Shown here: one piece after another, positions 1-36,512 of the stretch | Numbering within the stretch: position 1 is the first letter of the stretch | Layout of the letters: each line of letters opens with the position of its first letter | Virus record (IMG/VR): IMGVR_UViG_3300017991_000236 | Coordinates: 1 to 36,512 of that record | Direction: 5' to 3' (one strand) | DNA length: 36,512 bases | Origin: a virus | Notes under the pieces: generated by a model | Told to the model about the DNA's origin: nothing | Databases searched by the model: none | The model's input: only the letters and a program-made list of their open reading frames with translations | Translations under genes and position numbers: made by a program

Positions 1-276
1 GCCCTTGGCCAGCAAGCCACGGGCCGCGTAACCTTTGGCGTATCGTGGGGCGACGCGGCCCAGGCCCTGGCCGCTGCCGTGGCCGCCCCTCTTTGGGTTG
101 TGTGCAGTGGGGAGGCCGAGCTTGTGGCCGCCTTGCTGGCCGGCCAAACGTTGACCGATACTATGCTTTACGAGGCCGCCCAACGCGCGGCCCAAACCGT
201 GCCGGACCCAGAGCAAGCAAAGCTCGAGGGCCGGCTAACCGTTCGCCTTATCCGCGGACAGAAAGGCACCGAATGA
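1..276 (+). CDS. Hypothetical protein, 5'-truncated by window edge
   Basis: The reading frame is open from the first base of the window to the TGA at 274-276, so the start codon lies upstream. The visible 91 residues are Ala-rich, with a hydrophobic stretch followed by a charged C-terminus ending in GQKGTE. No motif is recognised. Its stop overlaps the ATG of the next gene (ATGA at 273-276), so the two are translationally coupled members of the rightward operon. An internal ATG at 79 exists, but the upstream codons keep the same composition and I see no Shine-Dalgarno site before it, so a longer protein is more likely. Confidence 0.6.
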   Translation, partial: ALGQQATGRVTFGVSWGDAAQALAAAVAAPLWVVCSGEAELVAALLAGQTLTDTMLYEAAQRAAQTVPDPEQAKLEGRLTVRLIRGQKGTE

Positions 277-929
277 ACAAGCCACAGATCCCGCCCGTTG
301 ACGAAACCGCTATACCCGAAGGCGTGGCCAAGGGCGAACAGCTGGCCACTATTATCCGCGCCCGGCTTGCGCTGGCCACACGTGGCCGCGTACACTGGGA
401 ATTGTACCCTCAGTATATGGGCCGTGGCGTTGGCCAAGGCATGCCCGACAAGCCGAGCGGCTATGTTTGCTCGGCCCTCTTGGAGACAGAGGGTTGGCGT
501 TGGCAAAGCTCCGCCCTCTTACGCCAAGGCATCGTTGACTTGGACGGCCCGGCCAAGGCCGCGGACTACTTTGCCGGGCACATGATGGAAGCCGTGGTGA
601 TGTGGACCGCGGACGTGGTACGCCTTGAGGACGCCGACGCCAAAGCCGGCCAGAAGTATGGGCACCTATACACGCCCGTGATGGGCGAATTGCTGGCCCT
701 TGCCCACGCCTTGGCCGACTTGAACGATACGGGCACCACTTACGACGAGCGCGAGGAAATGGGACCGAACGAACTGGCCGCCTTTGTGTGGCTGTGGTCC
801 GAGGACGACCATAGCCGGCCCGCTGTGGAAAAGGCCCTTGGCAAGATGGGCCTGGACCAGCCGGACGCCACTGGCCGCGACGCTGTGGTGGGCGTGCTCC
901 AAGACTTGGACACAACCCAGGAGCCATAA
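273..929 (+). CDS. Hypothetical protein, 218 aa
   Basis: It starts with ATG at 273, overlapping the previous stop by four bases, which is typical coupling. The same frame is open further upstream to 45, but that region overlaps the previous gene and looks like read-through of another frame. The product is soluble and acidic, rich in Ala, Leu and Trp, with predicted helices through the middle (around residues 95-165) and no signal peptide or membrane segment. I do not recognise the family. A strong intrinsic terminator follows directly, so this is the last gene of its transcription unit. Confidence 0.65.
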   Translation: MNKPQIPPVDETAIPEGVAKGEQLATIIRARLALATRGRVHWELYPQYMGRGVGQGMPDKPSGYVCSALLETEGWRWQSSALLRQGIVDLDGPAKAADYFAGHMMEAVVMWTADVVRLEDADAKAGQKYGHLYTPVMGELLALAHALADLNDTGTTYDEREEMGPNELAAFVWLWSEDDHSRPAVEKALGKMGLDQPDATGRDAVVGVLQDLDTTQEP

Positions 930-949
930 CCGGCACGCTGTACCCACTG

Positions 950-986
950 GGCCGGGCCGCCACGTGTGGCCCGGCCTTTGTTTTTT
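950..986 (+). terminator. Rho-independent terminator
   Basis: A perfect 9-bp stem (GGCCGGGCC at 950-958, GGCCCGGCC at 968-976) closes a nine-base loop containing CCACGTGT and is followed by a T-rich run to 986. It lies 21 bases after the stop of the gene ending at 929 and before the promoter at 1021, separating two transcription units. The loop holds one copy of the 12-mer GCCACGTGTGGC that recurs in this genome. Confidence 0.9.
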
Positions 987-1002
987 GGATGCACGTACAA
1001 AA
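985..1002. repeat. 18-bp direct repeat, copy 1
   Basis: TTGGATGCACGTACAAAA is found here and exactly again at 9470-9487. Both copies are non-coding: this one lies between a terminator and a promoter, the other beside the terminator of the leftward operon. It is far too long to recur by chance in 36 kb. Possible roles are a regulator site, a recombination site or a replication element; nothing in the sequence decides between them. Confidence 0.85.
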
Positions 1003-1011
1003 CCCGCACTA

Positions 1012-1082
1012 TATAGGGACTTGACAAACGCCCAAACTGTGCTATAATAGGCTATAGCGTCCCTATAACCAAGTATAACCAA
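1012..1082. promoter_or_regulatory. Operator: inverted and direct repeats around the promoter
   Basis: TATAGGGAC at 1012-1020 abuts the -35 box and its exact reverse complement GTCCCTATA lies at 1059-1067, just past the expected start site, so the arms bracket the promoter. TATAACCAA is repeated at 1064-1072 and 1074-1082, a 10-bp period that puts both on one helix face. This arrangement is expected of an operator for a dimeric or tetrameric repressor. The next gene encodes a ribbon-helix-helix-like protein, so autoregulation is a natural inference. Confidence 0.7.
1021..1048 (+). promoter_or_regulatory. Sigma70-type promoter with extended -10
   Basis: TTGACA (1021-1026) and TATAAT (1043-1048) are both perfect consensus hexamers separated by 16 bp, with a TGC extended -10 directly upstream of TATAAT. 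Transcription should start near 1055 and read into the regulator gene at 1116. It is the best promoter I can see in the window and probably drives the recombination and translocase genes to 9141. It is embedded between the arms of an inverted repeat. Confidence 0.9.
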
Positions 1083-1115
1083 CTGGCCCGCGCGGCCAGC
1101 TGGCCGGGAGGTGTT

Positions 1116-1328
1116 TTGAGCCAGGATAGGCCCACTACCATCGGGATTGACCGAACAGATCATGGGCGTTTTGCGGCCATAGCCAAGGCCGAAGGGTTGC
1201 ATCACGCTCAGCTGTTCCGTAGAATGCTCACTCTATGGGAGGCCACGCCCGTGGTAGAACGAGAAACCGTGTTGCACGACGCCCGCATGGCGGCCTTGGC
1301 CGCCCAAACAAAGGAGCAGACCGAATGA
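1116..1328 (+). CDS. Small ribbon-helix-helix-like regulator, 70 aa
   Basis: Translation starts at TTG (1116), with GGGAGG (1106-1111) just upstream; no ATG or GTG in frame fits. The 70-residue product has a short beta-like segment (TTIGID, residues 7-12), a helix containing FAAIAKAEG and a second helix from HHAQLFRRML. This beta-helix-helix layout and size fit the Arc/CopG class of DNA-binding proteins, although I cannot confirm the family by similarity. It lies directly behind a promoter bracketed by an inverted repeat, which suggests autorepression of the early operon. It overlaps the next gene by ATGA. Confidence 0.65.
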   Translation: MSQDRPTTIGIDRTDHGRFAAIAKAEGLHHAQLFRRMLTLWEATPVVERETVLHDARMAALAAQTKEQTE

Positions 1329-2266
1329 ACCAGGACCCCACGCCGGCCAAGCCGGCCCTCGAAACCAAGATCGAATACAGCCCGCCCACGACCGTGGCGG
1401 AACGTGCCCGCCGAGCATACGCGGCCCTCCATGCCGATATGCACCATGAGACGCTGGCCTTTGCCGAACTGGCCGCGCTCTGCTTTTTTGACCGCTTTTA
1501 CCCTCGCATCGAGCCGGACCACACTATGCCCAAGGAAAACGACGCCGGCCAGCTGGACGCCTACTTGGCCGACATCAACGCCCGGAACAGCGAAATGCGC
1601 GCGCGGGTTGTGGCCGAGCTTGTGGCCGCGGCCACGCCCGTGTCGGCCTCGCGTTGCCGGCTACAGTGGGAAGGCTACGCCTTTGACGCCCACACTTTGG
1701 ACGACCTCAACCTGGGCGAGCCGGACGTGGCCTTTGCCGTGGCCATTACGTGCGCCACGTGTGGTGGCACGGTTTGGAATCCCGTAGGCTCGCCCGAGGT
1801 GCTCGGTTGGCTCATGGACGACGCGCCCGCGTGCCCGCTTTGCGCGAACGTGCCCGTGCCCTATGGCGCGCGCCTCAGCTTGGCCGACTTGAGCGACCTC
1901 ACCGCGGCCAAGGGAGCCTCCGCCGAACAGCTGGCCCGCGCGGAGTTTGCGCACCGGCAGGCCGCCCAGTTGGTTGTCAAGCTCAAAGCCTTGGCCGTGC
2001 GCGAAGGCTATACGCTCAACGTGGCCGGGCAAGAGGGCGAGGATCCCAAGCCGGCCTTGTCCAGCAAGGGAAACGCGGAAACCCGCAAGGCCGCCGAGGC
2101 CGCCTACTTGGCGAAACACGGCCCATACCAAGCGGCCCTTGTGGCCGAACTGGAAACCTCGTTAGCCTTGGCCTTGGCCCGCACCGTGGCCGAGCAAGCC
2201 GCCGACGAAGTGAGCCTATACCGCGCGTGGATGTACCGAAACGCGCCCGCAAGGCCGCACGCCTAG
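1325..2266 (+). CDS. Zinc-ribbon-containing hypothetical protein, 313 aa
   Basis: It starts at ATG 1325, overlapping the previous stop, with AAGGAG upstream in the leader CAAAGGAGCAGA that this genome reuses. The clearest feature is a pair of CxxC knuckles, C143/C146 and C170/C173, about 24 residues apart, as in a zinc ribbon. The flanks are helical: an N-terminal helix-rich region (residues 24-100) and a long Ala- and Lys-rich C-terminal helical region (about 195-300). There is no membrane segment. Zinc ribbons in phage early genes often bind nucleic acid or protein partners, but the function is unknown. Confidence 0.65.
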   Translation: MNQDPTPAKPALETKIEYSPPTTVAERARRAYAALHADMHHETLAFAELAALCFFDRFYPRIEPDHTMPKENDAGQLDAYLADINARNSEMRARVVAELVAAATPVSASRCRLQWEGYAFDAHTLDDLNLGEPDVAFAVAITCATCGGTVWNPVGSPEVLGWLMDDAPACPLCANVPVPYGARLSLADLSDLTAAKGASAEQLARAEFAHRQAAQLVVKLKALAVREGYTLNVAGQEGEDPKPALSSKGNAETRKAAEAAYLAKHGPYQAALVAELETSLALALARTVAEQAADEVSLYRAWMYRNAPARPHA

Positions 2267-2283
2267 AGGCGGCCCTATTGACC

Positions 2284-2308
2284 GGGCGGCCCAACGCCTG
2301 GGCCGCCC
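2284..2308 (+). other. Intergenic hairpin without U-tract
   Basis: A perfect 10-bp stem (GGGCGGCCCA at 2284-2293, TGGGCCGCCC at 2299-2308) with a five-base loop lies 18 bases after a stop codon. No T-run follows; the next gene's AAGGAG site comes about 10 bases later. It is more likely to stabilise or insulate messenger RNA than to end transcription. Confidence 0.7.
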
Positions 2309-2330
2309 TGCAGAAAACAAGGAGAAAACT

Positions 2331-3689
2331 GTGGTAGAGCACTCGCAACTTTTGGAACTCACGGACGAAATGGCCGCCAAGGAACACGAAATGCGGCTTG
2401 CGCTGCTCCGGCCCTTCCCGGAGTATTACGTGTTTTGGAAGGTGCAAACCGCGCCCAAGGAAGGCAACCGTGGCCGCGGCATGATGGTATGCTATGTGGA
2501 CGCCCGTGCCGTGGAGGACCGCTTGGACGAAGTGTTTGGGCCAACCGGCTGGACAGTGGACTATGAGGCTATGCAAGGCGGCATCAAGGCGACCTTGTAT
2601 ACCCGTTGGCCCAGTGGATGGCTCAGCAAGCCGAGCACGGGCGAGGACAAGGGCCTTATGGCCCAAGAGGCCCGCGCGCTCAAGCGGGCCGCTGTTAAGA
2701 TAGGCGTGGGCCGCTACTTGTACCGAGTGCCCAAGGCTTGGGTGACAGTGGAAAAGCGTGGGCGGAACTGGTATCCGGCCCGAGGCGAGACGCCGCTTTT
2801 GGAAGACGTGGCTCCGTGGGCCTTGCCCGGCTCGACGAGCGAAATGCCGGACGTGCCATACTGGGAGGCCGATGTGTTGGCCGAGGCCCTTACGGCATCG
2901 AGCGCCCTTTTGCCGGAACCAGAGTTGCCGCCACTGGACGAGGACCCCAGGCCCGCGCGCCCGCGCCAAAAGGTCGCACCGGGCACCGGCAAGGACCCGC
3001 GCGAGCTTGTGGCCGGCACGCCCCAGGCCGCCAAGGCCGCGGCCAAGGCCGGCCAAGCTGGCGAACACGTGCAGGGCCGCATGGTGCTCAAGGACGACCC
3101 CAAGCATCCCGTGCCGCCCAACTGGAAGGCCCTTTATGACCGCGCGCTGGAAGGCGAGCTTGGCGAGTACAAGGGCCGGCCACACGTGCAAAACGCGGTT
3201 CGCGAGCTTTATCCCGGCTTTGCACGCCGGGCCAAGGCCGAAAAGCAGGACGTAACCATCAAGGAAGCTTGGGACGTGCTACGCTTTAGAACGCTCAGCC
3301 CGGAGGCCCAGGCCGTGGTGATTGCCCGGCACGGCCTAGAGGAAACGGGCCTTGGCCAGAAGTTTGGCGCGCCCGCACAGGGCGATTCTGTGCCGGCCAC
3401 GGGCGAAACTGGCGACGAAACTGGCAATGCGCCGGCAGAGAACGCCCCCACGCAAGCGGCCAAGTGGAACGCAGACTTGGCACCGGGCGGAGGTTTGGAT
3501 CGTTGGGGGCGCTTTTGCGCACAAGCCGGCATTGCGCCGACAAACGCGACCGCGGCCTTGGGCGTGGCCAAGTTGACCGACTACGCGGGCACCTTGGGCG
3601 AGGCCGTGATGGCCGTGTGCGACCACCTGGGCCTTACGTACCAAGTAGGCGACGAAGGCGTGACCGTAGACTGGCCGCCCGCGCAATAG
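2331..3689 (+). CDS. Rad52/Rad22-like single-strand annealing protein, 452 aa
   Basis: It starts at GTG 2331 behind AAGGAG. The N-terminal part (about residues 20-145) has the pattern of the Rad52/Rad22 annealing family: PFPEYYVFWK, then YVDARAVEDRLDEVFGPTGW, then LKRAAVKIGVGRYLYRVP. Proteins of this family form rings that anneal complementary single strands, and phages use them for recombination-dependent repair and replication. The C-terminal 300 residues are unlike the core: an Ala/Pro/Lys-rich linker (about 205-255), a charged segment and a small folded-looking end. This tail may bind a partner such as a single-strand binding protein. The exonuclease gene downstream would make a natural recombination pair. 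Confidence 0.85.
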   Translation: MVEHSQLLELTDEMAAKEHEMRLALLRPFPEYYVFWKVQTAPKEGNRGRGMMVCYVDARAVEDRLDEVFGPTGWTVDYEAMQGGIKATLYTRWPSGWLSKPSTGEDKGLMAQEARALKRAAVKIGVGRYLYRVPKAWVTVEKRGRNWYPARGETPLLEDVAPWALPGSTSEMPDVPYWEADVLAEALTASSALLPEPELPPLDEDPRPARPRQKVAPGTGKDPRELVAGTPQAAKAAAKAGQAGEHVQGRMVLKDDPKHPVPPNWKALYDRALEGELGEYKGRPHVQNAVRELYPGFARRAKAEKQDVTIKEAWDVLRFRTLSPEAQAVVIARHGLEETGLGQKFGAPAQGDSVPATGETGDETGNAPAENAPTQAAKWNADLAPGGGLDRWGRFCAQAGIAPTNATAALGVAKLTDYAGTLGEAVMAVCDHLGLTYQVGDEGVTVDWPPAQ

Positions 3690-3706
3690 CGCCGGGCCTT
3701 TAGACA

Positions 3707-3746
3707 AGCCGCTGCCCCAGGCCGCCACGTGTGGCTTGGGGCGGCT
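3707..3746 (+). other. Intergenic hairpin containing the recurrent 12-mer
   Basis: An imperfect stem joins AGCCGC-TGCCCCA (from 3707) with TTGGGGCGGCT (to 3746), with GCCACGTGTGGC (3724-3735) at the apex. Only a short ATTCTCTC follows, so termination would be weak. It separates the annealing protein from the exonuclease and probably tunes downstream expression. Confidence 0.6.
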
Positions 3747-3768
3747 AGATTCTCTCAAGGAGTGAACT

Positions 3769-4860
3769 GTGCGAAAAGTGTTAGCATTCGATCTTGAAAT
3801 CACGCGGCCCTTGCCCTCGGGCGATATGGATGCCGCCCCTTTCGTGGGGATCTCGTGTTGTGCGGCCAAGCTGTCCGACGTGCCGCATCCGGTTGTCTGG
3901 TACGCTGGCCAAGGCCCACAATCCCAGTTCGAGGACTGGCCCTTGCCGGCAGAAATGGACGCCGGCCAGCTGGCAGAGGTCGCGGACTTCCTACTGCTCC
4001 ACGCGAGCCAAGGATACGAAATCGTAACGTGGAACGGCCTGGGCTTTGATTACAAGGTGCTCGCGCGCGGCATCGGTGACCCGGACCGCTCCGCGGCCTT
4101 GGCCAAGTTGGCGCTCACGCAATACGACCCCGGCTTTGTGCAAGTGTGCCAGGCCGGCTATATGGCCAAGCTGGTCGGCGTCGCCCAGGGCCTGGGCGTC
4201 GGCTCGAAAACTGCCGGCATGCATGGGGCGCTCGCGCCCGTGCTGTGGAGCAACGTGTGGCCCGAAACGCTGGACGAGGAAGGCGAGGCCGCCTTGCGGG
4301 CCGACATCGAGGGCTTGGCCCTTGCGCCCGGCTCCCGCGCGGCCCAGGATTTGGTCTTGGAGTATGTGGCCAACGACGTCGATATCACGCTGGCCAGCTA
4401 TATGGCCCTTTGCCAACGCCGGAGCGTGAACTGGATCACGGCCAGGGGGCGGCCCTCGCGTCGGCCCTGGTTGCCGAAGCTCAAGCGTGGCGCGCAAGGC
4501 GTTCGATTCTGGTCGCCGGCCGAAGCGCTCCACTTGCAAGAGCCGAACACCTCGTGGATGGACAGCCCGCCAAGGCCGCGCGAGGAATATTACAAGTGGA
4601 CCGTGGCCGCCTTGGGCGTGGCCCAGTGGCGCGCGATTGTGGGCATCGAGCCGATCTACCACGGCCCGAGGAACGCGCCCGCGCCCAACCCGGAGCCAGT
4701 GGCGGCCAAGGACAGCCAGGAAGATGATAGCTGGCCCGGCCCGCGGCCAGGCGTTCAGCCCACGGCACCGGCCCGCGGTCAAGTATCGGGCGACGAGCGC
4801 CCGCGCATTGTAGGCCGGCAAGATGGCGAGTGGCCCACGGAGCCGCCCCCAGGCTTTTAG
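3769..4860 (+). CDS. DEDDy 3'-5' exonuclease (RNase H-like fold), 363 aa
   Basis: It starts at GTG 3769 with AAGGAG just upstream. Three exonuclease motifs are in the right order: Exo I FDLE (D8, E10), Exo II WNGLGFD (N89, D94) and Exo III YVAND (Y199, D203, the YxxxD form that defines the DEDDy group). The arrangement resembles the proofreading domain of family B polymerases and their stand-alone PolB-like exonuclease relatives. The remaining 140 residues (after about 220) are basic, then Pro-rich, and hold no polymerase motifs. It probably trims DNA ends so that the adjacent Rad52-like protein can anneal them. Confidence 0.85.
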   Translation: MRKVLAFDLEITRPLPSGDMDAAPFVGISCCAAKLSDVPHPVVWYAGQGPQSQFEDWPLPAEMDAGQLAEVADFLLLHASQGYEIVTWNGLGFDYKVLARGIGDPDRSAALAKLALTQYDPGFVQVCQAGYMAKLVGVAQGLGVGSKTAGMHGALAPVLWSNVWPETLDEEGEAALRADIEGLALAPGSRAAQDLVLEYVANDVDITLASYMALCQRRSVNWITARGRPSRRPWLPKLKRGAQGVRFWSPAEALHLQEPNTSWMDSPPRPREEYYKWTVAALGVAQWRAIVGIEPIYHGPRNAPAPNPEPVAAKDSQEDDSWPGPRPGVQPTAPARGQVSGDERPRIVGRQDGEWPTEPPPGF

Positions 4861-4877
4861 GGCAAAGGAGCAGAGAC

Positions 4878-5063
4878 GTGTCTTTGGCTGTAGTAATCGC
4901 AATCGGTTTTCTGTTGGCGTGCGCGGGAGCCTTGGGCCTTGCCGGCCTTGGAATGGGCATCGAGATCCGCGGCACACTTTCGATCCAAACGGAGCGCCGG
5001 GCCGTGGTGGTGAACTATGGCGTGGGCCTCGCTGGCCGGCCAGCGTGGCAAGGAGCGCGATAA
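4878..5063 (+). CDS. Small membrane protein, 61 aa
   Basis: Start GTG 4878 is chosen because AAGGAG (4865-4870) is seven bases upstream; an ATG at 4830 in the same frame lies inside the previous gene. Residues 2-25 form one hydrophobic helix (LAVVIAIGFLLACAGALGLA), followed by a short polar tail of about 35 residues. It begins the run of membrane genes that surrounds the FtsK-like translocase. The stop overlaps the next start (TAATG). Function unknown. Confidence 0.65.
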   Translation: MSLAVVIAIGFLLACAGALGLAGLGMGIEIRGTLSIQTERRAVVVNYGVGLAGRPAWQGAR

Positions 5064-5254
5064 TGCCGCTTTACTACTGGGACGGAGATATACACTGGGT
5101 CCGGTTCTGGAAACTGGGCATCGCGTTGGCCGGCAATCGCCGCGGCTTTTGCGTGGCCTACTTGGGCCGCCCGCCCGGCAAGGGCATGCCGGCCCTTGCT
5201 ATCCGATTCTGGCCGCCACGTGTGGCCATCGATAACTTTGAAGGGAAGGTGTAA
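5063..5254 (+). CDS. Hypothetical small protein, 63 aa
   Basis: ATG 5063 shares its first base with the previous TAA; AAGGAG lies at the end of the previous gene. The protein is short, aromatic and basic (MPLYYWDGDIHWVRFWK at the start) and has one modestly hydrophobic stretch but no clear membrane helix. A copy of the recurrent 12-mer GCCACGTGTGGC (5215-5226) is inside the coding sequence near the end. I do not recognise it. Confidence 0.6.
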   Translation: MPLYYWDGDIHWVRFWKLGIALAGNRRGFCVAYLGRPPGKGMPALAIRFWPPRVAIDNFEGKV

Positions 5255-5257
5255 GCT

Positions 5258-6058
5258 ATGGAATTCTATATGGAGCGACCGCGCAAACCGTGGAACGACT
5301 GGCGCATGTGGAGCATGCTTGTGCCTATCATGGTTTCTGCTGTAGGCTTTTTCGTCACGGGCGTGTTCGCGTTCGCCTTTAGCGACATCGAGGTTATACC
5401 CGCGCCCGTGCAAAGTGTGCTCGTTATCGTAGGCTCGGCCCTTATCATCTTTGGTGCCGAGTTGAACACGCCCTTTGCGGCCATCGAGGTGTTCCGCAAG
5501 ATTTTCACCAAGGAGGCCAACACTTGGGATTTCTCGGCCCTGGTGGTGTCCTTGGTGGGCACGGTCATCAACCTGCTTGTAACCTTTGCAAGCCGGCTAA
5601 CCATTGACCCGGCTTGGCGGCTTTTTATCCTCAACTGGGGACCGCTTTTGTCCGGCTTTGCCGTGGCGTGCGACTACTATGGCGCGCTCGTGGAACTGGG
5701 CTTTTTCTTTGGCTCCTATGAGATGCGCATGGCCACGTACATCGAGGAACGACGGCTTTTCACGGCACGCAAGGCACAGACCGCGCAAGCGGAGCCGACT
5801 GCAGAACACGAGGCGCCTGCAACCAAGGGCACCGACCAGAACCTGGGCAACCCGGCCAGCTGGCCCGCGGGCACGTTGGAGCTATTGACGGAAACGATCT
5901 TGCCCGGCATGAATGGCGAGGCGGCCACGCTTACCCGGCAAGGCTTGGCCGACGCCTATGCCAAACACGGCCACAAGCTCCCGAGCCCGAGCACGGTCAA
6001 GAGGCACCTAAAGGTCGCCCACACGTGGCACCAGGAGGCCGGCACCGATGAAGCGTAA
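5258..6058 (+). CDS. Four-helix membrane protein with C-terminal HTH-like domain, 266 aa
   Basis: It starts at ATG 5258, with GAAGGG upstream. About four transmembrane helices are visible (roughly residues 17-42, 48-68, 92-112 and 122-152), then a charged linker rich in Ala, Glu and Thr (about 165-205), then a soluble end. That end includes LTRQGLADAYAKHG and SPSTVKRHLKVA, which look like a helix-turn-helix. A membrane core joined to a cytoplasmic DNA-binding-type tail resembles actinobacterial plasmid transfer/Spd-type proteins in layout, but I cannot show homology. The FtsK-like gene 0.7 kb downstream supports a job in tethering DNA to the membrane. It overlaps the next gene by 11 bp. Confidence 0.7.
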   Translation: MEFYMERPRKPWNDWRMWSMLVPIMVSAVGFFVTGVFAFAFSDIEVIPAPVQSVLVIVGSALIIFGAELNTPFAAIEVFRKIFTKEANTWDFSALVVSLVGTVINLLVTFASRLTIDPAWRLFILNWGPLLSGFAVACDYYGALVELGFFFGSYEMRMATYIEERRLFTARKAQTAQAEPTAEHEAPATKGTDQNLGNPASWPAGTLELLTETILPGMNGEAATLTRQGLADAYAKHGHKLPSPSTVKRHLKVAHTWHQEAGTDEA

Positions 6059-6629
6059 GGCACGCAAGCAAGGCCAAACACTGCGAACGGCTTGGTGGGT
6101 CTTTTTCTACGTCCATCCTCGCTATGGCCGGCCTGGCAAGCCCGCGCGGGTTACGTGGTATCCGCCCGGCATGCGGGCACGTGCGGCCTGGCTGGTCGTG
6201 GTGCTTGTGGCTGTGGCCGCGAGCACGGGCCTCCAAGCGGCCCGCCTCTTGGACGAGGTTATGCTGTGGGAACACTGCAAGGCGAACGGATACGATGACT
6301 GGTATATCGGCCGATGGCCCTGGTGCATTGACGCCGAGACTGGCCGGCACGTGCCGGCCCACATAGATGGGAGATGGCAATGGCTAAAAAGCAAAGCCGG
6401 CAAGATGCTCCGCGTCGACGCGGAGGGTTCTTTGGGCCGCGTGACCAAACCGAAATCATCCACAGAGGGGAGCGCACCGACCCGCGCGCCGTCCTTGCCA
6501 CGTGTGGAGCCTTTGCCTTGGTCCTATGCATCGCGGCCTTGTGCGTCTATGGCGTGGCGGCCCTTTGGCAAGACCGGCCAGGGCGATGGTTCGCGGAGCA
6601 CTTCCGCGGCTTGGCCACGGCTTGGATAG
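6048..6629 (+). CDS. Single-pass membrane protein; C-terminal end uncertain
   Basis: ATG 6048 follows AGGAGG within the end of the previous gene. The frame is open for 193 codons. The first 110 residues look real: a basic N-terminus, one transmembrane segment (about residues 44-66) and a Trp/Cys-containing stretch (HCKANGYDDWYIGRWPWC). The rest is Ser/Pro/Arg-rich, without the protein-like character of the first part, and lies on top of the gene starting at 6380 in another frame. Either two genes truly overlap by 250 bp, or translation shifts -1 near 6380-6390, or there is a sequence error. The exact C-terminus should be treated as open. Confidence 0.5.
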   Translation: MKRKARKQGQTLRTAWWVFFYVHPRYGRPGKPARVTWYPPGMRARAAWLVVVLVAVAASTGLQAARLLDEVMLWEHCKANGYDDWYIGRWPWCIDAETGRHVPAHIDGRWQWLKSKAGKMLRVDAEGSLGRVTKPKSSTEGSAPTRAPSLPRVEPLPWSYASRPCASMAWRPFGKTGQGDGSRSTSAAWPRLG

Positions 6630-6799
6630 TGAGCCTGGGCCTTGGGGCATTGCTGGCCGCCTTTGTGCTGTTCTATGAAGCAATCGATCCAAACTGGCCG
6701 CCCCCACGCTCGGCAGTTCACACGCCCTTGATGCTGTTCCCGTTTGGTAAGGACCGCGGAGGTACAGACTATGACGTGGATTCGTACGAACTATCGTAA
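6380..6799 (+). CDS. Two-helix membrane protein, 139 aa
   Basis: I prefer ATG 6380 because GGGAG (6369-6373) lies six bases upstream; ATG 6374 touches that site. After a basic, Arg-rich N-terminus the protein has two clear membrane segments, AVLATCGAFALVLCIAALCV (about residues 38-57) and WIVSLGLGALLAAFVLFYEA (about 83-103), then a short tail. It overlaps both the previous gene's open end and the start of the FtsK-like gene (by 29 bp). It forms part of the membrane cluster; no family recognised. Confidence 0.6.
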   Translation: MAKKQSRQDAPRRRGGFFGPRDQTEIIHRGERTDPRAVLATCGAFALVLCIAALCVYGVAALWQDRPGRWFAEHFRGLATAWIVSLGLGALLAAFVLFYEAIDPNWPPPRSAVHTPLMLFPFGKDRGGTDYDVDSYELS

Positions 6800-8324
6800 G
6801 CTCATGGTGGGCTTTGTGGCCTTTGACGTGCTGGCCTTGACGGCCTTGGCCTTTCTGCTCTTGGTCGAGAACGCCACGGGCCTCCGGCTTTGGCTCGCCT
6901 ATGCGTGGGCCGGCCTTTGGACGTGGCGTACACTGGGCCGGTTCTTGAGCGTGGCGCTCGTGGCCGTGGTGCTTTTCTTCCTCGGCTTGCCGGTCTATGA
7001 TGCCTTGTTCCAACGCAAGGCCCGCGCGGACAGGCACGCGGTCAAGATGGAGCACATGCGCACGCAAGCGGCCCACGCCCGGACGCGACAGCTGGCCGCG
7101 CCCGATTTGCGTGGCGGCTGGACGGCCACAGTGGACCCGGCCCGGCCCGGTTGGCTGGACCTTGAACAGCTGGATACCGAGCAGGACCGGCTACTTGCGG
7201 CCCTTGCTCAAGCCCGTGGTGGGTCACGTGGCCCACGTGGGCCAGCTGGCCCGCTCCTAGAGGCCGACAACGCGCCCACGCTGCCCACGCTGGTCCGCCC
7301 GGAGGAACTACTGGGCGAAGTGATTACCTATCGGGACATGCCCTTGGGCATAGGCCCGGAAGGCGTGGTGCGTGGTGACCTTGTAAAGTTCGTACACTGG
7401 GCCATAGCCGGGTCATCGGGTTGGGGCAAGAGCGCCCTTATGCGTTGGCTTGCCTATCTGCTGGCCATGAGCGTGGACCCCATCGACCTTGTTTTGATCG
7501 ACTTGGAGGATGTCACGCTGGCACCGTTTGAAACCGCGCGCAATGCCAAGTATCCCGTGGCCCGTGATGAGCGGACCATCTTGGCCGTGTTGCGGGCCTT
7601 GCTTGGCGAAGTTGAACGCCGGAGCGAGCTTTTCGAGGTATACCGCGACCGTGGCGTGGACAGCTTGGCCCGCTACAATGCCGTATCCGAGGACCGGCTT
7701 GCGCCCGTGGCCGTGCTCATTGACGAGGCCGCGGCCTTGATGCAGAACGCAGATGTGCGCGATGCCATCATGCCGGCCCTTTGGCGGTCGCGCAAGTATG
7801 GGATCTTCTACCTGTGCGCGGCCCAGGTTTGGTATGCTAACACTATCGACAGCCGGGCCGCGACCCAGTTTGGCACGGCCACGCACTTCCACGCGGAAAA
7901 GGCGAGCCAGGGCCGGGCCTTGGGGATGCCCGAGGCCGCCGACATCAACGTGCAAGGCCGGGCCATCCTGCGCATGCCGGGCCGGGCCAACATGATGATT
8001 CAAACGCCCCTTATCACGGAACGCCACATGCGCCAAGTCCGTGGCGATGGGCCTATGGAACTCGAGTACCCGACTTTGATGGCATGCACGCCCGCCGAGG
8101 CCAAGCGGCTGTCCGGGCACGACCCGGAGGCCGAATACCTGGCCAACTTGCTGGCCTCGCCCTTGGCCGGCCAAGTCCAGGCGGCTATGGCGGACGGAGC
8201 GGCCAACCCAAGCCAAGTGTGCAAGGCCCTCGGCAAGTCTGCCGGAGGCAAACCGTATACAGACATCAGTATGCTTTACAAGCATTTCGCCACTTCTACT
8301 TCTACCGAAGGCGTGGCCCAGTAG
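6771..8324 (+). CDS. FtsK/SpoIIIE-HerA type DNA translocase, 517 aa
   Basis: Start ATG 6771 is set by GGAGGT (6758-6763) seven bases upstream; an in-frame TTG at 6744 has no such site. Two or three N-terminal membrane helices (about residues 12-32, 40-52 and 58-76) precede a linker and a motor domain with Walker A GSSGWGKS (214-221) and Walker B VAVLIDEAA (D318, E319). This is the order seen in FtsK/SpoIIIE and Tra-type proteins, hexameric motors that pump double-stranded DNA across or along membranes. The last 50 residues (NPSQVCKALGKS onward) may be a small DNA-binding module like the FtsK gamma domain. Such genes are common in conjugative plasmids and rare in siphoviruses, pointing to plasmid-like maintenance or transfer. 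Confidence 0.85.
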   Translation: MTWIRTNYRKLMVGFVAFDVLALTALAFLLLVENATGLRLWLAYAWAGLWTWRTLGRFLSVALVAVVLFFLGLPVYDALFQRKARADRHAVKMEHMRTQAAHARTRQLAAPDLRGGWTATVDPARPGWLDLEQLDTEQDRLLAALAQARGGSRGPRGPAGPLLEADNAPTLPTLVRPEELLGEVITYRDMPLGIGPEGVVRGDLVKFVHWAIAGSSGWGKSALMRWLAYLLAMSVDPIDLVLIDLEDVTLAPFETARNAKYPVARDERTILAVLRALLGEVERRSELFEVYRDRGVDSLARYNAVSEDRLAPVAVLIDEAAALMQNADVRDAIMPALWRSRKYGIFYLCAAQVWYANTIDSRAATQFGTATHFHAEKASQGRALGMPEAADINVQGRAILRMPGRANMMIQTPLITERHMRQVRGDGPMELEYPTLMACTPAEAKRLSGHDPEAEYLANLLASPLAGQVQAAMADGAANPSQVCKALGKSAGGKPYTDISMLYKHFATSTSTEGVAQ

Positions 8325-8356
8325 CACGCCGGGCCGGCTTTTGGTAGTAGTAGAAG
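8293..8356 (+). other. Long inverted repeat spanning the FtsK-like stop codon
   Basis: CTTCTACTTCTACC (8293-8306) pairs with GGTAGTAGTAGAAG (8343-8356) with one mismatch in 14. Within the 36-base interval a second stem, GGCGTG with CACGCC, forms around the TAG stop, followed by GGGCCGGCTTTT. The result is a nested hairpin at the gene's end. It could end or attenuate transcription or protect the messenger; a transfer or partition site is conceivable because it sits at a translocase gene. Confidence 0.65.
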
Positions 8357-8386
8357 AATCACGCCCAACACAAAGGAGCAGACCCG

Positions 8387-8821
8387 ATGAAAAAGACAAC
8401 CTTTATCCGCGGAACCGTGGCCCTGGTCGTGCTGGCCGCCCTGGCGGCCTTGGTTGGCTGTAACCCAAAGGACGCCGGGCCTACAGCTGAAGAACTGTTC
8501 TTGGCCCAGTTGGCCACGCAGAAGGAAGGCTACATTGCGCAACAAAAGGACGCCGAGGCGCGCGTGGCCGAGGTCATCCCGGACGCCATTGCCGAAACGT
8601 ACAAGGGCAAAAGCATCTTGGAGATCGCAGAGGCCGAAGGGCACAATAGCCGGCTCATGACCATCACGCTGGCCCGGTTGGCCACGTCGGAGCTTGACGC
8701 CCGCGAATCGTGGCGCGAGTTTGTCCAGACCACAGTATGGGCCTTGTGCGCCATTGCGTTCTTGGTGCTCTTGATCGTCTTTATGGTCACGAGTGACGCC
8801 AAGGCCAAAGGGCACCGATGA
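8387..8821 (+). CDS. Lipoprotein with C-terminal membrane helix, 144 aa
   Basis: ATG 8387 follows CAAAGGAGCAGA, the leader shared with the genes at 1325 and 4878. The N-terminus is a lipoprotein signal: basic MKKTTFIR, hydrophobic core, and lipobox LVGC with Cys25 as the predicted lipidated residue. A charged helical region (about 33-105) follows, then a second membrane segment (about 113-135, WALCAIAFLVLLIVFMV) and a basic tail. The middle part would lie outside the membrane and the C-terminus inside. It closes the FtsK-like membrane cluster and overlaps the next gene by ATGA. No family recognised. Confidence 0.7.
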   Translation: MKKTTFIRGTVALVVLAALAALVGCNPKDAGPTAEELFLAQLATQKEGYIAQQKDAEARVAEVIPDAIAETYKGKSILEIAEAEGHNSRLMTITLARLATSELDARESWREFVQTTVWALCAIAFLVLLIVFMVTSDAKAKGHR

Positions 8822-9141
8822 TTCGCATGGGCCGGGAAGGCGGCCTTGTGGTGGTCCTGGATCGAACCATCCAGGCCACGGGCCGCACCATCAAGGGAGT
8901 GAAGTATTATAGCGCGCGTTGGGCCATGAGCGTCAACCCGCTCGGGCGCATCGTGGGCGTCCGTCGCAGATGGGAAGGCCGGCAGTACAGACAGCGCACG
9001 CTATGGTATCGCGTGGAGCCAGTGGACCCGCGTGCCGGCTTTGGTGAACTCGTGTTCTATCCGAAGCAATTGCGCCGGCCCACACGCGAGGAAATCCGGG
9101 CCGCTGTAGAGGCCGGCCTTGTGCACGAGCCGGACAAGTAG
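8818..9141 (+). CDS. Hypothetical basic protein, 107 aa
   Basis: ATG 8818 overlaps the preceding TGA. The protein is basic and beta-rich in feel, with many Arg residues (VRRRWEGRQYRQR, residues 48-60) and no membrane segment. The end (PTREEIRAAVEAG) is helical. It is the last gene of the rightward operon before the convergent intergenic region. Positive charge would suit nucleic-acid binding, but nothing more specific is visible. Confidence 0.6.
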   Translation: MIRMGREGGLVVVLDRTIQATGRTIKGVKYYSARWAMSVNPLGRIVGVRRRWEGRQYRQRTLWYRVEPVDPRAGFGELVFYPKQLRRPTREEIRAAVEAGLVHEPDK

Positions 9142-9163
9142 GGCCGCGGCCCGGCCACGTGTG

Positions 9164-9189
9164 GGCCAAGGTAAATCCCAAGTATATCC
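9164..9189. repeat. 26-bp imperfect direct repeat, copy 1
   Basis: This segment matches 9441-9466 at 22 of 26 positions in the same orientation; both begin GGCCAAGGTAAA and end GTATATCC. The two copies flank the GGCC-free part of the intergenic region. The overlap with the ATCCCAAG iterons suggests that the second copy is a degenerate version of the same binding array. Confidence 0.7.
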
Positions 9190-9203
9190 CAAGTTATCCC
9201 AAG
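9175..9203. repeat. Three iteron-like ATCCCAAG repeats
   Basis: ATCCCAAG occurs at 9175-9182, 9186-9193 and 9196-9203, with 11- and 10-bp periods, so all copies face the same side of the helix. This is typical of binding sites for an initiator, partition protein or repressor. It lies 34 bases past the last rightward gene. No initiator gene is visible in this window. Confidence 0.7.
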
Positions 9204-9209
9204 GCCCAT

Positions 9210-9242
9210 CACGGGCGGCCCGGCCACACGTGGCCGCCCGTG
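9210..9242. terminator. Strong intergenic hairpin, possible terminator
   Basis: CACGGGCGGCC (9210-9220) pairs perfectly with GGCCGCCCGTG (9232-9242) around an 11-base loop that contains CCACACGTGG. It lies 69 bases after the last rightward stop. No T-run follows directly; TTTTT appears 20 bases later. It is likely to end or attenuate the early transcript and could act in both directions. Confidence 0.6.
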
Positions 9243-9358
9243 AGCGGGCCATAGATCCCCACTTTTTGCCCTCGAATCTGAAAGGTTATCTTGCACCTAG
9301 TCTCTTGTGTTACGTCTCGCACCGTCGCTTCCATCCATCGCTACGTCTCTATGTCGTC

Positions 9359-9410
9359 TGTGCGCGATTCTAAGAGATTTGACTTTCCATACAGCGCACA
9401 AAAATCGCGC
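9359..9410. other. Overlapping alternative inverted repeats
   Basis: TGTGCGC (9359-9365) can pair with GCGCACA (9394-9400), while the overlapping GCGCGATT (9362-9369) can pair with AATCGCGC (9403-9410). The left arms share four bases, so the two stems are mutually exclusive. This would suit a switching RNA or a cruciform, inside the GGCC-free segment. No promoter for such an RNA is convincing. Confidence 0.45.
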
Positions 9411-9440
9411 CCGCGCGCCCCACGCAAAAGGCCCGATTCT

Positions 9441-9466
9441 GGCCAAGGTAAAATCTAGGTATATCC
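9441..9466. repeat. 26-bp imperfect direct repeat, copy 2
   Basis: Partner of 9164-9189 (22 of 26 identical). It is followed after three bases by the second copy of the 18-bp repeat TTGGATGCACGTACAAAA. The flanking of a compositionally distinct segment by direct repeats is reminiscent of a replication or recombination region. Confidence 0.7.
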
Positions 9467-9469
9467 GGC

Positions 9470-9487
9470 TTGGATGCACGTACAAAA
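9470..9487. repeat. 18-bp direct repeat, copy 2
   Basis: Exact copy of 985-1002 in the same orientation. It overlaps the A-run (9484-9489) that supplies the U-tract of the leftward terminator, so part of the match could reflect terminator function, but TTGGATGCACGTAC does not. Confidence 0.85.
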
Positions 9488-9518
9488 AAGACCGGCCCAC
9501 GCGCAAGGCGTAGGCCGG
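9484..9518 (-). terminator. Terminator of the late operon
   Basis: Read on the minus strand, CCGGCCTACGC (9518-9508) pairs with GCGTGGGCCGG (9502-9492) through one G-U pair, with a five-base loop, followed within two bases by TTTTTT (9489-9484). It lies 29 bases after the stop of the gene at 9547 and marks the end of the leftward late transcript. Confidence 0.9.
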
Positions 9519-9546
9519 CCACACCAGGGGCGGAGCGTGCCCCTTG

Positions 9547-9951
9547 CTATTGCGGGTTCGGCTTGGTTGCCTTCCGCGTAAGGTCGGCCAAGCCATAGCC
9601 GACCGCGATAGCCTCACGAACTGCCATGCTGGTCAACGCCTCGAACGCGCCCATAACCGTGGCCAGCAGAACCACGTAACCGACCGCCGAGGCCAAGAAC
9701 GTGGTGATGTACTGTGGCTCGAAGCGCGGCCACGCGGCCCAGGATTTCTCAGCGTTCACGGCCTTGAAGCCGGCCAGCAGATACGGGATGAACGCGCGCC
9801 CGGCCACGCCGGCCACGAGGCCCACGAGGGTCGGCCAGCTGGCCGCCCAGTCCAGGCCGGGCCGGGCATCGGCCGAACAGCCGGCCAAGAGCAAGGCCAG
9901 CAAAAGCGGCACGCCCAACACGAGCACATAGTACCGAACACGACGCGACAT
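9547..9951 (-). CDS. Membrane lipoprotein, holin-like candidate, 134 aa
   Basis: ATG at 9951 is preceded by AAAAGGAG, which overlaps the end of the previous gene. An N-terminal signal ends in lipobox LLAGC (Cys25), followed by a hydrophobic segment (about residues 40-62) and another (about 82-108), and a short basic tail. It is the last gene of the late operon, after the hydrolase and the XhlA-like protein, a usual place for lysis functions. A small multi-helix membrane protein here could be a holin; a lipidated one would be unusual. No sequence family recognised. Confidence 0.6.
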   Translation of the reverse strand: MSRRVRYYVLVLGVPLLLALLLAGCSADARPGLDWAASWPTLVGLVAGVAGRAFIPYLLAGFKAVNAEKSWAAWPRFEPQYITTFLASAVGYVVLLATVMGAFEALTSMAVREAIAVGYGLADLTRKATKPNPQ

Positions 9952-9954
9952 GGA

Positions 9955-10410
9955 TCACTCCTTTTCTTGTGGCCCGTGGGCCACGAACGTTTCACTTTCC
10001 CACAAGTGGGTCAAACGCGGGCCAAAGACGCCGAGCGGCCTATAGGCCACTATGCCCCGATACTTGCACTCGCCGGTCGCTCCTTCCGGCAGTGGCATGG
10101 CCAGGGTAAAACACGACGCGCCCGCCTCAAGCGGGCAAGGCCGCACGCCAAACTGATACAGCTGTTCACATTGTAGCTCGCGGCTACAGGTGCCGGCCAT
10201 AGACAGCCGGGAGAACCGCGTATACCGCAAGAGAACCTCGCCGGCATTGCGGTCCACGTGCACCACGGGCACGGGTTGGTCTACGTGGTAGATGGAGCCG
10301 TTGGCAAACAAGGACAAGGCCGACATGGCTATCACCCAACCCATGCCCAGGACGATGGCCACGGCCAGCGAGACGACGCCTATTCTGTGGAACCGCTCCC
10401 GAATTTTCAC
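9955..10410 (-). CDS. Membrane-anchored extracytoplasmic protein, 151 aa
   Basis: GTG at 10410, seven bases after AAAGGAGG and overlapping the previous stop (GTGA). One membrane helix (about residues 12-37) anchors an external domain of about 110 residues with several cysteines (CSRELQCEQ, CPLEAGASC, GECKYRG) that could form disulphides. Position in the lysis end of the operon suggests a spanin- or antiholin-like accessory, but there is no family evidence for that. Confidence 0.6.
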   Translation of the reverse strand: MKIRERFHRIGVVSLAVAIVLGMGWVIAMSALSLFANGSIYHVDQPVPVVHVDRNAGEVLLRYTRFSRLSMAGTCSRELQCEQLYQFGVRPCPLEAGASCFTLAMPLPEGATGECKYRGIVAYRPLGVFGPRLTHLWESETFVAHGPQEKE

Positions 10411-10637
10411 GGGATGCCTCCTTTCCAGACGCTCAAGGCCAGGCTAACCAAGGCCGAAACGACGAGGAAAAGCAAGGCCCACGTGACCCGGAGTTGCGTG
10501 CTAACCTCGCTCAGCTTTACACGCACATCGGCAATAACCTCGCTCAAATCCTCTTTTTCGAGGGCCTTTACCCGCTCGTCTATGCGGGCCATTTCTATCC
10601 GGATGCTTGGATGCTCGTCAGTGGTGCCGCTGGCCAT
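10407..10637 (-). CDS. XhlA-like holin-associated protein, 76 aa
   Basis: ATG at 10637 with AGGAAGG upstream. The protein has an acidic, amphipathic coiled-coil N-terminus (about residues 12-50, with IDERVKALEKED) and one C-terminal membrane helix (51-70, VTWALLFLVVSALVSLALSV). This size and layout match the hemolysin XhlA / holin-associated family of phages and defective prophages, which act with a holin and endolysin at lysis. The neighbouring hydrolase and membrane genes agree. Confidence 0.7.
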   Translation of the reverse strand: MASGTTDEHPSIRIEMARIDERVKALEKEDLSEVIADVRVKLSEVSTQLRVTWALLFLVVSALVSLALSVWKGGIP

Positions 10638-10646
10638 TACGCCTTC

Positions 10647-11501
10647 CTATCTGGGCCACTCCGGCCAGTCCAGCGTCGGCCGAAGCGCCGGGAGCCAGTC
10701 GGCCAACGTTTCTTCCATCACTTGGCGGATTTGCGCATAGGTGCAACCCGGCCCGCCACTGCCGGGACAATCGCGGGCACAGTCCACGCCTGGGCATTCT
10801 TGGCACGGGCAATCTGTTTCACAGTCACACGGGCCGGGCGTGCCGGGATCCTCGACCAGCGTGAGGGCACACTGGTCCAAGTATGTGGTCTGTGCTTCCT
10901 TGGTTGGCCAGCGTGGGTTAGAGGCCGCCGCGACCACGATGTGGTCGCCCCACGCTTGGGCGACAACCCGCATCCTCACCCACTGGTCTTGTTCCTGGTT
11001 TTCCTCGCCCCAAACCATTTGTCTGTCGAACACGCCCGCGCCCCACGGCTGGATTCCCACGAACATCGCCGGGCCGCCTGGCGGGTTGCTTTTTAGAAGC
11101 ATGTTACAGCTGAACTCATACCACTGGCCACGCTGAACGGCCACACGTTGATAGATGACGCCGAAATTGCGGCTATACGTGGTGAACCATCGTTGGCTGT
11201 ACTGGCCATCTGTGCGGAGGTGCTCTTGCTGCTCCGGCTTGTATTCTGGCCTGTGGCAGGGCGCTTTACACCAAGGATGGTCGCCCTCCAAGTATGCCTC
11301 CGTCCAACCGTTGGCCACTTCCACTTCCGACGCGCCCCCACGCACCGAAAAGCCGCCCTCGAACGACGGATTGACGAGCGTGGCCAATGGGGGCGGCATG
11401 GCCGCAACCTTGGCCGGCCAAGGCCAAAGGCCCACGGCCAACGACAAGGCGGCCACGCAGATGGCCAGCAAGGCCCAGGTTCTGCTACTTGGCTTCTTCA
11501 C
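10647..11501 (-). CDS. Anchored beta-sandwich (CBM-like) protein with Cys-rich segment, 284 aa
   Basis: I choose GTG at 11501, since GGGAG lies about eight bases upstream; an ATG at 11537 lies inside the previous gene. Residues 6-29 form a signal or anchor helix. A domain from LVNPSFEGGFSVRGG (about 42-56) to about residue 215 has the look of a carbohydrate-binding beta-sandwich, as found in secreted bacterial proteins. A striking Cys cluster with eight cysteines follows (C225-C253), then a short helical tail. It is probably displayed outside the cell or on the virion and may bind cell-wall or capsule sugar. It overlaps the hydrolase gene by 17 bp. Confidence 0.65.
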   Translation of the reverse strand: MKKPSSRTWALLAICVAALSLAVGLWPWPAKVAAMPPPLATLVNPSFEGGFSVRGGASEVEVANGWTEAYLEGDHPWCKAPCHRPEYKPEQQEHLRTDGQYSQRWFTTYSRNFGVIYQRVAVQRGQWYEFSCNMLLKSNPPGGPAMFVGIQPWGAGVFDRQMVWGEENQEQDQWVRMRVVAQAWGDHIVVAAASNPRWPTKEAQTTYLDQCALTLVEDPGTPGPCDCETDCPCQECPGVDCARDCPGSGGPGCTYAQIRQVMEETLADWLPALRPTLDWPEWPR

Positions 11502-12573
11502 GTATGATGCTCCCTTCCAGCTTGTACGCCTGGCCATCCGGCCCGGTTAGTGTGCCCTGCAGGGTCCACGTGTTGCCCGGAGGCGGAGGCGGAGGCGGGT
11601 CGATAGGCGGCACGGTTGGGTCCAAGTAGGCCGGAGCCGTAAGGTTGCGCGCCACGGCCTCATGGTAGTCCGCGATAAGGTTGTGCCGGCCCTTGATGTA
11701 CCACTTGTCAAACTCCCAACGATAGGCGACCAAGGCTTGTATAGCCGCGTCGCCGGCATCGCGGTTCTTGTTCCACACGAAAACCTCTTGTGCCGCGGCA
11801 CCAAAGAAACCGCGATTTTCGTCAAGCCACGGCTCGTTCGCATCGAACTCGGTCAGAAACTTGTACGCCCCTCGATGCTTGGCCAGTGTGGCCCGGTTCC
11901 AATCCTCAAAGACGCGGAACTCCCAGTGGTGGTCGCCCCATCCGGGTTGTGTCATGTAAAAGTGGCTCGATAGCCGGCCCGGCACCTGTTGGCGGCTGTA
12001 GGCGTGCCACGCGAAGCCATCTATGGGCGTGGTCGTGGCCGCTTGTGCGTCTTGGTACGTGCGGAGCCAGTCGCCTCGCTCGTTGCCCGGATACGTGGTT
12101 TCTGGATTCCACGGACCCACGGGCGCGAATAGCACTATGTCCATTTCGTGGCCAGGGATCTCGTGGATGCGCTCCCACACGAGGCTATAGTACGCGGCAT
12201 ACTGTTCCGGCAGTATGGGCGGCCTTGTGCCGTCCGGGCGCTCGGGCCGCTCCCAAGAGGTGTTCCATTCGTTGCCCACGATCCACACATCGCAACCTTT
12301 GGACGCCTCCACATACTTGGCCGCTCTGTGGCTCCCCTCGTCGTAACGCTCCGGGATGGGGATGGTGCCGGCCTTGCCGTAACCCTTGTTCAGCCGGACG
12401 ATGGGCACGCGGCCCTTTTCTCGCACGTCGCGGAAGTCGCCCCCTCCCGTGTGGTGCGGGTTGTCGCCGTGCTCCACGGTTAGCACGGTCCATCCTCCGC
12501 CTTGCGTTGGGTTGCGCCCGTGCATGCCCATCAAGGGCCACGGCTCGCGAAGCAGTAGCCTAGTCGGTTCCAT
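11485..12573 (-). CDS. Glycoside hydrolase, clan GH-A-like TIM barrel, 362 aa
   Basis: ATG at 12573 follows AAGGAGG. The layout fits a clan GH-A (beta/alpha)8 hydrolase: WIVGNEW places a candidate acid/base Glu at E102 after the usual Asn, and FLTEFDANEPW places a candidate nucleophile at E242. There is no signal peptide. A Pro-rich linker (PPIDPPPPPPPG, about residues 320-331) leads to a short beta-like end domain. Its position between the fibre gene and XhlA-like gene suggests an endolysin or virion-borne depolymerase that cuts a host cell-wall or capsule polysaccharide. The substrate and GH family number cannot be read from sequence alone. Confidence 0.7.
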   Translation of the reverse strand: MEPTRLLLREPWPLMGMHGRNPTQGGGWTVLTVEHGDNPHHTGGGDFRDVREKGRVPIVRLNKGYGKAGTIPIPERYDEGSHRAAKYVEASKGCDVWIVGNEWNTSWERPERPDGTRPPILPEQYAAYYSLVWERIHEIPGHEMDIVLFAPVGPWNPETTYPGNERGDWLRTYQDAQAATTTPIDGFAWHAYSRQQVPGRLSSHFYMTQPGWGDHHWEFRVFEDWNRATLAKHRGAYKFLTEFDANEPWLDENRGFFGAAAQEVFVWNKNRDAGDAAIQALVAYRWEFDKWYIKGRHNLIADYHEAVARNLTAPAYLDPTVPPIDPPPPPPPGNTWTLQGTLTGPDGQAYKLEGSIIREEAK

Positions 12574-12862
12574 CGGGTTGGTCCTCCTTTTCTGCCGGCT
12601 TGCTGGCCGGCTCGTCTTCTATGGGCCGGCCTTCATCGTCTGCCGGCACGATCTCGCCCTTGTCGACCAGGGCCTGGGCGGCCAAGTGTTTCTCCACGGC
12701 CTTTTCCGCGGCCATCTTGCGGCCCAGTAGCTCGAACTCACGCCTTACGGCATCGCATGCCGCTATGCCGATGTCGGGCACCACGCCATCGCTGTGGACC
12801 CACTGGACGTGAGGCGGCCCGCCTTCCGGGTTTGGTATGATCTGGATACTGATGATTTGCAC
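12560..12862 (-). CDS. Hypothetical protein, 100 aa
   Basis: GTG at 12862 follows AAAGGAG with six bases of spacing. The protein begins with a beta-like segment (MQIISIQIIPNPEGG), has a central helix containing EFELLGRKMAAEKAVEKH (about residues 43-60) and an acidic, Pro-rich disordered end. It lies downstream of the hub-fibre and may assist fibre assembly, but that is only a positional guess. It overlaps the hydrolase gene by 14 bp. Confidence 0.6.
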   Translation of the reverse strand: MQIISIQIIPNPEGGPPHVQWVHSDGVVPDIGIAACDAVRREFELLGRKMAAEKAVEKHLAAQALVDKGEIVPADDEGRPIEDEPASKPAEKEDQPDGTD

Positions 12863-12885
12863 GGTTGCGCTCCTTTGGTGTATGG

Positions 12886-12905
12886 GCCGGCCACGTGTGG
12901 CCGGC
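12886..12905 (-). other. Intergenic hairpin, recurrent unit
   Basis: GCCGGCCAC and GTGGCCGGC form a nine-bp inverted repeat around GT. Together with the flanking GGTGTATG and the following ribosome-binding site AAAGGAG it is nearly identical to the unit at 19171-19211. It sits between the hub-fibre stop and the next gene's start, so it may moderate transcription without a U-tract. Confidence 0.7.
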
Positions 12906-15900
12906 TAGTTCAATGTCCCGAACGCCATGTAATAAAAGCCGTCCGTGACCCGGTTGCCGGCATCGTCAATGTAGATTTTGACGTAGCCTTTTGTCGTCAT
13001 GCCACTGACCCCGCTATCGTCCTCCGATACGATGGACCGGGTTTTGACGCCATCGCTGGCCGTGCCGTGGAAGCTGAAATAGCTTTGGTCCGTATCGTCT
13101 TGGTCCATGCGCACGCACGAGATGTTCCCGCCCGTATCGGTTTGCTCAAGGTGTAGTATAGCGTTAGGCGAGGCCGTGCCAAAGCCGGCCCGCCCATTTT
13201 CCTGGAAGCGGAAAAGCTCCGTGGCGTTGGTAAAATCGTCGTCGCCGTGCAAGATGGCCACGAAATTGGTTTCTCCGGTTTCGCTGCCATCGTCGTCAAT
13301 GAACAAGCCTATGTTCCGGTCTGCCGCGAGGCCCATCTGTGCATCGGCCTTTATGTCGGCCTCCGCCCCGGCCACGTTGCCCGATGTGCGGATCTCTAGG
13401 ATGTTCCCGATTGTCATCTTGGAGGCTGTCCATTTGTAATAGTTGGTTCCGCCAAGGTACAGCCCAAGGGAATCGTCCGCATAGGTCCAGAAATAGCTAT
13501 CGTCGTCGGCGTCCAAGTATAGGCCATAGCCGTTCATCAACACGCGCGCGCCCATGCCGATGGTGTTAGTGGCGGCCTCTGTTACGTTTATCATCGAGGT
13601 GCCCCCACAATAAAGGTTCCATCGGTCATCCAACCATTGAAAGTAAGTATCGCCGTCGCCACTGTGGCTACAGATGCCCGCCATAGCCACCTGGGTCGGG
13701 AAGGTTACGCTGTCGCTTGTGCTTTCGTAGGCGTCCATCATAAGAACGCCTCCCGCGTACAGCCGTATCCGGTCGTCAGTATAGTTGATGTACGTGTCTG
13801 TGTCGCCCACGTGGTACAGATTGCCGGCCATATAGGCACCGCTGTTCATCGTGAACGCGCCCGAAATCGTAAGGTTGCCCGAGCCGTCCGTGGCCAGGAT
13901 TTGGGCCGCGGCTCCTGGGTTGGCGCTCGTGGTGATGGCGTGGCCGTGGTCTGCCCGCGCAAGATAGTCGCCCGTGCCTTCCGTGTTGGTTGTCGATACC
14001 GTAAGGTTGGCCGAAGGTGCCGCGGTATACACCTCGTGTTCGTGGTCCAACCGGGCCGCATTGCTGTCCGTGCCCGTGCTGGCCGTGGTGGTCGCCTCGA
14101 TGGGCATAGGAAGGTTCGTTGCATGGTACAAGGCTATCGTGGCGTTCGTCCGGATGAAGCTGGCCGCCGAGCCTTCCGCGTTGGTCGTGCTGAACGTAAG
14201 GTTTGGCGTGCCGCCCAAGTCCGGCAGGTCGCTATACTGCAAGGCTTGGGGATAGGCCCGCGTGCCGTCGCAGACCCACACGTGGCCGGCAGTGTTGCCA
14301 CTTACGTGGCGGAGGCCCTTGCCGGCTGTGGCTATCTGCACGTCGGCGTCCACAAGCTCTATCTGGTCGTCGGTTTCATCGAAGCGCACACGTGGCCCAT
14401 CGTAGCGCAAGCCGGCCCAACCGTCGTCCGCGAACTTGATGCTATTGTCGCTCGTGGTGCTTGCTCCGCCTATGCCCAGGCGTTGAAGCCGAAGTTGGCC
14501 ATTGCTGTCCGTGGCCAGCAAGCTGGCCGCGTTGCCTGGGTTGGCCGAGCTATCTACAGCGTGAACGTGCAAGGCCCGCGCGAAATCCGAGCCGCTGCCC
14601 TCTTGGTTCGTGGTGCTTACGGACAGGTTCGTGCCTGGTGCCGCGCAAGCTATGGCGTGAACGTGGTCACGCCGGGAGGCATAGCCGCCCGAGCCCGTGG
14701 CCGCGCTCGCGTCGGGCGTGATAGTGCTGGCCGTGAAACTATCGTTGAACAGCCGTATGGTCGCGTCCGTCCGGATGTACGTGGCCGCGCTCCCGGCTCC
14801 GTTTGAGTTGGCCCACGTGATGGCAGGCGTGCCGCCCAAGTTGGGGAGATCCCCGGCAACTATGGCTTGGAACGCTGCCGTGGTCGGCCCAGTGGCGCGC
14901 AACACGTGGCCGGCAGTGAGGCCGCTTACAGTATGGTCCGGGCCAAGGGCCGAGGCCGTGGCCAGGACGTGAACTTGGTTGTGGTGCAAGTTGGCACCAA
15001 GCCCGCTCGGATGGTTGTGCACGTGGTCCGCCCGCACCATGTTCGAGGCCGAGCCTTCCGCGTTGCTTGTGCCTATGTCCGAGGGTGCGCCCGTGGCGAA
15101 GCCGTGCGTGTGGTCCTCGCGGGCCGCGAACCGCTCCGTGCCGGCATCCGTGGCGTCGTCGGGTTGTATGGCCGTGGTGGTGCTCCCATCGCCAAAGATG
15201 GGTCCGCGCTCGCCGGGCGTGGTCTGCCCGCCTCCGCCCGAAAAGCCGCCATCGCGCGAACGGTCGCCCGTTTCTATGCGGCACACCACATGGGTCCCGT
15301 CGTCGCTGGCCACGCTCAAATCGCACCGGTTCACATACTGGGAATCAAAAGCATCGGATGTGAAGATGCTATGCTTGAGCCGCACGCCATAGGCCGTAAA
15401 AGGCTTGTCGCTGTCCACTGTGGCCGTGAACGTGGTTTGCGGGTTTTGCCATGCTGTGATGGCCGCCCCCAAGGCGTTCAAGGCCGCGCTCGTGGTGACC
15501 GTGCTATCGTGGACGATGGCTTGGTACGCGCCCCACGGCAAGCCATACCATCCTTCCACGCCATCGCCTACAATGTACACTCGGTCCACTCGCCGGGTAT
15601 TGTCGCCTATCATGGCGAGCGTGGTGTACGGGATGGCCGCGCTCGCAAAATCAGCCGGATCGTCCGAGATGTCTAGGCCGGTCCAGCTTGGTGCCGTGAG
15701 GTCTTGCGGTATCTGGGCATAGTGGAATTGCTTCAAGTGGTCGATGAAGAAAATGGCACCTGCCGCTTGGCCACAGATTGCTTCCATAGCTTGCCGGAAG
15801 GTGCATTGTAGATGCACCTCTGCGAGCGAGGCTTGCACAGTATCAATCTGGCCTATGCTTACGCCTTGCGGCACCAAGTAGGTATTCACAAGCGTGGTGA

Positions 15901-16270
15901 TTTCTGTGCTGTCGGTATCGCCGGCATCAATGGTATAGTCCGGCACCACTGTCCGGTCCATCAAGCTGTTATAGTCGGCTAGATCGTAATTCGCGCCAAA
16001 CATGTCGCCCTTGCGGAACATGGTGCGCCGCTGTACATAGCCGCCAAAGATGGGTTGGCTAAGACTGCCCTCGATCTTGATTTCGTCGCCTGGGTCGGTT
16101 AGCCAAGCATTGTCGCCCTCTACGCCAAACCGGGCCAAGCCGGTCCAGTTGGAGGGCGTTTTTTGCACCGACAAGGCCGTTATGCCAAGCTCGGGATAGC
16201 CGCGCAAGGGCACATCGGCCGTCATGTCGGTCCAAGATGCGCCTCCCCATCTGTAGATTTTGATAGCCAT
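12905..16270 (-). CDS. Tail hub fused to receptor-binding fibre, 1121 aa
   Basis: ATG at 16270. The first 345 or so residues resemble a tail-tip hub or baseplate domain (MAIKIYRWGGASWTDMT at the start), followed by a Gly-rich hinge (SGGGG). Then come fibre repeats of about 45 residues with paired histidines (EDHTHG, ADHVHN, RDHVHA, ALHVHA, LDHEHE, ADHGHA), a pattern that in phage fibres can bind metal ions along a trimeric shaft. Three later repeats share DTDTYINYTDDRIRLY-type blocks (around residues 815-940). The last 100 residues are probably the tip. It lies just after the tape measure, as expected. The hub and fibre being one chain is notable. Confidence 0.8.
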   Translation of the reverse strand: MAIKIYRWGGASWTDMTADVPLRGYPELGITALSVQKTPSNWTGLARFGVEGDNAWLTDPGDEIKIEGSLSQPIFGGYVQRRTMFRKGDMFGANYDLADYNSLMDRTVVPDYTIDAGDTDSTEITTLVNTYLVPQGVSIGQIDTVQASLAEVHLQCTFRQAMEAICGQAAGAIFFIDHLKQFHYAQIPQDLTAPSWTGLDISDDPADFASAAIPYTTLAMIGDNTRRVDRVYIVGDGVEGWYGLPWGAYQAIVHDSTVTTSAALNALGAAITAWQNPQTTFTATVDSDKPFTAYGVRLKHSIFTSDAFDSQYVNRCDLSVASDDGTHVVCRIETGDRSRDGGFSGGGGQTTPGERGPIFGDGSTTTAIQPDDATDAGTERFAAREDHTHGFATGAPSDIGTSNAEGSASNMVRADHVHNHPSGLGANLHHNQVHVLATASALGPDHTVSGLTAGHVLRATGPTTAAFQAIVAGDLPNLGGTPAITWANSNGAGSAATYIRTDATIRLFNDSFTASTITPDASAATGSGGYASRRDHVHAIACAAPGTNLSVSTTNQEGSGSDFARALHVHAVDSSANPGNAASLLATDSNGQLRLQRLGIGGASTTSDNSIKFADDGWAGLRYDGPRVRFDETDDQIELVDADVQIATAGKGLRHVSGNTAGHVWVCDGTRAYPQALQYSDLPDLGGTPNLTFSTTNAEGSAASFIRTNATIALYHATNLPMPIEATTTASTGTDSNAARLDHEHEVYTAAPSANLTVSTTNTEGTGDYLARADHGHAITTSANPGAAAQILATDGSGNLTISGAFTMNSGAYMAGNLYHVGDTDTYINYTDDRIRLYAGGVLMMDAYESTSDSVTFPTQVAMAGICSHSGDGDTYFQWLDDRWNLYCGGTSMINVTEAATNTIGMGARVLMNGYGLYLDADDDSYFWTYADDSLGLYLGGTNYYKWTASKMTIGNILEIRTSGNVAGAEADIKADAQMGLAADRNIGLFIDDDGSETGETNFVAILHGDDDFTNATELFRFQENGRAGFGTASPNAILHLEQTDTGGNISCVRMDQDDTDQSYFSFHGTASDGVKTRSIVSEDDSGVSGMTTKGYVKIYIDDAGNRVTDGFYYMAFGTLN

Positions 16271-16273
16271 AGC

Positions 16274-18502
16274 TTACCCTCCCAGGCTTGGCAGGGTTTT
16301 ACCCTTTAGCCGCAAGTGTTGTTCGATGCTCCGCACAAGCCGTTCCGGGTCCGGCTCTATGATGGTGTTCGTCACGTTGATGGTTACGTTGCCGCCCACG
16401 CCCCCACGCAAGGCTCCGCGCGTTTGGCTGTCCGATAGCACGCGGGCACCGCGCGGAAGCTCCACAAGCTCGGCACCAAACTCGCCCACAAGTGTCCGCC
16501 CGCCCATCGCGAAGCTTGTGCCAGTGGCTTGGGTAAGGGCCGGGCCTTGCCTCCGTTCGTCGCCGGCCTCCGTGCCGCCCGAGGTGCGATAGTTGATAGT
16601 GACCGTCTTTTGGCTTGGTATGCTGTCGATGTGCTTTTTCACTGCCGAGGTAAAAGCAAGGCTTTCGCCACGCATGACGCGCAACTGGCCGGCCCAGTCG
16701 TTGGACATACTGGCCACGTGTGCCGCGGCATCGGCCTCGATGAGGCCATACTTTTCCGATATGTCCATCTGCATTTTCAGCGTTTCCTCAGCTGTAAGGC
16801 CCTCCATCTGTGCCCAGGCCGTGAAGTGCTGTAGCACAAGCCGGCCAAGGCTCCGGTTCTGCTCGGCCTCTTGTTCGGCCCGGCTTTGCTGTAGCATGGC
16901 CATCTCTTGGTCATAACGCCTTTGCTCCTCGGCAAGCAAGGCGTCCACGTTCGCCCCTTGGTGCACAACCCGGCCATCCATGTGGTTAGCCAAGAGCGTT
17001 TCCTTGGCGGCTATAGTGGCCTGGTATTGCTCCACTTCCTTGGCGTTCAGTTGGCGGGTTAGCTCGGTCGTTTCGGCGTCGAAGGCCTCCCGCGCGGCCA
17101 AGGCTTTTTCCAACCCACGCTTGGCAGATTCGAGGCGCCTGCCCTCTGCCACCACGTCGATTTTCTCAACCCACGACGCGCCCTTTTTGCGTATGTCGGC
17201 CATCTTTTGCTCGTGCTCTGCCGTGGCCGATTCTAGGTCGCTTTGGTATTGCTCTGCCGACTGGGCCGCCCGCCTTTGGTGGTCGGTCATCGTCATGCTT
17301 TGGCTAAACATCATTTCCGCGCTGGCCTGGGCCGCCTCCGCGGCTTGCTTGGTGGCTTGTTCGAGCTTTAGGGCCTCGCGGGCCGCCAAGTCCTCCGAGC
17401 GGGCCGTGTCCTCCATTGCTTGCTGATACTGTGCCCACGAGCGCCCGCTGGCATTGTCGGCAGTGATGGCCGCAAGTTCCTCGGCTTGCTGTAGCTTCAT
17501 CGCGGCATAGGCCGCGTCGTCCTGGGCCTGTTGGGCGTCCTCTATGGCCCGGCTGTAATCCTCAAAGGCTATGATGGAGGCCCGCCTTTCATCGTTGGCC
17601 CGCTGTTCCTCTTGGGCCTGGCGCTCCAACGATGCGCGGTATTCGTCGCCCATAGTGCTGTTCCACTTGAAAAGGCCGCCCAGTGATTCAAAGGCCGCCT
17701 TGGTGTTCCAAGTGGTGCCCTCCATCGTGTTTAGATCGGCGGTCACGTTCTTGGCCGTGTCGGACAGGTAATCCATTATCCCGGTCGTTTCGGCCAGTGT
17801 GGCCAACGCCTCGCCCGCGGCCAGCTTGGTGTCGTCCCACGCTGCCGATGCTTGCTCGATTTTGCCGGCAGTATCCAGCGTGGTGTCGCCCATTTGGGCC
17901 ATCTTGCGCTCGCCCTCGGTCAACATCAAATTGAGGAAGGCTTGCTTTTTTTCGACGTCGGTTAACTCCCGGCCTACTATGTTGTTCTGCCGGGCATACG
18001 CCTCCTGGGCCTTTGTGGCCGATACCGTAAGACCGAGATTGTCCGCTATCATCATGGACTGGCGTGCCGCTGCCGTAACGAAATCATCCATAGATTTCGT
18101 CGCGTCTTGGCCCATCGCCCGGCCCAAGGCCGTGGCTACTTTGGTCAAACGCTCGAAATCATCGGGCGACTTGGCCACGTCCATCATCAAGGCTTTGTTG
18201 GCCGCGGCCATCGCGTCCATACGGTTGATAGTGTGGTCGCTGGCCGACTGGATAGCGTCCGTTATCTTGGCACCGCTTTGGCCAACGCTAGAGGCCAAGC
18301 CGGCCAAGCTGGCCTTCTGCCGTTCTGCCGCGGCTCCGAGCTTGGTTAGCTCTGCCGCGCCCTTGGCCAGCTTGGCCACGCCCAAGGCGGCACCAAGGGC
18401 CAAGACGGACTTCTTTAGCTGGTCGATGCCACGCTTTGCTTGGGCATCGCCCGAGCCGGCCTTTTTGGTTTCAAGTATGATTCTGAGCCGCTCGGTCGTC
18501 AT
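16274..18502 (-). CDS. Tail tape measure protein, 742 aa
   Basis: ATG at 18502 overlaps the stop of the frameshifted chaperone frame (ATGA). The protein is largely helical with long Ala/Gln/Glu-rich coiled regions. The N-terminus starts MTTERLRIILETKKAG and the C-terminus has GEFGAELVELPRGARVL, a block that recurs near the ends of tape measure proteins. This protein threads the tail tube and sets tail length: about 110 nm at 0.15 nm per residue. The order tail tube, chaperone, tape measure, hub is canonical for siphoviruses. Confidence 0.92.
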   Translation of the reverse strand: MTTERLRIILETKKAGSGDAQAKRGIDQLKKSVLALGAALGVAKLAKGAAELTKLGAAAERQKASLAGLASSVGQSGAKITDAIQSASDHTINRMDAMAAANKALMMDVAKSPDDFERLTKVATALGRAMGQDATKSMDDFVTAAARQSMMIADNLGLTVSATKAQEAYARQNNIVGRELTDVEKKQAFLNLMLTEGERKMAQMGDTTLDTAGKIEQASAAWDDTKLAAGEALATLAETTGIMDYLSDTAKNVTADLNTMEGTTWNTKAAFESLGGLFKWNSTMGDEYRASLERQAQEEQRANDERRASIIAFEDYSRAIEDAQQAQDDAAYAAMKLQQAEELAAITADNASGRSWAQYQQAMEDTARSEDLAAREALKLEQATKQAAEAAQASAEMMFSQSMTMTDHQRRAAQSAEQYQSDLESATAEHEQKMADIRKKGASWVEKIDVVAEGRRLESAKRGLEKALAAREAFDAETTELTRQLNAKEVEQYQATIAAKETLLANHMDGRVVHQGANVDALLAEEQRRYDQEMAMLQQSRAEQEAEQNRSLGRLVLQHFTAWAQMEGLTAEETLKMQMDISEKYGLIEADAAAHVASMSNDWAGQLRVMRGESLAFTSAVKKHIDSIPSQKTVTINYRTSGGTEAGDERRQGPALTQATGTSFAMGGRTLVGEFGAELVELPRGARVLSDSQTRGALRGGVGGNVTINVTNTIIEPDPERLVRSIEQHLRLKGKTLPSLGG

Positions 18503-18717
18503 CGCTTGAGCTTCCCTTGCGCCCGCAATTGGGCACGCAAGGATTCACCCTCTAGCACAAGGGCAATCCATTGTTCGGGTATCTGCCCCAGACCCCAAGG
18601 CGTTATCACGGTCACGCCCAGGGCCTGGTTTAGATACTGGGCCAGTTCTACGCGGCTCCATTGCATGGGTGCCTTTTTGGCGTAACCCATAAAATAGCTC
18701 AGGAGCCGCCTAGTCAG
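18499..18717 (-). CDS. Tail chaperone -1 frameshift extension (GT-like), 72 aa
   Basis: The frame is open from before the slippery site and reads KLTRRLLSYFMGYAKK onward to the stop at 18499. It has no convincing start of its own; the earliest ATG in this frame (18807) has no good ribosome-binding site and lies inside the zero-frame gene. Joined by -1 shifting at 18717 the fusion is about 222 residues, the usual size for G-T fusions. The stop overlaps the tape measure start by four bases. The extension would contact the tail tube protein. Confidence 0.82.
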   Translation of the reverse strand: MTRRLLSYFMGYAKKAPMQWSRVELAQYLNQALGVTVITPWGLGQIPEQWIALVLEGESLRAQLRAQGKLKR

Positions 18718-19166
18718 TTTCCCCCAACGAACTGATTCCGGAAATCGCCCATAGCTTTCGTCGTCTGCTCGCGTAGCCACTCCCAGGCCGTTGGGTTGTC
18801 GTCCCAAAGGGCCTCAAACACGCCCACGGCCTCGGTTTCTGTCCAGTCGAGCCACGTGCCGCCCATCCAGTGGGCCAGCTTGGCATTGTACTCCCGCATC
18901 ATTTCGCCGGTTAGCTCTGTGTCGCGCTTGGCCTTTTCCGCCGCGTCCTTGATTCCATCAAGCTCGGCTTGGACGGCCTCGTGGGCATCGTCCAGCCAAC
19001 CTAGAATAGCCAAGTATGCCTCTTTGTGCTCGCGCGTGGGCATAACCCACACATTGAACGTGAGGCCCTTGCCGGCATAGGCCGCATTGAAATCGCCCAA
19101 GTCGATGGTTCTGTGCTCGTTGACCGCCCCCACGGCCTTCAAAACCGCAAGTTTCTTTCCAGACAT
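18714..19166 (-). CDS. Tail assembly chaperone, zero-frame product, 150 aa
   Basis: ATG at 19166 follows AAAAGGAG. The product is soluble and helical, of the size and place of the lambda G protein: between the tail tube and the tape measure. It binds the tape measure during assembly. Translation in the zero frame ends with VGGN and TGA at 18716-18714. A slippery heptamer immediately before that stop allows a minority of ribosomes to enter the -1 frame and make a longer product. Confidence 0.85.
   Translation of the reverse strand: MSGKKLAVLKAVGAVNEHRTIDLGDFNAAYAGKGLTFNVWVMPTREHKEAYLAILGWLDDAHEAVQAELDGIKDAAEKAKRDTELTGEMMREYNAKLAHWMGGTWLDWTETEAVGVFEALWDDNPTAWEWLREQTTKAMGDFRNQFVGGN
18717..18723 (-). 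promoter_or_regulatory. Programmed -1 frameshift slippery site
   Basis: On the minus strand the bases read G GGA AAC in the phase of the zero frame, followed directly by TGA. After simultaneous slippage both tRNAs can re-pair (GGG and AAA), and decoding continues with CTG ACT AGG in the extension frame. It is of the same class as the lambda GGGAAAG site. The adjacent stop codon should lengthen the pause. I have not identified a pseudoknot. Confidence 0.88.
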
Positions 19167-19189
19167 TCGATGCTCCTTTTGGTGTATGG

Positions 19190-19209
19190 GCCGGCCACGT
19201 GTGGCCGGC
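19190..19209 (-). other. Intergenic hairpin, recurrent unit
   Basis: The same nine-bp inverted repeat around GT as at 12886-12905, with the same GGTGTATG flank and an AAAAGGAG site leading to the next start. It separates the abundant tail-tube message from the chaperone gene, where lower expression is needed, and so may act as an attenuator. Confidence 0.7.
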
Positions 19210-19223
19210 TATGCTTTGGCCGG

Positions 19224-20237
19224 CTAGATGCTGGCCACGCTGGTCGCAACCTCGGCCCGGAAGCCTTGCGCGCCCGTGCCGTCGTAGCCAAAGCTCAAGG
19301 TCGCCACGTCGTAAGTATTGCCATTGTTCGCGCTGGCAATGCTGCCCCAGGTGCGCCACACGCCCGCCATGTCCAAGGTTAGCTCATGGTTCCCGCCTCC
19401 CAAGGTTGGGCCTGTGTTGGTTAGCCGCACGAAGCGCTTGGTGATAGCCGTGCCGCCACTGGCCGGTCGGTATAGCAGTTCCTCCGCGCGCGTGCTGGCA
19501 TTGCGCTCCATCGTAAGGACACACGTGCCGCGGATTTCGCCTTGCTGATGGCCGTCGAACTCCATGTTGGCGGATCCCCAGTGTTTCTGATGGCCGCCCC
19601 CTTCAAAGTTCACTTCCCAACCCACAAGCGTGTTCGTGACTTCTGTGGTCCCCAAGCCGGCCCAGGTGTCGTCAATGTACAGCCGGGACCGCTTGCCTTG
19701 GAGCAAGGTCATGGTGGGCAAGCTGAGGCCGGCCGTCATCGAAACCAGTTCCACATACTGGCCCACAAGCTCCGCCGACATGTTGGCGTCGCCCCCATCC
19801 ACGTCGGCCGACATCTGGAAACTTTTGCCGATGCAGTAGGGAATCCGATAGCCGCCCGCGTCGTCGCCGGCCTCCAAGGTGATGGTGTCCAAGTTTTCCG
19901 TGCCGCTTTGGTTGACAGCGAACTCCCAAGTGTACAGTGGCGAGGCATCCGTGGGCGTAACGTTGCCCACGATGATCGTGCTAAACAAGGCCGGCAAAGC
20001 CTCGAAATAGACCCCATCGCTGTCCTCAAGCCCGATACCATCGGCCACGAGCCGCTTTACAATGGCCGCGTCCAAGTATTCGGTCATACGCACGCCCATT
20101 TCCACGCGCGGCACGTGCACTTCCCGGTCATCCTCCGGGATGGTGCACATAAAGCCAAGCATGGTGTCCGCTGTCGCTGGCGTGCCATGCGAGGTTTCCT
20201 TTGCGAACTGTACCTTTTTTAGTGCTTCGACAGCCAT
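19224..20237 (-). CDS. Major tail (tube) protein, 337 aa
   Basis: ATG at 20237 with GGAGG upstream. The N-terminus (MAVEALKKVQFAKETSHGTPA) and the beta-rich body with Gly/Thr/Asp turns are typical of siphovirus tail tube proteins. These proteins stack as hexameric rings to make the tail shaft. It lies just upstream of the chaperone pair and tape measure. The strong ribosome-binding site and a downstream hairpin agree with high expression. There is no clear Ig-like addition. Confidence 0.85.
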   Translation of the reverse strand: MAVEALKKVQFAKETSHGTPATADTMLGFMCTIPEDDREVHVPRVEMGVRMTEYLDAAIVKRLVADGIGLEDSDGVYFEALPALFSTIIVGNVTPTDASPLYTWEFAVNQSGTENLDTITLEAGDDAGGYRIPYCIGKSFQMSADVDGGDANMSAELVGQYVELVSMTAGLSLPTMTLLQGKRSRLYIDDTWAGLGTTEVTNTLVGWEVNFEGGGHQKHWGSANMEFDGHQQGEIRGTCVLTMERNASTRAEELLYRPASGGTAITKRFVRLTNTGPTLGGGNHELTLDMAGVWRTWGSIASANNGNTYDVATLSFGYDGTGAQGFRAEVATSVASI

Positions 20238-20240
20238 AGG

Positions 20241-20489
20241 CTATTCCTCCTTGGCCGGCTGTGGCTCGGCCTCTTTGGTTGGCACGGGCGCATCGCCCGG
20301 CCACGGTTCATCTTCCACGGATACGAGGGTGTAACACTTGGCCCGGAGCAGTGTGGCCGGGCCATAGGCATCCACTTCATCGGGCGAAAGGTCGCGCCCA
20401 GGAATGCCCGGAGCTTGGTAGTGCGCGCCCGTAGGCGTCCAGCGTGCCCACTGCCGGGCCGCTGTTTTAGAAGAACGAGACGTTGGCAT
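20241..20489 (-). CDS. Small neck/tail accessory protein, 82 aa
   Basis: ATG at 20489 is preceded by GAGGTG within the end of the previous gene (23-bp overlap). The product is basic at its N-terminus (MPTSRSSKTAARQWARW) and Glu/Pro-rich at the end. The central segment (IPGRDLSPDEVDAYG) is more conserved-looking. Its place between terminator and tube genes suggests a head-tail joining accessory. A longer overlapping frame at 20219-20584 looks like a shadow. Confidence 0.55.
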   Translation of the reverse strand: MPTSRSSKTAARQWARWTPTGAHYQAPGIPGRDLSPDEVDAYGPATLLRAKCYTLVSVEDEPWPGDAPVPTKEAEPQPAKEE

Positions 20490-20904
20490 GTTGTATTTTC
20501 ACCTCCAACACGAAACGAACGCCGAAGTACTCCGTGCCCTGCCAGCGAATTGGCCCAGGCCCGATGTAATCCAGCACAATACAATGCTCACACGTGCGCG
20601 CGCTGTCCTTCATCATGTAGATGTCGGCCGCAATGGCCTCGATGCCGCGCAAGATGAAGGGCCGGGCCGCTTCCTCGTCCTCGTGTAGCGTGTTACGGGC
20701 CAAGATCAAGTCCGAGTGCACCGTATGGACGATAAAGGGAGCCGGGCGTACATCGCCACGCACAAAGTAGCTCACAACCATAGGCGGATCGCCTATACCC
20801 TCGGGAGGGTGTTCTGGCGTAGCGCCCACACCTTCCACGGTCCCCCATCGCGCCTGTAGCGCGGACATAAAGATGTCCAGTTCGTCGGGCGTGCTATCGG
20901 CCAT
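20467..20904 (-). CDS. Tail terminator-like protein, 145 aa
   Basis: ATG at 20904 overlaps the preceding gene by 11 bp. The size, the mixed alpha/beta composition (an N-terminal helix, then beta-like segments including MVVSYFVRGD and FGVRFVLEVKI) and the position after the HK97 gp10-like gene and before the tail tube all match tail terminators, which cap the tube at the neck. I base this mainly on gene order. Confidence 0.6.
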   Translation of the reverse strand: MADSTPDELDIFMSALQARWGTVEGVGATPEHPPEGIGDPPMVVSYFVRGDVRPAPFIVHTVHSDLILARNTLHEDEEAARPFILRGIEAIAADIYMMKDSARTCEHCIVLDYIGPGPIRWQGTEYFGVRFVLEVKIQHANVSFF

Positions 20905-21439
20905 ACAAGGCTCCTATCTTTTCCACCACACGCTTGGGCACCAAGGCGAACAGCTTGGCCACGCCCCCACGTGCGTTTTTCCAGCCACGCGCGAACATCC
21001 AGTATCCGCGCTGGCCGTGTGGATGTACCCGCGTTCCGCGGTTGAAAATGGCCGCCCTTACGCCATAGGCCGCATCCTCGTCGCCAAGCCGGAGGTGCGC
21101 CCAACGCTTGAGGGCGTCGATGTCCGAAATCCATGTGCCGGGCGGAAGGCCCATTTCCACGTCCAGGGCGTAATCCGCGCCCGCCTCCACTATGCCGCTC
21201 ACTTCTCCGCCCAGGCTCCCTATGCTGCCAAGCTGTTCCACGCGCCCGCCGATGGTGCCGATAAGGTTGCCCGTGTTGCGTGGCGTGAGGCGCATTATCT
21301 CGCCGGCCACAAGGTACACGGCCTCGGTCATGGTGTCTATCATGACCGCACGTGCAAGCTCGGGATACCTTGCCACAACCTTGGCCATCGCGTCGACGTC
21401 CGCGGCCTTTACGCTATAGGTGCCCAGTTGGTCGGCCAC
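20894..21439 (-). CDS. HK97 gp10-like minor tail/neck protein, 181 aa
   Basis: GTG at 21439. The signature TPRNTGNLIGTI (about residues 52-63), followed by a beta hairpin region and YALDVEMG (about 90-97), is typical of the HK97 gp10 family (head-tail joining/putative tail component). The protein follows the connector gene and precedes the terminator-like gene, as expected for the neck region. An N-terminal helix and basic C-terminus complete it. Confidence 0.75.
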   Translation of the reverse strand: MADQLGTYSVKAADVDAMAKVVARYPELARAVMIDTMTEAVYLVAGEIMRLTPRNTGNLIGTIGGRVEQLGSIGSLGGEVSGIVEAGADYALDVEMGLPPGTWISDIDALKRWAHLRLGDEDAAYGVRAAIFNRGTRVHPHGQRGYWMFARGWKNARGGVAKLFALVPKRVVEKIGALYGR

Positions 21440-21442
21440 GCT

Positions 21443-22324
21443 CTAGAGCCTCGCCCAGTTTGGCGGAGCCTGGCGCGCAAGGTGCGCCACTGCTGGGTCT
21501 ATCTTGCGCGGGTAACGAAGCTCGCCAAAGTCCACGGCTCCGCCCGTATCGGACCAGCCCGACATGGCCATCTTGTACCAGATGGCCGTCTGCATCTTGC
21601 ACGCGCGCTCTATCAACGCGGGCACCGTGGCGCTCACGCCCCACACGGCTGTCACGCGAACGCGGTCTTGGCCGCGCGTCCAAACTTGCTTTGTTCCGCT
21701 GCTCTTGCGGTTCACATCGAGCCGCCATATCGGTTGATTCGTGAGCGTGTTGCGCGGCCATGTAAAGTAGTCCGTGGCCGCCCATTCGGTATAGGTGCCG
21801 TCCGTTTCCTCTACTTCCACAGTGGAAACCGATACAGCCGGCCACGGCAAGCGTAGCGATACCTGCCCGTTTCCATCCAGCACTCGAGCAGAGGCCGCGC
21901 CCGTGGCCAAGTAGGCGTTATTCTCAAGCCCGCGTTGGGCGTCGATTAGGCGGCTCGCCTCGATGGCCATTTTCCAAAGGGAGTAGTCCCACTTTGCCCC
22001 CACGTTGCTGATGCCGCTGCCGATGGCCAACTCTTGCCGGACATCGCTGGCCGTACAATAGGCGTCCATCGTGCCGCCTTGCTGAACGGCAGACTTGGCC
22101 GATTCGCCGGGCGATGTACCATAAAAGGCCGCCTTGTAATACGTGGCCGTATCGCCATCGGTGTCCACGTACATATAGCCGGTCGTGTGCTCGACAAGGG
22201 TTACAGTTCCGTCCAGCGAAGCAAAGCCGCCCGCGGGGTCGGTGTCCGTGTAGACCCGGATAACCGTGTAACCCTTGGCCATGATGTTGGCAATGTCGTC
22301 CACTGCCAGTTCCAAGCGAATCAT
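21443..22324 (-). CDS. Head-tail connector/adaptor with N-terminal beta domain, 293 aa
   Basis: ATG at 22324 overlaps the previous stop (ATGA). The second part (from about residue 85, MDAYCTASDVRQELAIG) resembles the helical phage head-tail adaptor group, with paired helices at IEASRLIDAQRG and ERACKMQTAIWYKMA. The first 80 residues are a beta-rich domain (VTLVEHTTGYMYVDTDGD) that the short adaptors lack. It should ring the portal's lower end and accept the tail. Confidence 0.65.
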   Translation of the reverse strand: MIRLELAVDDIANIMAKGYTVIRVYTDTDPAGGFASLDGTVTLVEHTTGYMYVDTDGDTATYYKAAFYGTSPGESAKSAVQQGGTMDAYCTASDVRQELAIGSGISNVGAKWDYSLWKMAIEASRLIDAQRGLENNAYLATGAASARVLDGNGQVSLRLPWPAVSVSTVEVEETDGTYTEWAATDYFTWPRNTLTNQPIWRLDVNRKSSGTKQVWTRGQDRVRVTAVWGVSATVPALIERACKMQTAIWYKMAMSGWSDTGGAVDFGELRYPRKIDPAVAHLARQAPPNWARL

Positions 22325-25014
22325 TTCGTTTCCTCCGATGCGCCCAGTGTAGGCCCGCCACTGCTGGCCGAGCGGATTATGGGCGCTTCAAACTCTTGGC
22401 CGGCCCGCACTTCCGGCCCGGTCAAGGCGGCCCGTATAGTCGGCCCTATCTGCCGGAACATCTGGACCACAAGCCCGCCCGCGACGGCCAGCGTGCCGGC
22501 CAGGACCAAGCCCGTGGTGCGGGTAAGTGTGCCGGCCATGCCAACCGTGCCGCCGAACGCTCGGGCGTAGCTGTACAGCCGGTCCAGCGTGCCGGCCAGG
22601 ACAAGCTGGCCGCCTACGGACAGGAAGAACAGCCTTGTGGTGTCCAGCTGGCCGGCCAAGCCCAAGACGCCGGCCAACGCAAGGGCCACGCCCCTGGCCA
22701 GCGTGCCGGCCAAGGGCAAGGTGCCCGCGGCCCGCTTGCTCGTGCGCCTCGCCATAGCTCCCGATAGTCCAAGGACTCCCGCGAGCACCACGAAAGCCGT
22801 GCGAAGCGTGGCCAGCTGGCCAGATAGTCCAAGGACTCCCGCGAGCGCAAGGCCCACAAGCCGGGCAAGGTTGCCGGCAAGCTGTAAGGTTCCTGCCAGG
22901 ATAATGGCAGTTTTCCGGGCCAGCTGGCCGGCCAAGGGCAAGGTGCCGGCAAGGGCAAGCTGTCCTTGGCGTACAAGCTGGCCGGCCAGGGCAAGGTCGC
23001 CCTGGAAGGCCACAAGGGCCACAAGCCGCACGACCACGCCCACGGGCGTGATGGTGCCCGCGGCCCGCTTGGTGCTATGCCGGCTCGTGGTGCCAGCAAG
23101 GCCGAGGATCCCGGCCAAGGCGAGCGGCACGAAGCGCCACGTGGCCACGACGCCGGCAAGGCCCAAGGTGCCCGCCCCACGCTTGTCCGTTCTACGTGTG
23201 GCCGCGCCACTGGGCGCGAGTGTGCCGGCTTGGCGTGGCAAGCTGGCCGCCCGGTTAGTGCTCCCGGATAGTCCAAGGACTCCCGCGAGGTATAGGAACA
23301 CGCCTTTTTCGTAGGCCACGCTCCCGGATAGTCCAAGGACTCCCGCGAGGTTCGCGAGCGCCACGAGTATCCGTAAGGTGCCCGTAAGGGCCAGCGTGCC
23401 GGCCAGGGCCAAGGCCGTGGCCCGCGTAAGCTCGCCCGTGGGGGCAAGCGTGCCGGCCAGCGTCCTGGCCGCCCGGAGGGAGGCCGCTGCCGTGCCGGCC
23501 AAGGCCAGCGTGCCGGCCAGCGTTACAGCTGTCAGAAGGGCCAGCGTGCCGGCCAGGCCAACCGTTCCGACGAGCCGCTTGGCCGTTTTGCGAGAGGCCG
23601 CACCGCTTGGAGCCATAGCGCCCGAAAGGGCCTTGCCCGGCTGTCTGACTGTCGCCCCACTTGGAGCAAGCTGGCCGGCCTGCCGCGGGATTGCCGTTCT
23701 GCGACTGGGCGCGCCACTGGGCGCGAGCGTCCCGGCCACGGCCCTGGCCAGCGTGGCCACACGTGCAAAGGCTCCCGCAAGGGACAAGGTGCCGGCTGTA
23801 GGCTTGGCCGTTTGGCGCGCCGTCGCCCCACTGGGCACCACTTGGCCAGCTGTGGCCCGCGCGGCCCGTAAGGCCGGGTCGCCGGCTCCACTGGGCGAGA
23901 TTGTGCCCGCTTGCCGTGGGATAGCCGTGTGCCTGTTGGTTGCCCCACTGGGCGCGATTGTGCCGGCTTGCCGTGGGATAGCCGTCTGTCTGTTGGTTGC
24001 CCCACTGGGCACCAGGACGCCGGCTTGCCGTGGGATTGCCACGTGCCGAGAGGGCGCGCCACTGGGAGCCAACGCGCCCGCGAGGGCCTTGCCGGCCATC
24101 CTCAGAAGGCCGCCACTTGGGCCGATTGTGCCGGCTTGCCGTGGGATGGCCACGCCTCTCGCAAGCGTGCCCGCTGGCCCTAGACTGCCGGCTTGCCGTG
24201 GAATCGTCACGGCCCGAAGGACCGCGCCCGCGGGAGCCAGGACGCCCCCACGTGTGAGCCGTATGGCCCTGGCCGCGTAACCTTGGGGCGTAAGCTGGCC
24301 GGCCAGAACCTTGGCGGCCTCGCGGTCTATTGCGCCGGCCAAGCCAAGCGTGCCCGCGGCACCTTGGGTATATTGCGTGCTCCGCGCCCCTATTTCGGTA
24401 TCGTCGTCGCGGAACACGATTTCGTCAATGTAGAAGGTGCTATTCCACGTGTTGGCCGTGTAGATGACGCCCGCGCGGAAGCTGGACGGCTTGCTTAGAT
24501 CGTAGATGTCCAGCGTGTTATCTGTCTGCTTTTGCACGCCATCGAACCACCACGTAATGGTCGCGTCACTGGCCACGGCAGAGGAAGCGTACTCCACGAG
24601 AACCTCTATGTAGTGTTCCTCGTCCGTTATAGATTGCGCCCCGCCCAAGTAGGTCCACGAAAAGCTATCGTCTATGTAGCGCAAGCGTAGCTCGTGGATA
24701 GGCCCGGACCGGCTTGTGTAGCTGATTTGGATGCGCCCGCTATTGTTGTCGTAAACCGTGAACACTTGGCCTATGCCGTACTCCGCGTATCCGTTTGGGT
24801 CGAAGTAAAAGCGGAATCGGTAGGCATCGCTCGTGATTTGCGTGAAATCGTAGCGGCCATATATGGCCGTAGTGTCGTCCGCGTTGGCAACCATGCCGCC
24901 ACTGGACCCGCCCAAAGCCGCGGCAGACGCCCAGTATAGGTCGCCTCCATCGGTTACGGTTGAGGAAAACTCCGAAAGATCGGATTCCAGTTCCAGATTG
25001 CAGATTTCAGCCAT
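22321..25014 (-). CDS. Lectin-like domain plus 34-repeat solenoid, 897 aa
   Basis: ATG at 25014. Residues 1 to about 215 have the beta-sandwich look of a concanavalin/LamG-type fold (with WYF-rich strands, FRFYFDPNG and FYIDEIVFRDDD). From about residue 220 to 860 there are some 34 repeats of 17-20 residues with core AGTLxLAGxLxR or AGTLAPSGATxR; the link between cores alternates between hydrophobic (ALAL) and IPRQ forms. The last 40 residues are non-repetitive. Such a regular Gly/Leu pattern suggests a solenoid or fibre. It lies between head genes and connectors and may be a head fibre or side appendage that binds host glycans. I know of no assigned function. Confidence 0.75.
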   Translation of the reverse strand: MAEICNLELESDLSEFSSTVTDGGDLYWASAAALGGSSGGMVANADDTTAIYGRYDFTQITSDAYRFRFYFDPNGYAEYGIGQVFTVYDNNSGRIQISYTSRSGPIHELRLRYIDDSFSWTYLGGAQSITDEEHYIEVLVEYASSAVASDATITWWFDGVQKQTDNTLDIYDLSKPSSFRAGVIYTANTWNSTFYIDEIVFRDDDTEIGARSTQYTQGAAGTLGLAGAIDREAAKVLAGQLTPQGYAARAIRLTRGGVLAPAGAVLRAVTIPRQAGSLGPAGTLARGVAIPRQAGTIGPSGGLLRMAGKALAGALAPSGAPSRHVAIPRQAGVLVPSGATNRQTAIPRQAGTIAPSGATNRHTAIPRQAGTISPSGAGDPALRAARATAGQVVPSGATARQTAKPTAGTLSLAGAFARVATLARAVAGTLAPSGAPSRRTAIPRQAGQLAPSGATVRQPGKALSGAMAPSGAASRKTAKRLVGTVGLAGTLALLTAVTLAGTLALAGTAAASLRAARTLAGTLAPTGELTRATALALAGTLALTGTLRILVALANLAGVLGLSGSVAYEKGVFLYLAGVLGLSGSTNRAASLPRQAGTLAPSGAATRRTDKRGAGTLGLAGVVATWRFVPLALAGILGLAGTTSRHSTKRAAGTITPVGVVVRLVALVAFQGDLALAGQLVRQGQLALAGTLPLAGQLARKTAIILAGTLQLAGNLARLVGLALAGVLGLSGQLATLRTAFVVLAGVLGLSGAMARRTSKRAAGTLPLAGTLARGVALALAGVLGLAGQLDTTRLFFLSVGGQLVLAGTLDRLYSYARAFGGTVGMAGTLTRTTGLVLAGTLAVAGGLVVQMFRQIGPTIRAALTGPEVRAGQEFEAPIIRSASSGGPTLGASEETK
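22763..23349. repeat. Four identical 23-bp repeats inside the solenoid gene
   Basis: The same 23-bp string (starting GATAGTCCAAGG) occurs at 22763-22785, 22823-22845, 23267-23289 and 23327-23349, each pair 60 bp apart. It encodes LAGVLGLSG units. Other repeats encode similar residues with different codons, so exact identity here points to recent duplication or gene conversion. Confidence 0.85.
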
Positions 25015-25032
25015 GCGGCACCTTTGCGGCCT

Positions 25033-25335
25033 CTATAGGCCCTTTTCCTCGTCGGTCCAGTCCTCCGGCCAAACGTGGTCCGCGGCTATAGGCCCAGTAT
25101 CGCTCACGTAGAACGCCCAAGTATCGTCGCGGTTCTTGTGGCACGTAACCCAAAGCCGCCCCTCGTCGCCTGCGTTGGAAATGGCCCGGTCGATGGTGCG
25201 CTGTACCTGGCTTTCCGAACGGTTGGCAAGGGCCTGGTCGAACTCGTAATGCCGGCCATCATAGTCGAACTCGATGGCCGGCAACGTTGGATGTAAGGCC
25301 GCACGCCTTGAAACGACGCGCCCCAAGCCCGGCAT
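25033..25335 (-). CDS. Hypothetical protein, 100 aa
   Basis: ATG at 25335. A small acidic protein with a beta segment (PAIEFDYDGRHYEFDQALA, residues 19-37), a helix and a second strand region (LWVTCHKNRDDTWAFYV). The end is acidic (PEDWTDEEKGL). There is no signal or membrane segment. Position among head and connector genes suggests a structural accessory; I recognise no family. Confidence 0.6.
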   Translation of the reverse strand: MPGLGRVVSRRAALHPTLPAIEFDYDGRHYEFDQALANRSESQVQRTIDRAISNAGDEGRLWVTCHKNRDDTWAFYVSDTGPIAADHVWPEDWTDEEKGL

Positions 25336-25338
25336 AGT

Positions 25339-25956
25339 TTAGCTCCCGGCCGAAACGGTTAGCTCATAGGTGAATTCGATGCTATCGCCGTTCACCACGT
25401 TGACCGCCGAAAACACTGTGCGGTCCATAAGCTCGCCGGAGGTGCTGGCATTGAACACGCCATGCTCCGTGATGGCTTTGGTGGTGGTATAGCTGATGGT
25501 GCCGACGCTTTTATAGATGTTGGCGCTCGCGCCCTCGGTTTGCGTGCCGGTTGCGCGGCTTTCGCCGTCCGTGGTTTCCATATCGGTGTCGCCCACGGCC
25601 TCGGCAGTGGTGCCCACGCCCGAATCGTGATACTTGAAATCGCCCCAGGTGCTGTCTTCCGCTTGCAACTGGTCCACCATCTCGTTCACAAAGGCCGTGG
25701 TCACCACGCGATAGCCGGCCAAGCCGAGATCCACCACTTGGCCATCATAGCCGATGAACCGGGCGCGCAATGCGCCCAAGAGCACCGGATGGCCGGTCCA
25801 CGCGGAAACGAGCCGGGCCGTGTGGTGCTTTGCCCAACCCAGGAGGAACGCGGGCCGGCTGTAGTTCTGCAGTCGCCACAAGGCCGCGTTCGTGGAGCGC
25901 TTTGCCCGGTTGTGCTTTACGCCCAGGCTCCCGCGCATAGAAAGTTCGCTCTGCAT
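25339..25956 (-). CDS. Conserved phage structural-type protein, 205 aa
   Basis: Start ATG 25956 is set by AAGGAG seven bases upstream; an ATG at 25983 lies in a hairpin before that site. The product has a basic N-terminal part and then a beta-rich part with many Thr/Ser/Gly residues, including STWGDFKYHDSGVGTTAEA (about 125-143). That composition is common in virion decoration or fibre-base proteins. Its exact role is not readable; head decoration is my best guess. Confidence 0.6.
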   Translation of the reverse strand: MQSELSMRGSLGVKHNRAKRSTNAALWRLQNYSRPAFLLGWAKHHTARLVSAWTGHPVLLGALRARFIGYDGQVVDLGLAGYRVVTTAFVNEMVDQLQAEDSTWGDFKYHDSGVGTTAEAVGDTDMETTDGESRATGTQTEGASANIYKSVGTISYTTTKAITEHGVFNASTSGELMDRTVFSAVNVVNGDSIEFTYELTVSAGS

Positions 25957-25973
25957 AGGTTTCTCCTTGTGCC

Positions 25974-25995
25974 GGGCGGCCACAGTGGGCCGCCC
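25974..25995 (-). other. Intergenic hairpin
   Basis: GGGCGGCC (25974-25981) and GGCCGCCC (25988-25995) pair perfectly around a six-base loop, between the stop of the gene ending at 26000 and the ribosome-binding site at about 25964. No U-tract follows, so a role in message stability or attenuation is more likely than full termination. Confidence 0.65.
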
Positions 25996-25999
25996 CGGC

Positions 26000-26215
26000 C
26001 TACTTGGTTATCGTGTCCTCGGCCTTGATGGCCGTGTTGCGCGTCGCGCGCTTGCGGGCCGGCTTTGGCTTGATCTGCTCAAAGCATCCTGGCGCGTCCC
26101 GCATCAGCCAGGCCGCGTGTTCCTCGTCCGTGTCGAACTCGTGGCCCTCCGGATAGTGCTCTTGGGCGTTGGTATAGTTGGCCAACGCCCGCAAGGTTAC
26201 GAGCTTGCTCGCCAC
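26000..26215 (-). CDS. Small hypothetical protein, 71 aa
   Basis: I choose GTG at 26215, two bases after the previous stop, with GAGG about ten bases upstream; an in-frame ATG at 26248 lies within the preceding gene. The product starts MASKLVTLRALANYTNAQ, has an acidic middle (FDTDEEHAAWLMRDAPG) and a basic Lys/Arg tail. A similar small-protein pattern is common between capsid and connector genes. Function unknown. Confidence 0.55.
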   Translation of the reverse strand: MASKLVTLRALANYTNAQEHYPEGHEFDTDEEHAAWLMRDAPGCFEQIKPKPARKRATRNTAIKAEDTITK

Positions 26216-26217
26216 GC

Positions 26218-26637
26218 TTACATTTCCTCGATGTGCACGAAAACCCAACCCACGACCGAAGGCGTGGTGCCCGCGGCCCAGTCGGCATCTGTGGTCATCT
26301 TCATGCCAACCCGCTGGCCGGCTGTGATGGGATAGGCACCGCGGGCATACTGGGCCGTGTTATACGTGGTGGGGTCGTCGTCAATGACCACGCTTTGCGC
26401 CGTGGCCGTGCCGTTGATGGTTGGGTTGAGCGTCAAGGTGCCGGCTGTACGCGCGGCCTCCACGGCCACGCTCAAGCCCACGATGGAGCCGGCCCACGGG
26501 ATGGGCATCTGCCCCATATCCGTGGCCGTGGCCTCGCCCGGCATACTGAGCACGACCGCGCTCTGTGATGCCGCCGCGTTCGCAATATAGAACGGGATGG
26601 CGATAACGTTGCTTTTGTTTGCTGCCAGTTCTACCAC
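26218..26637 (-). CDS. Beta-rich virion-type protein, 139 aa
   Basis: GTG at 26637 follows AAGGAG; an ATG at 26667 lies upstream of that site and is less likely. The product is rich in Ala, Thr, Val and Ile with predicted strands throughout (NVIAIPFYIANAAAS, GSIVGLSVAVEAARTAGTLTLNPTING, and VVGWVFVHIEEM at the end, read as separate segments). It resembles small beta-sandwich decoration or collar proteins. It has no signal peptide, unlike its three upstream neighbours. Confidence 0.6.
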   Translation of the reverse strand: MVELAANKSNVIAIPFYIANAAASQSAVVLSMPGEATATDMGQMPIPWAGSIVGLSVAVEAARTAGTLTLNPTINGTATAQSVVIDDDPTTYNTAQYARGAYPITAGQRVGMKMTTDADWAAGTTPSVVGWVFVHIEEM

Positions 26638-26661
26638 TTCTGATTCTCCTTTGTGGCCCGT

Positions 26662-26675
26662 GGCCACGTGTGGCC
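26662..26675 (-). other. Intergenic palindromic hairpin
   Basis: GGCCAC and GTGGCC around GT, within the recurrent GCCACGTGTGGC motif (26663-26674), lies in the 54-base gap between the stop at 26692 and the start at 26637. GGCCCG and GGGCC flanks may extend the structure. It fits the pattern of hairpins placed between late genes here. Confidence 0.6.
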
Positions 26676-26691
26676 GCCCAACTGGGCCGGC

Positions 26692-27540
26692 CTACTTTGT
26701 TGTGATTTCGCGGCTCCCCAAAGCGTCGATCTCATAATGCACATCGAACTCTAGGATGTAGATGCCGCCCGTGTAGTTGTCTGATGCCGCGGCCTCGCGG
26801 TATAGCCGCACGGCCAAGATGCTGGATAGGCCCTCGCCCGTGCCGGCTATGCCCGAGGCCGGAAGCCCGGTTATCTCGTGATTGTAGGCCGTGTCGCCGG
26901 CCACGTTGCGCGTGACGATAGTGGTGGTGGTGATGGTTTCGCCTATGCTGGACCAGATGTACTCAAGGCCCAAGCCCACGTTCTTGGTCGACGCATCGCC
27001 CTCGGCCATCCAGTGGACGTGAGGATAGATCGTGCTGGCCGTTTTCCAGCCGTGGGGCATCTGCACGGTTAGCCATATTTCGTCATCATCATCGAACGAG
27101 TAGGCATACACGCCCGAACTGGAATTGCCATCGTCGGCCCACTGCTCATAGGTTGGCACGTTGGAGCCGGCTGTTTTGCCACGCTCCAAGGGCACGCGCA
27201 AATCTTCCCACACGGTTCCGTCGCCATACAGCTGGAGCGCATCCGTGCCGCCCAGGCGGGCCGTTTCCGTGCCGCCACTGTACACGCCAAGCCGGCCAAG
27301 GGCACCGTCCAGGCGTAGCGTTTCCGTGGCAAGGTTGTCGCTGTAGAACTGTAGGCGACCTCCGTGCCGCATATAGCTGTCGTCGGAACAGTTGATGCAG
27401 ATGCGTTCCCGTGGGGAGTTGGCCCGGCTCCCTATGTCGCCCAAGTCTACGGTCGGCTCGGGCGTCTGCCGGCATGCCACGCCAAGGCATAGCACCAGGG
27501 CCAAGGTTAGCGCCAAAGCCGGCCATCGTTTTGTTCGCAT
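26692..27540 (-). CDS. Lipoprotein with virion-like C-terminal domain, 282 aa
   Basis: ATG at 27540 follows TAGGAGG. A lipoprotein signal ends at the lipobox LGVAC (Cys23). Residues 24 to about 78 are a near copy of the next protein upstream: DLGDIGSRA, SPRERICINC (a CxxC pair) and FYSDNLAT are shared. The rest (about 115-282) is beta-rich with an aromatic HGWKTASTIYPHVHW stretch and a GIAGTGEGLSSI loop, the style of phage fibre or knob domains. The signal peptide predicts export and lipid anchoring, unexpected for a gene beside the capsid. It may mark the host surface or mask a receptor. Confidence 0.7.
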   Translation of the reverse strand: MRTKRWPALALTLALVLCLGVACRQTPEPTVDLGDIGSRANSPRERICINCSDDSYMRHGGRLQFYSDNLATETLRLDGALGRLGVYSGGTETARLGGTDALQLYGDGTVWEDLRVPLERGKTAGSNVPTYEQWADDGNSSSGVYAYSFDDDDEIWLTVQMPHGWKTASTIYPHVHWMAEGDASTKNVGLGLEYIWSSIGETITTTTIVTRNVAGDTAYNHEITGLPASGIAGTGEGLSSILAVRLYREAAASDNYTGGIYILEFDVHYEIDALGSREITTK

Positions 27541-27562
27541 AGGTGCCTCCTAGTGTGCCGGC

Positions 27563-28447
27563 CTACTGGATGCGGGTATAGACGATGTAGATGGTCGCGG
27601 CTCCGGCCGACAGCGTTTCACCGCTGGCCTCGTCCACGAGCCAATCTATGGTTTCATCGGCACCGCTTGGGGCGTAGACGAAGGCCCGGCCTCCTGCCGC
27701 GGCATCGAGGTAAGCGCCCTGCGTGGCCGGGACTTGCCCTTGCCAACCCGCGGCCCAACCCGTGCCCTCGGTGTCGCTGGTCTGTAGCTCGGCATCGGCC
27801 AGCACAAGGAAGCCATCGGCATCGTTGCCGTCACCGACGACCAGCGTAGCATCGTCGCCCGTGCAATCGAAATCCGTGGTGATTTGCGCGAAAACCGCGT
27901 GGACGAGCCAGATCTCGCCATCGCCCACAGTGAAGGCCGCGCCCGTGCCTCCTGCCGCGGCTGTATAGGTGATGCTTGTGCTGGCCACGGTCGGGAACAT
28001 AAGGTGCTCGACGCCGATGGCCGCTGTGATGTTGCCGGCTGTAAGGTCGATGTCGCCGGCCGTCATGGTAAGGTCGCCCGCTGTAACCGTGGCATCGCCG
28101 GCAGTGACGACAAGGTTGCCCGCTGTAAGTGTGGTATCGCCCGCGGCCAGCGTGAGATCTCCGGCTGTAAGGGCCAAGTCGCCCGTGGCCAGCGTAACAT
28201 CGCCACTGGACCCGCCCAAGGCCAAGGTCTGCGTGGCAAGGTTGTCGCTATAGAAGTACAGCGTGCCAGCGTGGCGCATATAGCTGTCGTCCGCGCAACT
28301 GATACAGATGCGCTCGCGTGGCGAGCCGGCCCGGCTCCCGATGTCGCCAAGATCGAAAGTAGGTTCTGGCGTGGGCGTTTTGCGGCATCCGGCCAGCAAG
28401 GCCAGCAAGGCCAGCAGAACAAAGCCCGCGCGAAGTTTGGTTTTCAC
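27563..28447 (-). CDS. Lipoprotein with nine heptad repeats, 294 aa
   Basis: GTG at 28447 overlaps the previous stop (GTGA). A lipoprotein signal ends at LLAGC (Cys21). Residues 22-80 match the N-terminal module of the gene at 26692-27540. Residues 82-144 are nine seven-residue units of the form TAGDLTL, typical of a left- or right-handed beta-solenoid or trimeric shaft in phage fibres. A beta-rich head (about 150-294) follows. Combining a lipoprotein signal with fibre-like shaft and knob is unusual and suggests a surface-anchored, phage-encoded adhesin or receptor mask. Confidence 0.72.
   Translation of the reverse strand: MKTKLRAGFVLLALLALLAGCRKTPTPEPTFDLGDIGSRAGSPRERICISCADDSYMRHAGTLYFYSDNLATQTLALGGSSGDVTLATGDLALTAGDLTLAAGDTTLTAGNLVVTAGDATVTAGDLTMTAGDIDLTAGNITAAIGVEHLMFPTVASTSITYTAAAGGTGAAFTVGDGEIWLVHAVFAQITTDFDCTGDDATLVVGDGNDADGFLVLADAELQTSDTEGTGWAAGWQGQVPATQGAYLDAAAGGRAFVYAPSGADETIDWLVDEASGETLSAGAATIYIVYTRIQ
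28016..28204 (-). repeat. 21-bp tandem repeat coding for nine heptads
   Basis: Nine 21-bp units encode GDVTLAT, GDLALTA, GDLTLAA, GDTTLTA, GNLVVTA, GDATVTA, GDLTMTA, GDIDLTA and GNITAAI in order. Units differ in codons, so the array is not freshly expanded. Slippage could still change its length between relatives. Confidence 0.85.
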
Positions 28448-28830
28448 GGTTGTAGATCCTCCATTTCTATGACCAGCTTGCCCTCGTGTACGTATAGCCG
28501 CATAGCCGGCCCATCCTCGGCCAAGCCGGCCACGGATTGCAAGCCGGCCTCGCCACTGCTATCGGCCACGTGTGGCGACCATAGCACGCTTTCGCCCTTG
28601 GTGATGACGATAATCGTGTAGGCCGGCCCTTCCTGGCCCGCTATTTCTGTCGTGTTGCCGGCACCAAGCTCGAGTTCTGCCAGGGCCGCGGCCCGCGCGC
28701 CGTCCACATCCTCGGGCGCGACACTGGCCTCCCGCGTGGCCTGGGCATCTTCCGCCCACTGGCAACCCGTAAGGGCCAGCAAGGCCAGCAAGGCCAGCAA
28801 GGCCAACACGTGCCGGTTCGGTTTCCTCAT
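28444..28830 (-). CDS. Lipoprotein, 128 aa
   Basis: ATG at 28830 follows AAAGGAG. The signal has a basic start (MRKPNRH), a Leu/Ala core and lipobox LALTGC, with Cys23 lipidated. The mature part has an acidic helix (VDGARAAALAELELGAG) and a beta-rich end (YTIIVITKGE, MRLYVHEGKLVIEMEDL). It heads the three-lipoprotein run just downstream of the capsid gene. A copy of GCCACGTGTGGC (28565-28576) lies within the coding sequence. No family recognised. Confidence 0.68.
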   Translation of the reverse strand: MRKPNRHVLALLALLALLALTGCQWAEDAQATREASVAPEDVDGARAAALAELELGAGNTTEIAGQEGPAYTIIVITKGESVLWSPHVADSSGEAGLQSVAGLAEDGPAMRLYVHEGKLVIEMEDLQP

Positions 28831-28843
28831 AGGACGCTCCTTT

Positions 28844-28864
28844 GGGCCGCCACGTGGGCGGCCC
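28844..28864 (-). other. Hairpin downstream of the capsid gene
   Basis: GGGCCGCC (28844-28851) and GGCGGCCC (28857-28864) pair perfectly around ACGTG, 21 bases after the capsid stop and directly before the next ribosome-binding site. There is no U-tract. A hairpin here would help keep capsid expression above that of the lipoproteins. Confidence 0.65.
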
Positions 28865-28885
28865 GGCTCCCGGTTAGCCTTGCGG

Positions 28886-30310
28886 CTATACGAGGATATT
28901 GATAACGCCTGCCGTGTGCGTGTTGCTGGACCGTGTGCCGTGCGCGCCCACTGCCTCGCGGAACGAGGTAACCATCAGATAGACCCGCCGCTGGATGTCC
29001 CGATCCACTTCTACCAACACTTGACGCCGGAAGCCCATATACCACATATCGCGGTTCCACACGCTGAGCGAACCAAGCGTGTTATTGCTGGCCGTGGCGG
29101 ACAGCTTGCCGTCTGCCATAGCCAGGCCGTGGCTTGCGCTGATGATGATGGGGAAGCCGCGATAGGCGGCCAGCTGGCCGGTCAAGATGGGCGTGCTCGG
29201 GCCAAACTTGTCCAACCCGATCACATTGTCCAGGTCCAGGAATCCCTTCAAGTAGGTTTGCACGTCGCAAACCAACACGCACCGGTTCGGGTCCACGGCA
29301 TACTTGCCCATCTTGGCGAACGCGCCCAGTAGGTCGGCGTCGGCCAGGGCATCGCCTCCCGCGTCCACGGTTTGGTTCGTGTTGTCCACAATCCACTGAT
29401 GCCGGATGCCGTCTTGGCCATCGCTCAAGTAGGAGGCATCGCTGGCCGGAGCCGCGTCGTCGCTGTTCACGTTGCCCGTGGCCGTGGCCGTGCTGTCGAA
29501 GTTGAGCGCGCAATAATCGATCTGTTCCGCGCCCGACTGGGCCAAGCGTGCCCGCAAGGCCGGAGCCATCGCAATGGCCGCGTCCTCGGACAAGGTGTAG
29601 CTCCATACTTGTTCGGTGACCTGCTCGGTCGTGGTGAGCGTTACCTTGGCCGTGGCCGGAGTGCTGGCCGTGGTGGCTTGCGTCTCCGTGCCCTTGCGCC
29701 ACGTGATGGCACCAAGCCCAAGCGGCACATTGAACGGGTCCGTGGGCATGGGGATGTTCGTAATCACGCCGGCAACCCGCGAGGCCAAAAAGAAGTCCTC
29801 CCAAAGCGTGGCCGCCAAGTCCTCCGGCACAAGCTCGTCGCCCGTTGCGCTGCCCGTGCTGGTCAAAGCCTTTAGGGCGTTGTCCAAGTCGTCGCTCGGC
29901 TTGCGCACGTGTTCGTCGCCGTTCATGCGCTGGTCGAGTTGCTTGATGCGCCACTGGGCCGCGAGCATATTGCGCGCAATGTACAAGTCCACGTCCTTGA
30001 CGATTTGCCCGCCATCGCGATAAAAGCCGTCCTCGCGCATGTGCCGCACCGCGCGCGCATAGCGGTTTCCCTTGAGCAGTTCGGCCACGCCATCGCCCGG
30101 CACGTGTGCACCGATGGGTTCGCCCCTTACGGGTTGCCGGTCCATTTCGGCCTTGACGCGCGCGGCCACAAGGGCCTCCACTTGCGGCTCGAAGTGGGCT
30201 TGCACCTTTTCCCAGTCCACGGTCGCATCCTGGGGCGGATTGCCCTTGAGCCATCGCGTAAGCTCCAGAATCGCGCGCGTGGCGTCGTTGATGGTGTATT
30301 CCTCTGACAC
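28886..30310 (-). CDS. HK97-type major capsid protein, 474 aa
   Basis: GTG at 30310 follows AAGGAG; its first base is the last base of the protease stop codon (TAGTG). Residues 1 to about 130 are helical and charged, as in the delta/scaffold domain removed by the protease. The rest shows the HK97 fold pattern: SRVAGVITNIPMP, the central sheet (WRKGTETQATTAS), DLLGAFAKMGKYAVDPNRCVLVCD and a C-terminal WNRDMWYMGFRRQVLVEVDRDIQ stretch typical of the A-domain/P-loop end. About 415 copies would form a T=7 shell if standard, though T cannot be told here. Confidence 0.9.
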   Translation of the reverse strand: MSEEYTINDATRAILELTRWLKGNPPQDATVDWEKVQAHFEPQVEALVAARVKAEMDRQPVRGEPIGAHVPGDGVAELLKGNRYARAVRHMREDGFYRDGGQIVKDVDLYIARNMLAAQWRIKQLDQRMNGDEHVRKPSDDLDNALKALTSTGSATGDELVPEDLAATLWEDFFLASRVAGVITNIPMPTDPFNVPLGLGAITWRKGTETQATTASTPATAKVTLTTTEQVTEQVWSYTLSEDAAIAMAPALRARLAQSGAEQIDYCALNFDSTATATGNVNSDDAAPASDASYLSDGQDGIRHQWIVDNTNQTVDAGGDALADADLLGAFAKMGKYAVDPNRCVLVCDVQTYLKGFLDLDNVIGLDKFGPSTPILTGQLAAYRGFPIIISASHGLAMADGKLSATASNNTLGSLSVWNRDMWYMGFRRQVLVEVDRDIQRRVYLMVTSFREAVGAHGTRSSNTHTAGVINILV

Positions 30311-31689
30311 TATTCGTCTCCTTGGGGCGCATTGCGCCCGGTTGGGCGGAACCAGTCCGCCAATTCTTGGGTCAACGTTGCAAAGGCCCGTTCCAGTTCG
30401 TCCCGGCCCGTGCCGTCCACGTGTGGCGCGTCGAGCTCCTCCACTTGCAGACGCCGCACCGGGCCAACTGTAGGCCCACGTATCCGCCTGGCCAACTTCT
30501 GGCCGAGGGCGGTCATACCACTTACACAAAGCCGGCCAACCTCGTGGCCAAAAGCCTTTTCCGGCTCCGGGCCGCGTGGCAATGCCAGCAAAACGGGCGA
30601 AAGGTCGATCACTTCCCAGTCGTCCTCATCCACAAGGGCCTCGTCGGTTGTGGCCTTGGCCGAAATGCTGTACACGGCATCGTCCCAACCCCATTTCTCA
30701 TTGTGGAACGGCACGGGCGGCACAAAGGCAACCTCTCGCCGGCTGTACGTTTTGCCCGCGTCCGGATGGGGCACCTCTACAATGTCGCCGTCCTCGTTCA
30801 AGTCCAGCGTAAGGGCATCCTCCGGCACGTGCACTTCATAACCATAAAACGAGGCGAGGCACGTGTGGCGGCCCAAGTTGGTTTCCACAGTGAGCCGCCT
30901 TACCCACGCCATAGGCGGCTCGGTATCGGCCTCCATCTCGCGCAAAACAAGGTTCGGACTGTTGGCCGGCCAAGCTGGCCAAGTGTGCCACACAAAGGGG
31001 TCGTCGCTCGTGGTGCTTTGCGGGCCATACGTGGCCGTATCACTGTCAATCGTGAGGCCGTGCGTGTGCTGGCCGGCAGTGTTGGACAGCAAGGCGTCGA
31101 GGAAGGCTTGCTTGCGCTCGGCGTCCGTAAGGTTGGCCGTGCCCGGCCCAAAGGCCGCGCCCCACGGCTTGAACTGTGGCGGCATATCCTCGAACAGCCA
31201 CGCCGGGCCGATGCCCTTGGCCATTGCGCGCAAGGCGTCCGCGTTTGCGCCCACGGGCACCAAGCTCACCTCTAGGATCTCGCCGGCAGTGTAATCCAAG
31301 CCGCCTTCCGTGTTTTCCGTCCATTCCTCCGGGCGGAAACCTATGCTAAAGGCCCGGACCATTTCGGTGTCCCAAAGTAGCTTGATGATGTTCATAGGGT
31401 CGGCATCGTTGGCGATGTCGCGCCACTGTGGCACCAAGGAAAGGGCCGTGCCGGTTTGCTCGATCTCGTTGGCCCGGCCTATCACGGCATAGGGGTCCGC
31501 GTAATTGTGCCCCCATAGCAAAACCGGGTTTCGCCTATACTGGCCGATGTCGAACTGGCCGATGTGCACGCGGTCCTTGTGGCGGTCGAGGCCGGGCGTG
31601 CTCACGGTTACGCGGCCCGTGGCCGGCTCCCGCGTGATGGTGAATTGCTTGTGTACGAGGCTATTATGCCCCAACTGTGGCTTTCTCAA
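30310..31689 (-). CDS. Prohead protease (HK97 gp4/S78-like) with long C-terminal extension, 459 aa
   Basis: TTG at 31689 is chosen as AAAGGAGG lies just upstream, within the end of the portal gene; an ATG at 31746 would lie before that site. The protease core shows LLWGHNY (candidate catalytic His61), VRAFSIGF (candidate Ser115) and EVSLVPVGANADAL. Members usually stop near 200 residues; this one has a further 260, with aromatic and acidic parts (WHTWPAWPANS, VEVPHPDAGKTYS, WEVIDLSPVLLALPRGPEPEK) and a helical, charged end. The extension may be a scaffold or an inserted domain. It cleaves the capsid N-terminus during maturation. Confidence 0.82.
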   Translation of the reverse strand: MRKPQLGHNSLVHKQFTITREPATGRVTVSTPGLDRHKDRVHIGQFDIGQYRRNPVLLWGHNYADPYAVIGRANEIEQTGTALSLVPQWRDIANDADPMNIIKLLWDTEMVRAFSIGFRPEEWTENTEGGLDYTAGEILEVSLVPVGANADALRAMAKGIGPAWLFEDMPPQFKPWGAAFGPGTANLTDAERKQAFLDALLSNTAGQHTHGLTIDSDTATYGPQSTTSDDPFVWHTWPAWPANSPNLVLREMEADTEPPMAWVRRLTVETNLGRHTCLASFYGYEVHVPEDALTLDLNEDGDIVEVPHPDAGKTYSRREVAFVPPVPFHNEKWGWDDAVYSISAKATTDEALVDEDDWEVIDLSPVLLALPRGPEPEKAFGHEVGRLCVSGMTALGQKLARRIRGPTVGPVRRLQVEELDAPHVDGTGRDELERAFATLTQELADWFRPTGRNAPQGDE

Positions 31690-33952
31690 GAATCCTCCTT
31701 TGCCAGCTGGCCGCGAATAGGATAGCTGGCGCGAAAATGGCCTCACATCTACAATTGATGTCCTCTGCCGGCACGCCCGACATTCGAGGCGCCTGCATCG
31801 TGGTATCGCCCACGCTAAAAGGTTGGTCCGCGGGTATAGGCGTGTTTTGATAGTTGTCGTGGGCGTTCCTATGGTTATCGCGCGTGCGCTCGTCCATAGC
31901 CGCGCTCCACGTTTTCACAAGCTGGACGCCCGATTGCATTGCGCCCTGCCAACGCCCCAAGCTCCGAGCCTTGCCCATCTCCGTCCGGGTTATGCGCTCC
32001 AATTGCCAAAGCTCGGCCCGCTTGCCAAAGACGCCATCGGTACGCTTGCCCAACTCCGTGGCCATCTGGAACGCAGACCAGCCTTCCTCTTGCGCCTCGG
32101 CCAGCATTGCGCGCAAGGCCACGTCCAGCATTTCGAGCGTGGTGCCGGTTATGTCCTCCGCGAACACCATGCGCATTTCTTTCAAGGCGTTGGCCACGAA
32201 CGGGTCCGTAAGATCAAAGATTACGTCCACGCCAATTTCGGCCAACACGCCCGCGCCCGCGGCCCGCGTCATGTCCGTGTAGAACTGCTCCATGCGGAGC
32301 GCAAACCAAGCCGCCCAGTATTCCGCGTCGAAGAACTCGCTTGCTTCCTCGGGTATCCTTGGTTCTTGGTCTTGCTTGGTGCCCTCGCGGGCCATATAGG
32401 CCGCCAAGGCCGCGCCCGTTTCCTCGCCTTGCTTGGCCAAGTCCGCGGCCAAGCGTTCGCGCATCGCCTTTTCGTAAGGGAGGGCGATGCCTTGTATGGC
32501 TTTCCACTGGGCTTTGTGCCTGGCAGAACCGTAGTCCGGGAACACTTGCCGGGTCACTGCCGGCAGTAGGCCGGCCACACGTGGCCCAACGATGGCCAGT
32601 TCTTCATCTTCCGGCTCTGCGTCGTCGTCGCCCGTGCCGGGATCCTCGCCATCGTTGGCCGGCTCACCTTGGCCGGGTTGCCAGCTGGTCGGAGCTTGCC
32701 GGAGTTGGGCTTGCTCGATGGACATAACGCCCACGGGCACAAAGCCCACATCGCCCCCAGGCACCGGGCCAAAGCCCAAGCCCATCCGGTCGTCTATGAG
32801 GTTGAGCGGGTATCCCATCGACCAAAAAATCTTAGCCGCGTCGGCCTTATCGGCTATGTTCTCCTGCAGGGCGGCCACGCTGGACGTGTCCGTGGCCACG
32901 CGCTCGGAGCGGGCCAGCAAGGGCCGCACGCGCGAGAAAAAGGCCGTAATAGCGGCATCGCGGGCCATAAGGAACGGGAGCAAGGTTAGCTTCCAGAACC
33001 ATAGGTGCGCTTGATCCATGTTCTCGTAAGTGTTGGCCTCGCCCCAACCCATAATCTCGCCGGGCACGCCAAACACTGCCGCCACTTCCACGCGGGAGAA
33101 CTTGCGCTGTTCAAGCCACTGGATGTCTACGGGCGACCAGCTAAAGGTTTTGATGTCGGTTACGCCCTCTTCGAGCACGATAGGCTTGTGGGCGTTTTCC
33201 GTGCCCGCGTGGCTTTCGTCTATGCGCTGATAGTAGTCCTGGCGCTCCGTGGTGGTAAGGCCCTCGGGCGCGACCAAGGCCCAGTCCGGACGCGCGCCCC
33301 CACGCAAGAAACCCTTGCTCCACGCTTGGGCAAACATGTCGATTGTAATGCCCTGCCGCACCGCGCCCGCGGGAGCCAGGCCGCGGAACGGTTGCCGTGG
33401 GTTGTAGAACTTATCGTGCACCACGTTTTCAAAGGGCACCTCGCGTTCGTCGTACACATAGCCGGCCACACGTGGAAAGTGAGGCTCGGCCACATCGGGC
33501 ACCACATCCACGAGATCGGGCCGCCTTGGCCACAGTTCCACGGGCACGCCGGCCCGGCTGTCGCGCAACTCGTGGAACGTTTCGCCTCCAAGGAGCTTTT
33601 GCACGCAATAGGCGTTCCATAGGTCCACGGGCGAGGTGTCCGGGTTAACGTATGCCAAAAGCTCGCTCACTGGATGGGCCTCGATGGCCTTGCCGGCACC
33701 GTCCACAACCCGCACGGGCAAGGGAGCAATGGCATCGGCATACTTGCGAACGGCCTTTTGTACCCAAGCATAGACCTCGTACACGCGGGCATAGCTCTCG
33801 AAGTCGCCGGAGATCTGGGCGACGGCTTTGCCGCCCGAACTGTATACGTGCTCGCGGTCGGCAAGCTCGGGATGGTGCGAAATGGCCTTGCCCTGGCCGC
33901 CTTGCTGCCAAGCCGCCCGTGCCGCTTGCCATCGTTGTCGCAGTGTTGGCAT
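31664..33952 (-). CDS. Portal protein fused to MuF-like domain, 762 aa
   Basis: ATG at 33952 overlaps the terminase TAA (TAATG); an earlier in-frame ATG at 33976 lies inside the terminase gene. The first 430 or so residues are an HK97-family portal (VYEVYAWVQKAVRKYADAIA, then the FSRVEVAAVFGVPGEIMG segment). After an acidic linker (GEDPGTGDDDAEPEDEE) a long helical region leads to the MuF signature: RTEMGKARSLGRWQGAM, DERTRDNHRNAHD and EDINCRCEAIF at the end. Portals ring the DNA entry vertex; MuF proteins are injected or structural minor head proteins. Fusion of both in one chain is less common than two genes. Confidence 0.88.
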   Translation of the reverse strand: MPTLRQRWQAARAAWQQGGQGKAISHHPELADREHVYSSGGKAVAQISGDFESYARVYEVYAWVQKAVRKYADAIAPLPVRVVDGAGKAIEAHPVSELLAYVNPDTSPVDLWNAYCVQKLLGGETFHELRDSRAGVPVELWPRRPDLVDVVPDVAEPHFPRVAGYVYDEREVPFENVVHDKFYNPRQPFRGLAPAGAVRQGITIDMFAQAWSKGFLRGGARPDWALVAPEGLTTTERQDYYQRIDESHAGTENAHKPIVLEEGVTDIKTFSWSPVDIQWLEQRKFSRVEVAAVFGVPGEIMGWGEANTYENMDQAHLWFWKLTLLPFLMARDAAITAFFSRVRPLLARSERVATDTSSVAALQENIADKADAAKIFWSMGYPLNLIDDRMGLGFGPVPGGDVGFVPVGVMSIEQAQLRQAPTSWQPGQGEPANDGEDPGTGDDDAEPEDEELAIVGPRVAGLLPAVTRQVFPDYGSARHKAQWKAIQGIALPYEKAMRERLAADLAKQGEETGAALAAYMAREGTKQDQEPRIPEEASEFFDAEYWAAWFALRMEQFYTDMTRAAGAGVLAEIGVDVIFDLTDPFVANALKEMRMVFAEDITGTTLEMLDVALRAMLAEAQEEGWSAFQMATELGKRTDGVFGKRAELWQLERITRTEMGKARSLGRWQGAMQSGVQLVKTWSAAMDERTRDNHRNAHDNYQNTPIPADQPFSVGDTTMQAPRMSGVPAEDINCRCEAIFAPAILFAASWQRRILEKATVGA

Positions 33953-35346
33953 TATGCCGCCCTTCCGCGGAGCCAAACCCAGTTTTCCAAGGCTTGGGCC
34001 GCGTGGTCGTTCCCGTCTGCCGGCTCGTCTGCATAGCCGTCGCGGGTTTCCTTGTTTTTATAGCCGGTTAGCACCTCGTCCAAGAGGGCCTTGCATCGTG
34101 GATGCACCAAGAGCGTTCTGTGGCCCTTGCCGTCTAGCACCAGGGCACGGGTTTCGCGTATAGCCGCCTTCCGCGTGCTTTGGCCGCCTCCGGCCTTGCG
34201 GGCCATCCAATTCCGGGCCGGGATATCGGCCGCTCGGAGCCGCTTGCGCAAGGCCGCGGCCTCGTGGGCGACCGCGGCTATCTCGGGCAAGGGCACGCCA
34301 CGACGCCGAAGCCAACCCGCAAGCTCGCGGTTCTCCTTGATTTCGTCCGGCCAGGGGTCTTTGTGGCCCGTGGCCCGGTCCTCGGGCGCGAGGGCCGCGT
34401 GTGGTGCCCAGTGGTACGCCTTGGCCAGTATGCTCCGCACGGTTTCTTCCTCTAGGTGCTCGCGTTGGTATAGCTCGTCAAAGACCACATAATGCGCCCC
34501 TTGCTTCTGTACGAACACCACGGCCCGCGGGTCTATGTAACCGTCGTCAATGCCGATTTCGTAAGGCCGGCCCGGCACAAAGCCCACATCCCGGACGTTG
34601 GCCTGGCTAAACTTGGCATACACAAGGCCCTCCACGCCCACATACCAGTCGCCCTCGACCCAAGCCTTTCGCAATGCTGGCGTAAGCGTGGCCAACATCT
34701 CCCAGTATGATGGGTCAAGGTGCGGGTTGTCCGTGGGCAAGGCCGCCACATAGGCAAAGTCGTCCTCGTGGCCGGCAAGGTGCTCGGGCAAATCGCGTTC
34801 GATCCAGTAGCGCCGGACCCACTTGAAATACTCGCCGTTCGGGTTAGTGGCCGCGATAAAGAACGGGTCGTGCACGCCCGGCCAGCGTAGGGAACCGCGC
34901 AAGGTATCAAAAGTGGATTCCGGGTCTTTGGTTAGCTCATCGACGGCTATGCCGGCAAACTCCACGCTCTGATACTTGGTTGGGTCGTCTAGGTTGCGGA
35001 GCAGTATGCCGCCTCCGCCATAGCGTTCGTGAAGAAAGTAGCCAAAGCCATCAAGCCGCGACGAACGCACGCGGCCAAGCCAGGGCGGAAACTGGGTCTT
35101 GATTTTGGTTACGTGGCGGTCTGTGAGGCTTGGATAGTCCTCGCAGAACAGCCCAACCCGCACGCCCTTCAAGCCTTGCTTGGCCCAGTGTAGGAGCCTC
35201 CGCACAAGATACCATCGAATCCAGTGGCTTTTTCCCGGCCCGCGCGACCCGCCGAACAAGGTGTACAGCGTTTGGTCTGCCGTGGCCGTGGCCTCCATCT
35301 GCTTGGCCGTGAACGTGCAAAGGTCGGAAAAGGCTATTTCGGCCAT
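33952..35346 (-). CDS. Terminase large subunit, 464 aa
   Basis: ATG at 35346 directly follows the small-subunit stop. The ATPase has Walker A GGSRGPGKS (32-40), Walker B GIAVDE (D136, E137) and the coupling motif IAATNPN (about 164-170). The nuclease (RNase H-like) half has GIDDGYIDPRAVVF (D267/D268) and NDHAAQALE near the end, giving the usual acidic residues. It drives DNA packaging through the portal and cuts concatemers. Length is typical. Confidence 0.95.
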   Translation of the reverse strand: MAEIAFSDLCTFTAKQMEATATADQTLYTLFGGSRGPGKSHWIRWYLVRRLLHWAKQGLKGVRVGLFCEDYPSLTDRHVTKIKTQFPPWLGRVRSSRLDGFGYFLHERYGGGGILLRNLDDPTKYQSVEFAGIAVDELTKDPESTFDTLRGSLRWPGVHDPFFIAATNPNGEYFKWVRRYWIERDLPEHLAGHEDDFAYVAALPTDNPHLDPSYWEMLATLTPALRKAWVEGDWYVGVEGLVYAKFSQANVRDVGFVPGRPYEIGIDDGYIDPRAVVFVQKQGAHYVVFDELYQREHLEEETVRSILAKAYHWAPHAALAPEDRATGHKDPWPDEIKENRELAGWLRRRGVPLPEIAAVAHEAAALRKRLRAADIPARNWMARKAGGGQSTRKAAIRETRALVLDGKGHRTLLVHPRCKALLDEVLTGYKNKETRDGYADEPADGNDHAAQALENWVWLRGRAA

Positions 35347-35844
35347 CTACACATCCAACCTTATCAGCAAGGCACCGTCGTCCTCTTGGCCGGCCACGGC
35401 CTTGGGGGCGTAAAGGCCGAGTATCTTGCACCGCTCGGAGATGCACCACTGGACGCCGGCAAGCCAACGCGGGTCGCCCACGGTTTCCTCTGTCGTTTTG
35501 CTGGCCTCCTTGCGGCTTTGCCCTATGCCGCCCTCGACGGCCTTTTGCGTGCTCTTGGTGGTCGGCTGTAGGCTCCGCGTCCAAGCGTCCCAGTAGGCCA
35601 GTTCCAAGGCATCAATGCGGGCCAACTCCTTGCCCTTGGCCTCGTTGATGTCCACAAGGGCCGATTCGATCCACTGCTTTTGTAGCTCGGTCAAGTCCCG
35701 GCTAACCGTGCTTTGGCTAACCTCTAGGGCCTGGGCGATGACGGCCTGGGCCTTCTTTTCTATGAGGTACAGCCGGGCCACGTGTGCCCGCCTTTGGGCC
35801 ATTTCCGCGGCCTTGCGCGCGCTCACTGTCATGGCTTTATGCAT
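35347..35844 (-). CDS. Terminase small subunit, 165 aa
   Basis: ATG at 35844 or at 35832 are both possible; neither has an ideal ribosome-binding site (an AGG just precedes 35844). The N-terminal part has a clear helix-turn-helix, VIAQALEVSQSTVSRDLTELQ (about 34-54), that would bind the packaging site. A long helical oligomerisation region (about 60-120) and an end segment follow. It stops just where the large subunit starts, as expected. Confidence 0.85.
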   Translation of the reverse strand: MHKAMTVSARKAAEMAQRRAHVARLYLIEKKAQAVIAQALEVSQSTVSRDLTELQKQWIESALVDINEAKGKELARIDALELAYWDAWTRSLQPTTKSTQKAVEGGIGQSRKEASKTTEETVGDPRWLAGVQWCISERCKILGLYAPKAVAGQEDDGALLIRLDV

Positions 35845-35857
35845 CCTATGGTATGCA

Positions 35858-36512
35858 TCATTCCACGCCCTCGCCCAAGTCCGCGACAGCCACTGGACCC
35901 ACGGCCTCAGTCGCGGCCCGTGGGTCGCCCTTTACGAACACAAGGACGTTCTGATGGGCCTTGCCCATCTTGCGGGTTGCCCGGAACGCCTTGCCCGTGC
36001 GCACGGGCAAGCTCCCCACGGCAGTGACCAGGATGGCCTCGTTATAGAGGCGCATGCCGGCATCCTCAAAGGCCGCTATAGTGTCGGCCACAAAGCCGCG
36101 ATAGTAGCCAGGGCCTGGGCCGCGGATCTCGCCCACTACCACGCACGCAAAGCGGTCCTCCCTCAGCTTGGCCACGGCCTTGGCAATGATTTCGCGGTAT
36201 ACGGCCAAGAACTCGGCATAGGTTGGGGCATTGCTTACATCTGCCGGGTCGTCGCTGTACACCTCTAGGTCATAGTATGGCGGGCACGTAAAGATGAAGT
36301 CGTAAAGGCCGCCCGCGTGGTCGTCCAAGTCGCGCGAATCGCCCACGATCCAAGAGGGGTCGCGCCACTGCTCCAAGCCCACGGCCAAGCCCTGGCCGGG
36401 CCGCAAGGCCGCCACTATGCCGGCTTGGACGTCGTTTTGTGGCGCGTCGACCGGGCGCGCCCGCACAAAGCCGTCGCCCGTTTCCAGTATGACGCCCTCC
36501 GCGCCCTCGCGC
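35858..36512 (-). CDS. DNA methyltransferase (amino-MTase), 5'-truncated by window edge
   Basis: The frame is open to the last base of the window. The motif TCPPYYDLE (a DPPY-type catalytic motif IV) marks an amino-methyltransferase acting on adenine N6 or cytosine N4; the later GFVADTIAAF and VLVFVKG segments fit the SAM-binding half. The left part beyond the edge may carry a ParB-like domain, as many phage MTases with a TCPPYYDL motif do. It sits upstream of the terminase genes. It might protect the genome from host restriction. Confidence 0.8.
   Translation of the reverse strand, partial: REGAEGVILETGDGFVRARPVDAPQNDVQAGIVAALRPGQGLAVGLEQWRDPSWIVGDSRDLDDHAGGLYDFIFTCPPYYDLEVYSDDPADVSNAPTYAEFLAVYREIIAKAVAKLREDRFACVVVGEIRGPGPGYYRGFVADTIAAFEDAGMRLYNEAILVTAVGSLPVRTGKAFRATRKMGKAHQNVLVFVKGDPRAATEAVGPVAVADLGEGVE

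Follow-up and report, generated by a model that had tools for sequence, protein, structure and literature searches.

Phages with FtsK-like motors are already known. Pairs of genes encoding an FtsK/SpoIIIE motor and Replic_Relax, in a plasmid-like context, have been described for Bacillus and related temperate phages as well as phage-like plasmids (SpaA1, phi18-2, B. velezensis p3). Their motors are about 385 aa long, no N-terminal transmembrane (TM) segment was detected in the two that were checked, and the next gene is annotated as Replic_Relax or HTH. For the B. pumilus phages Novomoskovsk and Bolokhovo, a role of FtsK, Replic_Relax and RHH in plasmid replication/segregation was inferred by the authors (PMC9658697). 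No experimental test of the function of phage FtsK-like motors was found in the literature. The phage block analyzed here also encodes a motor (significant profile similarity to the Bacillus-type motors, E 7e-17), but has a 266-aa protein with four putative TM segments and an HTH-like end (4TM-HTH protein) as its partner and is without Replic_Relax.

Source genome and layout of the block

The stretch of DNA analyzed in this study (the window) is the complete IMG/VR record IMGVR_UViG_3300017991_000236 of an uncultivated virus, with a length of 36,512 bases. An earlier note made from the sequence alone had assigned it to a tailed phage. In agreement with this, the minus strand encodes a terminase, a portal, a maturation protease and a major head protein, and the early genes are on the plus strand. 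Because there was no terminal overlap and a DNA methyltransferase gene was cut at the right end, the genome in the window appears to be incomplete. Two relatives, G003 (53,865 bases; terminase 65% identical to that of the window) and G004 (53,960 bases; 74%), had ends that overlap exactly, by 144 and 123 bases, respectively, consistent with complete circularly permuted genomes, and absences in these two therefore carry weight. Two scans of genome collections for prophages or hosts gave no match. The block and its immediate context are organized as follows:

2331-3689, plus strand: context, Erf/Rad52 annealing protein (Pfam/PHROG profiles; also in G003 and G004)
3769-4860, plus strand: context, RNase H-fold exonuclease-like protein directly upstream of the block (also in G003 and G004)
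4878..5063, plus strand: 61-aa protein with one TM by hydropathy; GTG start with AAAGGAG upstream; no family match in Pfam or PHROGs
5063..5254, plus strand: 63-aa soluble protein, no TM by hydropathy
5258..6058, plus strand: 266-aa 4TM-HTH membrane protein (AlphaFold2 model; homologues in G003, G004 and the fragment L122)
6048..6629, plus strand: 193-aa frame with one TM (homologues in G003, 128 aa, and G004)
6380..6799, plus strand: 139-aa protein with two TM (homologues in G003 and G004)
6771..8324, plus strand: 517-aa FtsK-type translocase (Pfam, PHROG and PDB profile matches, fold match, tree)
8288..8362, plus strand: strong RNA hairpin at the end of ftsK, across its stop codon and ahead of the lipoprotein gene
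8387..8821, plus strand: 144-aa lipoprotein with lipobox LVGC, helical extracytoplasmic part and C-terminal TM
8818-9141: further ORF of 107 aa, overlapping the end of the lipoprotein gene

Among the eight start codons in the span 4878-8818, all but the last were preceded by a purine-rich, Shine-Dalgarno-like stretch, the one at 8818 being weak, and the hairpin at the ftsK stop codon of the window had a predicted energy of -41.2 kcal/mol (z -7.66 against shuffles). The order of annealing protein, RNase H-fold protein, 4TM-HTH, one-TM and two-TM proteins and motor was common to the window, G003 and G004, and since it is kept in two relatives the block is more than a chance arrangement. G004 differed by an extra 228-aa gene after the 4TM-HTH gene, by the lack of a lipoprotein homologue and by a motor reading frame that appears to be broken before the motor core. 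Judged from these sequences, the block would be a set of small membrane proteins around a DNA-pumping motor that is kept as a unit after the recombination genes.

Membrane segments or lipid signals had been ascribed in the earlier note to five products (61 aa, 266 aa, 193-aa frame, 139 aa and 144 aa), with the 63-aa product as the exception, and both statements agreed with the hydropathy profiles and the lipobox. For the 63-aa protein, a sequence search revealed no homologue in G003 or G004. The 193-aa frame consists of one TM followed by a short part with the conserved pattern C..G[YF]DD...WC; it overlaps the 139-aa gene by 250 nt, and its match to the G003 homologue is limited to the first ~105 residues. 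The 139-aa protein carries a conserved RGERT[DN]P[RK]AV motif ahead of its first TM and is 35-36% (G003) and 44-46% (G004) identical to its homologues, while the lipoprotein, with its lipobox-containing signal and a C-terminal TM by hydropathy, is 33% identical to the protein following FtsK in G003. In record G007 a lipobox, a helical stretch and a TM are fused to an FtsK motor; a reading of this protein as a lipoprotein-motor fusion was rejected, since the architecture is alike but the N-terminal sequence is not significantly similar to that of the lipoprotein.

Three TM segments of the 266-aa protein were clear by hydropathy, and its AlphaFold2 model (pLDDT 72) contained four long helices. 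The HTH-like end that had been read from the sequence was backed by the model (helices at residues 207-264, pLDDT about 80) but not by a Pfam match of its own. The homologues in G003 and G004 are 38% and 59% identical, respectively, and that in L122 lies on a 19.6-kb fragment without a motor nearby. Structure searches of PDB and BFVD with the model retrieved no known fold at E 0.001. Membership in DUF2637 was not borne out by a profile match, and at the fold level the match to this family was weak (E 0.62). We propose that the 266-aa protein is a membrane-embedded DNA-binding adaptor.

The motor, its clade and the neighbouring slot

By profile and by its Walker A/B motifs, the motor is a member of the FtsK/SpoIIIE superfamily. 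It matched FtsK_SpoIIIE in Pfam (E 1.2e-11, 44.9 bits against a curated cut-off of 24) and phrog_1358 (E 6.6e-28), with an intact Walker A (GSSGWGKS) and a conserved DE (Walker B). The N-terminal helices reported earlier correspond to two TM, followed by the RecA-like motor at about residues 190-430 and a C-terminal HTH-like domain at about 460-515, for which there was no Pfam match, including none to FtsK gamma. Profile matches in PDB comprised EccC (3.8e-15), FtsK (3.9e-11) and TcpA (2.5e-10), and Foldseek with the weak model (pLDDT 57) retrieved TcpA as the best match (2.7e-7) as well as EccC and FtsK bound to dsDNA (about 1e-6). Identity with the G003 and G004 homologues was 37-43%. In the defence library only generic FtsK-domain matches such as SspH and mad8 were obtained. 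The repeat CCACGTGTGG was considered as a binding site of the motor and dropped, as it is absent from the G003 and G004 pieces that were read.

Clear homology to a packaging ATPase, which the earlier note had named as evidence against its own reading, was not observed. The phage has a portal and a separate terminase (33952-35346, phrog_2 E 4.7e-26), and the only terminase-type match of the motor was to phrog_2666 at 1e-3, so that a packaging ATPase was ruled out.

An alignment search retrieved six further phage contigs with motors 41-42% identical over the best segment. One of these (L125) had the same span and identity as L124, is probably a near-copy of it and was left out, resulting in eight members (window, G003, G004, L124, L126, L127, L128 and L129), all of them IMG/VR records. 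The eight motors formed one clade (100/100) on a long branch, separate from E. coli and actinobacterial FtsK, the Bacillus-phage FtsK/Replic_Relax motors and pIJ101 Tra; because the tree was built from the motor core with a small, chosen set of outgroups, the clade is defined against these only. N-terminal TM helices were present in most of its motors, with none detected in L124 and the G004 piece cut at the frame break, and an HTH-like stretch, identified by eye in the alignment, ends all eight. On the strength of these eight motors and the chosen outgroups, the clade may represent a branch of the FtsK family that is restricted to phages and had not been listed before.

Closer examination of the neighbouring genes revealed a 4TM-HTH-type protein upstream of the motor in five of the eight members. 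In the window, G003 and G004 this is the 266-aa-type protein, a few genes upstream, while L124 and L128 encode a multi-TM protein with a C-terminal HTH (Pfam HTH_11 1.9e-4 and HTH_24 7.7e-8, respectively). No sequence similarity between the 4TM parts of the latter two and the 266-aa protein was found with hhalign, and this partner thus appears to share the architecture of the 266-aa protein rather than being a proven homologue. L126 and L127 have an actin-like ParM upstream of the motor instead (ALP_N 1.9e-24 and 4.1e-22), in L126 preceded by ParB. The L126 motor is followed by genes for a DnaA_N protein and a tyrosine recombinase. The window gene that precedes the large terminase also has a counterpart in L127, with 49% identity over 77 residues. 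Neither a 4TM-HTH protein nor ParM was present among the examined neighbours of the L129 motor. By the ALP_N profile, ParM was confined to L126 and L127 among all records searched, which included the window, G003 and G004.

Possible functions of the block

The function that we infer for the block, with a probability of roughly 45%, is that of a DNA translocase anchored in the membrane and serving to segregate or tether the DNA of the phage. In relatives the same motor is found beside plasmid-segregation genes, and its task is therefore probably to move phage DNA or to anchor it at the host membrane. The motor would assemble into a hexamer at the inner membrane, where phage DNA would be held by the C-terminal domain of the motor together with the 4TM-HTH protein, and ATP hydrolysis would pull the DNA through the motor ring, leaving replicated phage genomes, or an extrachromosomal prophage, tethered, untangled and segregated. 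As ParM with or without ParB fills the neighbouring slot in relatives, the 4TM-HTH protein may stand in, at the membrane, for a partition partner of the filament type. A doubtful extension is that this protein is a membrane-embedded centromere binder and that the motor hauls or sorts the phage DNA copies, replacing the ParA/ParM filament of the relatives.

The earlier note had regarded the block as a transfer or segregation module. Segregation gained ground from the ParM and ParB genes beside related motors and transfer did not, for the reasons given below. Absence of the block from plasmid-like relatives had also been named in the note as evidence against its reading; the 4TM protein had no match in 72,556 plasmids, but relatives of the motor adjoin plasmid-type genes. 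The suggestion of a phage-plasmid life was not supported, since profiles PF00589, PF13614 (ParA), PF00239 and PF17989 (ParM) had no match in the window, G003 or G004. The profiles used detected no ParA, ParM, Replic_Relax or recombinase in this group, and there is therefore no separate indication that it leads a plasmid-like life. Next to the G007 motor, a 271-aa gene looked Replic_Relax-like by eye and was not used as evidence, because Pfam, PHROGs and hhalign gave no match.

It is somewhat unlikely that the block serves the lytic cycle, with a membrane-anchored motor that acts on infecting or replicating DNA, for instance by pulling in the remainder of a genome once its first genes have been expressed or by anchoring recombination-made concatemers at the membrane prior to packaging. 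Its position after the Erf annealing and RNase H-fold proteins in all three phages would fit such a machine, as would the phage-type replication genes (O/DnaD-like initiator and DnaC-like loader) upstream of this stretch in G003 and G004 and the lack of lysogeny genes in both by the profiles used. On the other hand, the ParM/ParB neighbours of the closest motors would be left unexplained, as would the fact that the block is missing from related phages with similar terminases, many of whose records are fragments.

A conjugation-like module of the TraB/Spd or TcpA type that moves the phage genome between touching cells is quite unlikely. A motor encoded together with a membrane HTH protein and several other, small membrane proteins resembles TraB with Spd, which was counted in favor of transfer together with the fold similarity to the TcpA coupling protein and an hhalign match of the ATP-binding region to pIJ101 Tra (E 3e-6). 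In contrast, neither a relaxase (PF03432) nor Replic_Relax (PF13814) was detected in the window, G003 or G004, the 4TM protein had no similarity to pIJ101 SpdB or the tested 371-aa pJV1 ORF, no DUF2637 profile match was obtained, no VirB4-type mating-pore gene was seen among the genes examined, and to the absence of this protein from plasmids is added the placement of the motor outside the Tra branch, whose position is unsure. Protein export or superinfection exclusion, in which the motor would power export like EccC with the lipoprotein as the outward part, is very unlikely: NCBIfam and PDB similarity to EssC/EccC, the lipoprotein and the several membrane proteins as well as the G007 fusion are in line with it, but the motor has an HTH-like C-terminal domain and one ATPase domain (52 bits against the NCBIfam cut-off of 778), the matches to FtsK and TcpA are about as good, G004 has no lipoprotein homologue, and the G007 N-terminus lacks significant similarity to the lipoprotein.

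Comparison with known systems

TcpA, the FtsK-like coupling protein of the conjugative plasmid pCW3 (PDB 6o1w-6o1z), also has an FtsK-type motor and gave the best fold match, but works with conjugation machinery, whereas the phage block is without a relaxase by the two profiles named above. With bacterial FtsK/SpoIIIE the phage protein shares a membrane-anchored motor, Walker A/B and a DNA-binding-type C-terminal domain; it differs from cellular FtsK in having two N-terminal TM with a short linker, in its separate clade and in a C-terminal HTH that the Pfam gamma model fails to match. The TraB/Spd modules of the Streptomyces plasmids pIJ101 and pJV1 likewise combine an FtsK-like motor with small membrane proteins, but those tested had no detectable homology to the phage proteins. 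The T7SS proteins EccC/EssC likewise have an FtsK-type ATPase, with E-values similar to those of FtsK, in tandem domains, in contrast to the single ATPase domain and HTH-like tail of the phage motor.

Among the eight phages, this motor subfamily is tied to one of two kinds of partners, either an HTH-tailed membrane protein or ParM, the latter alone or together with ParB. Segregation of phage genomes and a membrane DNA pump are thereby linked in a concrete way that can be tested. The block is of the same general kind as the FtsK/Replic_Relax/RHH genes of Bacillus phages, distinguished from them by its motor clade and its membrane HTH partner.

Repeated sequence motifs

The repeat CCACGTGTGG occurs 17 times in the window against 0.19 copies expected from shuffled sequences, and examples of its sites lie at 960, 3725, 9155, 9224, 12891, 19195, 26664 and 28566. 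Eight of the 17 copies are intergenic, while intergenic DNA makes up about 10% of the window, and several of the sites are contained in hairpin-like palindromes. These copies may serve as operators, terminators or DNA-organising sites. CACGTG is present 51 times in the window but absent from two pieces of the related phage G003 (L009 and L100, 33.9 kb together), possibly reflecting avoidance of a host restriction site.

Genes around the motor and 4TM-HTH genes

Small proteins with a common V[FY]F..DIA..L start are encoded downstream of the FtsK-type motor in the phage contig L124 and the complete relative G004, as well as close to the 4TM-HTH membrane protein gene in the fragment L122; none was recognised in the window.
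L124:7026-7244, small protein
L122:6480-6716, small protein
L095:5515-5811, small protein

Two plus-strand frames of the window overlap by 250 nt (6380-6629). The counterpart overlap is similar in G004 (about 220 nt) and only 20 nt in G003.

The FtsK motor of G007 is a fusion that branches separately from the window motor.
L096:14810-16936, motor with a fused N-terminal part that carries a lipobox, a long helical region and a TM segment

Structural-region and repeat-rich proteins

Two structural-region proteins with lipoprotein-type signals at their start have a PRERICI.C.DDSYMRH stretch in common, and G003 encodes a protein resembling this pair. The 897-aa protein, composed mostly of short alanine/leucine/glycine-rich repeats, likewise has a similar G003 counterpart.
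26692-27540, minus, structural-region protein
27563-28447, minus, structural-region protein
22321-25014, minus, 897-aa repeat protein

Follow-up and report, generated by a model that had tools for sequence, protein, structure and literature searches.

The window, that is, the whole stretch of DNA analyzed here, is a 36.5-kb virus record whose packaging and head module lies on the minus strand. Terminase-like and portal genes are followed by a weak prohead-protease match and the major capsid protein ORF, after which come three genes designated lip1, lip2, and lip3 and then a decoration-like gene, all on the minus strand (Table 1). The sequence-only reading had described three lipoprotein ORFs in a row, ending at 28444, 27563, and 26692, within a capsid module. 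All three were present on the minus strand, and the label was correct, as judged by the portal, weak prohead-protease, and major-head-protein matches upstream. The same three lip genes were found in the near-identical contig IMGVR 3300018080_003259.

Table 1. Features of the head module around lip1, lip2, and lip3
Feature	Position	Strand	Description
Major capsid protein ORF	28886..30529	-	Putative start; directly upstream of lip1; portal, weak prohead-protease, and major-head-protein matches
lip1	28444..28830	-	128 aa, predicted lipoprotein; first gene past the major capsid gene
lip1 signal peptide and lipobox LTGC	28762..28830	-	Cys23 codon 28762-28764; SD AAAGGAG upstream; read from the translation
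lip2	27563..28447	-	294 aa, predicted lipoprotein; GTG start overlaps the lip1 stop
lip2 signal peptide and lipobox LAGC	28385..28447	-	Cys21 codon 28385-28387; SD TGGAGG upstream
lip2 membrane-proximal module PRERICISC...FYSDNLATQTL	28181..28321	-	Common to lip3 and exported proteins of other phages
lip2 shaft, nine 7-residue G[DN] repeats	28016..28204	-	Residues ~82-144, read from the translation; low AlphaFold confidence
lip2 C-terminal knob (K1), jelly-roll	27566..28015	-	Nearest folds are phage capsid cement proteins (predicted model)
lip3	26692..27540	-	282 aa, predicted lipoprotein
lip3 signal peptide and lipobox GVAC	27472..27540	-	Cys23 codon 27472-27474; SD TAGGAGG upstream
lip3 membrane-proximal module SPRERICINC...FYSDNLATETL	27265..27417	-	Sequence comparison
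lip3 C-terminal domain (K5, IYPHVHW motif)	26716..27219	-	CBM-like beta sandwich, predicted
Decoration-like head gene	26218..26667	-	HMM built in this analysis for the family, which has no database name

The intergenic gaps from the capsid gene through lip1, lip2, and lip3 to the decoration-like gene were 55, -4, 22, and 24 nt. A scan of positions 25300-30600 for sigma-70 types gave no promoter-like site (1.2 expected from shuffled sequence), and the same region had no excess of terminator-like sites (3 vs. 4.9 expected). The tight gene packing and the lack of a promoter-like site suggest that the lip genes are co-expressed with the head genes.

The N-terminal modules of lip2 and lip3, located behind the lipobox, were 70% identical over 69 aa and carried the CxxC pair as CISC in lip2 and CINC in lip3, preceded by a Pro/Thr-rich linker after the lipobox cysteine. 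Beyond the module, lip2 continues with heptads and a knob, and lip3 with a beta-rich domain containing IYPHVHW. The earlier description of a common module with CxxC and FYSDNLAT, followed by divergence into a heptad shaft with a knob or a beta-rich domain, thus held in all its parts, with nine 7-residue repeats counted in the shaft and a beta sandwich in the lip3 model. In the N-terminal parts, dN stayed below dS (0.39 vs. 1.45 for lip2-lip3 and 0.27 vs. 0.88 for lip2 and L013a, several pairs being saturated), as expected of real, constrained proteins.

None of the three proteins matched a Pfam, PHROG, NCBIfam, or PADLOC family above cut-off. The matches below cut-off, namely yeast killer toxin for lip3 (0.022), DUF4097 for the lip2 shaft (0.0012), and PepSY_MTB (3.4e-5), XAC1346 (2.4e-4), and spanin2 (0.011) for lip1, were judged to be due to chance or driven by the signal, those of lip1 all beginning in the signal. 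An outer-membrane spanin of the Rz1 type was likewise rejected for lip1, which reached only 16 bits with NF037950 (cut-off 100), in an alignment limited to its first 35 residues, and lies in the head module. Possible distant relatives of lip1 are L013b (L013 10157-10483) and L072b (L072 6401-6748). In a comparison of eight sequences, lip1 matched these only at E values of 0.004-0.015, while L013b and L072b matched each other at 2e-9.

Export signals and translation starts

In each of the three proteins, a basic n-region and a hydrophobic core precede a PROSITE-type lipobox at the cysteine given in Table 1. The lip3 lipobox carries Gly at -3, which the pattern permits but which is less typical. 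Using a heuristic detector made for this analysis, the export flag on the minus strand of the window fell on the lip1-3 ORFs only. On the plus strand, outside the head module, a fourth predicted lipoprotein (LVGC, 8387-8821) adjoins an FtsK-like gene (6744-8324) and membrane proteins.

Within the family, a Shine-Dalgarno-like motif stood before the signal-side start in 28 of 30 cases, those of lip1-3 among them, compared with 12 of 155 in-frame starts located deeper in the ORFs; L028 and L080 had none, and the start of L025 was placed one codon late in this test. A start called too early was ruled out by this result as the source of the signals. Together with the predicted signals and lipoboxes, it bears out the lipoprotein signals LTGC, LAGC, and VAC that had been read from the letters.

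The lip2 knob offered a sample that was not gathered by its N-termini. Among 18 knob proteins with intact N-termini, 17 had a lipobox, signal peptide, or signal anchor, with a net positive charge ahead of the hydrophobic core in 16 of the 17. The only signal-less one (L036:5776-6438) lies directly after a capsid-like gene and serves as a natural control for the signal. In the larger set of 31 family proteins, gathered partly by the N-terminus, there were 13 lipoboxes, 16 other signals or anchors, an anchor from about residue 32 in L029, and none in L036. The other ORFs of at least 100 aa in these loci were flagged in only 13 of 230 cases, three of them with a lipobox, and several of the 13 were themselves additional exported genes from these head modules. 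The premise that neighboring structural genes lack export signals was therefore sound, and the contrast of 17/18 with 13/230 is descriptive, since the rows are related by descent.

Alternatively, the lip proteins might be ordinary virion proteins whose hydrophobic N-terminus is a segment that inserts into the capsid or tail. The position of the genes among structural genes and the unexported homologue in L036 would fit such a segment, but a lipobox cysteine was present in 13/31 members, compared with 153 of 15500 shuffled N-termini (1%), and the positive charge ahead of the core and the Pro/Thr-rich linker behind the cysteine in lip2 and lip3 also argue against it. We consider this explanation very improbable.

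The module CxxC was found in six of nine lipoproteins and in none of eight anchored forms, a restriction expected if disulfides form outside. Moreover, three kinds of anchor on one knob lead to a single outcome, which argues for selected export. On these sequence grounds, export and membrane tethering are predicted with high confidence, and surface display, meaning a place outside the cytoplasmic membrane, is the likely location, as had been proposed. The signals of some family members look like substrates of signal peptidase I, so that these proteins may be released instead of tethered.

Relatives, domain exchange, and predicted folds

The relatives were numbered as loci (L-numbers), and the C-terminal domain types as K1-K5, both labels of this analysis. 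With the capsid protein as a query, nine loci were obtained. L013, whose capsid protein was 69% identical, had two lipoprotein genes at the equivalent place, and L008 and L009 had a signal-bearing protein with the same membrane-proximal module, whereas L007, L010, L011, L012, and L014 had the decoration gene there instead of an exported gene. The shared module as a query added L016 and L017, both with a lipobox, and the lip2 knob alone yielded 13 and then 20 loci. The export theme thus recurs in many phages with different capsid proteins.

Across these proteins the "RERI...YSD" membrane-proximal module is conserved and the C-terminal domain is swapped. Type K1 is that of lip2, K2 occurs in L013, L068, L072, L091, L127, and L130, K3 in L080, L123, and L017, and K5 in lip3, while L008 has a type of its own. 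This arrangement of a conserved membrane-proximal module with exchanged C-terminal domains resembles that of recognition proteins. In L008, similar leaders (a hairpin, then ACTTGGTGAATTTC...) lie on both sides of the exported gene, at 9366-9499 and 10918-11033, which gives the look of a cassette insertion.

A scan for the K5 motif returned 68 loci, 59 of which had a credible domain frame after nine were dropped as chance frames, some of the remaining frames being open at the 5′ end; 37 of 52 distinct K5 frames were aligned (A8). Most of these proteins had no signal. Five signals were flagged, of which that of L178, a stretch inside the domain, was set aside, while those of L174, L195, L208, and the window-like contig L006 were trusted. 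L174, an unrelated phage contig, has five signal-peptide genes in a row after capsid-like and decoration-like genes (minus-strand reading 5649-9560), the last with the K5 domain, as far as the genes could be identified by eye. In L195 (minus-strand reading 1777-5239), three successive genes with signal peptides and fibre-like sequence lie amid structural genes.

Searches of 50,697 phage records by tblastn gave no match for lip3, lip2, and the L008 protein, a K5 domain and L028c likewise matched nothing, and K2 gave two weak matches, one annotated as a tail fibre. The knob profile did not match solved chains by sequence.

The AlphaFold model of lip2 was confident for the knob only (about residues 148-294). 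Its closest PDB entries were the capsid entries KHP30 (Z 10.6, 3.5 Å over 117 residues), Pam1 (10.2), KHP40 (9.0), and GP4 (8.5), with a baseplate-tail entry tied with GP4 and the lower rows at 7.2 or less. For lip3, the model was confident for residues 108-275, and the best matches were CBM6/35/36-like sandwiches, laminin, and Cry domain III at Z 10-11. Like the CBM6/35/36 domains, which scored best (10.8-11.2), the lip3 domain is predicted to be a beta sandwich. However, the CBMs compared are parts of carbohydrate-active proteins, and Cry domain III has the same generic fold; ligand binding by lip3 is putative. As predicted, this is a generic fold that by itself gives no function, and the same applies to the lip2 knob.

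Host and candidate roles at the cell surface

Genome loci with related capsid genes belonged to Chloroflexota in 20 of 28 cases by record title, where the assignment of classes to the phylum is partly one we presume. The closest named genome relatives of the capsid protein were from Herpetosiphon (50-51%). A Chloroflexota-type host is therefore probable, and Lgt and LspA were encoded in all eight tested Chloroflexota genomes with related capsid genes.

The membrane-proximal module was found in none of 400 Chloroflexota genomes, while the same query recovered seven of ten virus records, the seven expected; the capsid was found in four of the 400. Herpetosiphon prophages with this capsid family had no exported gene, and a pattern scan of genome contigs gave no knob relative among 206 pattern matches. 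The exported class was not seen in sampled lysogens, although few lysogens of this phage group have been sampled at all. This absence fits a role in the lytic cycle and argues against lysogenic-conversion (moron) genes serving a lysogen. Morons classically include surface lipoproteins, such as Ltp of phage TP-J34 (PMC3952083), and the patchy spread of the exported genes on the capsid tree would suit such genes. With no separate promoter in the sigma-70-type scan, prophages of the same capsid family without the gene, and a module and knob unmatched in genomes, though lysogen sampling is thin, we regard lysogenic conversion as quite improbable.

The reading we tentatively prefer is that lip1-3 are recognition proteins made late and tethered to the membrane, which cover the receptors of infected cells and of debris. 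The three proteins would be translated along with the head genes, late in infection, exported by Sec, lipidated and cut by the host Lgt and LspA, and kept on the outside of the cytoplasmic membrane, in a host that is probably a member of Chloroflexota. The conserved module and a beta shaft would be followed in lip2 and lip3 by exchangeable recognition domains, a cement-type knob and a CBM-like domain, respectively, whose most likely targets are the receptors used by the phage, glycan or protein, bound in cis. Virions would then no longer adsorb to infected cells or to lysis debris, resulting in superinfection exclusion and protection of the progeny, comparable to the effect of Llp of T5 but by another route.

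The T5 gene llp adjoins the receptor-binding gene; its product prevents superinfection and presumably makes inactivation on debris less frequent (PMC4728585, PMC9586334). T5 Llp and Cor resemble lip1-3 as products of a phage lipoprotein gene next to virion genes, made in the lytic cycle, and they block receptor use (PMC4728585, PMC9586334). Unlike lip2 and lip3, they are small periplasmic proteins that act on outer-membrane transporters from inside and have no shaft or knob. By analogy, Llp of T5 may be the nearest working model for lip function. Ltp shows that an outward-facing lipoprotein can stop phages in a host without an outer membrane (PMC3952083). This protein of a Streptococcus phage differs from lip1-3: its gene is part of the lysogeny module, the prophage produces it, and DNA injection is the step it affects; no common domain was seen. 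Comparison of lip1-3 with exclusion families in Pfam, NCBIfam, PHROG, and PADLOC gave no match, such families being short and diverse.

Several observations count against receptor covering. A second copy of the knob, which would support masking of the virion's own binding site, was not found, the knob being single-copy in 12 of 12 records, and K2 was single-copy in seven of nine records and absent in two, although the records may be fragments. The knob and K2 are thus not copies of a detectable receptor-binding domain of the virion. Known exclusion lipoproteins are small, and lip2 and lip3 are larger.

The proteins might also act as adhesins of the infected cell, the knobs sticking infected cells or debris to neighbors, aiding virus spread, or altering the surface. 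A tethered fibre with predicted CBM-like or TNF-like folds is compatible with a lectin, and many Chloroflexota are filamentous, but it is uncertain that the phage would gain from this at so advanced a stage, and we consider this role improbable. If the preferred covering of receptors is confirmed, a recurrent family of domain-swapping tethered knobs in head operons would give viruses a new means of modifying the surface of a host cell as it dies. Such knobs may also point to the receptors that phages use on Chloroflexota, a little-studied phylum.

The capsid family and a possible role on the virion

The main rival to receptor covering is that the proteins are exported capsid-decoration proteins of the cement or fibre type. 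Export would serve to form disulfides, to lipidate the proteins, or to keep them safe, and they would attach to virions, or dock onto them, once lysis breaks the membrane, yielding particles that are lipid-anchored or decorated late. A virion-related role was absent from the roles listed in the sequence-only reading, and it is the cement-like knob and the decoration-gene pattern that bring it into consideration; both also speak against pure masking.

The capsid-relative survey kept 80 of 313 loci, of which L106, L110, L135, and L137-L140 break off inside the capsid gene and were not tabulated. In most relatives, the decoration-like gene lies directly 3′ of the capsid gene. After removal of the near-duplicates L086, L125, and L132, 61 relatives on viral contigs with at least 1.1 kb past the capsid gene were compared, 13 of which had a module-bearing exported gene. 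The share of exporters among the gathered capsid relatives is inflated, since alignment A5, with which they were collected, is rich in exporters (seven among ten rows). The decoration gene was missing in 7/13 exporters but in only 3/48 non-exporters. Nevertheless, the window, L013, L023, L068, L072, and L080 are exporters that retain it. On a capsid tree of 70 rows, from which 24 distant ones of the 28 tabulated genome loci and identical or short rows were left out, exporters appeared at about six places amid non-exporters, as counted by eye, and those without the decoration gene clustered. Because this clustering may reflect few events, the association was not treated as independent evidence.

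The gene slot right behind the capsid gene and the unexported knob protein of L036 in the same slot are further points in favor of exported decoration. In addition, L028:7817-8311, the third signal-bearing gene of its head module, has a mature part that matches PHROG 16194 "tail protein" at 2e-12, so that here a virion-type domain has acquired an export signal.

The lip2 knob model fits a cement-type jelly roll, with Z 8.5-10.6 to four capsid entries. Lip2 resembles the cement proteins of KHP30/KHP40, Pam1, and GP4 in this predicted knob and in the closeness of its gene to the capsid gene. It differs from these particle proteins by its export signal, lipobox, linker, and shaft, at 11-15% identity over the aligned part. 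A decoration protein made and assembled in the cytoplasm would be expected to lack an export signal, whereas lip2 and nearly all knob proteins bear signals (17/18). Jelly-roll folds are widely reused, and membrane anchors would keep the proteins off capsids before lysis. Taking both sides together, we regard exported decoration as unlikely, though worth serious consideration.

The head fibre gene of phi29, gp8.5, sits after the capsid gene, and we know of no export signal on it. Like the lip genes, it is an accessory fibre gene past the capsid gene, and the head fibre is reported to be dispensable (PMC9965433).

A more specific form of exported decoration is a two-compartment maturation of the virion, in which a second, extracytoplasmic decoration set of the head operon would meet the particles only when the membrane ruptures; this we consider rather doubtful. 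If it were true, virions would leave decorated or membrane-bound through lipid-anchored knobs, which would be a new decoration route. In the portion available of the open-access literature on signal peptides and lipoproteins in phage head or fibre genes, neither the class nor this route in tailed phages was described, which is weak evidence of absence. To our knowledge, tailed phages are thought to assemble their particles entirely in the cytoplasm, and exported proteins are rare in structural operons.

Many non-exporting capsid relatives (e.g., L007:1498-2838 and L014:9888-11369) have a gene with the sequence MKDWGKILxGTRLEKQV... after the decoration gene, which, at a guess from its sequence, may encode a glycosyltransferase plus methyltransferase.
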